A stretch of 64,000 nt of DNA from Gymnopus androsaceus JB14 (Eukaryota; Basidiomycota; Agaricomycetes; Agaricales; Omphalotaceae). How positions within the stretch are numbered: position 1 is the stretch's first letter; each line of letters opens with the position of its first letter. Below the pieces are notes generated by a model, which was not told the DNA's origin, did no database searches, and was given only the letters and a program-made list of their open reading frames with translations. Positions 1 through 64,000 of this stretch are shown here, one piece after another. The stretch lies in contig ML769467.1 in NCBI GenBank assembly GCA_009733575.1, forward strand, positions 1 through 64,000. Reading direction: 5' to 3'. Position numbers and translations under genes: made by a program.

Positions 1-375
1 TTGCCAACTTGCAGGAGAAAGTTGTTAGAGAGGGCTATAGAGGGAAGAGACAGGACGGGAGAAGGAGAGAGGGAAGAGAGGAAGCGAGTATAAGGGAGAC
101 AGGGAAGGAGAGACGGACTTGTGAGCTAGCAAACCAAGTGGGTGAACGCAAAGAAACGGTGACGGAGGAAGCGCGAGGACGTGACCGTTCGATGTCGTAA
201 GGACGTCCTTAGGGGCTTGTTAAGAGCGCGTTTTGAGGCGCGAAATGGGTAATATTGTTTTCCATTATACAAATTTCTGAGTGTTCCGTCATTATAACCT
301 TACTATGTACAAAAGTTCTCGTGAAATAACATAAGGAAATGGAACAAGCTTGAATCAATGCAGACTTTACGTTGT
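1..375. other. left edge, no supported gene
   Basis: Positions 1-200 are strongly purine-biased (GA-rich) on the plus strand. The short open frame there has the low-complexity R/E/G composition expected from such a bias. I see no domain, splice pattern or start context that supports a gene. The 3' end of the dioxygenase gene begins at 376. Confidence 0.5.
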
Positions 376-1740
376 TTAGCCTTTCCACCAGTTGTCCAGC
401 TCATTACTTGCGTTGATACCCTGAAGTGTAGTGTGATCAGTATATCAGAACAATTCGGAAAGGAAAAGAAAACGCTTACCATCGTGATGAAGCCAACCAG
501 TCCTTGGTTAAGCACACCTCCGAGCAAATGCATCTTGAACACAGGGTTGTATTCTCCCTCGGGACCGTGCGAGTCCTCGAAGATGTTGAGTGAGTCGCGC
601 CAGTTGCGGGTACGTCCACGAATGTCACGAATAGGGTTCTCGACGTAAGGGTACATCTGTCGTGAACGTTAATAAAAAGGATAGGTATCAATGGATGGTA
701 ATACCTTGTCTATTTGCATGTTGAGGTCATCTTCGAAGAAGAATTGACCGACATGGGCAAGTTTTCCCTCTTCAAAGGTACCATTCGGGTTCTCGGTCCA
801 AGATGTGAAGACCTTGGTGTGAACATGAGTAGCGCGTCCAGTGTAGTAACCGGGGAAGATTGCTGAGATCCAGTTAGATGGAGCTAGCGTTGAATTCGAT
901 TAACACTCACTTGTGAAGCGAGCTACACCATGACTATCGGTAGCCCAAGCGCCACGAAGCCACTGCTCGTGAAAGTTGGTGCGGGGAAAGGCACTTAAAA
1001 GACCATTGCGTTTACCGCCGACCTGCGGTTTCTCATCGACGAGCTCAGGGGCAGGATCTGGGTGTCCCGCATAGTGACCAGTTGCGTTAGCCAGCCAGAT
1101 ATCAACAAGAACATTGGGTAGAGGCTCGCAAGTGTTGACATCGATGACACCGATATCGAGGTAGGTTAGGAGACCGATTTGGTATTCGGCGATGTTTTGA
1201 CGGATCGGATGACCAGATTTGTGGTAGTAGGGTCCCTCAGTCACAACAGGGTGCTGTCGTGGAATGAGATTTGGTTCTCGCAAATAGAATCTATGAACTC
1301 ACTCAGAACACAAGTATTATTTTGCATTTCCGTTTCTTCTTCGACAACATTACAAGATAGGAGCTCCTGCTTTCCAGGTGAGGTAGATGTAGATTCATAA
1401 GTTTCCGAAGCAAAAAGTTCGTCGTTTGTGGGTAAAGAAGGGTTGCCGGCACTTGGAATGGACGGAGCAAACGCAGCTTGGTTAAGCGGCAATCCAGAGA
1501 GAACCTGCTGCTGCCATGCGCGTTTCCTTTGCGCAGTAAATTCGCCTACAGCTGGAGCACACTGTGAAGATCGTCAGTAACGAACGAAAGCATAATAAGG
1601 GGTTAGTTACACACATAATAAGCAGCTCTCTGCAAAGCCCTCTGCGTCTCAATCTCGGCTTCTGTTTTGGGCTCCTGATGAGCAGATACACTGGCCACAC
1701 CTAGGCTAAGAATTAAGGCTAAAGAATGGGCACGAACCAT
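376..1740 (-). CDS. secreted intradiol ring-cleavage dioxygenase
   Basis: Multi-exon gene read right to left. The start at 1740 opens a typical signal peptide (MVRAHSLALILSLGVASVSA). It is followed by a CAPAVGEF-type segment found in extracellular fungal members. The catalytic half shows the intradiol ligands: a Tyr in GPYYHKSGH, and PGYYTGRATHVH supplying the second Tyr and the HxH pair (2-Tyr/2-His non-haem Fe(III)). Known role of the family: oxygen-dependent ortho-cleavage of catechol or hydroxyquinol-type aromatics; the secreted fungal forms are linked to lignin-derived phenolics. The last intron (donor at 479, acceptor about 411) leads in frame to a short tail ending in NWWKG and a TAA at 376-378. 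Splice sites were placed by eye. The family call is strong; the substrate is not determinable here. Confidence 0.85.
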
Positions 1741-2127
1741 GATGGGAAGTAGAGAATCGGTCTCGCGAGTCTTAGCTTTATATATGGAGCACTCCAGGGA
1801 CACACTACAAAAGAAGTGTTCCGATTGGCTGGAAAAAGTTCCTTCCTTCAGTCATCTGATGAAATTGATGCTTCTCGCGCGCGACGCGATCGGCTCGGGC
1901 ACAAGCCTAGACCTCTTCCCCGGAGCTTTCCCCGCGCTCCCGCTCACACGACACGAACGTTTGGCTGTTTACGCCAAAAAAATTACGTACGTGGGATTAC
2001 GTACGTGGGATCGGTCGCGAGTCTACGTTTCCCCGCCTAGTGCGTTTCTTTCACCACCCATTGTTACACCAGAGCTGGTCTCTGTGTAAAAACTCTACAC
2101 CTTCGCGACTAACTCAAGTCACTCATA
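1741..2127. promoter_or_regulatory. divergent promoter region
   Basis: Shared upstream region between the dioxygenase (minus) and the secreted hypothetical gene (plus). A TATATAT run lies about 40 bp upstream of the dioxygenase start. A direct repeat of TTACGTACGTGGGA occurs near 1982-2011. No other recognised site. Confidence 0.4.
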
Positions 2128-3207
2128 ATGCCTACTTTCTTTTCCACCGTTTCCCTATTTTTTCTCTTCACTTGTATCAATCTCGGACTATCAGGTTCAA
2201 GCAGTATTCGTGTTGGTGCTTCCCCCATTCAAGGTCGAAACGAAGGAAAACCTCCAGCGAAACCCTATAACGCAATAGATGAATTTGACGATTTGAGATT
2301 ATTGGGTATGCGATATGTTTCAGAGGTGAGCAATGGGCCATAGGCGATGGTTTCTACTGTAAAGTATTTCTGACAACCAACGCATTGTAGCCAAAAGCCA
2401 AGGAATATAACGAATACGGGTATCTCACGGCCATCCCGGCGACTGCAACGTCGATTGGTGAAGGGGCGTATCTTTCACCGAAATTTAGGATGTTGCCATC
2501 TGCAGGAGGTTTGCCCGTAGACCCTTCGTATATGGAGGTGAGTATCGGTATCTGAGCCGCCACAGAGCCATACACATACTGTTCCTCTAGTGTGTGGCTG
2601 CCGCCAGTGAGAAGGCTTTGAAGACAGTTCCAATGGTAAGACGTTTCAATACAGTGAGCAGTCAATGGCTAACTTTTTCCTCGTATCTTCTGTTCAAAAG
2701 ATATACGTGAAGCCCACAGAGAAGGGTAAAAGTCCAACATACCATTCCCCGGTCGAACTGGCGAAATACCTCCAAAACGCGGGCAAAACAGTAAAAGACA
2801 CCCTGCTCTTTTCCATCCAACATAGCAAAAAGGTGTCCAACAGTTATCAGCTACTCATCCCGCCAAAGTACCTTCCGGAGTCGAAATTGCCTCTTTCCGA
2901 ACATGCAGAGAAACCGGTGCATGGGACAAACTCGCTAGGAATTAAAGCGTTTTGCGCTCCATTGGGTAATTACATTTACTCATAATTCATCTTGCGCGAA
3001 TCTGGAGCTTATAATTTGAATGGCATAGGCTGCCTCGAAAATTTGGTGTCAGCTCATTGGGACAAGTGGACGGATCCTTCGATTCCTGATTGGCCAGCTG
3101 ACATTAAACTAGAGTCCGGCACTGGTACGAACACACCAAAGCCAGCGAACTGCCCTCCTGTTCCTGCATGGGTGGCGGCAGTGTTCGTAAAAGCTAGCAA
3201 ACTATGA
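2128..3207 (+). CDS. secreted hypothetical protein
   Basis: Five or so exons. The start at 2128 gives a hydrophobic signal peptide (PTFFSTVSLFFLFTCINLGL). Downstream exons carry YLTAIPATATSIGEGAYLSP, CVAAASEKALKTVPM, a longer exon with IPPKYLPESKLPLSEHAEKP, and a last exon beginning at about 3030 (ENLVSAHWDKWTDPSIPDWP) and ending at 3207. Each junction has plausible GT and AG ends. No recognised domain; Pro/Lys-rich, no membrane anchor after the signal. It lies head to head with the dioxygenase, but I see no functional link. Confidence 0.6.
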
Positions 3208-3591
3208 TACATTGATGTGACTTGCGAGAGTAGACAATAATCTACGGTGTCGTGAGGATAATTTGTGTTATTAGTATTTATGAAATTCATTATTTTAAGG
3301 CTGTGGATTGGCTAGATGAGGATGGACGTCGATATTTCCGAGTATCTAACCCTTTGCCGAATTAACGTGGTCAAAGCGTGAAATCCCAAATAAGTATGCG
3401 GACAAGTCTCTCTAAAAGTCTTCGTTCTTCACTTCTGGTCTACGTATGACTTGAATTGGGGAATGTTGCGTAAAAAGGGGGTGAGCCTGAGCCTGGAAAG
3501 GATTCCCAACAGCAAAAGCTAAACCTTCTTTTAACCAAAGAACCATGCAAAATTATCTCATTAGCTATACATCTAATTAATGTAATCATCA
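3208..3591. other. intergenic, nothing recognised
   Basis: AT-rich stretch between two converging transcripts. No open frame, repeat or RNA signal that I could support. Confidence 0.5.
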
Positions 3592-4924
3592 TTATAAGGT
3601 CTCATACACTGGCGGCGCATTTACCGCTTGCTCCAGTCCTCCCTCCCGCTGAATCCTCTCTTGTAACACTTGAAGTAAATCACCCGTCGGTATCTCTTCA
3701 ATTCTTGCACTATCCGTCGTGTTCGGTGGATGTGCACTAACTGGATCTATGGAGCACTGAGATTCATTGCTTTGACCGCAGTTCATCACTTGAATTTGCG
3801 GCCGCTTGATATCATGCAATCCAGCCCTGCCAGTGCTAGCGTCACGATTCTCGGTGGTAGTCGATAATTTGGAACACTACGATTTGAAACACGAGAATAG
3901 GATAGAATGATAGGAAACTGGGGGGTGTGGAACTCTTCCCTTGTCAAGGGATGTGCACCCAATTCAATATCAACTATCCAGCGTCGGCGTCGGCGTCGGG
4001 TTGCGTAAAATATTACAAGGGCGATTTCAGCCAGTACTGCGAGCCCCCCGACGATTCCGCCCGCTATGAGGCCTGCATCACTAGTATGTGCCGTCGTACT
4101 GTCGTTCGCATTTGAACCTTCCGTTTTGGCTGAGTTGGAGCTGGTCTCGTTTGTGACCTGTGCGCTGTTAACCAGCGCGAATATGGCCATTGTTTGATTT
4201 GTTGGTTCATACTCTGCGACGGGCGGCCCAGTCCATGAGCCGGCGTATATGTTACTGTTTGGATTGGTAGCCGCTGTGACAATACCGTTGTATTAGGCGA
4301 AGTATGATTTAGATATTCATAAACCTCTCCCAAAAAGCTTGCTTGAACAGAAAGGAAACTCCCAATATATGTGACGAGGTCTGCCGGTCCACTCGAACTA
4401 GTAGCATGATATATCGCTCAGAGTCCTTGAACAAGCGCGGTATCGCCTAAACCCGAGTCACCCTCTATAGGAAAAAGAACATTCAGATATGAAAAAAAAC
4501 AGAAAGTTATAGAAAAAAAAAGAAAACACACGAATAATGCCATTGGTCAAGTTGCAATAAATATTCGTCATGAGTGTGATATTGACAACATTCGAACGTC
4601 TTTAAAATTACACCACATCGAACACTTCAGCTTGCTTGATCAACGAATCAACGTGAACACTCACAACGTATTCACAGAAATATTCTGTTTCCCAAGCGAA
4701 GTATCACCCGGCAAGACTGCTAGACCTTCCATGAAGAACCCTACTTGGTCGGTCCGAAAGTCTCCAGCTCCAAAAACATTACCACAAGAGGCACTGTCAT
4801 TTGCAGACATGGCTGCTACCCCATTGTTCACACTGGCGATGTTCATAATGTCTAGCATGAAAGAACCAGAATCTTCGTTTCGTTCTTCCCTTGTATTCGT
4901 ATATTTATTCGTCAACTTCGACAT
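3592..4924 (-). pseudogene. 5'-truncated GH76 (alpha-1,6-mannanase-like) relic
   Basis: Read right to left. The first piece (about 4924-4661) holds FRTDQVGFFMEGLAVL, resembling the acidic/hydrophobic core of fungal GH76 proteins. The next piece (about 4470-4330) carries TSSSGPADLVTYIGSFLSVQ. Then comes NSNIYAGSWTGPPVAEYEP with TNQTMAIFALVNSAQ, a GH76 C-terminal signature. Next is an S/T-rich stalk and a single membrane helix (AGLIAGGIVGGLAVL) followed by a run of Arg. The tail (LLQVLQERIQREGG, ending PPVYETL) is in another frame, so one base is gained or lost around 3850. There is also an in-frame TGA near 4420, and the N-terminal catalytic part is missing upstream of 4924. The GH76 assignment is from motif memory, moderate confidence. 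Confidence 0.5.
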
Positions 4925-5310
4925 TATCCATCATCAATGTATGACGGTATTTTGCATCGTAAAAAGGTACTGGATAAGCTTACATTGTACTTTGGGTATT
5001 CCGTGGTTTGTGTAGCAATATTGTACTCAAAGGGTCAAATATTCTAGTTGATCAACTTATTTCTTGTTGAGTATGAGTTGTGAAAGTACTTGGGGAAGCT
5101 ACTGATCCTGTGAGTCCCAGTGAATCTGGTTGACACCAGTTGAGCATTGGTTGAGACCTGTTGACATTCACTGACCCCAGGATCATGTACTTCTTGGACC
5201 CGTGAACATGTCACTGACTTCATCATCTACTACTGTCTTTTTACCACCATTGCTTTGTCTTCAAGTTGCTCATATGAGTTTCGAGTTTCTTTTGCGCAAA
5301 TGATGAGCCA

Positions 5311-5382
5311 AGCGTGGGAATGTGCAGGAAAAGCTGCTGCAATGTCAAAGTTGCAGCAGCTTTTCCTGCACATTCCCACGCT
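5311..5382. repeat. perfect 32-bp palindrome with 8-nt loop
   Basis: The left arm 5311-5342 begins AGCGTGGGAATGTGC. The right arm 5351-5382 is its exact reverse complement. The loop is TGTCAAAG. Transcribed from either strand it would fold into a perfect 32-bp hairpin. Flanks outside the arms are not complementary, so it does not look like the core of a longer TIR element. Confidence 0.9.
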
Positions 5383-5416
5383 CTTGCCTGAAATTCTCTC
5401 AGACGTAGATCAGAGA

Positions 5417-5498
5417 AGCTCAAGAGTATGCCACAGGAGCTCAAGAGTATGCCACTGGAGCTCAAGAGTATGCTACCAAAAGCTCAAGAGTACACTGG
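5417..5498. repeat. tandem repeat, four copies of about 21 bp
   Basis: AGCTCAAGAGTATGCCAC recurs at about 5417, 5438, 5459 and 5481 (spacings 21, 21, 22). The last two copies have diverged. It starts 35 bp after the palindrome. Confidence 0.85.
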
Positions 5499-6050
5499 GA
5501 AGGTATGCAAGTAAAATCAATAGTTTCAGATATACACAACTGAGTGGCCAGAGCAGAGATACCTATAAGTGGAACCTAGCAGCATATCAAATTCAATGCT
5601 GGTAAAGTACACATTGGAATTAACAATTATCATCAAGTACCCACAAGTAGTAAAAATATGTGCTAAAAGTACGTCCACAGAGTAAAAACAGCCAATTTTG
5701 AGTAAGATGTACATTAAATGATGAAAAATGCCTTCATATCAATGACTCGACACTTCAGCTACTTCAGGTTCAATGTCAGCTTCACTACAAGTTTCTCCCA
5801 GCCAGCTATCTATAACCACCAAGAGAAGGTCTAGAAGGATACTATTATGACGGACCCCTCTCGACAAGGAATGATGTCTTCAACCATTATACAAGCTACA
5901 TCACACCGCATCTTGACTCAAAGAAACATTATTTAAAGGCACATGTTAATAGAACCTTGCCCCGTCTCCTGTCCACCATCCATCATCAAATGAAATCTTC
6001 AGAGAGACTTTAAAAGAAATCAACTCCCAATCAAGCATTTCTGAATATAG

Positions 6051-6461
6051 GGATGGATCAAGCCCCCGGAATCTCCTACTGAACCCTGTCCGGCTCCCCG
6101 TCCTCAAGTACGCTATTTCGGACAAGGATGAACCCAAAGAAATCCGTTAAAGATTTTTAATTCCCAAAAAAGAAATTCCCCGTCGTACGCATTAGAATCT
6201 AATGATCCACAATAAGTACCTGCGCTCCGCTTTGAGGATGTAGTACTAGGATGTGTAATAAGGTGCCCCAAATAAAAAATAGCTCGAAAATTTCGGTTCG
6301 GCGCTGACTCGCCGGCCTGAAGTACGCAATGGACAAGGACCCAAGTTCTAAAACCTAAAGTATGCTATATTTGGGCAAGGATTTTGCCAAAATCGGGTCC
6401 TAAAGTACGCTATTTTGGACAGAGTTCAGTAGGAGATTCTGGGGGCCTGATGGATCGATCC
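6051..6461. repeat. inverted repeat with internal direct repeats
   Basis: 6051-6092 (GGATGGATCAAGCCCCCGG...) is inverted-complementary to 6420-6461, about 42 bp with several mismatches. Between and next to the arms a direct motif like CTAAAGTACGCTATTTTGGA occurs four times (about 6103, 6316, 6353, 6399). No coding content. It may be a small non-autonomous element. Confidence 0.6.
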
Positions 6462-7447
6462 ATTTATGAAAGAAAGATAGATTACACAGCGCAATCCCGA
6501 GTGTCGCATCCGGGAGAGGTCTCAACTAAAGTGCGCTTCGCTGTGGCGGGGACGGGACCGTTGGGCTCCGGGGAAACTTGTTCGTACCAAAGACCATCCA
6601 ATTTGTTAGGTTTAACTCACATTTAATAAATTATTACTCAGAGCAAGGGGGAAGAACTTCAGCTGTCATAGCATCACATTAATCGTTATTTCTCCCAGAT
6701 CGAAAAGTCTACTTACACCATAACTTCAATATTCATTCTTCAATTCATTCATTCTAGCCAACTTCTAGCGGCCAGTTGAACCACCCTGAGTCGAGAGCTC
6801 AAGTCAGAAATCCAATGGGCCCAATTGCAATGCTCTGATTAGAATGGGCAGAACGCAACCAATCGGTGGCGAGTTTAAGTTGAATGATCATCAGAGGTGT
6901 ATTATAATAAAAGTACCCTAGAATCGATAGGGATTGAGGTCATATATATATAAAATTTAAGAAGAAGTTAGCCAGCAATTGAGCTGAGATTATACTAGCA
7001 GTGCATAAAGGAGAGCGCATACAGACTCAGTAGAAGAGTTTGCCTCGATTTGTATTTTTGAGACGCGTCATGATGCGCTCTCAAGTCTCGTACACGAGGA
7101 TCCGGGGCATTAATCAGCACTGTTTTCGTGTGAGAGAAGGTACAGACGTTTGAGAAATTCTTGTCTCACGGTCGAAATCGACTAAAAATACTTAATAAAA
7201 TAAATTGTGAAATTCAAAAACTACCAAATGCCTCTCTACGCCTTAAAACATCCTAATACGAAGCCCTGTGCACTCCAGAAACTGTTCAGTATCTTTACTG
7301 AGAAATGTATAAAATGTATTGGATGGTGATTTAGTGTGTGTGCATCATGTTCGTTTCGAGCGCTAGCAGAGCGCTTGGCTCCCATCTTTTTACTTCTTCG
7401 ACTCCTCGTCAAACATCTACCCCTTCCTTCGAGCTCCATGCACGGTA

Positions 7448-9154
7448 ATGGATATCACTCCTGATAACATGCAAAATTTGTTGGAGAAGATCGCCTTGTT
7501 AGAAGCTCGCAACAAGGAGCTAGAAGCTGAGATGTCGAATGCCTGGAAGAAGCCTGGCTCGGAGGCGGACTTAGAGATAAAGATAGCAGATAGAAATATG
7601 CCAAAAGTCAAACCTATCATCAAGGTAAGTTTTCGAGCAAGATTGTGGTCGTCCAGTGGTTTTCAAACTCTATTCAGAAAGAGTCGAAGCGAGACAACAT
7701 TGATTCTCTCAATGCCAAGGTAAGCTTCCGACAAAAATCGATGTCTCTTAAGCCTTAAGCAGAAACGTGGTTGTATTTTGAACTAACTGCTCGTTCCTGT
7801 AGCCCGACCCAGTGGCAACTCCGCCGAACTCCTCAAGAAAACGGTAAAGTCTGTTTTTTTGCACGTCATGATCCTTACATACGAGTCTTTGAAGATCCAA
7901 ACCTGAACTTATGGAGAATGAGGAGCCTAGGAAGAATTCTGAAAACCTGCTGCCGAGCAACCAATATGTGACTCGGAAGTATGTTGTCTTTGCCTTGTCT
8001 TGTGCTATATGTGCTAATGGGATCCAGCCCAACCAATGCCATGTCGCCCACGACTACCCAAACCAGACACACCACCTCCGGAGCTACTCAACGCACCATC
8101 GCTGAACGGCATGCAAAAATGGCCGAGATACAGAGAGAGATCAACCAGATACAGAGAGAGATGGAGGAGGAGGAGTCCGAGGAACAGGTGCGACGAGAGA
8201 AGGAGGCGCAGGAGAAGGCCAAGGCGGAGGCAGAGGCCAAGCGGAAAACCGAGGAAGCCGAGGCAAAGGCTAAGAAGCGCCGAGCCGAGAAGAGGAAACT
8301 CACGGAAGCGCGCTTAGTAAAGGAGATCGCTGCTCGACAAGCAGCCAAGAAGAAGAAGCGGGAGAGAAAAGAGATGGCAGAGCGGGTCCTATCGGGAATG
8401 AACCACGCTCCTTCCGCAGCTTTTGGGTCCAATACCAAGAAGGTAAGTAGATTACTTTGTTTTACTCCCCCCCTCGTTCAAAAAAAAAACACATTTTTTT
8501 CGACCTTTTATTCTAAGGTCACGCATGCCACCGTGCAGAATTCATCGGACTGGGAGTCTGAGGATACAGAGCTTGCGAAGGCAACAAAGGGAGAGAAAAG
8601 AAAACGGGTGAGTCCTACAGGACATACCTTTGTTTTTTCTGATTTCTCTTTTACAGAGTGCCACGAATTCAGACCCTACTGACAATCTTTCCGGAGGCGA
8701 CGACAACGACCACAATGACGACACCTTCGCTGGTCCTTGCGACTCTTGCATCAAGCGCGGTTGTGAGCAGAAGTGCGTACCAATTGTGAGTACCGGTAAT
8801 GCACAGAGATCAAGGGCTTGCCAGGCATGCAAGAACTCAAAGGTCTCCTGTTCTTGGGTGGGAAAGAAGGAGTCCGGTGGCCAGAGACCCAGGACTAAAA
8901 AACAAAAGTCGGAAAGTAGGGAACAGGCGGAGCAGGCTGAACGCATTGCAGTTGCTGAAGGTCAAAATGCAGAGATCCTCCGCCTACTCCGTCGGGTGGT
9001 CTCTGGGATACCGCCGGAAATTCCGAGACGGGAACACCGACAAGTATTTGAGTCCCTGGAGCAGTCGGAAAGTGAGGAATCATCGGAGGGAGAGGAAACG
9101 GAGGTGGAGATGGGGAAAAAGAGTGCGAAAGCGAAGGGAAAGATGAGGTACTAA
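7448..9154 (+). CDS. coiled-coil protein with C-terminal cysteine cluster
   Basis: Multi-exon gene. Exon 1 starts at 7448 with a heptad-like leader (LLEKIALLEARNKELEAEM). A long Lys/Glu/Ala coiled coil spans about 8080-8430 (ERHAKMAEIQREINQIQREM). The last exon has CDSCIKRGCEQKC and, about 17 residues on, CQACKNSKVSC, a zinc-binding pattern seen in an expanded family of Agaricomycete predicted proteins; the tail is acidic/Ser-rich. The stop is TAA at 9152-9154. Introns lie near 8443-8519, 8609-8657 and upstream. The spacing is not the classical Zn2Cys6 fungal activator pattern, so DNA or nucleic-acid binding is only a guess. Confidence 0.65.
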
Positions 9155-9515
9155 GAATCGGACTCATAGGCATGGTACTGCGTATATAAAAAAGGTCTTT
9201 GACACTCTGTATATAAAAAATGGCTTGGCTTTAAACTTCAAATTGAGTGAGATGTAAGTACTCGATAAGGCTGCATACCGCAATCGAGATTAAAATAATA
9301 TTGCCGATCATCAGCTCAGGGATGCCGGTGATCCCAGATTACCCAGAGTCCCGGGACTCCATCATGTCTGAGTCCAAGTTCGAGTTTTAATCAGTGAATA
9401 CTTTGGTATAATACATATGTCCTGCATCTCATGGATTGTTTATTACATGCTTGAAGTTGTAACTGCGCTAGTGTAAGTCACAAGGGGAACCGAAGATTTA
9501 TTATTATTACACAGG

Positions 9516-9862
9516 GTCAAAATTTTTTATTTATGGCCTCAAAGAGTGAACCGACCAACCCTGTGACGTGACAATTGCCTTATTAGGGTGTCAAAGCTGT
9601 ATATATAATGATGTAAGTGTGACATTTGATGTCACCATATGTCCCTTATAGGTGCCAGGTACCGGTCACCTTCATTCCCATACACAACCCATACATTCCC
9701 CACTGCTCCAATGGCTCATTGAGCTTAACAAAAGTAGCAGAAACTGTGCGAAAAAAAATCCAAGCCTTCAGAAGCCTAGTATTTTGACCAAACCTCACTG
9801 ACTAATGGCTGGGTAAATTTTTTTTAATGGTCTCAGAGGGTGAACCGACCAACCACCAGAGT
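9516..9862. repeat. direct repeat pair of about 50 bp
   Basis: Two diverged copies sharing GTGAACCGACCAACC preceded by an AAATTTTTT run and ATGGCCTC/ATGGTCTC, at about 9516-9570 and 9811-9862. They lie on the left flank of the transposon nest; no coding content. Confidence 0.6.
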
Positions 9863-9899
9863 GTACCGGCCCATAATCCCTGCTCCCCCTTGGTAAGTC

Positions 9900-10440
9900 A
9901 CCACAATGAGGGCGCACCATGAATAATTGTATCATGTGCAAGGGCACATGGTTAAGAAGAATTCCCAAAGTGAGGTATTAGCCCAATTTGGGAATTAGGT
10001 GCAGCCAGAGCCACACCTATACATTCAGTATGAATGTAGAAGGGTCCAGCTTGGCTATAGTTGAGCTCAAAGTGGTTTTGCACAATGTGAGGAGCATTGT
10101 GGGTCACCGAGCCATTTTCATGACTTTGTGACTTCCCGAATTGGGTATTTGACCCAATTTGGGAATTTGGTGCAGCAGGAGCTGCACCAAAACATTCAAT
10201 TTGAATGTATTGAGGATCAGCTCAACTAGGATCAAGCTGGGGTGAGTTTTTCACAACGCAGGGTACATTGTGGGGGCTTGAATCATGTGCAGGACCATAT
10301 GATTGAGAATTTGGCAGGGCTAGAACCACACCAAAATTTTCCGGGGAATGTGAGGATGTTCAGCTTGGCTCCTGTTGAGCTGGGACAAGTTCTTCATGAT
10401 GTGAGGAACATCATGAAGGCTTGTTTCATGTGTAGACACA
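9900..10440. repeat. three diverged tandem units of about 150-190 bp
   Basis: Units around 9975, 10160 and 10310 share, in order: TTTGGGAATT, GGTGCAG, a Gln/Ala-like GAGC block, ACATTCA, the core CAGCT..GG..TTGAGCT, and a CACAATGTGAGGA-like block followed by CATTGTGGG or CATCATGAAGG. Each block holds a short self-complementary TGTGAGGA..CATTGTG-type pair. Divergence is high (visibly over 25%). Confidence 0.55.
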
Positions 10441-10544
10441 CCTTAAGCTGCTGAGTTAATGTATCAATATTTTTACATCCAAATCAGTCTATCAGACCAA
10501 GAAGAATGAATGAGGTCACATTACAGGACACTGAACTTGTCTTG

Positions 10545-10573
10545 TTGTATGTAGATCAAGACCAAACACATTG
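10545..10573 (+). pseudogene. Ty1/copia RNase H relic, left part
   Basis: Reading into the hAT insertion site gives IKTKHIDIQ, the conserved copia RNase H segment usually seen as (R/K)TKHIDI. It continues exactly on the other side of the insertion at 22422 as YHFIHYVIEEGK. A TAG lies just upstream in this frame, so the relic was decayed. Confidence 0.65.
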
Positions 10574-10829
10574 ATATCCAATAAAGATGGACACAAGTCC
10601 GGATCCGCCAGACAGGTACTGGTTGCCTAAAAAGGCTGACCTGTGTCCGGGACTGGATCCATGGGAGACCGGTACCCGTAGACAGGTACCTGCCACAAGT
10701 ATACCTGCAGGTACCTGTTCTTCCGGTCAGCACAGGTACCTGCAGGTACCTGCATTAACTTAGTCTTGCAGAATTGAATAAATAAAACTTTAATAATAAA
10801 AGAGAAACATAAGTATTATAGTACACCAG

Positions 10830-13750
10830 TCAATCATCTTCATCATCACCATCATCATTGTTACCCTTTTGCCTGCTTCGTAATGTATGGAAATACTCTA
10901 AAACCTCATCTATTGGAACAAGACCTGCCTCAAACCAAGAGCATAAAATCATCAGACACCGCAGCGTTTCAAAAGATAAGTTGTGACGCTGTTTAGTTAC
11001 TTGAGTACCACCATGTGGGAAAAGTCATTCTACGTCAGTCAATGTCGCTAAAGTATATGTAAGTGAGTAAATAAAATGAACTAAGTAGATGAAAGGCTTA
11101 CCTGGTGCTGTAAGAAAATCTAGTCCCATTCTAGCTAGGGCTCCCTGAGGAGAGACCTTTTCACCAGGCTTATCCAGACACAACACCCAGAACTTGATTG
11201 GATCTGTGTCAGCATCTGGGGGGGGGGGCATTAAGGTAGGCATCCAGCACATCTTCGGATGTATTTTTGCCAAAGCTGTCAATTTTGGGAAACAAATCAT
11301 TGTAGTCCTCATAAAACAACACGTTAACACAGATTCCAAATGCAGAAGAAATACATACTGGGTCCTTTGGTGGAGCCTCAGCCACAATCTTGAGGAAAGA
11401 GGGGTCAATTGTTGGTTTGTAAACCTCCTCCCACTCTTTGCGAAGCATCTTGTTTGCTGTATCAATCCACTCAATGTCCCATTTTGCTTTGATAAAGTAG
11501 GTACCCTTGTATCTTGGGTGAAGCACTATACATGGGTTAGTAAGCAAAGCATCAAGATAGACTAAAATAAAACTTACTCATGCAGAGACAATACATCTTG
11601 CTGTCATCCATCTTTGCATAATACTTATCAATGATAGTGGAGGCCTTTGCAGCAGAGGGACGAATGATGGTTTCCTTGGTGAAATCATTAAGCAGAGCAT
11701 CTAGGCGATCATGGAGGGTGTCAATGACAGGAATAACATCTGCAATGAGAGGGCATCCCAACTCCGATAATTGTTTTGTGACATGCTGGAAATTCTAAAG
11801 AACAATTAACTTAGTTAAGACATACTAAAATAATACCCACTTTGAGCATGGGCTTTAACTCCTCCATCAGCTCCCACTCTTTGTTCAACAACTTCAATTT
11901 CGCAAGCTTCTTCTTTCCCTTGGATTGTTTCTCGGCGTTCAGAACATGATCAAGCGCAGGTCACAGCTCAAGAGCTTGTTCAACAACCTCATACATGGTG
12001 TTCCAATAAGTGTCAACTGGCCGAATCATCTTCTTCACTGGGATTCTTTTGTCCCTGCATGCTCAAGCAAGTTCCTCCTAAAGAACTTCACTGTTATGAA
12101 ACTTCTTGCCCAATTTCCTGAGCTAGTGGAAAGATATCAGCATTGGACATTCTCAAAAAACACCAAGGACATACCTTTTTCATCATTGTCCATCCAGTAA
12201 TCTTATCCTCCGCTGTCAGCAATTGCACCTCTGCAAGCGACCAACTCAGCCCCGTGATCTTGTCCCAGTCCCCTGCATCCCATTCAGCCGCTTCATCTTC
12301 CTCAATGACATTGTCATCATTGTCTTCAGCACCATTTCCATCATCTTTGTCATCACTATCTTCGTTGTCACTATCTTTATCACTATTGCTATCCTCATCC
12401 TTGTCACCCCCATCTGCCTTCAGTGCCTTTGCGGAGCTGTCAAACAATGAGAGGAAGGCCTTGACCACGAGATTAATGATGTGGTCAAAGCAGCAAATCT
12501 GGAACAGGGTGCCAACGGGCACGTCAGGTGGAAGCTGGTAGAGAAGCTCTTGCAACATCTTGTCATTGTTAGATGCATTGTCCATGGCCATACCAAGTGT
12601 CCAATCAGTCATGGCATATTCTTTCAGGATCTCTGCAACTTTCTCTGTTAGATACTTGCCCGTGTGAGCTTTTGTGAGTCTAAAGAGATTAGTTAGTTCG
12701 ATATGACTTTATTCAGAGGATGGAAGCACATACTTAATACAATCCAACACTATGGTTATCATCTCATTGTCTTTCATAAACGTGGTGGCTACTCCAAGGA
12801 TTGAGAGGACATTGGGTGAGGACCATCCATCCATCATTTCATGCATACAACCTAGCGCTTCCGCGATTATTCATTTGACGTGCACTTTGGATATCTTGTA
12901 GACTGCCTTGATATCATGAGACACAGTCTTTTGACCAGGAATAGTGACATTGGCATTCATCATCTGCAGAGTTTTGACGTAGGCCTTGTCCTCAACAATC
13001 ATCATCAGGTGGTTGTTGCAGGTGCACCACTCAACAATGTAGAGCCAGAGTTTTGAATCACTGTATGTAGAGCCACCAGAAAACATGGGCATGGTCAACT
13101 GACCAGTGGCTTCAGCATTAAGGACAGCAGAGCAATGAGCAATGTGGCGCTTGAGGTTGCTTGTGCTGTCATTGTGATGCAACTGAGTAACAATTTGGTT
13201 GGTATAGCTGCCAAACAAAAATATGTAAGTTCTCACCAAACAGAATGGAAGAAGCCAAGGGACAAATCCAATGACTGAAAAATGAGCAAAAGGACAAATC
13301 CAATCCCAAAAGATAGGTAGTGAACGCACATCTTGCAATGGAAGGTGTACTTTACTGCAACGGGGCCGCTAGCATTGATGGTCAGGGGAGAAACAAAATG
13401 ATTGTAGACGGATGAAGTCCATCCTTTCATTTGTTTCTCTAACAAGAGAACTGTTAGTGAGGAAGATAGTCAAAAGAAAAAAGACTTACCTGGAATCTTG
13501 TCATCCATAGCACCGTCTTTAAATCCCGCCTTAAATTGCTGCGCCCTCTCCGAGAGTGTAAAGCTTTTGGTAGACTTCAGAGTTGTGGCATTGTAAGCTT
13601 GAGGTCTGTGTCACCATCAACATCCATGGGATTATCCTCAGCACCAGATGACTCAGGCTGAGTACATCTACGCTTAGAGGTCCCAGCAGATGCACCAGAA
13701 CCTGAAGACGCGCCAGAACATTTGTTCTTTTTGGTTTGATTGTTAGCCAT
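10830..13750 (-). pseudogene. hAT transposase of outer element, broken
   Basis: Start at 13750 (MANNQTKKNK). It has a BED-like zinc finger (FHCKMC followed by NDSTSNLKRHIAHC), then PGQKTVSHDIKAVYK. The DDE core segment reads WTLGMAMDNASNND and FQICCFDHIINLVVKAF, then an acidic insert. The C-terminal part near 10857 has FEAGLVPIDEVLEYF in the hAT dimerisation zone. The stop is at 10830-10832. Damage: a frame change near 13600 (two frames both look coding around the LKSTKSF segment) and an in-frame TGA at 12871-12873, after which coding continues with CMHEMMDGWSSPNVLSILG. Family call is firm. Confidence 0.75.
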
Positions 13751-14231
13751 GGCTGTGAAGGAGAGGGAAAGCAGGAACACACACCTTTTATACTGGGAGA
13801 GCCCAATCTAAATCATCCATAATTCGAAAAAAAATTTACTGCTGCCAAATGGAGCCCATCGGCGGCGACAATCTTGAACCAATCTTGATTACTACCCCAG
13901 GCAGCATTCCGCATAGACGGACGTATCCGAATACGAGATGAAAGGATGAATCCAATCATCTTGGAATCGAGAAGGCCAAAGCCAACTTGAGCTCTCTATC
14001 TTTAGTAACGTGCAGCGTTGTCATGGTTGAGGAGAGAGAGAGAAGAGTTTAGCGCCCACAGCCACAGGAGCAAACAAATTAAAGTTCAGTGACTTGTAAT
14101 CAGTTTGCGCCTGTGGGTGCCACACAAACTGTAACTCTTTCCTCTACCATGACACCACCCAATGCCACTGTCTTCAACAATGCACTCAGCATTGCCGGTA
14201 ATTGGATTTGTCCTTTTGTGCTCATCATTTA

Positions 14232-17200
14232 TAGGGTTGGACATGGATATACCCCCGGGTACTGAAAAGGCACACCGTACCCTTACCCAACAATACCGTA
14301 CCCTTATGGATAAGGGTTTGACACCGTACCCTTGGAACCACGGTGCTATAACACCGTAATAACCCGCGACGGGTCACGGGTATACAGGTAAACCCGTATT
14401 CTTGCAAACTTAATTTACGGTGTGTGTACAAGTTAAGCAAAGGCTCTGTTGAACAGCCCTCATGCTACATACAGTAGGTAAAGTATTTAAACATCAATGA
14501 TATTAGTACCATCCTCATCATCACTTCCCTCAATTGCGCTAGCCTTACGTTTTGCCTTCATGCTGGAGTTCACAGCTGCAAGAATATCCTCATCCCGTAC
14601 CAGGTCACAGCGGCTCCAACTTCCCAAGCAAAGTGCAAACTGAATGGAATTACCTGATAGACGATTACGAGTGAAATGTAGAAGGTGTCGGCCTTGGGAA
14701 AAAACACGCTCTACAGCAGTTGAAGTCGCTATGAATGCATAAGTACAAAAACATCAGAAAAAAATGACTGAAACACTACCTGGAATACTTAGGAAGTCCA
14801 ACGCCATACGTGAGAGCTTAGGAAAGACTCTGCGCTTCTCCCACCACCATTTAAGTGGATCAACGACATTCTCAACTGATGTCGTCAAGTAGTCATCTAA
14901 TTCACTGCGGCTAGTTGATGCTGCAGGGAGATTGATGTGTGCAAAAACATCGAAGCTCAAAGAAGAGGACAACTGAGTACTTGCAGCAGGCTGTAACAAC
15001 ATCGATGAGCAAAGAAATAAAGTATGGGGAAAAAATGCTTACTGTTACTTCACCAACATCATCGGACATGATGTCACTGTAATGCATGAATTGTTGACAA
15101 AGTATTTCCTCAGCAGTGTCGATCCAGGTTTTTTCCCAACCACGACTTTGGAAATATTCCAGTTTGAGCTTGGGATGAAGAACTGGAAGATAATGTGGTT
15201 AGTTTATATTATATTGTTAGATTGAAAGAAATGATCTACTCATTGCAATACGGTAGACATGTGAGTCATCCGTTCGTGAATAGTATCGGTTAACAGTAGA
15301 TTGAGCGAGCCCAAGAGCACATTTTACAGCAGGGTGAACTTGACGTTTGGGGCTTTCTGTGAAGAAGTCGTCCAGAATATCCATCATAGGTATGACTTGA
15401 GCGATAGTTGAAATATTGTCCCTGGAAAAAAGGAGCGTAGCATCTTTGAATATCTTAACATTTTGTTAGCATTAAATTAGACCATTGTTGGAATAACGTA
15501 CCTCCAAAACATATACTAAGTCATCTACAATGGCCCATTGCGCATCTGAAAGCTCAAACTTCCGCAGCTTGAGTGCCTTGTCTGCAGTTATCAAGTCAAC
15601 AACTGCTGAGTACTTCTTGGCAGCAACAAGCATGTCGTATGTTGAGTTCCATCGTGTGGCTACATCTCGAGGAAGCAGACGCTCATTGAGGCCATGAGAC
15701 CCACAGGCTACACGCCAAGCCGGAAGTGCAATAGTTGTAGAATGAACAATAGCAAAAGAAAGGCCTCGAATCTATGGATGAATTAGAAAGCATTATACAT
15801 GAAAAACAATCGGTTCACACATTAGATATAACCGTTCGGACATCCTCCGTTTCTATCAACAAGTTCTCCTTCGCCGTCTCGCTCAACCTTTCAAATTTGT
15901 CCTCCTCCTCCTCATCATCTTGCTCGGAATCATCCCACTGTCCGATACATCTGCTAGGTCCGGCAAATCATCACTGTCACTGAGCGCATCTTCCTCGAGA
16001 CTCGCTCCTTCATCAACGTTGCCAGAATCTTTTGTCTTTTTCTCAGCCCCGAATGGTTTGAGAAGAGACTTGCATGCAAGATTCAATGTATGGTTGAAGC
16101 AGCGAACACGGTTGGTCGAGTCAAATGAGTTATTGGGGTTGTGGTCGAGATGTTCAGTTTGAGTATCATTCAACGTAGCATTGTCACCCGTGAAAGACAA
16201 GATCTAGAAAGAAAAATATAATAAACATCAATATGAACAGTCCCAAAGCATTCATCAATACCGACCTTATCTTGTAGACCATGTTGGACCAACATATCAC
16301 GGAATTCCTTTGCCAAAGTTTCGCCGGTATGGGACTAAAGTGTGTGTCGTGAGATACACTTGCCGGTAATAGTAAAATAAAAGGTGTCTGACCTTGGGAA
16401 CCTCGAAGATATCCAACAAAAACACCAGAGGTTCTCCTTCATGCTGGAGATGAACAGTCCATGCAGCCATGGCACGATGATTTGGCGACGTCCAGGCATC
16501 AGTTGCAAAGTTCAAGCGGCCAGGATAATTCTGAATAATAAATGAGTCAGATCGGAAATATAGCTCAAACTAGTGGTTTAATTACCTGAAGAAGCTGGTT
16601 GATACGGCCCTCACAGCGTTCAAAGCTGGATTTGATATCTCGGGCAACTGTGCGGCGGCCTGGTAGCTTGGCCTGAGGTTGTCCTGCGAGCATTAGCTCA
16701 CGGAAGTGACAGTCTTCAACAATGCGAATGGACCGATTACTTTCTGTGATCCACCGTACAAGATGAGCCCTAGAGTAGCGTGAGCATATACTATTACCGA
16801 GAATAAGCAGGTAAACGTACCGTATTTCGGCATTGGAGTGGGCTTTGTGTGTAACAGTAACGGGTCGTGCACCTTGACGACCAAAAGCAGCAAAGATCGA
16901 GCCATCAGGACGAGTAGAAGAGTTGGCCCCAATGGTAGCCGCATCTACAGCATCCTGACCAAAACAATTCATGGCATGTTTCTTGAGGTTGGAGGTCGAG
17001 GACCTATCATCCATCTTCTGATAGCATCGGACTCCACCTTTACCCTTGCAGTGAGTAGTGTTACACTTGAAGTAGTGATATTTCCCATTTTTGGCATCGT
17101 AGCCAATGACGATATCTTCTGAGAAGAATCCGTAGATGGGTGAGTTCCAGCAAGTTCGAGCACGTTCTAAATGATGAAATATAAGAAACATTTATTGTCA

Positions 17201-18518
17201 AAAGTTCAAGGACATACCAAGGTCAGCTTTGCCCTTTGCACGCTGCTCGTCTGATGGATTAACACTATCATCATTGTCGTCCGATTTATCAAGATCAATT
17301 ACATCTGGGAAATAAGTGAGACAGGGAATATGAGAATAAGTAGTCATACCTGAAGAAGCATGCGACTTTGAGGCTTTACGCCTAACAGTCTTTTTGATAC
17401 TCTTGCCAATCAATTTGACTGCTTCGAGAGCTTTTGAAGCTGTTGTACGAACGGAAGAAGCAAGAGAGGATGTGGATTTCTGGGAGGCAGTAGCAGAAGC
17501 ATTGCGAGGCTTCTTTTGAGGCCGTGTTGCCTTGGTGGGAGCCATAAGCAAAGAGTCCACAAATGAACTCGAGAGTTTTTATGCACCTTTTAAGTGTTCT
17601 TTAGCTTCGCAAAAGCTGGCCAGTGGTCAACTGAAACATCTCGCAAAATCCTTGAAACAGAATATCACGCTTGTTATCCTGCGATAGCACCTGCAACAAA
17701 ACAAATTAGATACGGAAGTAAATAAGTAGATGAAAGAGGTTACTTTGGGGTATATACTTGAAATATGGATGGGATAATGTAGATGGCGAAAAGTAGAGAT
17801 ACGTAGAATGCTATACATACCAAAAGGTTGCCAAAACAGTTAGTTATAGACAGGTGGATAAGGAAAGAGAAGTCGACTCACCGGTAGTTGAAGCAGTGCT
17901 CAAGTCTTTTCTGGTGCCTCACAAGCATTGCAATAATGCGCTCTCGCATGGTATCTAGCGGCAGGAAAAAGATAATCAAAGCGGATTCAAAAATGCATGA
18001 GAAATGGACTTACATGCTGGCAGGCTGCAGACTGCAATATGTACCAGTAGATTTGGAGAAAGACATATTATTGCTTTCCATAGACATGATGTACATATAT
18101 GAGTATGGACAATATGAGTGAAATGATAACTGAACTTACAGAGGTGGTCAAAGCGGCGGATAGCGTTTGCAATTTCAAATTGCGCATGTCCGAGATCCCC
18201 TTGAATGAATTGTTGAGCCAATTACCTAGCACTGCAAAGCCTCGCTAGGTAATAATAACCAGGCGAGCCCAGTTATTTACTCCACCGAACGAGTTCAGTG
18301 AAGTGCGGATATGTCGTGTAAAGAGGAATAAAGAAAGCGCCATGTCACATTGGTTTGCGTGGCTGAGAATTTCGCGGCAGCGGGTCCGGAAATACCCGGA
18401 AAACCCGCAGTCCGAGTGTCGGTAATCGTGGGTTGGCCTCCACCTGGCACCGTACCCATACCCGCCTAGCACCGTATCCGAAACCCACGGGTAAACCTGG
18501 TACCCATGTCCAACACTA
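14232..18518. mobile_element. nested second hAT element
   Basis: Terminal repeats read inward TAGGGTTGGACATGGATA (left) and TAGTGTTGGACATGGGTA (right), followed on both sides by ACCCG/GGGTA-rich subterminal repeats. It is 4.29 kb. The target duplication is imperfect: ATCATTTA precedes the left end, and TCATTTA occurs 4 bp beyond the right end. It lies between the divergent start codons of the outer element's two genes. Confidence 0.75.
14487..17545 (-). CDS. hAT transposase of nested element
   Basis: About ten exons. The start is ATG at 17545 (MAPTKATRPQKKPRN), with a basic Lys/Arg/Ser-rich leader. The BED finger contains CNTTHCKGKGG and RSSTSNLKKHAMNC. The RNase H-like core has PGRLNFATDAWTSPNHRAM, then LSFTGDNATLND, and VRCFNHTLNLACKSLL before an acidic insert. 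Later exons carry LLPRDVATRWNSTYDMLV and a C-terminus ending in acidic DGTNIIDV, TAA at 14487. The frame changes by one base near 15930 (acidic run EEEEDKFERLSETAKENLL is in the other frame). This is either a mutation or an assembly indel, so activity is uncertain. Confidence 0.7.
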
Positions 18519-18607
18519 AGATTCATTTAGTTGGATTTATCCTTCTGAGCGTGCAGTCTCACTTCACCAAGTGGATTTATCCACCACTTGACATTCTTGC
18601 TTCAAAA

Positions 18608-21607
18608 ATGCTTGTTCCAATGCCCAATTCCTCTTCCTACTCCACCTCCTCCCCCAAATTAGACCTCCAATGCTGGCATATCCTCCAGCAATATGCAGGA
18701 AGTAATTCCATCAACTTACCGAAGGTTGAGGAGCAGCTTCTCAATATATTCAAAGACAGTATTTACAAGTACAATGACTCCAAATGGCGTCCATATCTCT
18801 CTAGAATTGTAGGTATCGAGCCTGATACTGAGGATCATATCCCGATTATTGCTGAGATTGAAGAAAAAATTGATTATATGGTATCTGCGGCATATACGAC
18901 ACAAGCTTCATCTCCACCTCTGTCTTTGCCTTTGCCTCCCCATCCTGCTGCATCCAATGTTCTTGACATGGAGCTCGACATGGACTCTGTGTTGCAGTCT
19001 CCGTCTTTGCCTATGCCTCCCCACCCCACTGCATCCAACGTTCTTGACATGGAGCTCAACATGGACTCTGTGTCACAGTCTCCTCCAGTGGCTTTGTTCA
19101 CTCCCGAGCCTGCAGCTCCCGGCAGTTCATCCTTTTCTCCCTCCGGAAATTCTCTGCGCTCCCTCTTGTCCACTCAGACGTCAGGCAAGGCAAAAATTAC
19201 GTTGAAGGAACATACGGAGAGGAAAAAGCAGGGCAAGGGATATGCTGCAAAGTGAGTGCAGGACTACTCACCCATGAAAGCGGATCCTCCATCGTCAGCG
19301 ATACATGATTTTCCAGATTTGTCTACTCGTAAGTATTATATTTCGATTTTTTTCTATTTTTCACAATACTGATTGATTCTCATAGATCTCCATGCAACTC
19401 CTGCCCCTCCGGCCCCTCCTACATCTGCAATTCCAGAGGCCCAGGAACCTCAAGTACCTGCTTCTTCTCCTTGTAAGTATCTTTTATTTTCATTTCAACT
19501 TTATTGCAATACTGATACATTTTTCCAGGGCTTTGTTCTTTCGATGGACATGTTGGTGCAGCCTTCACGCAACTCGGTATTTTTGTGACAACTCCAAATA
19601 TGGATGTTGTACATGCTCCCATTGGTTGCTGTGAGATGTGCATGCGACGGCAAAATAACTTCGCCAAGGACGATCCGTTGTATTGGCCACAGCTATACCA
19701 TTATGCTGTTGGTCATCTTGCAGTCTTTCCATATCCAAACAATTCAGTGGATCATCCTCTTCACTGGGCCTGGTATCAACCAATGTCTGGTGATTTCGAG
19801 TCAGTGAATGTACCTGGTCTGGCTGGTACTGTGTGTCTGGCACCTACTCTTGAAGCGGAGATGGTAAAACTCTCTTGAATGCTTCTCAAAACAATTTCCA
19901 AGCTGACTGAGGAGCAGCAATGCGACAGACACCTAGTTCATTCTCGAGATCAGCTACACAAGTACCTTGAACATCTGCGAGAGCCTGGAGCACGCAATAT
20001 TGTCTTGTTGCTACTAGCCTGCTTGCAGCAAGTAGTCTTGGAATGTTATGCACATTGTCAGTGGTTGCAGAGATGGGTTCCTTGTCTCAAGAATGTTGAT
20101 TTTTTGTTCACTCTGGATTGTGATATTATGGGTGCATTCACGAGTGACTTGGGCATTGCCGCTGACTTGTTTCAAGTGGGAATGCCTCTTTGGTTGGTCT
20201 GTCCATTGCAGCAGCAACCTCTGGCATGAATAGACCGTCTGGTTGTGCCTCTTGACAAGGGGTGGTCCGAAAAACTTCACCTTCGCAGCTTGGATACTGT
20301 TGATGTGTTGCATGAAAGGCCCCCTCATCCGCTGATATATGTTGAACTTCCTGGTAGCTTTAAGTGCGTGCATGGTGATATTCATCCACCACCAATTTGC
20401 CATGTCACTGGTCGGTACCTTTGGCTCTGGAGAGAGTACCACTCCTAGTGGCTCTTTGATTTCGTTGGGAAGTGTTGCTCGTTCCAGCGCAATATCTTCA
20501 TTCTTGTCCTCTGCAGTGCAAACCAAGCTATCTGAGATGGAGTCTCTAGATATTATATTGCATGATTGGATAGCACCTCCACCACCAAAGCCAAAGGCAC
20601 CACCCAAGAAAAAGCAGAAACTTGGTGTGTTCTCATTTGGTATACATACTCTACAATAATGCTAACACGTTTATTATAGCCAATCCATCTTCCTATGTCC
20701 CTCCTCCAACAGAGGCCCGCAACCATTTTCTACCTATCATCCATGACTCCTGGCCCATCTGCCTTCATGTCTGGGATATTGCCAGTGTTAGGTTGAAAGA
20801 GCTTGAACAATTTACGGGCCCCTCACAACTTGAGCAATTCCTTCCTGATCCTGCCTTGTTTGTGACCCCGATAATGCTCTCAAGGTATTGCTGTTGATGA
20901 TGTGGCTCCATATTTGTCCTGCATTGCTGTGGAGGCTTGGCTTGCCCAATGCGAAGTTGTTCACCAACAAGCAATGGCATGCTATGCTGGAAGCAGCGGA
21001 TGGTTTCCGTACTACCCCAAGCCAACCACTCAGGGTGAAAATGCTGACGCAGCTCAAGTCAGTGCTGGAGAATTCACGTTCAGTGGGGATTCAAATTGAT
21101 GTGGACAATATCACATCTGTGCCTGCATTGTGGAATGGGGTCAAGGTCAATCTCAACGCTTCTGGGCAGATCAATCCTAGCATTGTTCAGCAGGTAATCT
21201 GGGAGCTGTATGAGATCAAGTTTCGTCTTGAGATGCTTGTGCTGGACAGGTACATGGTACCGGAGTCTCAGGGAGACACTGATGAAGTGGAGATGCTGAA
21301 GGAGGCCTGGTATGAGAGGGAACTTCAAGTCCATTGTTGCTGGCCTGGTCTCCCTCATCTTCCCAAGTACACTGATCCTGGCTTTTCGTCACAACGTGGG
21401 ACCTATTGTATTTGTTATCTAAAAGGACTGTTTCATTTGGTCAAGGCATGACTGGGGGTTAAACCTCCCAAGTTGCGGAGGCTGTTTCCTCAGGAGGATG
21501 ACCATACTGCTCTCATGGAGATAGAGGAAATTTTGGCAAACTATTATCTGCGTGTTTTTTTGAAAACTTTCCACCGGCCTTCCACTGTCCCTCATATTGC
21601 ATTGTAG
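18608..21607 (+). pseudogene. second gene of the outer hAT element, unknown function, broken
   Basis: Start proposed at 18608 (MLVPMPNSSSYSTSS), 90 bp past the nested element. The N-terminal half is Ser/Pro-rich and holds a duplicated SNVLDMELDMDSV/SNVLDMELNMDSV unit; later parts include VVHAPIGCCEMCMRRQNN with paired Cys, PLYWPQLYHYAVGHLAVFPY, DIGCVDILHE-like VDVLHERPPHPLIYVELPG, PKAPPKKKQKL, ACEAW-like AVEAWLAQC, WHAMLEAADGFRTTPSQPL, VPALWNGVKVN and VIWELYEIKFRLEML. In-frame stops lie at 19876 (TGA), 20227 (TGA), 20446 (TAG) and 21449 (TGA), with reading continuing in frame or after a one-base shift. Similar proteins occur repeatedly in Agaricomycete genomes as predicted proteins; I know no assigned function. 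It is not a known transposase or recombinase. Confidence 0.6.
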
Positions 21608-21781
21608 TTCCTCGGGTAGTCGGCTGATCGTATTGTAGATTATTTGTTTCAAATTCGAGCCTCTTATAATAAAAATTTACTTATTGTTCATTTTTTAAAA
21701 TTTTTTTGTTGCCTCTAACATCTGCATGGTGCGTGTTTCTTTGAGGGGAGGCTTACAGCTACTGACCTCCGAACTTTATAG

Positions 21782-22099
21782 ATGTCTGAAATTGAATCCA
21801 ACCTCAGTCTTTTCGCAGAGCTTCCATTCCATATGCTTGAGACTGCTGTTGATGGTGCTTCGACTGCAGATAGGATTGCTACAATGCTCGAAACATTTAC
21901 AGTGAGTTCAATTGTTGTTGTTTTTGACCTGGTGCTCAATTGCCTTCAGGATTCTCATCTGCATGCACATATTATGGACCATGCAGCATACAACAATGTG
22001 CCTGGTACAGAGAGGGTAGGTTTGCATTTTTGCAGTTGGAATTGCACTGATGTTAGACTTGTTAGGGCATTCAATGCTATGCACATGTGTGCCAACTGA
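21782..22099 (+). CDS. small hypothetical ORF in outer hAT element
   Basis: MSEIESNLSLFAELPFHMLE... then a possible intron (GTGAGT at 21901 to CAG about 21949), then DSHLHAHIMDHAAYNN. It lies between the broken second gene and the right TIR. No domain recognised. It may be the remains of a further exon or a third gene. Confidence 0.3.
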   Translation: MSEIESNLSLFAELPFHMLETAVDGASTADRIATMLETFTVSSIVVVFDLVLNCLQDSHLHAHIMDHAAYNNVPGTERVGLHFCSWNCTDVRLVRAFNAMHMCAN

Positions 22100-22421
22100 C
22101 AATTAAGCACTTGGACCAAGTAGATTCCGATTAGATCTATTTACCTTACGCTTGCTTGAGCCTGCCAGCCATTGTAAATGAAATACCTTTGTTGCATCAA
22201 TAAAATGGGTAAAATTTATCTGGCAAAATTTTTGTTTTTGTTTCAGGCCTGGACCTGCAGGTCCTTGAAATTTTTGTTGAGGTTGACCTGCGACCGGGGC
22301 TGGATCCGTGGGAACCAGTACCGGGATCCGCGGGTAGAATAACTGCAGGTATTCCCACAAGTATACCTGCAGGTACTAGGTCTGGATCCGGACCGTACTC
22401 GTGTCCATCATTAATATCCAA

Positions 22422-22569
22422 TACCACTTCATCCACTATGTCATTGAGGAAGGTAAAATTCATCTCACTTACTGCCCTACCAAAAACATGATGGCAGACA
22501 TCTTCACCAAAGCCTTACCTTCAATGAAAGCTAAACACTTTGCAGCATCTATGGGATTAGCAAAGGTTT
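22422..22569 (+). pseudogene. Ty1/copia RNase H C-terminus, right part
   Basis: Continues from the hAT insertion with YHFIHYVIEEGKIHLTYC, then MMADIFTKALPSMKAKHF and a TGA at 22567-22569, the canonical C-terminus of copia polyproteins. A purine-rich GGGAG tract and an LTR-like start TGTTGGAATATC follow at 22579. Confidence 0.8.
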
Positions 22570-22578
22570 GAATGGGAG

Positions 22579-23560
22579 TGTTGGAATATCAAAGGTAATT
22601 TTACTATTGTACTATGCATGGGACACTGCATCAGCAAAACCTGGGTAATGGTCATAGCAGCCATAGCAAGCCACAGCACTATGGCTTCTATGGCTTACTA
22701 TGAGCTCCTGGGGGATTTCTGAGTGTTCAAACTGTCAAGCATTTGACAGCTGTCATTCTCTCTTGCCAACCATATATAAGAGTTGACACACAGGATGCAT
22801 TCTCGCAACTTCCCCAATTTTTTTCCAAGTCAACACTGAGTTGTGACTTTGGTTTTGGACATTCTTGGTTCATTTGATGTCTCCAATATTTTGGTGAGGG
22901 CTACTGCTTACTGTAATATATGTAAGAACTAGTATTTTAGTTATGCTAGTTTTGCCACACTATTGTACTATGTGTACTACCATGAACATGCCAATATAAT
23001 ATTATAAGATTATGATTATTTTGGTTCAGCAAGTGTTGCTGCCACCAAGTGAGGGAAGTGATTTAAAACAAGAATATATTCAGTTTTGAATTGAACAGCT
23101 GACAGACAACATGCCATGAAATATACAATCCATAGCAATCCATAGCTCTGGACAGATGGGGACCTTGCTATGGGTGCTATGGGTGCTATGAGCACTGCAC
23201 AGAGCTGTCCAGCTCTGTCCAGCTCACCCAGGTTTTGCTGATGTTTCTTGTAGTCTCCACTTGTTTGTATCACCATCCTATTCACTCCACATCTATTGTC
23301 TCTCAGACTCCACTCAGTGTCTTGCTGTATCCACCTACTGTCTCACAGTACCCACTTTACTGTATGCACAGTAGCCACAGACATTCATGCTGCCGAGTCA
23401 TGCAGTAGCCACTTGCCTGATATATTATTTGTACATAGGACTGTATATAAGCCTAGGTACTATACCTTGTAATACTATCATTGTCCCCCAATGATCTGTG
23501 TGATCATTCCACTAAGTCCTGTGTGGATTTACTGCTGCTACTTCCTATTTAGGAATGTAA
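22579..23560 (+). repeat. copia LTR, split by a TIR element
   Basis: Begins TGTTGGAATATCAAAGG directly after the copia stop and polypurine tract. It is interrupted at 22629-23243 by a short TIR element. The remainder, with TATATAAGCC promoter-like sequence near 23445, runs to about 23560. The right end cannot be fixed because the partner LTR is not visible. Confidence 0.5.
22629..23243. mobile_element. non-autonomous TIR element, family CATCAGCAAAACC, copy A
   Basis: 615 bp. Perfect 18-bp terminal inverted repeats CATCAGCAAAACCTGGGT. Both ends are lined with repeated CATAGCA/CATAGC octamer-like units in opposite orientation. The middle contains a TATATAAG box and no coding frame. The flanking dinucleotides are TG (left) and TT (right). 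It is homologous over its length, with high divergence, to 38110-38783. Confidence 0.75.
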
Positions 23561-24501
23561 CTCTAATAATATGTACTCTGATCATCCTGCCACCACTGCC
23601 TGTGATCCAGCAAGCACAACATGTGGCTACTGCTTGGGCCTGCATTTGGTTTTGACAAATTCTATCATCAATGAGCATGCAGAAGCCCCCTTTCAGTCAT
23701 CTCCAAGGCAGCTGCATTGCAATATGCACTGTATCAGTGAATTTCTGAGGAACTTCTCGGTGAGAGTGGTTCCAGAAACGAGTGGCAGATTCAAAAAGCT
23801 ACCCATTAGGCAAAAAGGGGTTCTAATCGGGATTTTCAAAGGTATCCAGCCGATGGGCGTTGGGAAGGATGTTGTATTCAATGTATGTGGTGCCTTCTGA
23901 GACTGGTATAATAGGCCTATCGATACAGCTTAAAACCCTGTCATACAATCGTACTAAGGGAAGCCTGATATCTTGTAGTATTATTTTGTAGCCAAATTGG
24001 AAATTGAAACCGAGGCATTGAAACTGTAGGCATTGAACTGTAGACTCCGAATTGAAGCACGAGAACGGGAACGCGGAGATGTTAGGGAAAGCACCGATGG
24101 TGCACGATTATGTTTTATTGAGCTGCTACTGCTTCCTCCGGTACTAGCACTAGTATCATTAGAGAAGTGTATTAAATATATCATAGAATCGATAGGCGAT
24201 AGGAATTGAGATCGTATATGCATTTTTATGAGATTGTAGACAAAGTTTGAGATGATACTAGCAAGTGTATGGGCATGGAAGAAATTGTTGTATCTCGTCG
24301 GATTGTATCACTAAGACTACACTTGCGAAGCCGTCTCACTTTCCAAACGCCTGCTATTGGATTCGAGTGGTACTGTAGCCTCCTCCGATGATCCCTGAGT
24401 CGATACTACAGTTTGTTGGGGTGCTATGACCGTGGCGGGCTGCTTGAGCGGCGTGGCCCACATTGGTACAGGGTTCGGGGGGTAATACCAGTGAGCTAGT
24501 A
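23561..24501. other. no supported gene
   Basis: A 109-residue plus-strand frame (23571-23900) has no recognisable domain or splice context. 24166-24260 is similar to 6895-7000. The minus-strand frame 24317-24562 (Ser/Glu-rich tail) could be an alternative end of the membrane-protein relic to its right. Confidence 0.4.
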
Positions 24502-24912
24502 TCATAGCAATGTAGCACCCATAAAATTCCAGGAGCCTATGGGGTCTTTCTTTATAGCCCAATCTTTTAGAGCATGCTCAGGCATCGTCCATATTCCTAT
24601 TAAAAAAAAAAATTGAATTGAATCAGGACTCTTAAAGAGCTACAACCGAGTAACATGGGTGCACATACCCGCGATCACAAGAGATTGAACCACAATAATG
24701 GAAATCATAGGTATGAATCCAAGTGGCTTTCCATTTTGCAGTGCGTACAGATGTATTCCGGTGTAGTTCAACCATTGAGAAAGAATGAGTAAACCCAGAA
24801 TGGGTACAATAGGCTGTTTAGCCCCGGCGATATTCCAGAGGGGCCAGAGCAGGGCAATATAAAGGGAAGCTTTGGACTACGGATGTGAACGAAGAGATTT
24901 CAACTCGAACAT
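24502..24912 (-). pseudogene. small multi-helix membrane protein, probably broken
   Basis: From ATG at 24912 the frame reads MFELKSLRSHP, then TAG (24877-24879), then open hydrophobic sequence: LYIALLWPLWNIAGA, PIVPILGLLILSQWL, NYTGIHLYALQNGK, PLGFIPMISIIVVQSLV. An intron with good signals (GTATGT ... AATAG, about 24599-24670) leads to PEHALKDWAIKKDPIGSWNF and TGA at 24502. At least three membrane helices are visible. The in-frame stop suggests a pseudogene unless the start is elsewhere. Family not recognised. Confidence 0.4.
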
Positions 24913-25124
24913 GGTGGAGTGAAGGATGGTTTTAGGTTGGGTTTAGGGGTCGTTTTAGCGCTTTAGGCCGGCGTCTAATTAACGTTGGACGAATCGAGAA
25001 TCGAGCTGCTCTACAGTAACACTGTGAGATCTTCTAGGTACGTACGTGTCGAAATAAGCAATCGCTTTCATGATTCCCTTTCCTTGTTTGTAGCTGAAAC
25101 ATAACCTAGATCGTATTCGTCGAT

Positions 25125-25400
25125 ATGGCCAAACGCAGTGATGTTCCTCAAGACGCGTCCTATCAAGGCAGTCAGAGTCAGTTACGGTCCCAATGCAAGA
25201 ATTTGGAAATGGTTCAGAGAGAAGATAAAACTAAACGGATCATTCTAGAACGCCTGAAAGGCTTCATGTCGGATAATAGTATGTAGATACTTGATGTTTC
25301 ATCCGTACGCAAAAAATGCTATGTTAGGAATTAACTCACCATAGAATATGACCTGTTTTCTTTCGTATCGTTATTAGTAGGCTTGTTGAGGTATTCTTAG
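25125..25400 (+). CDS. small 69-residue hypothetical protein
   Basis: Two exons: 25125-25278 and 25345-25400, joined by a 66-nt intron with GTATGT and CATAG ends. The combined frame is exactly 69 codons plus stop. The protein has a charged, probably helical middle (CKNLEMVQREDKTKRIILER) and a hydrophobic end (YDLFSFVSLLVGLLRYS) that could be a short tail anchor or amphipathic helix. Too short for the usual gene-length cut-offs. No family recognised. It is divergent from the membrane-protein relic on its left. Confidence 0.45.
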
Positions 25401-25642
25401 GCCTCATCATACTGTATCGAGGGCGCGAGGTTTGGGTTCGAAGGGAAAATGAATCGGATTAGACTGAGGTCCGTTTTGAAAGCTTTGTGGGACTGGGAGA
25501 ACAGGGATTTCGGATGAGCTGACCATGACGAACAGGAAATCGAGGCGTTCAAATACTCGGACAAAACTCAACATGTGGCCCTTCATCGATGAGAAAGAAA
25601 AAATTCAGTGATAGGAATACAAACAGGTTAAACCAAACGACG

Positions 25643-26330
25643 CTACAACTCGATCTCTCGTGTACCATCCTTGTCCACTACTTTGACTTTGTACTTCTCG
25701 GGACTAACGACTAGACGCTTTGACACTTCGTTGATGCATCTTTTGAGCGTCTCGATTCCTTCCTCGAGAGTAGCCTCTGGATTATGGTATCTGCAGAAAG
25801 ATCAATCACCATTTGGGACATAATATAACGAGTATGCGACATACCGGTCAAGCAAACTCAAACCAAAGTAAGCACCATATCCGTGCGCACCAAAAGGCAC
25901 CTCTGTCATGGTTCCAAGATAGTCCACCCAGTAGAGATGCGGTGTATCTGTGGTCACATCGAATCCACCAAGCATGAGGTTTACAGAGTAGGGTTTTCTG
26001 GAACGAAGTGACTGTGCAAGAGAACGACGGATCCATGACGCGGCGGCGGATGGACGCAAGGCATAGTTGTTGCGGATATGGAATAAGCGGAGATTACGCT
26101 CGACGTATTCGGCGAATTGTATAGTGTCGCCTAGAGAGAGTCAGTAGAGAATAAACACGAAATAAAGGATAGTACTGACCTGGTTCACCAGAATAGGCCA
26201 TGAGGAGATGAGGGCTAATAACTTTGATTTTGTCCTCGTCTGTCTTCATTTTGACGATGGATCGAGCAGCGGTAGTGTCTGAAGCGACGAGAACGTAGCC
26301 TTTTCCGGTTATAGCAAACGAAGTCTCCAT
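25643..26330 (-). CDS. PRE1: proteasome subunit beta-4 (beta type-2, PRE1/PSMB2)
   Basis: Non-catalytic beta subunit of the 20S core. The start at 26330 gives METSFAITGKGYVLVASD, without propeptide and without the N-terminal catalytic Thr, as in PRE1/PSMB2. The family landmarks are KVISPHLLMAYSGEPGDT, QFAEYVERNLRLFHIRNNY, RKPYSVNLMLGGFD, YWVDYLGTMTEVPFGAHGYG and VVDKDGTREIEL at the C-terminus, with TAG at 25643-25645. Three introns interrupt it. Length (about 200 residues) fits the family. It acts in ATP- and ubiquitin-dependent protein turnover. It is divergent from the GLE1-like gene across only 96 bp. Confidence 0.92.
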
Positions 26331-26426
26331 GATAGTCGAGTGAAAGAAAAGGTTACGCGTTCAACCGGCGTCAATCCAGCGTTATGACTGTGACTGGCGC
26401 GTGACATCGCCTACTTCGTTCTCGCC
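26331..26426. promoter_or_regulatory. 96-bp bidirectional promoter
   Basis: Sole sequence between the start codons of the proteasome beta-4 gene (minus) and the GLE1-like gene (plus), so both must initiate from it. It contains GTGACTGGCGCGTGACATCGC; no TATA-like box was seen. The two housekeeping genes are likely co-expressed. Confidence 0.6.
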
Positions 26427-28374
26427 ATGAGATTTCGTGCGCCACGATCCCTTTCTCCTCCTTCTCCGCAAAGAAAACATCGACACTCATCCACTTTTGG
26501 CTTGAATTCTTCCTCAGAATCCGACGATGAATCAGACGCAGACTCGGATTCAGGAGACTCTGTGCCAGAATCAGATTCAGACTCGGATTCTTTTTGTTAT
26601 GCCTCTGAAACTATTCCCTCGTGCGTGATATCTTATTTACTCCTTCTCTAATCCTGACTCTTTGTTTAGAAACCCCAAACAGCCTTCTTCACGACCCAGT
26701 CACGTAGAGGATACTATTGCTGCTATACGCCTACGAACACGACATCACGACCCGTACGAAGAATGGGAGAGAGAAATGAAGAAGGAGTCGCTGCGTGCTG
26801 CACGCAAAAACTACAGCGACGCCCAAGCCAACTTTCATCGTTATCAGAGCCAGCGCCAGCTTGAAGAGTCGAGACGTCTTGCAGCCGCATTCAAACAAGA
26901 CGAGACGCAGATTCTAAAGGCACTGGACGGGTGGCGTCTCGATCAGCAAGCGCATGAAAACCATCTCAGAGAAATGCTGAATGAGCGTAATGAAAGGCTA
27001 TGGGGACGGATTGAGGCGTCCATCAAGCTGGAACAGGATAAGGTGCAAGCGAGGCTGGATGAAGAGAGAAGGATAAAGGAAGAAACGGAGAGAAAGAGGA
27101 GGGAGCAGGAAGAGAGGAAACGGCAAGAAGAGGAACGCAAAAGGGAGGAAGAACAGCGGAGAAAATGGGAGGAGGACGAGGCTAAGCGGAAACAAGAGGA
27201 AGAGCAACGAAAACTGCGAGAGGAGAAGGAGGCAGCAGCACGGGAAGCCAAAGAGAGAGACGAAAAGCTGAAATCGGAAGCGGAGAACAGAAAGGCTGCG
27301 GGAATGACTACGTCTGAAGACGACTGGGAAGAAGCCCGAAAGAATCTCCATGTAAGCCACTCCTACCGGCTCCTTCTTACCTTGTTCTTACACTTTACCC
27401 AGATCACCAAAACGCAAGGAACACGATTCGTCAAAGCAAATCCGAGCTTCAAACGGATATGGAACGAAGGCAGGCGCTCCATAACCGCCAAAATTGGCCA
27501 GTTGACAAACGACGATACAGACTATCAACCGAGTGGTAAGCGTCCCAATCTCACATATACTTTTATTTACCCTCTCTTCCAGTCTTCCCAACTAGTCTCA
27601 ATCCTCCTACCACAAACAGGCGCCGTCCCTCCTCCAATATACACCGCTCTCCTCTCCACCCTCGCAAAAGCCCTCGTCCTCCAAGCCGAAACCGAAATCA
27701 CCGCCGAAAAACGCTCCGCCATCCCTCTCGCCCAAACCACGTTCAACTGCCTCGAACAACTCGAAGGCTTCTCCGAGGTCCTTTTCGCCAAGATGAACCA
27801 GCGGATAGGACCTTGGGTCATTCCCTGTCCTATACCCGAGAAAGACTTTGACGGGCGCGCATGGAAGGATGATACCGAGGCGCGGAAAATGCAGGGGTAT
27901 AGACTCGGCGAGGACGGTGCTGTGGTGGAGACGCAGAACGAGTATACGGATCGCGTTAAAGGTGTTATGCGGTTGTATTTTTCAGTGTTGAAGATTGTGC
28001 CGAGGAAGGCACCGTTGAAGAAGATGTTTCAGCTTCCGAGGTATTGGACGTGGATGGCGAGGATGCTTGGGTCCAGGACGTTGTTGGCTACTCCGGTGGG
28101 GGCTGAGATTCTTTTTAGTAAGTCTCTACTCTACTGTTTTCTTGCTGGAACGTCTTGCTAATGTGCTTGTCTTGTAGTTGCTCTGGAAGTTCTCGGAGCA
28201 GACGCTTTACAGATATGGGGATATCAGTTCGTCAAGATGCTTCATCTCATTTACGATGGAGCCACCGATGGCTTGGGTGATGGGAAACTGCTGGGCGGGT
28301 CGTCTCCTGATGGTATAGCTGCTCGTGCCAGAGTAAAGTTGGAAGTGGAGAGCATTATGAGTGGAGTGAGATAG
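26427..28374 (+). CDS. nuclear mRNA export factor GLE1-like
   Basis: Exon 1 is acidic/Ser-rich (ESDDESDADSDSGDS). A long charged coiled coil follows (about residues 110-290, RKRQEEERKREEEQRRKWEE). The C-terminal globular domain holds PPPIYTALLSTLAKALVLQA, FAKMNQRIGPWVIPCPIP, RVKGVMRLYFSVLKI and a final exon with ADALQIWGYQFVKMLHLIYD. This order (N-terminal disorder, coiled coil, helical GLE1 domain) matches GLE1, which activates the DEAD-box ATPase Dbp5 at the nuclear pore in mRNA export. Introns are at about 26612-26660, 27353-27402, 27536-27619 and 28120-28176; TAG at 28372-28374. Its last exon and 3' flank are duplicated at 31103. Confidence 0.8.
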
Positions 28375-28418
28375 CGAGTGTTAGAGTATCGAGTTGTTTT
28401 TTCTTTCCTTTCGTTTGT

Positions 28419-28448
28419 TTTGTTCGTTCGTTCGTTCGTTCGTTCGTT
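28419..28448. repeat. (GTTC)n/(CGTT)n microsatellite
   Basis: Uninterrupted TTCG tetranucleotide run of about seven units in the 3' flank of the GLE1-like gene. The duplicate of this flank near 31320-31350 has only a degenerate version. Confidence 0.8.
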
Positions 28449-28639
28449 TAGTTATCTTTTCAAGCGCATTTTCCATGTATCACTACCACTACATCACACG
28501 TATTGCTTTCTCTATGTACCGATGCTGGATACTGTAATCCGAAGAAATAGATCTCGACTCATATCTGATCTTGCACCTGGCGGATTTGTACAACTAGAAA
28601 TATCACAATAAGTACTACATACAATAATGGCCCGGTGGT

Positions 28640-29080
28640 TACAGCACCAAGGAATCGACGGTTTCAAGAAGATATCGATATTCGAACGCTAATAAAAGCC
28701 ATAATGTCGAACAGGAGTACGTGGACGCTGTATCACTTGAGAGTCGAGATCTTCCCAAGTAAGTACTTACTAGTAACATGATACAGAGAACGCTTGAGTT
28801 CTTACTCGAATGCAAACAGTAACGTTCCACAGCGATCCGTGACAGAATTTGGATCTTTTTTAAACAAGCAGAATTTCTGAGTTTTGATTTCATAGCGTTG
28901 TACGGTTTAACGGTTATGCCACTCACCCTCGATAGCCCGTTTGAGCAACAACGACCGTTTAAATTTCTCTCTCCACGAATCATATCGCTGCTAGTGGGTG
29001 GGTGGGTTTTGAGGATGTGGAATGAGCTCGAGACCAACCAGCATATTTGTGGGTTTCTGAAGCAGGTGGAAGGGCATCTG
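28640..29080 (-). pseudogene. fragment of the repeated-exon gene family, copy 1
   Basis: Contains on the minus strand the beta module (KKDPNSVTD, then a 12-base deletion relative to the copy at 43470) and an alpha module with PPTSSDMIRG. It is clearly homologous to 43230-43740: shared AGGAAGATATCGATATTC-type block, GGAATGAGCTCGAG block, and CAAAATATGTT plus the CCCTGATGC block. Frame is not kept. It sits tail to tail with the GLE1-like gene. Confidence 0.55.
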
Positions 29081-29118
29081 TGATGAATGAAACTTCGTTC
29101 ACTTCAAAATATGTTAGA

Positions 29119-29169
29119 GTGCAAAGCCCTGATGCACCTGTGTGAGGGCTTCGCATCAGGGCTTTGCAC
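29119..29169. repeat. 17-bp perfect hairpin
   Basis: GTGCAAAGCCCTGATGC at 29119-29135 and its exact reverse complement at 29153-29169, loop 17 nt. The homologous place near 43738 keeps only AAAGCCCTGATGC without the second arm. Confidence 0.8.
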
Positions 29170-29534
29170 TCAGGCTTCTTGTGGTATCCAAGATATGCAC
29201 TTGATATGCACCGTGAGCGCCGTTCATTCCTGATGCTGATGTTATTGGAGCGATATCCCTAGAAGTATAGTTCGACGCAATGGCCTAGGTTTCTCGATGC
29301 AGATGTCAAAGAACAATTGGCATTGACACTACTTACTCCTGATGCACTGGCGAAAAATGCGAGACCTCGTGGTATCCGAGTCTGCCGCTTTAAATATGCC
29401 GTCATCATTTAGAAATACTTATATATCGACAGTAACCCTCAAGCAAAATTCCAAGCCCCGATTTTCCTGTGAGTTTTCTACATGAAATCTACACTGAATG
29501 CGGTTACTTATCACAGCCCATCAAAGTTCAAACC

Positions 29535-30657
29535 ATGACTCAGCCAAATAACACCTGGTTCCTTCCATTGGATGAGAAATACTACAACCTAGATGAAGAA
29601 GAAAAACATTTTTTCAAGAAAGAGACTGGTATACAGGATGATGATGAGCTCAAGAAGCATATCATTACTGTACAAAACAAAGCATTTTCAGTTAGTGCCT
29701 CACAGTGTTCCCTGCCATAAATTTTATTGAACAGTTTTCAGATTTGCCCTTATCCTTGTATCCGTATTTTTGAGTTTGCTAGGTTTGTTCGCGGATGCAT
29801 ATCATTGTGTCCCCTGAGTTTAATGAGTTTGTCAAGATTAAAGCTTGGACGTCTACCTGCATATGAGCAATTGCTAAAGCTTGGTAGGGAGAGGGAAGGT
29901 GCAATTTTGATAGACTTGGGGTGCTGCTGTATGTATTCCGTTCTTTTGTTTCTTTTTTATTTTTAACAACATTAAATTAAATATATAGTCGGAAACGATA
30001 TCCGAAAAGCAATTCAGGATGGATATCCTGTCCAGAGTACTCTGGCTACAGATCTTCACCGAGGTAGGTAATCACCCAGGATTTCCATGCATGACACTCA
30101 TTTGATGCTGCACTTCAGGTCTATGGGATCTTGGTCATGAAATGTTCAAGTCTACTCCTCAGTCTCTTCCGACTCCCTTCATAGAAGGTGATATCATGAG
30201 CCCTGACTTCTTGAGTCCGGTTCCCCCCTTCACAAAGGATGCCCCACCAACCAGAACCATTCCCTCTTTAGATACAATCACATCTCTGAATGATCTTCGT
30301 GGACATGTTTCTGCTGTTTATACAGGCGCATTTTTTCATCTCTTCTCAGAGATGCAGCAGGAGCAGATTGCTCATGCTCTTGCGAGTCTACTTTCTCCGG
30401 AACCTGGTTCTATGCTTCTTGGGGTTCATGGTGGGAAGTCAACCAAGGGAATGTGGTCTCCGACTGGGTATGAGTATAAAATGTTTTGTCACTCCCCTGA
30501 CAGTTGGAAAGAATTGTGGGAAAGAATATTTGGAAAGGCAAACGTTGAAATCAAAGCTCAACTCAGGCGTGAAATTGGGGGGGACATTTTCTTTGATATG
30601 TACCCAGGAAATAAGGACCCATATCATGTTATGGAATGGTCTGTAACAAGATTGTAA
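29535..30657 (+). CDS. class I SAM-dependent methyltransferase
   Basis: Start at 29535 (MTQPNNTWFLPLDEKYYNLD). Exon 3 carries motif I, ILIDLGCCFGNDIRKA across an intron (GxGxG-like loop that binds SAM), then STLATDLHRG (acidic motif II residue) and GLWDLGHEMF. The large last exon has GAFFHLFSEMQQEQIAHAL and LLSPEPGSMLLGVHGG, the usual post-core strand region, ending HVMEWSVTRL and TAA at 30655-30657. It resembles the fungal secondary-metabolite methyltransferases that methylate small molecules (AusD/Trt5-like shape); the substrate is unknown. Introns at about 29694-29740, 29780-29835, 29924-29988 and 30063-30119. It lies between the GLE1-like gene and the duplicated GLE1 tail. Confidence 0.75.
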
Positions 30658-31102
30658 TTCTTGTATACTACTGATTTGGTACCATGTATGGCAGAGTACA
30701 TACTATAGCAGATGTATTGCCTGAGATTTTTGTTGGTCATTCTCAAGAATTGGGTTCGGGATAATTCTAATGGGAAATCTCCTTTCTGGGGTTATTCAAG
30801 GGTTTCCACTAGATCTTTGTTAAGAAACACTTCCGGGGCCCAAACAATGACTGGTAGATAACAGTTTGACCTTTGAGCACACTGGTCAACATATGAGTTG
30901 CTGCGATGAACGTACTACAGCATTTGCATAATTAATGACAGTTGTGATGAACAAAAGGTCCCGAAATAAAATAATTTTGAGATTTCAAGACTGTTGTCCT
31001 CAGAGGCAGTCAGATACTGTGTTTCGAGACCCCTAAAATGCGAAAATCCAAATTCATCTTCATTCGGAATTATTTTTCTGGGATCGGCCAATACAGTAAT
31101 GT
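30658..31102. other. intergenic, nothing recognised
   Basis: AT-rich stretch between the methyltransferase and the duplicated GLE1 tail; no open frame or repeat seen. Confidence 0.45.
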
Positions 31103-31301
31103 AGTTGCCCTGGAATTTTTAGGAGCAGATGCTTTGCGGATATGGGGATATCAGTTCGTCAAAATGCTTCATCTTATTTACGATGGAGCCACCGATGGCT
31201 TGGGTGACGGGAAACTGCTGGGCGGGTCGTCTCCTGACGATATAGCTGCTCGAGCGAGAGTAGAGTTAGAAGTGGAGAGCGTTATGAGTGGAGTGAGATA
31301 G
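31103..31301 (+). pseudogene. duplicated last exon of the GLE1-like gene
   Basis: VALEFLGADALRIWGYQF followed by KMLHLIYDGATDGLGDGKL and a stop at 31299-31301. It is nearly identical in protein to the real last exon at about 28177-28374, and the similarity continues through about 210 bp of 3' flank (to about 31510). Nothing upstream of the exon is duplicated, so it cannot encode GLE1 function. Confidence 0.85.
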
Positions 31302-31538
31302 CGAGTGTTATATTATCGAGTTGTTTTTTCCCTTTCGTTCCTTTCTTCGTTTGGTGATTTACTTGTCATTTTGCAAGCGCATTTTCCATGTATCACTACC
31401 ACTACACCACACGTCTTCTTCTATTTACCACGTTGGATACTGTAATCCGAAGAAATAGATGTCTGACCTTGCAACTCGGGGATTGTACAACCTTACAACA
31501 ATTTCTTATTACAGTATTACACAAATAAGGGTTGTAAA

Positions 31539-32962
31539 TTATTGAACCTCCAATCCGATTGTCCTTGTATCCCATATGTTATCAATAGTTGTGAACTCTT
31601 TGTTTTGTTCAGATGACGGGCTCTCGCCTGCAGTCATATCCAGTGTTTGCAGGTTGAGAATTACACGGCATCCCTGGACTTGGAATCAGAACTAAGACCC
31701 AAACAAAGTAGCTTGCATACCACAGTAGATATCAACGAAATGAAAACTCTACAAGGAAGCCTTTGAACAAGAAACAAGAGTTCAAACTTCAAGTCACTTA
31801 CGGATATATGAACATCACTGGTACTGTATTTCTACCTGCAGAAACACCAATTGAAATCATTGCCACTATCTCAGAATATGTCAGTGAGTGCAGGACAATG
31901 AGCTGAAAGAGGTATACCAGATATTGCAGCAAGTACTTTTAAATTGTCTCTGTTCAGTACAGAAACTAATGGTGGCTGTTCAAAAGTATAGCGACGAAGA
32001 TCCCAGTATGTGCGTTTCCAAGCAAGCCCATGGATAACCAAGTGGACAACTACTTCTCCAATTCTGCATTAATTAACATTTTAGTATCTAACACACAAGT
32101 ACACTCTTTGATCTGAGCCTCACATAAAAAGCACAACAGGATTCCCAATACTAGGGTGTTCAGCTACAGAGTTTTTTAATATGCAATTCTCGGTGAATGT
32201 GAACTGTTGATCCACTCCATTCCAAGTGCTTGGAATTATTCTGAGTCAGAATGGGGGTTACTAGATAGTAGATATTAACTTACATATAAATTGATCCAAC
32301 CATCTTTCCTGTAAGCATCATTGAAAGAAATGTGCCCACTTTTAGACTTTGTTCATAGAGAGCAAATACTAATAAAATAGGAGATTAACGGGAAACTGAC
32401 AGTAGAAATAAATTGCAGACCTCGAATACTGAATGTGCAGGGATCAGTGTCAGTATTGGAGACTACTAATAATGAGGGACAGTAGTACCTCAGAATTAAC
32501 TGTAAGATCAGCAGCATACTATAACATGATGCAGCCTGAAAAATTTGCCAAGTCATACAGACATCTTCGGTGGGTGGCTGATGACCAGGAAATCTGATTG
32601 TCCATATACTCGTAAGAACAATGCTTGCACTATAGCATAGAATTCAGAGAGAGTGGAATTGAAGACGTGGTGGTTAAGTTACACACATATGGATTGAAAA
32701 CGCGAGATATCTTGCCAAGATGAAGAGAGAGCGCACAAATGTCGGTCTCCTAAAGCTGTTTATGGTTACTTATTAGTATTAGAGATCGAGGACCAGGTGC
32801 ACTCACTTCCATATATATTCTAGCTCATTACGTCTGGTGAGAAAACTATCGCAGCTTGTCAGCAACAAGCCGAATACTTTACGCGGTATGTCACGATTTC
32901 AGTTTTGGAAGGATTTAAATGTTTCTTCGCGACATACCTGACGCCCCGATTTGGGCTTGCAT
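31539..32962 (-). CDS. DUF6533-type seven-helix membrane protein, copy A
   Basis: Start at 32962 (MQAQIGAS, intron, VFGLLLTSCDSFLTRRNELE). It then reads FVRSLFILARYLAFS, a Cys/Trp-containing helix (WQIFQAASC), an FALYEQSLKVGAFLSMV-type segment after the conserved R(V/F)YALY position, and a C-terminal GCRVILNLQTLDM with TAA at 31539-31541. These are the hallmarks of the basidiomycete DUF6533 family, small hydrophobic receptors or sensors of unknown ligand. About eight short exons. Copy B at 41051-42463 is very similar throughout. I did not confirm every junction, so single defects could be missed. Confidence 0.65.
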
Positions 32963-33180
32963 TTCAAGAGGGAGTGAGACGAGGGAAATGGAGAGGAGGC
33001 TTGGCGCGAGCTTGCATTTTATGGATAGACGAATCCGCTCTTGGCCCATGCCAGTGGGAAACGATGGATCAGGGTTATCGGAGCATGGGAAGTAAGTTCA
33101 ACTATTTAGGCTTTGATCGAAGAATCCCTATCGCTACGTTATCCACCCCTATCCATCCGCAGCCCAATTATTATTTAATA

Positions 33181-36100
33181 CTGTACCTCTATGTAGGGAG
33201 GCGACGTAACGCATAACGGAGGCCCCGTTGTGTCGCCCAAATAGCGTTATGTAACGCTAGTTTTTGGGTCGGTCGCCTAGTAAGAAACCGTTACGAAAAA
33301 GCATCAAAAAAATACCAAAATATGCCTCAAAAATCGCAAAAATATACTACTACAATTCTATATATCAAGCAGAGGTAATTTACCAGTCTCAACCCACCTA
33401 TTCCCATTATTGTCATAGGCCCATACATCTTCACTTTCCGCAATACTAGCCAGTCCTTCTGGTGTCCTAATGACATTGTTTTGCCGTTCATTACACTCCT
33501 CAAACGTATCTGCGACAACTTCATCAAAAGAAATGTCACCATCATCGAAAAGGTCTGCATTAAAGTCTGTATCAGCCTCAAGAGCAGATTCATCATCAAC
33601 AACACCAAGAACTGTACCACACCGAGCTTCAATCTCATCGTAAAGGGTTCGATCATTCTTGAGGTACTCCTTGAGTGCTGTGTGAGTTTCCCTGCTGGTA
33701 AGACAGGCTTCGGAAAGGTTGTACTTTTCTTTCGCTATTGACTTTTCCCAAGCCTAAAGAGTTGCGACATGATTAACATCATCATGAAAATCTTCGAAGA
33801 AGAAAATATACCTTCTTAACCAGGTCCCGCCCTTCTTCAGTTTGCATGTATTCATACGCCTCAACAAGACCTGCAACTGAGGCATCACGGAGTTTGGGAA
33901 GGGAGGTTGTAATTTTAATGTCCTCGGGACGAGCACCAACAGCAAGCTGAGCGCTATGAGCACTGACCATCCATTGGAATAGAGTCCCTTTGATTCGATG
34001 CTTCAGAGGCCGCTGAAGACCAACGTCAGCTGGCTGATATTTACCGGTACAATTTCCGGGAACAAAGATGATGATGAGGTTTTGATATTCATCATAGATG
34101 AATGTACGGAAAGGCTTGCTTGTGTGAACAGGATAAACATCGATGTATATGACGGCCTTCTGATCCTCGTCAAGGGTGGGGTCTGCAGCAATCACCGATT
34201 TGACATATGGAACGATAACTTGTTGAATCCATTCTTTCATGGTCTTCAACGTGCTAAAATGGCTACGTGGACTCTTTTCGCTTGCTGCAACAGTGAAATG
34301 GAAACCATGCTCAAGAGCTTTATCCATCCCTGGAGCAGCAGCGGAAGGTAAAGATCTTTCGGTCTTCCCCGCCCAGACACATTGGAAAGGTAGGAAGTCC
34401 CCGGCAGCCGTACTGGCAACAAGAAGAGTGAATGCCCGCTTCTCATCCTTTGCAACAATGTCAACCTGACGATCACCTCTCTTATGAAACGTTTTTGAAC
34501 CGTTCGGTAAGAGCATGATACCCTGCTGGTCGACATTAATGACAAGCTTTCCGGGAATGTTCTCCCATTTCATACAGTAAGCAAGCCGGAAGAAAGTACG
34601 CTCACAAAGATCTTCAGCGTTGGGTGGAATATGTGCTGCTGCTCTAGTGCCTACACGTGGCGACCAGTCCAAGACCGACTGGAGAAATGTCCGGACGAAC
34701 GACTCCGTGCAATGAAAATGTTCTGATAGGGCTGTGGGTGCGTGTTGTTGAATTAGACTGAGCATGATAGATCGTGCGATTGTGATATTCACAACCAGTC
34801 CAGACGTACGAAGAGCCTGTAGCACCTCTTTGATCTTCTCCACAACGGTAGGATACTTCCCAAGTGCTCCAACTCTTCCTGACCCCAGCAGTTCATGCCG
34901 GTTTTCTATCTTGGCCAATGTCTGCTCTGACCACTGATGCGATTCCCGTTCCTTCCACCTCCACACAGTCCCCCGGTAAAGACCAGAGTATAGCTCTGGG
35001 CGTTCATGCTGGAGAAGCTGAATGGCACCCTGTGAGCTCCAGAGAGCCTTTCTCATAGCAGCGTCGATAGCAGGCCACAGAAAGGGGTGGAACCAATTGA
35101 TACGTGTTGACTCCTCCTGTTTGGTGCCACCACGAGTCCCATTCCTCGACTTTCGCCAATCCTCATACCCTGCACGTGAGACTGCAGCGACATCTACCAG
35201 AGCTGGTGCATTAGAAGGATTTGGTTCGGAAACCCCAGACGCAGATTCAAGCTCCATAACGTGTTTCTGTTTATCCCGAAAACGCTGCGCGCGCACACGA
35301 CCCTGCTCCCGCTGTCGCTCCTGCTTTTTATCCTTGTCATGCTTCTCTTTCACCTTAGCTTTTGCTTGCCGCTTTTCATCTTCCTGCATCTGTTTCTGTC
35401 GAGTGGCAAGTTTCTCCTCCTCCGTTGACATATCTTTTGTGAATGACAACTTTGCTTGTTTCCTTTTGGGAGCAGGAAGAGGGAATGATTTCGGTAGAGG
35501 AGGAAGAGTGGAATTTATGGCAGGTGTGAGGTCAATGATATCGCTATCATCTGAATCGATAATGAGAGCTTTCAGCTTCGACTTTTTTACAGGATGATGC
35601 CCCCCTTTCATCATTGTATCTGGCTCCTTTCTCTTCACTGTCCCATTAGCGTCCTTTGCCGATTGGACAAGTCTGTTCAACCATGCATCTTCAAACGCCT
35701 CCCTGTCCAGATCACTCATTTCCTTCACTGCGGCCTTCAACATCTTCACCATTTCCTCCAACCGCTTTCCTCTCTCGATGTAGTGGATTGCACCATCGCG
35801 ATTCTGCCCTAACGAGACTTCAAGACATCGTGAAACGGCACCGAAAATCCCCCGTTCTTCAATATCTTCATTCTGGAGCAAAAAATTATAGGTCGATTCC
35901 TGAGGATTTAAAGGCAAGTGTTCAGGCAGATGCTGTAGGAGTTTTCGGAGTGATTCCAGCCTTTCGATGAGATGATGTGATTTTGAGGTGTTCATTGTAC
36001 TTTGCATGTACTGTAGTGGCACAAAAATTTCGTTACTTCGATCTACTGCAAATCATACTGAAACGTAAAGACTAAAGTATCTAGGATATCGGACTATGAA

Positions 36101-36230
36101 AACGGTCGATCCGCACCTCTACAGTGAGCGGTATCCAAAAAAATCCAACGTAACGCTGAATATACGGTCCGTCGCCTAACTGGCAGCGTTACGGTGCACG
36201 TGACCGTCGCCTCCCTACATAGAGGTACAG
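33181..36230. mobile_element. pogo-like DDE element with TA target duplication
   Basis: 3050 bp. Perfect 26-bp terminal inverted repeats starting CTGTACCTCTATGTAGGGAG, flanked by TA on both sides (33179-33180 and 36231-36232). Subterminal GTAACGC/GCGTTA repeats occur at both ends. It encodes one transposase gene that is open from start to stop, so it may be autonomous. It interrupts a block whose uninterrupted homologue lies at 41040-43140. Confidence 0.85.
33358..36022 (-). CDS. pogo/Fot1-like DDE transposase, apparently intact
   Basis: Two exons, 36022-33812 and 33753-33358, with one 58-nt intron (GTATATTT ... CTCTTTAG). The frame is open across it, total about 868 residues. The start could also be the second Met (MNTSKSHH). 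Order of parts: helical N-terminus, acidic/basic linker with SDDSDIIDLTPAIN, Lys-rich coiled coil near residue 225, HTH region with YRGTVWRWKERE, then the DDE_1 catalytic core. Catalytic Asp candidates are INVDQQGIML, AVIYIDVYPVHTSK and VPGNCTGKYQPADVGLQRPL, the last being the typical (Q)P(L/A)D motif. The C-terminal exon begins AWEKSIAKEKYNLSEACL and ends GKLPLLDI. The C-terminal acidic tail is usual for Agaricomycete members. Confidence 0.88.
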
Positions 36231-36721
36231 TATGTATGTTATGAATGTCCGCAAAAGTTAAAACAATCGCCTAAGTATTGAGCCATCAGAATGCAGGGCT
36301 ACGTCGGTACCGTACAGCTGACACAACGTCTAAGGTCTACAGGCCGAGGTATTTAGAAAGGAGATAACAAAGTACACTGAGGCCACTGACTATCTATCGC
36401 GTTGAGGTAGCCCACCAGCAGCCTGGAATCCATTGAGAATGGATAAGATACTTACAAGGGGAAGCTATGCATTCGCCTTCCGTACCAGCCACTGAACACA
36501 AGCCTGAGCACTGAACATGTTAATTCGTTATTATGGCATGTCATGCCTAATTTTCTTTGCGTGCGCAATTTAACATCCCCATAGAATCTCACGGTAGCCT
36601 TGATTTCTTGGGGCACTCTGTTTGATTCAGACAAACCAGTAGAACGGAGGGGAGAGGATAACAACTTGAGTGTGATGTAGGACGCGGAGCAAAGTGCATT
36701 AGGCACTCCATGGGCTTCCAT
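36231..36721. other. duplicated-block sequence beyond the pogo element
   Basis: Homologous to 42840-43140 (shared GGTATTTAGAAAGGAGATAA, CACTGACTATCTATCGCGTT and CCACTGAACACA blocks) and then to the delta-module region near 44880. No intact gene. Confidence 0.6.
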
Positions 36722-37674
36722 TAGTGTTGCCGCGGCTCGAGCCGCGTGACAATCGGCTTCAAACATATCTTGCATGTAGCACATATGAATCTAGTTTCTT
36801 CGTAGAAGTTAAACTAGCTATAAGAAGCCATTATAAATCAGATTATGGTCCTCAGACCAGTTTACGGCTCATCCATTATATCATTCACAAAGTCCAATGG
36901 CTCGAAAAGCGGCTCGGATGTCACTATTCTGTCATGTTCAAGCCGTTGTTCAAGCCATTGCATCTCATGAGTGACATACTTACAGAAGCAAACCCAGAAG
37001 TGAAAGATTCTAAGAAAATAATATATTCAGAGCAGTTCTGCTTGGTTTCTCTTGATTGTTTTTTTATATGGGTCCTATAATATGCAAGGATTATGATCAG
37101 ATTTTATCAGATTTTTTGATGGCCATCAAAAGGCATCATAAATTGATTTTTCTTTTGCTGCCAAAAACTGCCAAAAACCCAGAAGTGAAAGTTTGGGTTA
37201 ATAGGGCCATTACACAAGCGCATCCCTTTGGGATTGTTTGCAGCATGGCTTAGCATGCTCATAGAGTAAGTTGAATGTATTGTATGCCAAAAAATACCAC
37301 ACATTTCATGGTACAATTCACAATATTTCAAAAACTGAGAAAAATCGCATTTTTGGCATAGTGTTCATCTATGATTATATTATGAAGGATTTTATATATC
37401 CAAGCTATGATAGTCATGTCCATAAACCATCCTAGATGTTGTTTAAAAAGAACTGCATCCTAAAATGCATTCTACATGGCTTAAATATCAAAATTTTCAC
37501 TTCTGGGTTTGCATCTGTACTCCATTCCTAAGAAATTACTTTTGGGTATGAAAACTTGCTCTTGAGGGCTATCTGGAGCAGTTATTACCTCTGTGGATTA
37601 TAGTGAATTGCTCTCGCTGTTCGCGGTTTTTAAATGGAGCCGATTGTCACGCGGCTCGAGCCACAGCAACACTA
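36722..37674. mobile_element. hAT-type MITE with perfect 8-bp target duplication
   Basis: Ends read inward TAGTGTTGCCGCGGCTCGAG (left) and TAGTGTTGCTGTGGCTCGAG (right); the inverted similarity continues through GTGACAATCGGCT, about 36 bp. It is flanked by GCTTCCAT at 36714-36721 and 37675-37682. The uninterrupted target (GGGCTTCCATC) exists at 44883 and 45207. No transposase inside. A second element (36983-37517) is nested in it; without that the MITE would be about 416 bp. Confidence 0.88.
36983..37517. mobile_element. Tc1/mariner-type MITE nested in the hAT MITE
   Basis: 535 bp. Inverted ends CAGAAGCAAACCCAGAAGTG (left) and CAGATGCAAACCCAGAAGTG (right, read inward), one mismatch. Flanked by TA on both sides. 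An extra internal copy of ACCCAGAAGTGAAAG lies at about 37177. Non-coding. Confidence 0.75.
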
Positions 37675-38109
37675 GCTTCCATCCAAGCGAGGGATAATTG
37701 CCTCTGCAAGTACTTCTCTCGCTGTCTTGAATGGACTCCAGAGCTGCTGTTCAGACATCCTCTAGAAGGCGGGTTACCAAGCTAGTTCTCATGCCATGTA
37801 CCAAGTTGGATACCGTAATCCGAAGAAATAGATATCTTGTTTTGAACCGGGTTTTGCGAGAACGAGAACGGCCAGTAGTGGCACTGATTCGACGAGGTAA
37901 CGAGGAGTACAAGACGAGACTAAATACTTGGAAGAAAGGGGTAAGTAACGGAGATATAAGAATAGTTAATCCGAATGAGACTGAGACCATAATGTATGAA
38001 CGTATAAGTTGTCTGAGAGTCGAATGCGCGGTGAAGAGACGCATGTATGTGAACAGCCTGGCAAGTGAGATGATGGTAGAGGCGAGGGTAAGGATGAAAT
38101 CCCTACATA

Positions 38110-38783
38110 CATCAGCAAAACCTGGGAGATGGTCATAGGAGCCATAGCAAGCCATAGCGGGTTATAGCAGCCATAGTCCTGCACAGAACTATGAGCTGCT
38201 ATGGGTTCCTATGGCTTGCTATGAGTTTCTTCAGGATCACAAAGCTGTCAACCCATTTTGGCATTAGTGTCGCTGCTTGACAGCTGTCAGTTTCTCCCGC
38301 CAACACTATATAATGCATTGTCGTAACTGGGACTTCGACGAGCTCTGTTTCTTTCCCCCCAAGTCAGTCCTGAGCCACTTTGGTTTGGACTATGGTATGT
38401 AGTTGCATTCAAGCAATGTCTCGTCACCACCTAATGATATAGTATACTAGTTTTATTACAGATATGTAGTTATATTAGTAGTTCTACTAGTTTCGCTCTT
38501 CCTACTATGACTACAGCAATATAATATGATTTTATGATTATTTTCATCCATTTTTGGTCTTGCGAAGTGTAACGAAGCAATTCAAAAGATTAATATATTT
38601 TTATTGAATAGAGCCATTCCACGATCAAATGCCTCGAAACCGGTGCATTCCATAGCAACCCATAGCAGTCCATAGCAATCCATAGTTCTGGACAGATGGG
38701 TACCTTGCTATGGCTGCTATGGCTGCTATGAGTGCTGCACAGAACTGTCCAGTTCTGTGCAGCACACCCAGGTTTTGCTGATG
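38110..38783. mobile_element. CATCAGCAAAACC family TIR element, copy B
   Basis: 674 bp. Terminal inverted repeats CATCAGCAAAACCTGGG, flanked by TA on both sides. Subterminal arrays of CATAGCA units sit in opposite orientation at the two ends, as in copy A. The interior shares CAGCTGTCA, CAACACTATATAA and TTGG.TTTGGAC blocks with copy A. It splits a third copy of the GLE1 3' flank: ATACCGTAATCCGAAGAAAT lies at about 37807 on one side and the following CTGACCTTGCAACTGGGG block at 38788 on the other. Confidence 0.78.
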
Positions 38784-38799
38784 TATCTGACCTTGCAAC

Positions 38800-40815
38800 T
38801 GGGGATTTGTACAATGTTATAACAAGATACTCAGTACTACATAAAATGATGCATCTTCAAGGTTTACAACAACACGGAATCAACAGTTTCGACATCGGAA
38901 ATGGTAAGAATCAACAACAGCCGCATGAGCAAGTATTCGCAGAATAACAGACATCAACAAATTTTCGACTCATTCTCAAGGCAACTTCGATGGTGGCTCC
39001 TCAGAATTCCATCCTGCATCAGGAAAACCGCACATGCGTGATCCGTATGAAGGCACGCCAAATACGCCCGATCATACGGATTTGGCTGTGTATGTATAGG
39101 CCCCCGAGTGCATATCCATCACGCTCGATCATACACAATTACGACCGGTTTTTATTTCATTTATACGCTAGATTATACGCAATCATGCAAATATTCATAC
39201 AATAAATATACTTGTTTTTTGGATCTTGTATACGCCCATCATACACTGTAATAAAGCAATAAAATATCAATTTGTGCTACATACTACATGATACTACTAC
39301 AAAGACTACAGAATAATCAAGATCAAATCCTTGCCACACTTCCAATGCTGAATGCTTCGAAACCATCGGTATTTATATTGTATAATGCACCGCTGCGAAA
39401 ATTCCATTGAGATGCAAGTCAGCTTGAGCTCGTAAGGCTTAGGAATGCTATCAGAACTCACCATTCCTGTCAAGCTCCAATGCCAGCGACACACTTCAAA
39501 ACCACCGGTATTACTCTCCTAAAACGTAAGGGAAAGTTGACAACATCAGAACTTGCTATCTCGCCAAGCTCCTAATGCCAGCATAACCACCGGTATTACT
39601 GTCGTAAAATGCGCACTTCGACAACTCTATTGAAATGCAGGTCAATACGAGGACAAAACAGACGGTATAAGAACTCACTGTCTTGCCAAGATCCCAGCGC
39701 CAGTGCAACACTTCGAAATCACCGGTATGACCGATGCAAATTGTGCAGCCTCGAAAATTGAAGAGGTCAGTTTGAGCTCAAAAGAACAATGGTAAAACTC
39801 ACTGTAACTTCGAATTTCAGTCCAATACAACCAAAGAATTATCGACCGTAAACGTTACTGCAGTCCCGGCTTTCCTTCAAATGCTTTTGAGCTTGGGACC
39901 AGCCTTTGAGCTGAAAACGAATTTCGGCGGCAGAAAGACCTTGTTGATAGCTACAGGACTAGCAGAAAAAAATTTATAAGTTAGTCATACTCGATAAGAA
40001 TGAACAACTTACCGCTTATCCATATTGACGAGTTCACTGGCAAAGGAGTCAAAACGAGAGAATTAGAAGCCAAAAAGAACTGCATTCCAAAAAAAAAAAA
40101 TACCTGAATTAACTCGCATAAGAGCATAGCCGCTTGAGGTTGCAAGTTGAAGGTGAAGAAGAAAGTCAAAGACTCGAGAAAGCGCCCGGCCCATTCACGT
40201 GAGACTGTATATGTGTCTGAGTTTCAAATAACCTGAAGGATTTTTGTCGACACTCCAAATCTCCAATCAACCGTGTGCTCACGCCGACAACCTACACATT
40301 TCTCATTGCACTTATAACTAATTGCAACTTGAGGCTAACCTCGCAAGACTCATGCTTACATTTTTACACTTGAATGGACTTCATGCCAAATGCTCTTCAA
40401 GTTCAAACGCGAGTCAGTCTCGGGGCTGCACAATGTATTGAATGTAGTTCACAGCGAACAAATCGCCGCGTTTGAAAATGAGTTGAAATGGGGGCGTAGT
40501 AGTAACTGAGACTTTGAGGCTAATTTGTAATATTAAAATTGCACTGTACAGTGTACTAAAAAAAAGCGCAACTACTGTGTTGTATAAATCTGGTATGAAC
40601 GGTGTATGAACTTGGTATAATGATTATACGGCCGACGAGAGTTCTGCTGGTCCGTGATGGCGTATGATTACGCATTTTGTTTACATCAATATACCGATCA
40701 TACGGAATACGATCCGGCGGTTTTGCTGATGTGTCCAAAAAAGGAATGATATTCTCCACGAATTCATTTCTAAAGGCTTCCTTTATAGCGGCTTTCGGAT
40801 TATTGTTCACGTTGA
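38800..40815 (-). pseudogene. repeated-exon gene fragment, copy split by a TIR element
   Basis: The right piece (about 40815-40735) reads NNNPKAAIKEAFRNEFVENI then IPFL, a delta module. The left piece (about 39010-38930) continues with RMEF, stop, GATIEVALRMSRKF, matching RMEARVTTMETALKVSRKF at 45011-45200. The TIR element 39017-40731 lies exactly between. An in-frame TGA in the left piece marks it as dead. Confidence 0.65.
39017..40731. mobile_element. CATCAGCAAAACC family TIR element, copy C (1.7 kb)
   Basis: Ends read inward CATCAGGAAAACCGCACATG (left) and CATCAGCAAAACCGCCGGAT (right); both continue into CGTATGATCGG-like sequence rich in GATCATACGG. TG flanks both sides (39015-39016 and 40732-40733). 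The interior contains about four tandem diverged units of 90-140 bp around 39310-39830, each with ACCACCGGTATT and TCTTGCCAAG-like blocks. No transposase-like frame was found. Confidence 0.7.
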
Positions 40816-41050
40816 CATTTGCTTGAACGCTTTCAACAGCATTCCAGCTTTACATTCATATCTTCACTCACACCTCTGATTCCAGTGGCCTGTTCCAGAA
40901 CAATTTTCATCTCATGGATTTGCAGGTCAATCCAGTTCCTAGACCCAACTCTTATGGGAGGACTTCTGACAACTTTAACATTCATAGCCTGGTACCCAAA
41001 ATACTCAATCCTTGTACTTAATTAATTAATAGTGGAGCAGGGGTTACAAA

Positions 41051-42463
41051 TTATTGAACCTCCAATCTTGACTTTATATCCCATATGTCATTGATAGTTG
41101 TGAACTCCTCTTTATTTTGTTCAGATAACGGGCCCTCGCCTGTAGTCATATCCAGATTCTGTAGGTTGAGAATTGCACGGCATCCCTGGATTTGGGGTTA
41201 GAACCAAGAACCAAACAAAGTAGCTTGCATACTGCAGTGGATACCAACGAAATGAAAACCCTGTAGTTACCAATGAGGAAGCATCTGAACAAGAAACAAA
41301 GAGTTCAAACTTCAAGTCACTTACGGATATATGAACATCACTGGTACTGCATTTCTACCTGCAGCAACACCAATTGAAATCATTGCCACTATCTCGGAAC
41401 ATGTCAGTGAGTGCAGGACAATGAGCTGAAGGAGGTATACCAGATATTGCAGCAAATACTTTTAAATTGTCTCTGTTCAGTACAGAAACTAATGGTGGCT
41501 GTTCAAAAGTATTGCGACGAAGATCCCAGTATGTCCGTTTCCAAGCAAGCCCATGGATAACCAAATGGACAACTATTTCTCCAATCCTGCATTAATTGAC
41601 ATGTTAGTATCTAATACACAAGTGCACTTTGATCTGAGCCTCACATAAAAAGCACAACAGGATTTCCAATAGGGTGATCAGCTACTGCATAGTTTAATAT
41701 GCAATTCTCAGTGAATGTGAACTGTTGATCCATGAGTCCATTCCAAGTGCTTAGAATTATTCTGAGTCAGAATGAGGGCTACTAGATAGGTATTAACTTA
41801 CATATAAATTGATCCAGCCATCTTTCCTGTAAGCACCATTGAGAGAAATGCGCCCACTTTCAGACTTTGTTCATACAGAGCAAATACTAATAAATATAGG
41901 AAATCAATGGGAAACCGGCAGCAAAAGTGAATGGCGGACCTCGAATACTGAATGTGCAGGGATCAGTGGCATTATTGGAGACTAATAATGAGAGACATAC
42001 CTCAGAATTAACTGTAGGATCAGCAACATAGTATAACATGATGCAGCCTGAAAAATTTGCCAAGTCATACAGACATCTTCGGCAGGTCGCTGATGACCAC
42101 GAAACCTAGCTGTCCATATACTCGTAAGAACGATGTTTGCACTGTAGCATAGACTTCAGAGAGTGGAATTGAAGGCGTGGTAGTTACACACATATGGATT
42201 GATAACGCGAGATATCTCGCCGAGATGAAGAGAGAGCGCACAAATGTTGGTCTCCTAAAGCTGTTAATGGTTATTTGCAATAAAGATCGAGGACCAGGTG
42301 CACTCACTTCCATATATATTCTAGCTCATTACGTCTGGTGAGAAAACTATCGCAGCTTGTCAGCAACAAGCCGAATACTTTACGCCGTATGGCACGATTT
42401 CAGTTTTGGAAGGATTTAAATGTTTCTTCGCGACATACCTGACGCCCCGATTTGGGCTTTCAT
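41051..42463 (-). CDS. DUF6533-type seven-helix membrane protein, copy B
   Basis: Start ATG at 42463 (MKAQIGAS, intron, then VFGLLLTSCDSFLTRRNELE). Later exons: RRPTFVRSLFISARYLALS, CYSANIVLTSIWTAR, VCMTWQIFQAASCYTMLLIL, FALYEQSLKVGAFLSMVLTG, an exon with TFEQPPLVSVLNRDNLKVFA, and a C-terminus GCRAILNLQNLDM ending EVQ and TAA at 41051-41053. Paralogue of 31539-32962 within a duplicated block that also includes the 5' flank. Ligand and role unknown; predicted plasma-membrane protein. Confidence 0.65.
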
Positions 42464-43399
42464 TTCAAGAGGGAGTGATACGAGGGAAATGGAGAGGAAG
42501 CTTGGCGCGAGCTTGCATTTTATGGATAGGCGAATCTACATGGCAATGATCAGGGTTGTCGGAGCATGGGAAGTATTTTAGGTTTTGATCGAAGAAGCCT
42601 ACTGTACATTATCTTATCCGACCCCCCAATTCTTATTATGTCCCCTGATAAGTAATCCGATATAGATCCAACGATTTGGTCAAAACCCGGTCAGAATTTC
42701 GAAAATATGGAACCGAAAATGCGCAGAAGAGCTCAAAAAACACGTTGCAATAAAAAAAGAAAAAACAATTTCGGTCAAAAATCGTCGTTTTGGACCAAGT
42801 TAGGGTCTATCTTCCTCCCTGATTATCAGCCAAGTCAGAATGTTTGCAGGGCTGGGATATGGGTACGTCGGTACCGAGCCAACCCTACAGCTGACACAAC
42901 GTCCAAGTACTTAGTTTATATGGCAGGCCGAGGTATTTAGAAAGGAGATAACAAAATACAACTTGGCCACTGACTTGCCACTGACTATCTATCGCGTTAA
43001 GGTAGCCCGCCAGCAGCCCTGGGGGAAGTTATGCAAGCCCTGGCCTTCCGTCGCAGCCACTGAACACATACATTGACTCGGAACATCTTAAGAAAATTCA
43101 TTTCCGTGTTCATGCTTAATTTTTTTTTCGCGTGCGACTTAGGGCATACGAGTTTACAACCACAACAACAATCATCAAGATATACACCTAGGAGAATAAT
43201 CTACAGGCTTAGCAACAATAAATATACAGTGGGTTTACAGCGCCATTGCCAAGGAGTCCGCAGCTTCAGGAAGATATCGATATTCCAACGCTAATCAAAT
43301 AAAAGTCATATCCTACACTATTGAACAACCGGACCCGGATACTGTGTGACTTGAGATTCGAAATCGAGATCTTCCTAACTACTATAACATGATACAGAG
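42464..43399. other. flank of duplicated block
   Basis: 42840-43140 matches 36298-36560 on the far side of the pogo element. The plus-strand frame 42707-42940 has no recognisable domain. Nothing else supported. Confidence 0.45.
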
Positions 43400-46367
43400 A
43401 ACGCACTTACTTCGCACTTACTTAAATGAAAGCAGTACCGCTCGACAGCGGCGACGGCAGCATCCGTGACAGAATTTGGATCTTTTTTAAACAAGCAGAA
43501 TTCATGAGTCTTGATTTCGTAAGTACAGTATGGCACTGACCCTCGATAGCCCGTTTAAGCAACGAATACTTAAGTCCCTCTGCACGAGCAATATCGCTGG
43601 TAGTGGGTGGGTTATGAGGAGGTGGAATGAGCTCGAGGCCAGCATATCTATAGGTTTCCGAAGCAGGTGGAAGGGAAACGATAGGCGTCTGCGGTGGAAG
43701 CCAGAGTTAAATTCGTTGAGTTCAAAATATGTTGAGTAAAGCCCTGATGCGCCTGTTCAGGGGCTTCTTTAGTGGTGTTCATGATATTCACTATTTGGTT
43801 GGTTTCAGGGGCGATCTTTCTTGGTCGATACGAAAGAACATAGACAGTTGTTGCAAAGCTAGCATGTAATGATAACATATTACAGCCGCAATAGTTTCAA
43901 ATAAAACGGTATGCTCTCACCCCTGATAATCACTTCACCCATCTTCTTGTATAATAGAGCTGCACAACAAACATCTGTATGGATATTATGAAGGCGGGTT
44001 TTGAGGACTTGGAGGAAGCTCTATACCAGCATAGTTATGGGTTTGCAAGGCAGGCACACCAAAAGTGCAAAAAAATCCGCTCGAATGAAATGTTAATCGA
44101 TTTGCTAATTTTCATATAAAAAATCGCTTATGAGTGAAACTTTGAGCAAAAAACAATCATTCAGTTGAGCTATCTATCTTAATGAAAATAAACTTATCAG
44201 TTGTGTATTCAGTTAAAACTGAAAAAATGACTGAAATATGTGCTACACTAGCAGCAAAAACAGATGGGTCCCCAAGTCAGGTATTGAATCATAGCCAAAT
44301 AAGATCTGGTCCTTCAGTAGGTTGCTGGGGGCATCAGGTCTGGCTGCTAGTGTAGCTGATATTTCAGTCTTTTTTTCAGTTTTAACTGAATGCTCAAATG
44401 ATAAGTGTATTTTCATTAAGATAGATAGCCTGACTGAATGGTCATTTTTTGCTCCAAATTTCACTCATAAGTGATTTTTTACACGAAAGCTGGCAATCAA
44501 TTAGTATTTCATTCGAGCGGATTTTTCTGCACTTTCGGCGTGAGGGGAGAGGAAAGACTAGCGTCATGAATGTTTGAGACGGGTCCTGTTTTAGTCATGT
44601 TGCCTTTTTGGGAAATACGGCAATTTCAATTTATACAACATTTGTCAAGTACAAGATTACAATACGTATGAGTTTACAACAACAACAACAACAATCGACA
44701 AGATGTACGCCTTTGGAGAATAATCTACAGGCTTGGACAGGTAAAGAAAAACTGAGGGATTTTGTCAAGTTTCGGCATTAGGATTGTAGATGTTCAAACT
44801 CTGAATGCTCGAACGGTGAGCCGGTATACATAGCAGACTTCCTTCCCACTCACTTTCAAAGAAGCTTCCATTTCCACTCCACGGGCTTCCATCTCGTCCA
44901 AGCGAGAGATAATTCCCTCTGCGAGTACTTTTCTAACCGCTTCCTTTACAACGGCTTTCAGATTATTGTCGGCGTCGCTTTCTTGAATGGGCTCCGGAGC
45001 TGCTATTCGATTATAACGAGGATCTTGTTAACAAAATACAAGAAACACATGCGGCATTGCTCACTATCAGTATCGATCCCGAGAACTGTTTCTGCATTAG
45101 GATTGTAGATGTTCGAAAGCTGAATGCTCGAATAGTGAGCCAGTCTATATCACAGACAAACTTTCTACTCACTTTCAAAGCAGTTTCCATGGTAGTGACG
45201 CGGGCTTCCATCCTGTTCAAGCGAGGGATAATTTCCTCCGCGAGTACTTCTCTAAGCGCTCGCTTTACAACGGCTTCCAGATTATTGTCGACGCGACTTT
45301 CTTGAGTGGGCTCCGGAGCTGCAGTTCGATTATAAAGAGGATCTTATTAACGAGATACACGAATACGTACGCTGTTGCTCGCCATCAGCATCGAGCCCGA
45401 CAACTCCAACTAAACGAAGGTTGTAAGATCTCAATTTCGTATTTACAAGTAGAGGTATGGTACACTCACCCTTGATAGCTTGTTGAAGAATGAGCTCATT
45501 AAAAATTACTGCACGACGGACATCGCCTTCGGTAGGGGGTACTTGAGGATGTGGAGGGATCTCAACTCCACCATAATTACCAGGCGGAAGAGGAGCGACG
45601 ATGCCAGTGCCAGTGATAGCTGTCTTGCTACCTGTTTGCTTTTAGTGGAAATATTATTAGCGTTAACAAGATCAGAGTACTTACGTATCATTTGAAAACA
45701 GCAGCGTTCTGTGGCCGCGAGGGCAGCATGCGAGACTGCAGTATCATCTGTTTTTAATAAGAAATTGTGAGCAGCCCATTGCTACCATGCTACTTGTACA
45801 CGCACCCATAATTGCTTTCTCAGTCAGGAGCGTCCGGAAGATTTCAAAACGAGTAATATCGCTAGCTGTATAAGGATTTTGAGGACTGGGAGGGAGCTCA
45901 AGCCCACCATAGCGGTAGGTATCCGAAACGGAGGGGAGAAAGGCGATAAGCGTCTGAACGTTGCCGCTCAACTTCAGGGAGGTCGAGATAAAGTTTGTCA
46001 AAGCCAGTGTAACTGTTCGACTGATCCATTAGAGATCCTGTTTAAGAAAATACAAAACTTACATAGTTGTCGCTCGACCTGGTAAGAGTGATATTGCACA
46101 GCGGCGGCAAATGCCGCATCTGAGATAGAGTTTTCGTCTTGGTTGAGTTTGTGAGCTTCAAATTCATACTTGGCTTCTTCTACACTAACCTTCAATCGTC
46201 TTTTTGACCATCAACTTGACGGATATGGCTGAACGATAAATATCGCTATCGGTAGGTGGATCTTGAGGGGTAGGAGGAAGCTCGAGATCCGCATAATTGT
46301 AAGTATTAGATGCAGGCGGAAGGCGAGCGAAACCGAAATGCATGATGAATGTTTGGAACAAGTTCAA
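43400..46367 (-). pseudogene. gene built of repeated exon modules, unknown function, decayed
   Basis: Minus-strand modules, right to left. Alpha (YADLELPPTPQDPPTDSDIY...), about 46367-46190. Beta (NQDENSISDAAFAAAVQYHS), about 46190-46070. Alpha (YGGLELPPSPQNPYTASDIT...), about 45960-45800. Beta (TDDTAVSHAALAATERCCF), about 45760-45690. Alpha (YGGVEIPPHPQVPPTEGDVR...), about 45600-45480. Delta (LEAVVKRALREVLAEEIIPR), about 45330-45170. Delta (LKAVVKEAVRKVLAEGIISR), about 45015-44850. After the foldback element come beta (KKDPNSVTDAAVAAVERYCF) and alpha (YAGLELIPPPHNPPTTSDIA), about 43680-43430. Short introns separate modules. The frame breaks in places, so I call it decayed, though the right half may still be expressed. 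Similar LELPP-PQ-PPT-SDI repeats occur in other basidiomycete predicted proteins. Confidence 0.5.
44055..44542. mobile_element. foldback MITE with arms of about 200 bp
   Basis: The two halves are inverted copies. Ends read inward CACACCAAAAGTGCA and CACGCCGAAAGTGCA, followed in both by ATCCGCTCGAATGAAAT, CTTATGAGTGAAA, GGCTATCTATCTTAATGAAA-like and TTCAGTTAAAACTGAAAAAA blocks. The loop centre is near 44300. It is flanked by AGG on both sides, a possible 3-bp target duplication. No coding content. It lies within the repeated-exon gene. Confidence 0.82.
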
Positions 46368-46649
46368 GTTGGAAGCCTTCTTTGGTCATTGTATTGCCTT
46401 TTTGGGATATCGGCCGATGCCGTGCGCTCCTCATCTCCTTCCTCCATCGTCTCTGAATGATATTTGCAGCAGCCTGTTGGGAATTTCTGCATTACGCGTG
46501 CGCAGATTCTACCATCTAGATCAACCTGGCTGATTCACTTGTTCCGTTATTTACAGGCGAGTATTCCCGCCAGTTCTTGCTCTCTTCGTCTCTGACCTTT
46601 TTGCTCCCACAGCTCACTCATTTCTCCTTCTTGTCCAAACCTTTCCACA
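46368..46649. promoter_or_regulatory. divergent upstream region
   Basis: Between the repeated-exon gene (minus) and the coiled-coil gene (plus). TTGCCTTTTTGGGATAT near 46395 also occurs as TTGCCTTTTTGGGAAAT near 44600, so part of it is a repeat. Confidence 0.35.
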
Positions 46650-48155
46650 ATGAGGAGCATTTCACTCGTCGTACACATAAATTATTCTCCTAATAAGGCT
46701 CGTCGAATGCTCAGCCAGGACAAGGCTATCATTGCACGTAACTTGCGCTTAGATTTGACCAAGCTTAAGCTTGATCATCCTCCAGAAGCAAACATTCTGA
46801 TACGGAGCCACGAGGATGGAGTATCCTTCTTCTGGGAGACACGCAGGCATTCGGTAAAGTCTCTTTCTATCCATGGAACTAAATAAATTCATCCAAGTGC
46901 CATAATCTAGCCTTTGTGGAACGTCGTCGACAGTGTTGTTCGATTGCAAGATTCCAGTACCCGCACAACGATGAAAGCCCTGAAAATGTAGGCCTTGCCT
47001 TTCAATCATTGCAGTATCGGCTATAATGTATCGTGCAGCGAGCATATGTGGATGGAAGAATCGTAAGCCTTGGCTCAAGTTGAGCTGAATCACCGACTTA
47101 TCAGTATCATCCTGCAGCTCAGAAACCAATCCATTTGCTCGCAAAGTTCGCCCCAGCTCTCCCAACCCCCTGCGAGCACGTCGAATACGCTCTCGCTCCC
47201 CCATACGACGTTCTGCACCGGACCAAAACTCGTTTTCCAAAATTTCTGACTGTAAACGAAATCACAAACGGCGACAATCTAGGTCGTCTAGTCCGGTTAA
47301 TCGAACCCGTCGCAACCCTTCTCCACACCGCAGAGATCTTCGAAATAGTACTAATACTGCCACAGAGTACATGCTAGAGACCCTCCGCCGTATCGAGAAT
47401 GTGCAAATGGCACTTCTCGATATAGAGAAAGCGCAGCAACAGACTCTAATGGACCAAAATGAGCGACATCTTTCTCCTCCTCTTTCCGCGATACATCAAG
47501 ATTCGAGCCACAAAAACGATGAATACATCCCTTCCGCTCGTCCGAGCTTGCCTAATAATCCAAACTTCTTATTCAAAGCAGAGGACTTGTACCCACTGTC
47601 CTCCTCTCCCGCTCATTCAGCCTCAAAAGCTCCTCTCGAATATGATAATGTGAGATTATTAACGCACTTTACTTCATGGTTGTCATCACTAACAAATCGC
47701 GCCTCATAGAACACCTACAACTACTTGCCTGATAATGACACGTCCTGGGTCTGGCAGTCAAATCCAAGCTCCTCCGAAAACTTATCATCTATCGAGTTTG
47801 AAAAGTTGCCCAGCCTATCGAGCGCCGAATTGGAGCGCATTTCTGACCTGACGCGCGAATTCTGGGATACGAGACGAAAATTAACTGCTGCGTCTGCAAG
47901 ATATTTGGTTCTCGAGAGGCAACTCAAGGCATCCGATACTGGTGCGTCTCATTGCTCTGTTTCGGTTTCTTACTGACGCGTCGATTAGATCTACGCAAAG
48001 AGCTTGCTGAAGCAGAAGAACTTTTAAACGAGGAACGGAAACAGCGACAGCGCGCGGAGACGGTGCTAGAGGACGTTTTGAGGGAGTGTGAGGAGCCGAC
48101 GATCATCCCTGCCTTGTTTACAACTTTAAGCCATGAAAAATTCGCTCGGCCCTAG
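46650..48155 (+). CDS. Arg/Ser-rich, coiled-coil hypothetical protein
   Basis: Proposed exons: a first exon from 46650 (ending FFWETRRHS), a small exon near 46915 (LWNVVDSVVRLQDSSTRTT), one near 46990-47070 (SCSEHMWMEES), then a long exon 47120-47660 joined in frame. That exon has RARRIRSRSPIRRSAPDQNS and SRSSSPVNRTRRNPSPHRRD, then a helix ENVQMALLDIEKAQQQTL. Later exons give LSSIEFEKLPSLSSAELERI and a C-terminal coiled coil (LRKELAEAEELLNEERKQRQ), stop at 48153-48155. A 163-residue minus-strand frame (46749-47240) overlaps and I treat it as a shadow. The RS-rich part suggests a nuclear protein. Start and first exons are uncertain. Confidence 0.5.
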
Positions 48156-48404
48156 AGGATGGTTCGAGCTTATCTGATTTTCTCAGAACATTTTTTTCAA
48201 CTTTTTGAACGTGTATCGGACTTGATGTATTCGTGTCATTGTATTCCTTTAGTAATTGACGATAGTATGTACTGAACGTAGAGTATGTACTAGAAATAAT
48301 GTAGAAGTAGCGATGGGCATGTTTTGATATGGTTGGAGAAAGCATGAAAGCCGGCGTAGTCCTATTGAGGAATCAAGGAATGGTATGATAGGTTGGGAGA
48401 ACTG

Positions 48405-50481
48405 TTAGCAAATTGGTGAGATACCAAAATCTTTGGCCTTGCCAGAACTATCGACGACACCATTCACAACAGCGTCAACAACGCTAACCCCCGTTGGTGC
48501 CGATGTCTGACTTCCCTTCGATTTTTCCTCCAAATCCCGTAAATCCAAATCCGTTTTCCTGGCTATCTGCACCCATGTCCCTTCCAACCCCATGTTTACC
48601 TTGAGCATCTTCGCAATCTCCGGCTCGAGAAGGAGCGTAATCGAGTGATTAAGCGGGTCATGCGCAGGAGGCGAACTTTGGATATTATTGCCATCGTAGG
48701 AAGCAGCGAATGCATTGGAGTGGCGGTCGGAATCGTATTTGTATAACACTTGGCCCTTGTCGTACACGATGACTCGACCGCGAGAGCTGCCCATGATCTG
48801 TGGTCACAGCTGCGTCAATCCCTTCATCAGGTATCTCCCATCCAAGCCAAGGCTGCATCACAACCTTGCTCAAGCGAGTAGAGAGCGCCGCCTCGACCGC
48901 CTGCGCTGAGGGGTACTCGACCTCAAGTACCAGTTTCGGGGAGAGGATCAGCAGGGTGAGCGATAGATATAGATCTTTCGCATGCTCGACTCAACTACGC
49001 CACTCGTATGCGTTTTTGGAAGGGCCGCGATCGTGGGTCCAAAGGGTAAAAGCGTCGCAGGAGGGCCAGCTAACCATTGATCAACTGCGACATCATTGGT
49101 TTCCCAGTCTTCAGATTTATCATCTGAATTCTCGAGGCCATTCGTAGGAGCATCGAACGATTTTCCATACCGTTGATAACAGGAACCGTATTCCCGGATG
49201 ATTTGTGACGGAGGAAGCAGGAGCCAAATCAGTTAGTCCGATTGCGCTGTCGTCCAAAATCTGCAAAGTGTTGCTCTCGACCAACTCTTCGAGTGTCAAC
49301 TCCCCAGTCGGGCCCTGCTCGATCATCAGCTCGGACAACTCTTTTTCGACTAATGCTTGCATTAACAGATCGTTCTGTTTCTGCACACCGAACAAGGCTT
49401 CACAGTCCTCGCTGAACCTGTCCGAAGGGACGCGTTTATTGATTTGACTAGTTAACGGAAGTTCTGACTGAGCAAGGTCGATGATTCGGAGTGCTTCCTG
49501 AAGGGAGTCTTCAATTTCGAGCTCGGAGGACGAAGACATGGTCTTTGAGGAGGAAGTTTACGTAGAATCGTAACAGTTGAGGGAACAGTGTAAGGTTGCA
49601 TTCCATGCTAGAAAATAAGGATATGATTGAGCGGATACCGACGGACGATGATAGACACTTACAAAGTAAATGACTGCATCGTCATATAGCTTGAAAGGAA
49701 AACCTGCACACTCTTTGCAGGATCGTTCAAGAAGTCATTGACACGGTCTGCTTTACGATCTCTCGACTCCTGGAGGAGCTGCTGGATTTCTTCTGGTGTC
49801 TCAACAACAGGTGAAGGCATGTGATGGTTGACATATGGCGGACGAGGACGACGTTTCTTGAATTCTTTCTTCACTACTTGGTTTCGATTGTATTTAGGCT
49901 TCTCTCCGGGCTCGGTACTCATACCAACCTTTCTATGAGCGCCATTAGGAGATACCACCTCATTCAAACCGTCGTCGTCGTCATCATCGTCCCCGTTTTC
50001 GAGTCCCTCCTGGCACTTTGGCCGCCAAACTGGCATGATGTTGAGAATTCCTTCGTAGAGCAACCACTGATTGGTTTTAAGTGAATCAATATGATAGAGT
50101 CGGTGGAATATACTTGCCTGGTCCCAGGACTCCCTGACATACTTGGGCCAGAATCGACCCTCATTGAAAGTTCGGGTTGCTTGAAATAATCGATCAGCTC
50201 GATTTTCATGTCTAAAGTAAAAGTGAATTGGATGAACAAAAAAGAAAACAAATTAGTAGGACCCACGGATTGTACGATTCGCCACTGCTTCGCTGGGCAA
50301 GCTCCTCCCACTGCTGATTCCAGGGCTTGTATGGTCCCTTAACCTTGGGCGCGTCCACATCACCTATATCTGAAGCTTAATGTCAAGGACACGGGATTTA
50401 AATCGTTCTTCTTGAAAGGATAGTACCTTCTGGAGGGGAGGGGAGTGGATGACTTGAGCTAGTGCTTGGATTCGTCGCCAT
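48405..50481 (-). CDS. conserved fungal protein of unknown function, with apparent frame breaks
   Basis: Start at 50481 (MATNPSTSSSHPLPSPP). Following exons: VKGPYKPWNQQWEELAQRSS, FNEGRFWPKYVRESWDQWLL, an acidic run, KKEFKKRRPRPPYVNHHMPS, FLNDPAKSVQVFLSSYM, NLTLFPQLLRFYVNFLL, then LQEALRIIDLAQSELPLTSQ, GPPATLLPFGPTIAALPKTH, LVLEVEYPSAQAVEAALSTR, VVMQPWLGWEIPDEG, GRVIVYDKGQVLYKYDSDRH and a C-terminal HDPLNHSITLLLEPEIAKML with MGLEGTWVQIARKTDLDL. From memory of Agaricomycete homologues these pieces belong to one protein in this order. Joining them needs one-base frame changes near 49550, 49000 and 48790 where no intron fits, so the locus is either a young pseudogene or carries assembly indels. 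Confidence 0.55.
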
Positions 50482-50902
50482 TTTTCTGGATACTACAAAG
50501 TGGCAAGTCTCAACAAAGAGAACGCCACACACGCGTCGAAGCAAATCTGGATTTACAGACCTTCAAACGTGTTTTCTCCCCCTCAACGCGTTGCTTCAAG
50601 ATAGTAGTGAGATAGTAGTAATAGCAGTGGTAGTATTAGTAGTGAGAGAAGAGGTAGGAAGGAACACGCTCATCATGGATCATGGCGTGGTAGCGCCCTG
50701 ACTCATTACAGGCTAGCCGGAACGTTCTTCTCTATTAGTGGCGACGATTCATTGAGCCTCGGTTGAAGGCATTGATTGAGAAAACATTCATAACTTTGAC
50801 CACGATACAAATACAACAACTACTAAACGTCTTTCCAACTCTTCAAGCCAAACTTATCTCCTGTTCAAATAACGCTGGCTGGTTTAGTAGCTTCATAGAG
50901 CT
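50482..50902. other. intergenic
   Basis: Region between the 5' end of the conserved gene and the 3' end of the small HTH gene. A plus-strand frame here lacks any support. An (AGTAGT)-like run lies at 50620-50645. Confidence 0.4.
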
Positions 50903-51444
50903 TCATACAGTAGCATGTACACCGGAATGGGGAACCTAGAGATAGGAATAGGTCAGATAAAGGACATGCGATGGAGTACTGGGAAGAATTGTGCACTCAC
51001 ATTATCAGTAATGCCCAAGGCAGTCGCGAGGGCCTTGAACTCTGCCTCCGTAGGCTTGGTTTTAGCCGTGCAGACTATTTCACCAGATCCAGAAATCGAT
51101 AGTGAGCACGATCATAAGTGGAAGAACGAGGGAAGTATAATGGATGATGACCGGGAAGAGAATGATAATGGCAATCGTGAGCACTCTTGACGAGATCTAA
51201 GCCAATTTCAAGGAACAGAGCTACGCACCGTCAATGACATGCTTCTCAGGTTGGCCGATCTTGGCAGCGATCTCTGCATAGGACATTCCTAAGTATACGA
51301 AAGGTCATCAGTATGTACTATTAACATTCCTCCATTCTTCCTCCGTATGTTTATTGTAACAGAGATCGGAGAAATCGAAAGTAATTGCTCACCTGTCCTA
51401 GTCTTAGCAGCGTTCAAAGCAGCGCATTGGGGGTCTGGAGCCAT
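50903..51444 (-). CDS. small cyanase-N-terminus-like HTH protein
   Basis: Four exons, about 72 residues. MAPDPQCAALNAAKTRTG | MSYAEIAAKIGQPEKHVID | VCTAKTKPTEAEFKALATAL with GITDN | VPHSGVHATV. The intron ends (GTGAGC..CTTAG, GTGCGT..AATAG, GTGAGT..TCTAG) join in frame. The fold is a lambda-repressor-like helix-turn-helix such as the N-terminal domain of cyanate hydratase, but the C-terminal catalytic domain of cyanase (Arg, Glu, Ser active site) is absent. Such truncated HTH proteins occur in mushrooms; the role is unknown. It is too short and too split to be found by simple ORF calling. Confidence 0.65.
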
Positions 51445-51620
51445 CGCAACTTGTTCTGGTATGATGTGGTGGTAGAGCGATTAGATGGGAAGAGATATGA
51501 TGGGATTGGAAAAGCTGGGTTTTATAGCCTAGCCGAAGCCGCTTCGGTCTCGTGGGTTGAAAGATATGATCTTCTCAGCGTTCTGTTTTGGGTCAGAATT
51601 GGAGAGGCGCCCGCTTTGGG

Positions 51621-51825
51621 TCTTTCGGATACAATGGATGCCGGACAGGCGGGAGTGAAAATGCCAGAACAGCCGGAAACCGATTAAAATCCTCGCAATA
51701 GGGAGTAGAAATCCGCAATGCAATCTTTCGGATACAGTGAATTCCAGACAGGCGGGAGTGAAAGATGCTCGAGCAGCCGGAGACCGTGTAAAATCCTCGC
51801 AATAGGAGTAGAAATCCGCAACGTC
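51621..51825. repeat. tandem duplication, two units of 103 bp
   Basis: TCTTTCGGATACA begins at 51621 and again at 51724. Both units run through CAGGCGGGAGTGAAA, CAGCCGGA, CCGATTAAAATCCTCGCAAT/GTGTAAAATCCTCGCAAT and GTAGAAATCCGCAA. It sits between the HTH gene start and the NADAR gene stop. Confidence 0.9.
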
Positions 51826-51877
51826 CTAGATATTAATGCAATCATACTGTACAGTATCATGGAGACGCTTCATATTC

Positions 51878-52919
51878 CTAGTCGCCACGGAGCCGTGTTC
51901 TCAACCTTTCTAAAGCTTTTCCCAGTTCGTTTCTTCCTTGGCCATCAGGACCAATACCCCAGAACGAGTCTTTGTCGGAATCCTGTAGTAATGAAAGTTA
52001 GCAGCATTCCCGGACAATAATCAAGACCAATTGCTCGCTCACCTCAACGAGCTCGGCATCTCCAGTATCCAAGAGCTCCTTCTTGAGATCCTTGTGCTGA
52101 GTGAACTTGTGATAGATCGTTTCGTCCATCTGTTTGCCATTCAGGTTGGCTGACGTTCGTTGGACTGCAGACATACCTTTTCAACGTTGACCTTGAACCA
52201 ATCTGACCTGACCTGTGGCTGGTACTTGCGTGCCGCATTGAAGGCTGCGCTTGGCCGCTCACCGCAGGTACGAATGAGCTCTGCAAGGTCGGGTCGGTTC
52301 CCTTGGAACTGAAAAGACAGGTCAGTTAACGCGTAACGTGTCACATCTGGGCATACCTTGAACGATTGGAACAAGTGCTCGCTAGTGGGATACCTCTTTC
52401 CATTATACCACACCGGATGAGCTGAAAAGTTTGTAAACCCATAGTGGGGCTTAGCTCTGCGGTAAAAGAGAATCCGATGACGTGGGGTAGCGGCCAGATC
52501 TAGTGCTTGTTCGGCGGCTTTGAGATTGGTTTAGAGGAGGTACTCGTACCGTCTGCTTTCAATTCTGCTTGGCTTTCTTTGCCACCCTCAGGATTATCGG
52601 CATTATCAAGGATATGCTTCGTGCTCCGATGGCGTTCCTCCGACTCTACACCGTATTCTCTGGGCGTTTCACCTGAAGGAGCGGCAGGAGATGCTGTGGT
52701 ACTCGAGTTATTCGAACTGCCTCCGGGATGCTTGTGAAGCCCAGCTGGAGCAATGACTCTAGAAGGCATGCTGGACATGAGTCTGGCGTATGATCCAGCT
52801 TCGAAAGACAAAATTGCGGATGCAAGGATGCAGAAGGACGAAAGAAGATAATATAGGAGTATTTGGCGCTTTAACTGTGGTACCGCTTTCCGATTCGACT
52901 CATTCCGAGTCATTGTCAA
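51878..52919 (-). CDS. NADAR (YbiA-like) domain protein
   Basis: Five exons. The N-terminus from 52919 has a hydrophobic stretch (YYLLSSFCILASAILSF), so either a signal/membrane anchor is used or translation starts at MSSMPSR (about 52780), giving a soluble protein. The NADAR domain follows: ILFYRRAKPHYGFTNFSAHP, VWYNGKRYPTSEHLFQSFKF, QGNRPDLAELIRTCGERPSA, DWFKVNVEKMDETIYHKFTQ, KKELLDTGDAELVE and DKDSFWGIGPDGQGRNELGK, ending RLRTRLRGD (TAG at 51878-51880). GFTNFS, the PTSEH..Q core and FWGxGxxGxGxNxLG are the family signatures. NADAR proteins are N-glycosidases; bacterial members remove ADP-ribose from guanine, and the family has been predicted to act in NAD/ADP-ribose metabolism. It is divergently paired with a PARP-like gene across 489 bp. 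Confidence 0.85.
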
Positions 52920-53408
52920 TGGTTTTGTAAATCCAATCTTGCTGCCAAAAATGAGGAAAGCCGCATCTTAACGCATGGTACCGGGGTTTTATGAGGGTTG
53001 GCTTGTTTTTCGCGTGTTCGATATATTAAAGCTCGGTGACTGTGAGACTGGAAGAGAACATTGGTGAGCTAAGCGCTAATTTTAGCGCCGTTCTGCATCA
53101 TCTCATACCTTCAACTTAACATCCTTGGTTGGGGGCTGGAAAATCTTTTTAGAAACGTCCTCGATTCTAGTCATAGCGAGGGCGGGCACAAGTGATTGCA
53201 TGCCCTTGTGAAAGTTTCATCCTGCGGCTGTGCACAAGTGTTTCGTCGCGTCTCCAGCATGTTCTGTTTAATGAACTAAACGCGTCGTGTACATGTGTTT
53301 CACAGACACCGTATCGTTCTCTATGCGCAAACAAAAACTACGATACAATGTTTAAATTCTGAGGTGTGTAATCTTCGCCATATCTACTTTGTCCCCGCGA
53401 TACTAATA
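52920..53408. promoter_or_regulatory. divergent promoter between NADAR and ART genes
   Basis: 489 bp. Its right half (about 53200-53405) is duplicated at 58180-58381 (GTGTTTCGTCGCGTCTCC, AATGAACTAAACG, GTAATCTTCGCCATATCTAC blocks), upstream of the second copy of the ART gene. A shared regulatory region implies co-regulation of the pair. Confidence 0.55.
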
Positions 53409-54589
53409 ATGGCCATCGACGAATACAGTCTCAATCACCCTGATAATCACCATCGCAAAAGATATGCTCGGATACTTCCTCTGGAATCTTCAGATCCCAA
53501 ATTTGCCCAAGGTGTGCTCACATAGCCCTCCCCTGCTGCCGACACGATGATATTTACGCGTCTGTAGTCGAAAAACTATTTTTGAAGGGCTGGTGTCATC
53601 CAAATAAACCCAAGCAGGATATTCGTGCAGTATTCAAGGTCCTTTCCTCTGATGAGAGCCTTGAACTATATACGAATTACAAGTGAGCTGTGTATTTTTT
53701 CTATGTAAGACTTTATGTACTGACTGTCTCCGTTGTGAAGATCACAAGTTCAAGCATTCAACCTCCTTTCTAGATTCAAGAAGGGAGCCAACGAGCAGCT
53801 GTATTTCCATGGCACTCGACGCTCGTGTGCACTCGGACAGGATAGCAATAAAGTGCTCCTATGCAATTCACCGGAATGTGTGTTGTGTAGTATCATTCGA
53901 GGATCTTTTGATGTTGGAAAATGCGGCAAGTCTTTACAAAGGAGCTCTATATTTGATTCGTATCTTACCACTGGTTAACAGGGAACGCACATTCGTTTAA
54001 AAGGTACGTGGATCGTTTACGCTAAGGTTTCTCTTATGGTGACATTTGCTCAGATTCGGTACCGGAATCTACACGACGGCTTGTTCATCCAGTAGGCACA
54101 TTTGTTCTCCATTAATTAGCAAGTTACTGACTTTCTCCGAAGAAGCAGATGACTACTATTCTGTCGGACAATCAAGACAGCAGTATGCTGGCTCAAAAAC
54201 CGCATCTCGTAACAGCAGAGTGTTACTGCTCAATCGGGTCGTAGTGGGCAGGCCTCACAATCGCCGCCACAATGCAACTCACATGAACCAGCCACCTTCG
54301 GGCCATCACTCGGTATGTCTACAGATCGTCTTGCTCTTTAATTTGGTCGAAGGATCTGCTAATTGATTTGTATAAATAGGTCGTAGGCCTTCCCGGAGTC
54401 GACCTCAACTACGAGGAGACCGTGGTTTATCGCAACGATGCCATTCGTCCGGCGTATCTGGTCGTGTATGAACCTCGGCTGGAGCAGAAAAAGCAGGGTT
54501 TATTTCCAAACTCACATGACTCCCAGAAATCCGTACGGAGTTACTCGAAAGTGTTCTCGGCCTTGTTCAAAACACCGCTAGCTGTTTAA
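53409..54589 (+). CDS. PARP-like ADP-ribosyltransferase, catalytic domain only (ART-i)
   Basis: About 270 residues, seven exons, starting at 53409 (MAIDEYSLNHPDNHHRKRYA). Motifs in order: FKVLSSDESLELYTNYKFKK; NEQLYFHGTRRSCALG (catalytic His in HG); CNSPECVLCSIIRGSFDV (Cys pair); FKRFGTGIYTTACSSKADDY (catalytic Tyr region, as GxGIYxx..SKA.(D)Y in PARPs); RVLLLNRVVVGRPH (core strand); GVDLNYEETVVYRNDAIRPA (the E of ETVVY matches the catalytic Glu of PARPs); end LVVYEPRLE and a Lys/Ser tail, stop 54587-54589. One intron is GC-AG (GCAAGT at about 53924 to AACAG at about 53982), needed to keep frame. H-Y-E complete, so poly- or mono-ADP-ribosyl transfer from NAD is plausible. Target unknown. Confidence 0.78.
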
Positions 54590-55249
54590 GCTCTTGCTTG
54601 CAAACGACTTTTCTAACTTATGGATATTTCCTGTTAACTTTATCTATATTTAATATTCCGCGTATTTATTCATATGTGGAGTGCTAGAACCTGCTCTTCT
54701 TTGTATACGCTCGTTCCTCACTTACTGATCATCCTTTCTGTTTAAGGTAAATCTTCAATGTCTAGTAGATCAATATACTCGCGAGGAACGTGTAGCGATC
54801 GTAGCTCCGGAATTTTCTTGGGGTTACCAGACTTAATTCTTCGCCAGGATAGTACTACTCCCAGTCCCTCTACGACTTGAATTTTACTTTCGACTGGTGT
54901 TACCACCAAAGACCCATCAGGACGTTACTAGTAGGTCAATTGAAGGATGTAAGTACCGACGATTTAACATAATTAAGGATTACAGTATAAAGCCATCTTG
55001 GTCTCGTATGCCCTCCACGCCCTTTTCGCGTTTTATACGAGCGTTCACCGCGCATCCAGGTTTCCCATGTATCCCTGCTATCCCTGGCTAAACGCGTTTA
55101 ACGAGTGTTTAATGTATAGTCAGATTTAAATATCATCCTCAGCACTCAACTTTGCACTCCCACCGACTATCAGCTCGAACTTTCTCCACCTCACCAACGC
55201 CAAGACTAGCAGGTATAGCCAGGCATATTTCAGCATTAAAACTACAGTC
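54590..55249. other. intergenic
   Basis: No gene supported. It serves as the 3' flank of ART-i and upstream region of ART-ii; CTCACCAACGCC-type pyrimidine-rich sequence precedes the ART-ii start. Confidence 0.4.
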
Positions 55250-57072
55250 ATGGCTGCTTCCGTTGCATCTCACATCCCATTTGCACTCTCCCTACTACAT
55301 TATCCCGGACGAACCAAATCCCAGCCGACGACAAAGGTTAATACTACTCCTTCCGCTCCAGCACCTACAGCTACTACGCTTTCCATTGCCCTCCCCGGAT
55401 CTGGATCCGGAGGTAGCGGGAGTAATGGGAGCCAGGCCAATAGTCAGACAGCATCAAAGCAAGGACCAGGACCAGGAACCACACCTCCGGCGAGCTCAAG
55501 TGGCTCCTCTCTATGCGAGGTCATCCTACCGTGATTTATGATTTTCTAAATGCTAACTTGGAGGATGGGATTAGCATTGTCACATGAAACCCAAGTACAT
55601 CGACGGAGTTACAACACATTCGTATTGTTCCAAAAGCTGTGCTTCAAATGCAAAAGTAAACGGAAGCCAAAAAGCGTTTAGTGGACATCATAATAGCGGT
55701 TCCCTAACTCCTGGAACTTGTGATGTATGCATGTGCCTATCTACTCGTCTCTCTTTGCCTGATACTCGCGATTTCATAGTTCTGCCACAATCGACCCAGG
55801 TTTTCGGGACACCCTTTCTGCAGCAAAGCTTGCGCTAAGAATGCTATCTCGAGCACGCATCCTGGCGGAAACCCAAAAGGTAGATCTAAAGTTACACTGA
55901 TTGATTCTGTCGAAATCTTAAACAAAGCATCAGGGACTTGTCAAGCGCCTGGATGTTCGAAACCAACTCATGTTAACAAAGACGGGATGTGTGGAGACTA
56001 TTGCTCGTTATCCCACAAGACGTATGTTAAGTTCAACTGCATTACTTGAACTGATTTTTATACTATCGCAGGTTCGGAGAGACACTATGCCTCATGTGTC
56101 TAACAAACGCCAGGCAGAGTAATTCGCACTTTTGCGGCAAGGCATGCGCAGACAATGCAGAGATGAAAGGGCCAATGATATTGGAAGTACCTGCAGGACA
56201 TGATACTTTCAAGAATGGTGAGATATGATGGACCTGCTTGACCTCTTCCCTCCCTAAATGCATGTTAGTTTCGGATCAATTCAAGGCTTCTTGGCGGCAT
56301 CCTGGACAATGTCCTTCAGTAAAGCGTGTATACAAGATCGTCTCTCCGCAAACATCTCTCGCAGCGTACAATACATACAAAGCCGCCGTTGAAGCACGAG
56401 GACAATTTATCCCCGCTGGTCGGAGTGCAGGAAACGAAAATCGACGATGGCACGGTACGAAGCGCGAGTGCCATCTCGGTGACAAGGGACAGACACAGTT
56501 TTGTGACTCAAAGACCTGCTCGTTGTGCTGTATTGTGAAGACGTCGTTTGATTTGAGCCTCTTTGGGAAAAAAACCGGGTGGGGAAGGTATGGTTTATTT
56601 TCTACTACCTTGGCGTTTCCCGTCACTTACTAAAGAATATAGGTTTGGTAAGGGGATTTATACATCGTCGACCTCATCCAAGTAAGGTTTGTCAAATTTA
56701 CTTCCCCTAAAATTCTACAATGCTTCGAATAGGTCAAACGACTACTCGCACAATGAATGCCGCTGCTCGCTCAAAGCGATCCTGTTGAACAGGGTCGTAG
56801 GTAAGGCTTGTCAAATTTACTTCCCTTGATATTCTAAAATGCCTCGAGTTGGGAAAGGATGCAAGCTTTTACAAGATAACGTATCGCTCACTGCACCTCC
56901 TCGAGGATACGATTCGGTGTGTTCTTTACCATGCATTATGGATCTTTTGGAAAATAAACTAATGATTTTACAGGTACTCGCAGAAAAAGGTGGAAGCTTG
57001 AACTACGATGAGTTGGTTGTCTACACTAATGATGCTATTCGACCGTCTTTTCTCGTTATGTACGAAGCATAG
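55250..57072 (+). CDS. PARP-like ADP-ribosyltransferase with four zinc knuckles (ART-ii)
   Basis: About 450 residues, ten exons. Start at 55250 (MAASVASHIPFALSLLHYPG) and a Ser/Gly/Pro-rich linker. Then four Cys-rich units: LCEHCHMKPKY..SYCSKSCA; TCDFCHNRPRFSGHPFCSKA; TCQAPGCSKPTH..CGDYCS; ETLCLMCLTNA..HFCGKACA. The catalytic domain follows: RVYKIVSPQTSLAAYNTYKA, NENRRWHGTKRECHLGDKGQ (His), TCSLCCIVKTSFDLSLFG, GRFGKGIYTSSTSSKSNDYS (Tyr), AILLNRVVVGKGCK, PPRGYDSVLAEKGGSLNYDE with LVVYTNDAIRPSFLVMYEA (Glu of ELVVY), stop at 57070-57072. The H-Y-E set is complete. The knuckles probably bind nucleic acid or protein. Same family as ART-i, which lacks the knuckles. Confidence 0.8.
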
Positions 57073-57669
57073 TTGTTAACGATGGCGTTGTCAGCATGTA
57101 GGTGCTTTTGTTGCTTCTATTTAACTTCTGTAATACATTGAAATCCTTTAAGTAACATAAGTGGCTAGTCTTGGGTCAGTCTATTTTGAATAAGAGCATC
57201 AAGGTCCCCGGTTTACATTGCAAAGAAGCTGAATCGAAGCAAAAACAGACTTTTTTGAGCAAAAGGTTTGTCTCACAACCATTCGAGTTGGGTTTTTCCA
57301 CTGCCGGTTTCATGAAAACTACGACCAACTCTCTTATGTGTATGAGGTCTTCCGGGTGGGATATTATTTTTCATAGCTATGTAGACTTTCAATAAAATTT
57401 GCGCTTGCCTGGGTTTGAACCTGATAGAATTCGCTCAAACCTCTTCGCCTAGAGTAACCCAAGTATGAAATAAGTAAAGTTGTTCCAAAGGTGATTCAAA
57501 AAAAAAAGAAACAGGACTTTGATTGATGTCGTTAATTAATTATAAGTTCATAATTCCAGCTTTGACCTATCAAATACAGTATATAATTTATATATCAAAT
57601 ACAAGTTATACATACAAACCCAATTCTCCATAGGACTGCGTTGGGGTCCTTCTTACTTCCCTCCTTCTT
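57073..57669. other. intergenic, decayed sequence
   Basis: Short frames without domains. A tRNA-like B-box (GGTTCAAACC on the minus strand near 57410) has no matching acceptor stem, so no tRNA is called. Confidence 0.4.
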
Positions 57670-57900
57670 GGCTGTCTTTGCTACCTTCCGAAATATCGGC
57701 AATATGCTTCGTACGCCGACGGTGTTCCTCCGACTCTATACGTTATCTGGGCAGTTTCACTTGAATCGGCAGGAGACGTTGTGGTATTCCGGTTATTCGA
57801 AACCGACTTCGGAATGATTTTGAAGCGCATGCTGGACATGAGTCTGGCATATGATCTAGTTCGAAAGACATAATTGCGTTGGAGAATCTGTGTACCAACT
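57670..57900 (-). pseudogene. duplicated N-terminus of the NADAR gene
   Basis: FRTRSYARLMSSMRFKIIPK, then NNRNTTTSPADSSETAQITY and a stop after CRYFGR, matching FEAGSYARLMSSM and the Ser/Thr/Pro linker of the real gene (52560-52810) with frame damage. The whole NADAR domain is absent. Together with ART-iii it shows that the divergent pair was duplicated as a unit. Confidence 0.8.
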
Positions 57901-58381
57901 CGACTCGAATTCCGAGTCACGATTGCCAATGGCTTTGTAAATCGAACATAAAATGAGGAAAGTCGCATCCTGATAGTCTCCCGTAGCATCCCGATGCACG
58001 ATGAGGGATGGCTTGTACTTTTCGCGTGTTTGATACATATATATGTAGCTCGGCGAGACAGAGAGATCATACTACGCAAGCTTAGGGGTCATGGCTCTTC
58101 GGCTCGTCATGGTCATCTGCGCAGCTTGAAGTTAGCGAAATCTTCAAGAAAACAACCTTCAGATGTGTATCGTATGTCTTTGTAAAGTTTTATCCTGCGC
58201 TGTGTACAAGTGTTTCGTCGCGTCTCCTGCATTTCTGAGATGTTCTGTTTAAATAATGAACTAAACGCCGCGTCGTGTACATGTTTCTCGTAAAGTTCTC
58301 TATGCGCAAACGTAAGATACAATGTTGACAGTACGAGGTGTGTAATCTTCGCCATATCTACTTTCTCCTCGCGATACTAAT

Positions 58382-59009
58382 GTGGAAGGGCTGCTCGCCA
58401 GGTAGAACTCCCCGTACTTCCATCCCTTATCGGACACTTAAATTCCCGAGTCCCGGATTCACTTCCATTGCTTCCTTATTATTCGGTTCGTGATAATTAC
58501 ATACAAAAATCACTCTATTCTTTTATTCATTCTTTTACTTACAACTGATACAGTTTTGGAGGAGAGGACAATGTACTAGGCCTATTCCCAGCGTGTCTTT
58601 CACACAGGAAGCACGGTCGAGGCATAAGTATATGCGCCTTTATTTCGCTGGACCAGCTCTCTCATGCTAGGGTTTACGCCCCACAGCATTGCATAGAACT
58701 TAGAACTACCGATTAAAATTGCTATCCGGTTCCGTTTTAATACACTCTTTGGAGTACTTATAAAGGACTTTGCATGCGTTCGTCCTGTACCGAACTACCA
58801 GCAAGTGGAAAGCTCACCGTAGCTGCAGGGCTCGTCATCGTATCGACAAACCTCTTTAGCCAGCCTCAATACCTCCAAAAAAAACCCTCCTCTTGGTCTA
58901 ACCGTCTAGGTGTCTATAAACACCTTTGAACATCTCACTTTACCCCTCGACGCGTTTCTCTTGGCATGACTCAGTTCCCCAGTGAACCTGACTCCTCTTC
59001 TACACTAAT
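58382..59009. mobile_element. insertion of about 628 bp in the second pair, origin unknown
   Basis: Copy one reads GATACTAATAATGGCC across the ART start. Copy two reads GATACTAAT, then about 620 bp of unrelated sequence, then CACTAATAACGGCC. ACTAAT is thus present on both sides of the insert, a possible 6-bp target duplication. No TIRs were recognised at the edges. The insert supplies an ATG at 58966 in frame with the ART remnant, where the original ATG has become ACG. Confidence 0.5.
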
Positions 59010-60054
59010 AACGGCCATTGACGGATTCAGTCTCAATCACCCTGAAAATCACCATCGCAAAAGATATGCCCGGATACTTCCTCTAGAATCTTCCGATCCC
59101 AAATTTGCCCAAGGTATGCTCACATAGCCCTCGCTGCTCCCGACACAATGATATTTACGCGTCTGTAGTCGAAAAACTATTTTTGAAGGGCTGGCGTCAT
59201 CCAAATAAACCCAAGCATGAAATTCGTGCAGTATTCAAGATCCTTTCCTCTGATGAGAGTCTTGAACTGTATACGAATTACAAGTGAGTCGATATATATA
59301 TTTTCTATATAACACTTTTTGTACTGACTGTCTTCGTTGTGAAGATCACAAGTCCAAGCATTCAACCTCCTTTCTAGATTCAAGAAGGGAGCCAACGAGC
59401 AGCTGTATTTCCATGGTACTCGACGCTCGTGTACACTCGGAGAAGGATAGCAATAAAGTGCTCTTATGCAATTCACCGGAATGTGCGTTGTGTAATATCA
59501 TTCGAGGATCTTTTGATGTTGGAAAATGCGGCAAGTCTTTACAAAGGAGCTCTATATTTGATTCGTATCTTACCACTGGTTAACAGGGAGCGCACATTCG
59601 TTTCAAAAGGTACGTAGATCGTTTCCGCTAAGGCTTCTCTTATGGTGACATTTGCTCAGATTCGGTACCGGAATCTACACGACGGCTTGTTCATCCAGTA
59701 GGCACATTCATTCTCCGATTAATTAGCAAGTTACTAACTTTTCTCCGAAGAGGCACGATGGTTATGGCTCAAAATACGTGTCTCGTAACACTACGCGAGT
59801 GCTACTGCTCAATCGGGTCGTAGTGGGCAGGCCTCACAATCGCCGCCACAATGCAACTTACGTGAACCAGCCACCTGCGGGTTATCACTCAGCACGTCTA
59901 CTGTCCTGCTCTCTGGTCGAAGGATCCACTAATTGATTTGTATAAATAGGTCATAGGCCTTCCCGGAGTCGACCTCAACTACGAGGAGACTGTGGTTTAT
60001 CGCAACGATGCCATTCGTCCTGCGTATCTAGTCGTGTACGGACCTCAGCTGTAG
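58966..60054 (+). pseudogene. decayed second copy of the catalytic-only ART (ART-iii)
   Basis: Closely similar to ART-i over 59010-60054, including the 55-nt first intron and the GC-AG intron. The start ATG has changed to ACG (an upstream ATG at 58966 lies in the inserted sequence). One extra base (TTTCAAAAG against TTTAAAAG near 59605) throws the FGTGIY segment out of frame. The KADDYY-VGQSRQQY segment is largely deleted near 59755. The C-terminus (GVDLNYEETVVYRNDAIRPA) is kept but ends early at GPQL, TAG 60052-60054. It lacks an uninterrupted H-Y-E domain. Confidence 0.75.
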
Positions 60055-60720
60055 CAGAAAAAGCAGGCTTTTTTCCCGAACTCAAACGACTCCAAGAAAT
60101 CCACACGGAGCTTAGTACTCGAAATTGTACATGACTGGGTTGTTTGCAACTGTTTCTAACTTGTCAACAATTTTATGTTAAGCGACCCAATCTATTCAAC
60201 TATGTATGACCGGAAAATTTCAAACTCGGAATCGCTTTTTTAAAACTGAGCCTTGTTATGATACAATAGACCAAGGATAGACCAGCACTAATTGGTGTCC
60301 AGTTCAAACATGCTAGGTGTTTTCTTAATTAAATTATTCATATCGCATTGAGTTACAGTACACTTCCAATTCCTTCAAAATTATGCTCAGCTTCTCCAGA
60401 AGATATGTGCACACAACCTCAACACCATAATGCATGCACACATTCCAATAGTGTCACGAAATAACTTAGAATATGCTTAGGTGGCCCACTAATAGGTACC
60501 CAATAGTAATGGATGTTGCTGGTGGAAACGACACTGGTCAGTCTACGAGAAAGCGATCACGGTTAATAAATAAGGCTGCATAATCACAGAATTTTACAGA
60601 GTATGTATAGTCCACTTTGATGAGTCGATACTTTAATAGATAGTTTGTTACAGAGACAACATTACAGCGCTGTAAACGTCCTTCGTTCCTTCCTTCATGA
60701 AAAAAGTCCATGCTCATACA
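60055..60720. other. intergenic, nothing recognised
   Basis: AT-rich region between converging ART-iii and the LKR/SDH gene. No frame, repeat or RNA signal supported. Confidence 0.45.
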
Positions 60721-63700
60721 CTACATCGCCCGGGCTCTCCTCTGTCTCCCGGCAACCAACTTGGCCTCCAGACTACTCCCATCCCCGACCTTAACCCTCC
60801 TCACACCCTCTTTCATACCAATATCAGCCTGCTCCATCCCTTTCAAGACACATTCCCGGATCGATGCATGTCCAGGGCCATGAACACCTCGAATCGGAAT
60901 CGCACTATAAAGGGGTTCTACTGCCCCATCAAGCACCGCCAGAGCCGCAATCGCCACAGGTATACCGACCGAACGCGCCATAGCTGATGAATAGCCAGAG
61001 CCATAGACGACAAGCGAGGACGTGTGAATTTCTTCGTCCTCCGAATCTTCACACTGAAGTGATAACCTCATGCACCAAAACTACCATATCTCTCTCGTTT
61101 TTCCCGTATCGGAGCTTGTGTGCTAGAAGTTTTGCGAATAAGTCAAGAGGGGCGCAGTGGATAGGATCGAGAGCGGGGAGACCCCACCATCGTTGTCCTT
61201 TCTGAATATTCATCTTTGTTCCTGTTCGAGAGTCCAGCAGCCACCCTAGGGCCTTTGCGTGTTCATGGTTGAACTTATACGCGTCGACCTTGTCAGAGTC
61301 ATAGCCAGGGAGTAGTTTCATGTCCACGAATTTGGCAAAGGGAGAGGTTTCGAATAAAACCCTGTCAATCGGGATTTGTGACACCTTCTCATAATAATTT
61401 AACCATGCTTCTTCGAGATTAGCTCCCTTGTCGTCATCATTTGGGTCGGTGGTGTCCAGAAAGTCAAAGTGGATCGACGGAGAGGTTTGCATCATCCCCA
61501 TCTGGTGGAAGAAGGAGAGGAGGGAGGAAAAGCCTTTGTAGCTGGATAAAACGGGAGATAAATGAGGCAAAGTGCAAAGCACAACCAAAATAAATACAAC
61601 GAACCGTAGCGTACCCCTCAACAAGGTCCTCATATCCTGACTTTGTAGCCCATACATATCCGCATACGGCACCGAATTCCTATTTGGTAATCCCTCCAAC
61701 ATCCCAGTCATCGCTTTCAACCTTTCGTCATGCACAACCCCACCACTAAAGTCAACCTCGGGAAGCCGTTTTTCAGTAGCTCCCCACCGGCAGACGTAGA
61801 ATTGGAAGAGGGAGCATCTATGCCGACTCCAGGGACAACAACCTCCTCTCCCCCAAGCCTATATCGCGCGCCATTCAACGCTGCGGTCAACACTCCTCGA
61901 GGGCTCCAACTGAATTTGTACAAGAGGGGCCCAGCGGAGGGGTATCCATGTCTGTCCAAGTCTCCCTGAAGTAAGTCGGGCGCAGGCAACCCTCCACAAA
62001 AGCTCACAAAAGACTTTATTTGCTTCTTTCCTCCGGACTCGGACTTGATGCGCTCCAAAAGAGATATAGCTGAACAGTGGTCAATTCCTGGGTCTAGACC
62101 GATTTCGTTGAGTAGCAGGACGTTTGCTGCGATTGCGCTGTTATATGTGTGAGCAATGTAGTTAGTACTACGAATTAAGAACTCACCGATCATTCAACGC
62201 CCTCATTTCAGGAGAAATATATGACGCCGTGACGAGATGTTTCCCTTCCTCAATGCAGAGCTCGGCGATGCGGACATGGAGCGATACGGGGAGGAGACTA
62301 GAGAGTGAGAGTGAGAACAAGGCAGTTAGTTCAATCGACTGAAGAGACAAGAGTGCCAAAGAACACAAAAACACATACCTAATAACAACGTCAACTCCTC
62401 TAATCATCTCCCTGACCTCTCCTCCTTCATTCCTCTGAGACTCATCTCCAACATCAACTTGTCGGAATTCAATACCCGACTCCGCCTTTGAATTTTCCAT
62501 CTTATAACCCTGAGAGTGCGCCAAGGCTTCCAACTCCCCTCCATCGTTACTCGCTATGAGTAGGTCCACATCAGGCCGTCGACCCATAAATAGCACGGCA
62601 GGCCCAGCGACCATTCCGGAGCCAAGGAGAAGAATTCGTTTTTTCGGAGTACGAGGGGTTGGCGGAATGAGAGATGAGGATGTAGGATTAGTAGCACTGC
62701 CACTAGACATGGATCGTGTCTGTGAAACATGCTGCGAGTTGGACTCATATCCAGACACGAACCCAAAGCCAGGTTTACCAGCGGAGCTCGCATTCGCACT
62801 AGCGTGCGCAAGCAATCCAGCCCTATACGCTTCGACCTTGCCCGCTAAACCTCCATCTTGGACACTAGCGAATCTCCCAAAAAGTTGCCCAGAGGAAGCA
62901 ATCGTCGCTCGATGGAGAGTATCCTCTACTTTCTGAGATACCAAGGCCGGCGAATTGACTGGAGACCGTGCCGACGTGGATATGGGTTCCAAATACCTCC
63001 TAATGAGGCCTTCCAAGTACCCCAACCCAACCAAGCCCTGTGAAAAATGCGTGGACGCGTCAAGGGGAAGGGAAGCAGGGAGGATATCGACGGATTGAAT
63101 CCATAGCTCGTGGGTGTCGACCTTGAGCTTGTAATACGGTTCGCTCAACGTAGTCGCATGCGTGAGGAATTCAAGGCCACCCTATCAATTTTGGTTAGAG
63201 CGAAAAGAAGGAAGAAAGGAAACACTCTACATAAGGATCACAACTAATATCACCTACAACGCCGAATCTCCCTAATCCCATCTGCCGTACCTTTTCTACG
63301 CCAGCTCTCAGCCCCTTATCACTCATCAACCTGGGGAACCCGGGTGCCCACCCAGCTCCGTTGAGAAGGAGGGTGAGGTACGGTGCGATGAGAGTAGGGA
63401 ATGCAGAGTCGTAGGAGGAGGGATTGGCGTAGTAGTGGCTACGGGAGAAAGATTGAGACTTTGGTTCGTCGATCCTCATGAGGTATTCTCCGGGCAATGG
63501 ATTAACCACATATACTTTCTTCAAACTTGCTTCGCCTCCTCTGAAGGTCCGTCGTAGAACGAGATCCTCGAGTTCGTCGACGCGAACCATTTCGACAGGA
63601 AGTTCGTCAAGCATAGATAAGCAACCGCACGCGACGTTCCCTGAGCTGTGAGGCAAGGTTAGATAGGTCGTATAAAGAATCTAGATACTCACCCCGTAAC

Positions 63701-64000
63701 GCCAATAATACACGGTCCCATTTGTTCACCGGTACCAAATTTCTGTATCCTTTCACCAACACTCCTCAAAGCTTTCCGTAACTCTTGCAAGCCCGGCATA
63801 CTCTGAGGCAGCGGCGTGTACAAAAACGGTGTCGCCATGCCAAATTTCTCTAGGTGATACTGACCCAGGGTGTGAAGGGAAAGCAAGGTCCCAGCGAGGC
63901 CGGCGTGAAAACCAAAAGCAAGAGTCCGTTTGCCTTGATCGTCAGTGAGGAGTTCATAGTCAATTAGAGTTGGGAGAAGGGTGTTATCAGGTTTGGATGA
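60721..64000 (-). CDS. bifunctional LKR/SDH (alpha-aminoadipic semialdehyde synthase type), partial
   Basis: The 5' end lies beyond 64000. The N-terminal LKR half shows FLYTPLPQSMPGLQELRKAL, GPCIIGVTGSGNVACGCLSM, LPVEMVRVDELEDLVLRRTF, FPTLIAPYLTLLLNGAGWAP and FGVVGDISCDPYGGLEFLTH, the alanine-dehydrogenase-like lysine-ketoglutarate reductase fold. After a linker the SDH half has KKRILLLGSGMVAGPAVLFM (NAD(P)-binding Rossmann), LLLNEIGLDPGIDHCSAISL, SFCGGLPAPDLLQGDL and SLVVYGSGYSSAMARSVGIP. Read together these interconvert lysine, saccharopine and aminoadipic semialdehyde. The frame changes once between ERDMVVLVHEV and CEDSEDEEIHTSS (about 61050-61070) with no intron that fits well. Stop at 60721-60723. 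Confidence 0.8.

Follow-up and report, generated by a model that had tools for sequence, protein, structure and literature searches.

A cluster of three genes conserved in Agaricomycetes, coding for two tankyrase-like ADP-ribosyltransferases (ARTs) of the PARP fold and one NADAR protein of YbiA type, probably constitutes a writer/eraser module whose logic resembles that of bacterial DarT1-NADAR. Its genes, catalytic residues and linkage are directly observed, and the main argument for a module is linkage across species. The cluster is described here in a window of 64,000 nucleotides from Gymnopus androsaceus JB14 (contig ML769467.1, positions 1 to 64,000; Table 1).

The NADAR gene comprises five exons and, when read from the ATG at 52913, codes for a protein of 276 amino acids; the database model (P0001), of 231 amino acids, takes the in-frame ATG at 52769 as its start. 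A previous sequence-only reading of this DNA considered the gene complete and named a Pfam search beforehand as a test, in which PF08719 (NADAR) matches with 128 bits (E 5e-37, cut-off 35.1) over residues 133-274. The catalytic residues E162, K169 and E242 are present in 119, 120 and 119, respectively, of 120 NADARs (the window model and 119 relatives, from the best 120 of 688 matches). The roles of NADAR active-site residues are treated in PMC11543638, where, in the portion available, a glutamate corresponding to P. nicotianae E125 denotes the YbiA type and an aspartate there the DarT1-linked BC4488 group. Alignments place E242 at this position, and its glutamate, kept in 119/120, assigns the protein to the YbiA subfamily. 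It shares with YbiA/RibX-type N-glycosidases the domain, the active-site residues and a match to TIGR02464, the NCBI model of riboflavin-intermediate N-glycosidase (96.6 bits, cut-off 73.7), and differs from them in its long N-terminal extension and its linkage to PARPs. The TIGR02464 match counts against a module, as does the N-terminus of the window NADAR, which appears shortened relative to those of its relatives.

Table 1. Positions of the cluster genes and of their local duplicates in the window
Feature	Position	Strand	Details
NADAR gene	51878..52913	-	exons 52913-52550, 52499-52357, 52308-52177, 52129-52043, 51982-51878
Divergent intergenic region, putative shared promoter	52914..53408	.	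between NADAR and ART1 start codons
ART1, short single-domain PARP, 280 aa	53409..54589	+	exons 53409-53511, 53568-53682, 53741-53925, 53982-54003, 54054-54091, 54143-54312, 54380-54589
ART2, Cys/His-rich array and PARP domain, 450 aa	55250..57072	+	exons 55250-55519, 55575-55724, 55780-55879, 55928-56021, 56072-56217, 56269-56587, 56643-56681, 56733-56800, 56849-56916, 56974-57072
Remnant of duplicated NADAR 5' exon	57664..57878	-	71% to 52565-52818
ART1 duplicate, broken, 88% identical	59004..60128	+	start codon lost, Cys-region frameshift, small deletion, early stop

NADAR and ART1 are transcribed head to head, as had been claimed, but the 489 bp given for the region between them counts from a TTG at 52919; the start codons are 495 bp (ATG 52913) or 639 bp (ATG 52769) apart. 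Part of this region (53200-53407) recurs in the duplicate at 58174-58381 (78%). ART1 consists of seven exons, with a GC-AG third intron, and ART2 of ten. PF00644 matches ART1 with 37.5 bits (cut-off 26.7; obtained with a model two residues shorter) and ART2 with 50.6 bits, so that both pass the profile check set by the sequence-only reading, which was also right about a second ART in the same orientation. The H, Y and E residues it had recognized in the PARP-like gene are in place, and the triad is near-invariant across relatives: the three residues are kept in 118, 114 and 119 of 120 ART1 sequences (best 120 of 141 matches) and in 120, 120 and 118 of 120 ART2 sequences (best 120 of 293), the window protein being included each time. 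By the PF00644 match and the H-Y-E triad both proteins are PARPs (ARTD), and they represent separate fungal families.

The best matches of ART1, by sequence as well as by fold, are tankyrases (PARP clade 4), with which it shares the triad. Unlike tankyrases, neither ART1 nor ART2 contains an ankyrin or SAM domain; a Pfam search with E up to 1 found PF00644 alone, and no DarT domain. A Cys cluster lies between His and Tyr in both (C114, C119, C122 in ART1; C330, C335, C338 in ART2), whereas the Cys/His cluster of tankyrases follows the Tyr. ART2 is closest to PARP13 and PARP4 by single sequence, to PARP4 and PARP3 by profile, and to tankyrase by fold. Its N-terminal array, overlooked by the sequence-only reading, is made of four Cys/His repeats, which were compared with the FCS/MYM finger pattern C-x2-C ... 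[FY]C-x3-C and whose Cys/His positions are kept in 106 to 119 of 120 sequences. The array probably consists of zinc fingers; the zf-FCS match is weak, found in only 6 of 73 members (best E 0.0064). In PARP12 and PARP13, a finger-like region precedes the PARP domain, which is C-terminal. ART2 has the same arrangement, and PARP13 is among its best single-sequence matches, but its repeats resemble (weakly, in those six members) FCS/MYM-type fingers instead of CCCH ones, and it retains H-Y-E.

In the proposed module, the ARTs would use NAD to ADP-ribosylate a target which the finger array of ART2 may help to choose, and NADAR would strip this mark. The target would most likely be a base in RNA or DNA, with guanine as the best guess, since the base adducts cleaved by NADARs in the papers examined are linked to guanine: according to the available parts of PMC11543638 and PMC11833690, guanine-ADPr is hydrolyzed by an oomycete YbiA-type NADAR and, on RNA, by E. 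coli YbiA. Working like DarT1-NADAR with other writers, the module could be a system under dosage control that serves reversible marking, or growth arrest and defence. Counting against it, tankyrase 2, a relative of ART1, did not detectably act on the RNA oligonucleotides assayed in PMC13036486 (available in part). The same linked module could instead act on proteins, the ARTs performing tankyrase-like mono- or poly-ADP-ribosylation and NADAR acting on an N-linked adduct in protein, or on free ADP-ribose products, and not on a nucleic-acid base. We regard this as rather unlikely, though it agrees with the affinity of ART1 to tankyrases, which are protein modifiers, with the PARP13, PARP4, PARP3 and tankyrase matches of ART2 and with the complete triads. 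Against it, the parts of PMC11833690 and PMC13036486 available report NADARs acting on guanosine adducts and inactive on phosphate-end adducts, and the tested bacterial ones also inactive on uracil adducts; the literature examined, available in part, reported no protein substrate of a NADAR.

The NADAR and ART2 genes share one contig in 35 of the 42 species found in both lists (chance expectation 2.55), NADAR and ART1 in 29 of 37 (1.97), ART2 and ART1 in 43 of 48 (2.38), and all three genes in 20 of 26. The lists hold the best 120 of 688 (NADAR), 293 (ART2) and 141 (ART1) matches, a 40-Mb genome was used for the chance expectations, and a shared contig means the same species name and an equal-sized contig, with some locus tags, rather than a gene map. 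P0022 and P0310, from metagenome contigs that are both 2460 bp long and may be one contig, were left out. The pairs without a common contig (7/42, 8/37 and 5/48, respectively) count against the module; some of these species may be represented by different strains or assemblies. Locus tags are close in Stygiomarasmius (NADAR VKT23_010019, ART2 VKT23_010021), consecutive in Mycena amicta (NADAR C8F01DRAFT_1247735, ART1 C8F01DRAFT_1247736) and two apart in Coprinopsis cinerea (ART1 CC1G_11640, ART2 CC1G_11638), whose NADAR is absent among the best 120 of 688 matches listed. No NADAR-PARP fusion appeared in the Pfam columns of the best 120 of 688, 293 and 141 matches or in 10 long proteins scanned; ART1 is joined to ART2 in two long proteins, P0126 and P0130, which may be merged models of neighbouring genes. 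The adjacency which the sequence-only reading wanted looked for in related genomes is thus present, as seen from contig sharing and locus tags. Its linked pair is conserved in linkage, but the unit is a cluster of three genes; its writer/eraser interpretation is well supported by the conserved Agaricomycete neighbourhood and by the catalytic residues kept in all three families. The modifier/protection role that it also suggested is putative, as is a biochemical coupling of the enzymes.

In G. androsaceus itself, a broken duplicate of the NADAR/ART1 pair spans 57664-60128, and the database model of its ART1 (P0247) has no PARP domain call. Further copies are found on contigs C70, C177 and C446. 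The sequence-only reading missed the duplicate and these copies as well as the conservation across species. The C70 copy repeats the three-gene order with a decayed ART1 (catalytic Tyr replaced, frame broken), and a stop interrupts the HGT region of the ART on C177, so the copy in the window is the only one encountered in this genome in which all three genes are open. These broken ARTs, together with the duplicate in the window, count against the module. NADAR domains neighbouring the decaying ART copies keep their catalytic residues. An ART2-type Cys-rich region lies directly 5' of NADAR, in the same orientation, at about 175.1-176.95 kb of C70 and about 76.3-77.9 kb of C177. A finger-NADAR fusion was rejected here: later fingers are damaged in both, and we therefore see a relic in the arrangement, which is not taken to support a shared targeting domain. 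The genome has at least six NADAR loci; 4 of 6 have an ART or the relic of one within 9 kb, against about 0.1% of the genome, which is more than chance would give. These loci are partly duplicates of each other and so do not count as independent, and broken ARTs are among those included. At the loci away from ARTs (contigs C28 and C90), Thr and Tyr replace the two catalytic Glu, and the C28 protein scores 40.6 against TIGR02464, under the cut-off; no unlinked canonical NADAR was thus found among the loci detected.

These copies bear on a housekeeping role, in which NADAR would be a riboflavin-intermediate N-glycosidase of the YbiA/RibX type, the PARPs stress enzymes and their neighbourhood an ancient accident that has persisted because rearrangement is low. 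The TIGR02464 score of the window protein and the intact NADAR residues beside decaying ARTs speak for it; we nevertheless hold it improbable, as family linkage far exceeds chance expectation, the cluster order is found again in Gymnopus, and the C28 and C90 proteins deviate as described. Chance adjacency or a Gymnopus-only local duplication, suggested by the duplication-related copies, is contradicted by linkage across species and very improbable; contig sharing across species rules out a local accident.

The proposed writer/eraser module resembles bacterial DarT1-NADAR (DarTG1) toxin-antitoxin systems in having an ART gene beside a NADAR hydrolase gene, in the retained active-site E and K of NADAR, and in conserved ART/NADAR adjacency (here from contig sharing and locus tags). 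In contrast to the bacterial systems, there are two writers, both PARPs (PF00644) with no DarT match, NADAR is of the YbiA type with Glu instead of Asp at the catalytic position, and the genes are eukaryotic, intron-containing and divergently transcribed.

NADAR was reportedly named by de Souza and Aravind in 2012. No description of fungal NADAR-PARP linkage was found in the literature searched, which was available in part; that 2012 paper, outside the search, may contain part of it. In the available part of PMC2964712, fungal PARPs belong to clades 1 and 6 only; ART1 and ART2 would extend this range if so placed by a proper tree. The roles of NADARs across eukaryotes remain unclear according to PMC11125620, as far as available. 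A conserved genomic partner provides a candidate cognate writer for a eukaryotic NADAR and opens the question to direct experiment in a laboratory mushroom. A neighbourhood conserved in dozens of species suggests an overlooked reversible marking system. Tentatively, it might be an anciently conserved chromosomal system of reversible nucleic-acid ADP-ribosylation in mushrooms, in which a finger PARP and a short PARP would mark a base of RNA or DNA, whether viral, from transposons or the fungus's own, and the linked NADAR would erase the mark. Such a system would correspond in eukaryotes to DarT1-NADAR, though made from another enzyme family, and might serve antiviral or self/non-self defence.

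The window belongs to contig C85 in a fungal genome assembly of 83 Mb. Gene models for the NADAR gene (a putative ADP-ribose eraser), for ART1 (a short PARP-fold gene) and for ART2 (a cysteine/histidine-rich array followed by a PARP domain) were built manually from splice signals, then compared with relatives, and they differ only in small ways from database models. The third ART1 intron begins with GC, giving a near-match to the family motif KCG-x-KHKFRRFG, the consensus of its relatives. The manual NADAR model reads AELVEDS and omits three additional residues of the database model P0001, missing at that site in 119 of 120 aligned sequences. The C-terminus of ART1 (window 54560-54589) carries an LFKTPLA-like motif conserved among ART1 relatives, possibly a partner-binding tail. 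Two adjacent ART2 introns (56682-56732 and 56801-56848) are near-identical in sequence, and an intron-sequence pattern search allowing up to 3 mismatches returned only these two and one on contig C446. As the second is missing in the paralogue on contig C70, it was apparently gained recently, as a copy.

Features of the window and examples of neighbouring genes in other species
Feature	Position or locus tags	Strand	Basis
NADAR	52913 to 51878	minus	manual splice model
ART1	53409 to 54589	plus	manual splice model
ART2	55250 to 57072	plus	manual splice model
Broken duplicate of NADAR/ART1 unit	57664-60128		
Stygiomarasmius	VKT23_010019 NADAR / VKT23_010021 ART2		locus tags suggest close neighbours
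Mycena amicta	1247735 NADAR / 1247736 ART1		locus tags suggest close neighbours
Mycena sp. CBHHK59/15	2163666 NADAR / 2163667 ART1		locus tags suggest close neighbours
Coprinopsis cinerea	CC1G_11640 ART1 / CC1G_11638 ART2		locus tags suggest close neighbours
Taiwanofungus	AcV5_008363 ART1 / AcV5_008361 ART2		locus tags suggest close neighbours
Marasmius	PQX77_005333 ART1 / PQX77_005332 ART2		locus tags suggest close neighbours
Amanita inopinata	NADAR 006614, ART1 006610, ART2 006596		locus tags, wider spacing

The NADAR and PARP-like identities proposed by the sequence-only reading held in profile searches: PF08719 matches the NADAR protein with 128 bits, and PF00644 exceeds the cut-off in both ARTs. 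The solved structures closest to NADAR are E. coli YbiA (2b3w, E 2e-21) and then NADAR entry 8bau (E 4e-4). Tankyrase is the top match of the ART1 profile (E 6e-19), and the AlphaFold model of the database version of ART1 (P0241, mean pLDDT 86) finds tankyrase 2 first in fold comparison, with TM-score 0.79 on target and 0.59 on query. The top matches of ART2 are PARP4 and PARP3 by profile, PARP13 and PARP4 by single sequence; its model (mean pLDDT 75, below 50 in residues 1-85) matches the catalytic domains of tankyrase. Four Cys/His repeats, their ligand positions conserved in 106 to 119 of 120 relatives, precede the PARP domain of ART2. A weak zf-FCS match in 6 of 73 members suggests that they could be FCS/MYM-type fingers, which might bind nucleic acid.

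Among 120 listed members per family, Gymnopus proteins and fragments included, the catalytic triad is nearly invariant in ART1 (His 118, Tyr 114, Glu 119) and ART2 (His 120, Tyr 120, Glu 118). A cysteine cluster common to both separates the His from the Tyr (116 to 118 of 120 members); tankyrase has no such cluster at that position. In NADAR, counted over our model and 119 relatives, E162 (119/120), K169 (120/120) and E242 (119/120) are taken to be E43, K50 and E125 of P. nicotianae, from alignment with YbiA and 8bau and the published description (PMC11543638).

Linkage of these genes is supported beyond Gymnopus by contig sharing far over expectation and, in several species, by locus tags that suggest close neighbours. 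Protein searches gave 688 NADAR, 293 ART2 and 141 ART1 matches, 120 of each listed; from those listed, 82, 102 and 95 rows, respectively, named species and contig and were counted, metagenome rows and rows without contig being left out. A contig was regarded as shared when one species, Gymnopus itself included, had equal-sized contigs in two lists, contig identity thus being inferred. Among the matches listed, NADAR and ART2 share a contig in 35 of 42 species (2.55 expected), NADAR and ART1 in 29 of 37 (1.97 expected), and ART2 and ART1 in 43 of 48 (2.38 expected), where the expectation assumes a 40-Mb genome and a bigger genome makes chance sharing less likely. All three genes lie on a single contig in 20 of 26 species among those matches, and certain shared contigs are small (64966 bases in Amanita inopinata, carrying all three). 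All 20 species are Agaricales, pairwise linkage extending also to Polyporales (Irpex, Panus, Abortiporus) and Hymenochaetales (Rickenella). The tabulated locus-tag pairs are examples without a tally, and certain numbering schemes may ignore position. Two database proteins (P0126, P0130) join ART1 and then ART2 in one chain, the order seen in the window. Tandem double NADAR domains occur in fungal proteins P0002, P0003, P0004, P0007, P0008, P0012 and P0013.

Within the Gymnopus genome, NADAR matches occupy at least six loci, on contigs C85, C70 (two), C177, C28 and C90, and ART1-like matches lie on C85, C70, C446 and C177. A PF00644 genome search returned five rows, only C6 being outside the latter contigs; it passed over the window's own ARTs, so split genes are missed by it. 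The C70 segment at 168.2-173.6 kb repeats the order of the window (NADAR minus, ART1 and ART2 plus); its DNA is about 71-83% identical, and the stretches compared show no matching flanks. There the catalytic Tyr of ART1 is replaced by Cys and its frame is broken; ART2 retains HGT, GIYTT and the Glu exon, but its finger region is interrupted by frame breaks. In the C177 ART a stop codon falls inside the HGT region. NADAR lies about 1.6 (C85), 2.2 and 3.1 (both C70) and 8.6 kb (C177) from the nearest ART or ART relic, and in the aligned exons of these NADAR domains the catalytic residues are present. Every catalytically plausible NADAR found therefore lies near an ART or its remains; being related through duplication, these copies count as one piece of evidence, not four. 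No ART or ART relic was found on the contigs of the C28 and C90 loci, where Thr and Tyr replace both catalytic glutamates. This second NADAR type (4857-5306 and 4703-5106 in local coordinates of the C28 and C90 stretches) is possibly binding-only. On C70 (local 7187-9000) and C177 (local 8300-9930), NADAR is immediately preceded, on its own strand, by an ART2-type Cys-rich region, apparently a decayed fusion or relic. Decay of ARTs with persistence of NADAR would be expected if the writer is harmful and the eraser harmless, but simple chance or a housekeeping NADAR would fit too.

Elsewhere in the window, 60700-64000 holds a gene which we take to resemble saccharopine dehydrogenase, about 1.3 kb of it matched at 92% on C761, perhaps an allele from the other nucleus. 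A long direct repeat (31529-33127 and 41041-42599, 88% identity) is related at 70% to C177 58.7-60.2 kb.

The logic of the cluster matches that of the bacterial toxin-antitoxin pair DarT1-NADAR, but it falls outside that class because its writers are PARPs. The ARTs do not qualify as tankyrases, differing in domain make-up and in where the Cys cluster lies. The literature searched, with most subscription papers outside its coverage, yielded no description of fungal NADAR-PARP linkage; a search for DUF1768 together with basidiomycetes returned nothing, and Agaricomycetes go unmentioned in the ten papers listed of 22 matched by a further search. Priority for the linkage is uncertain.

According to published work, NADARs release the ADP-ribose attached to guanine in both DNA and RNA, phosphate-end ADP-ribose is not cleaved by NADARs nor uracil adducts by bacterial ones, and a YbiA-type NADAR from an oomycete retains the activity (PMC11543638, PMC11833690, PMC13036486). 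Beside the genes, active-site residues and conserved linkage observed here, we propose a mechanism in which ART1 and ART2 would be the cognate writers, ART2 would be targeted by its putative fingers, and NADAR would limit or reverse the mark. A live alternative places the ADP-ribose mark on protein: tankyrases modify proteins, and one study saw no activity of tankyrase 2 on the RNA oligonucleotides that it tried (PMC13036486). As for the proposed writers and eraser, one eraser and two writers with a divergent putative promoter would suit a system needing balance.
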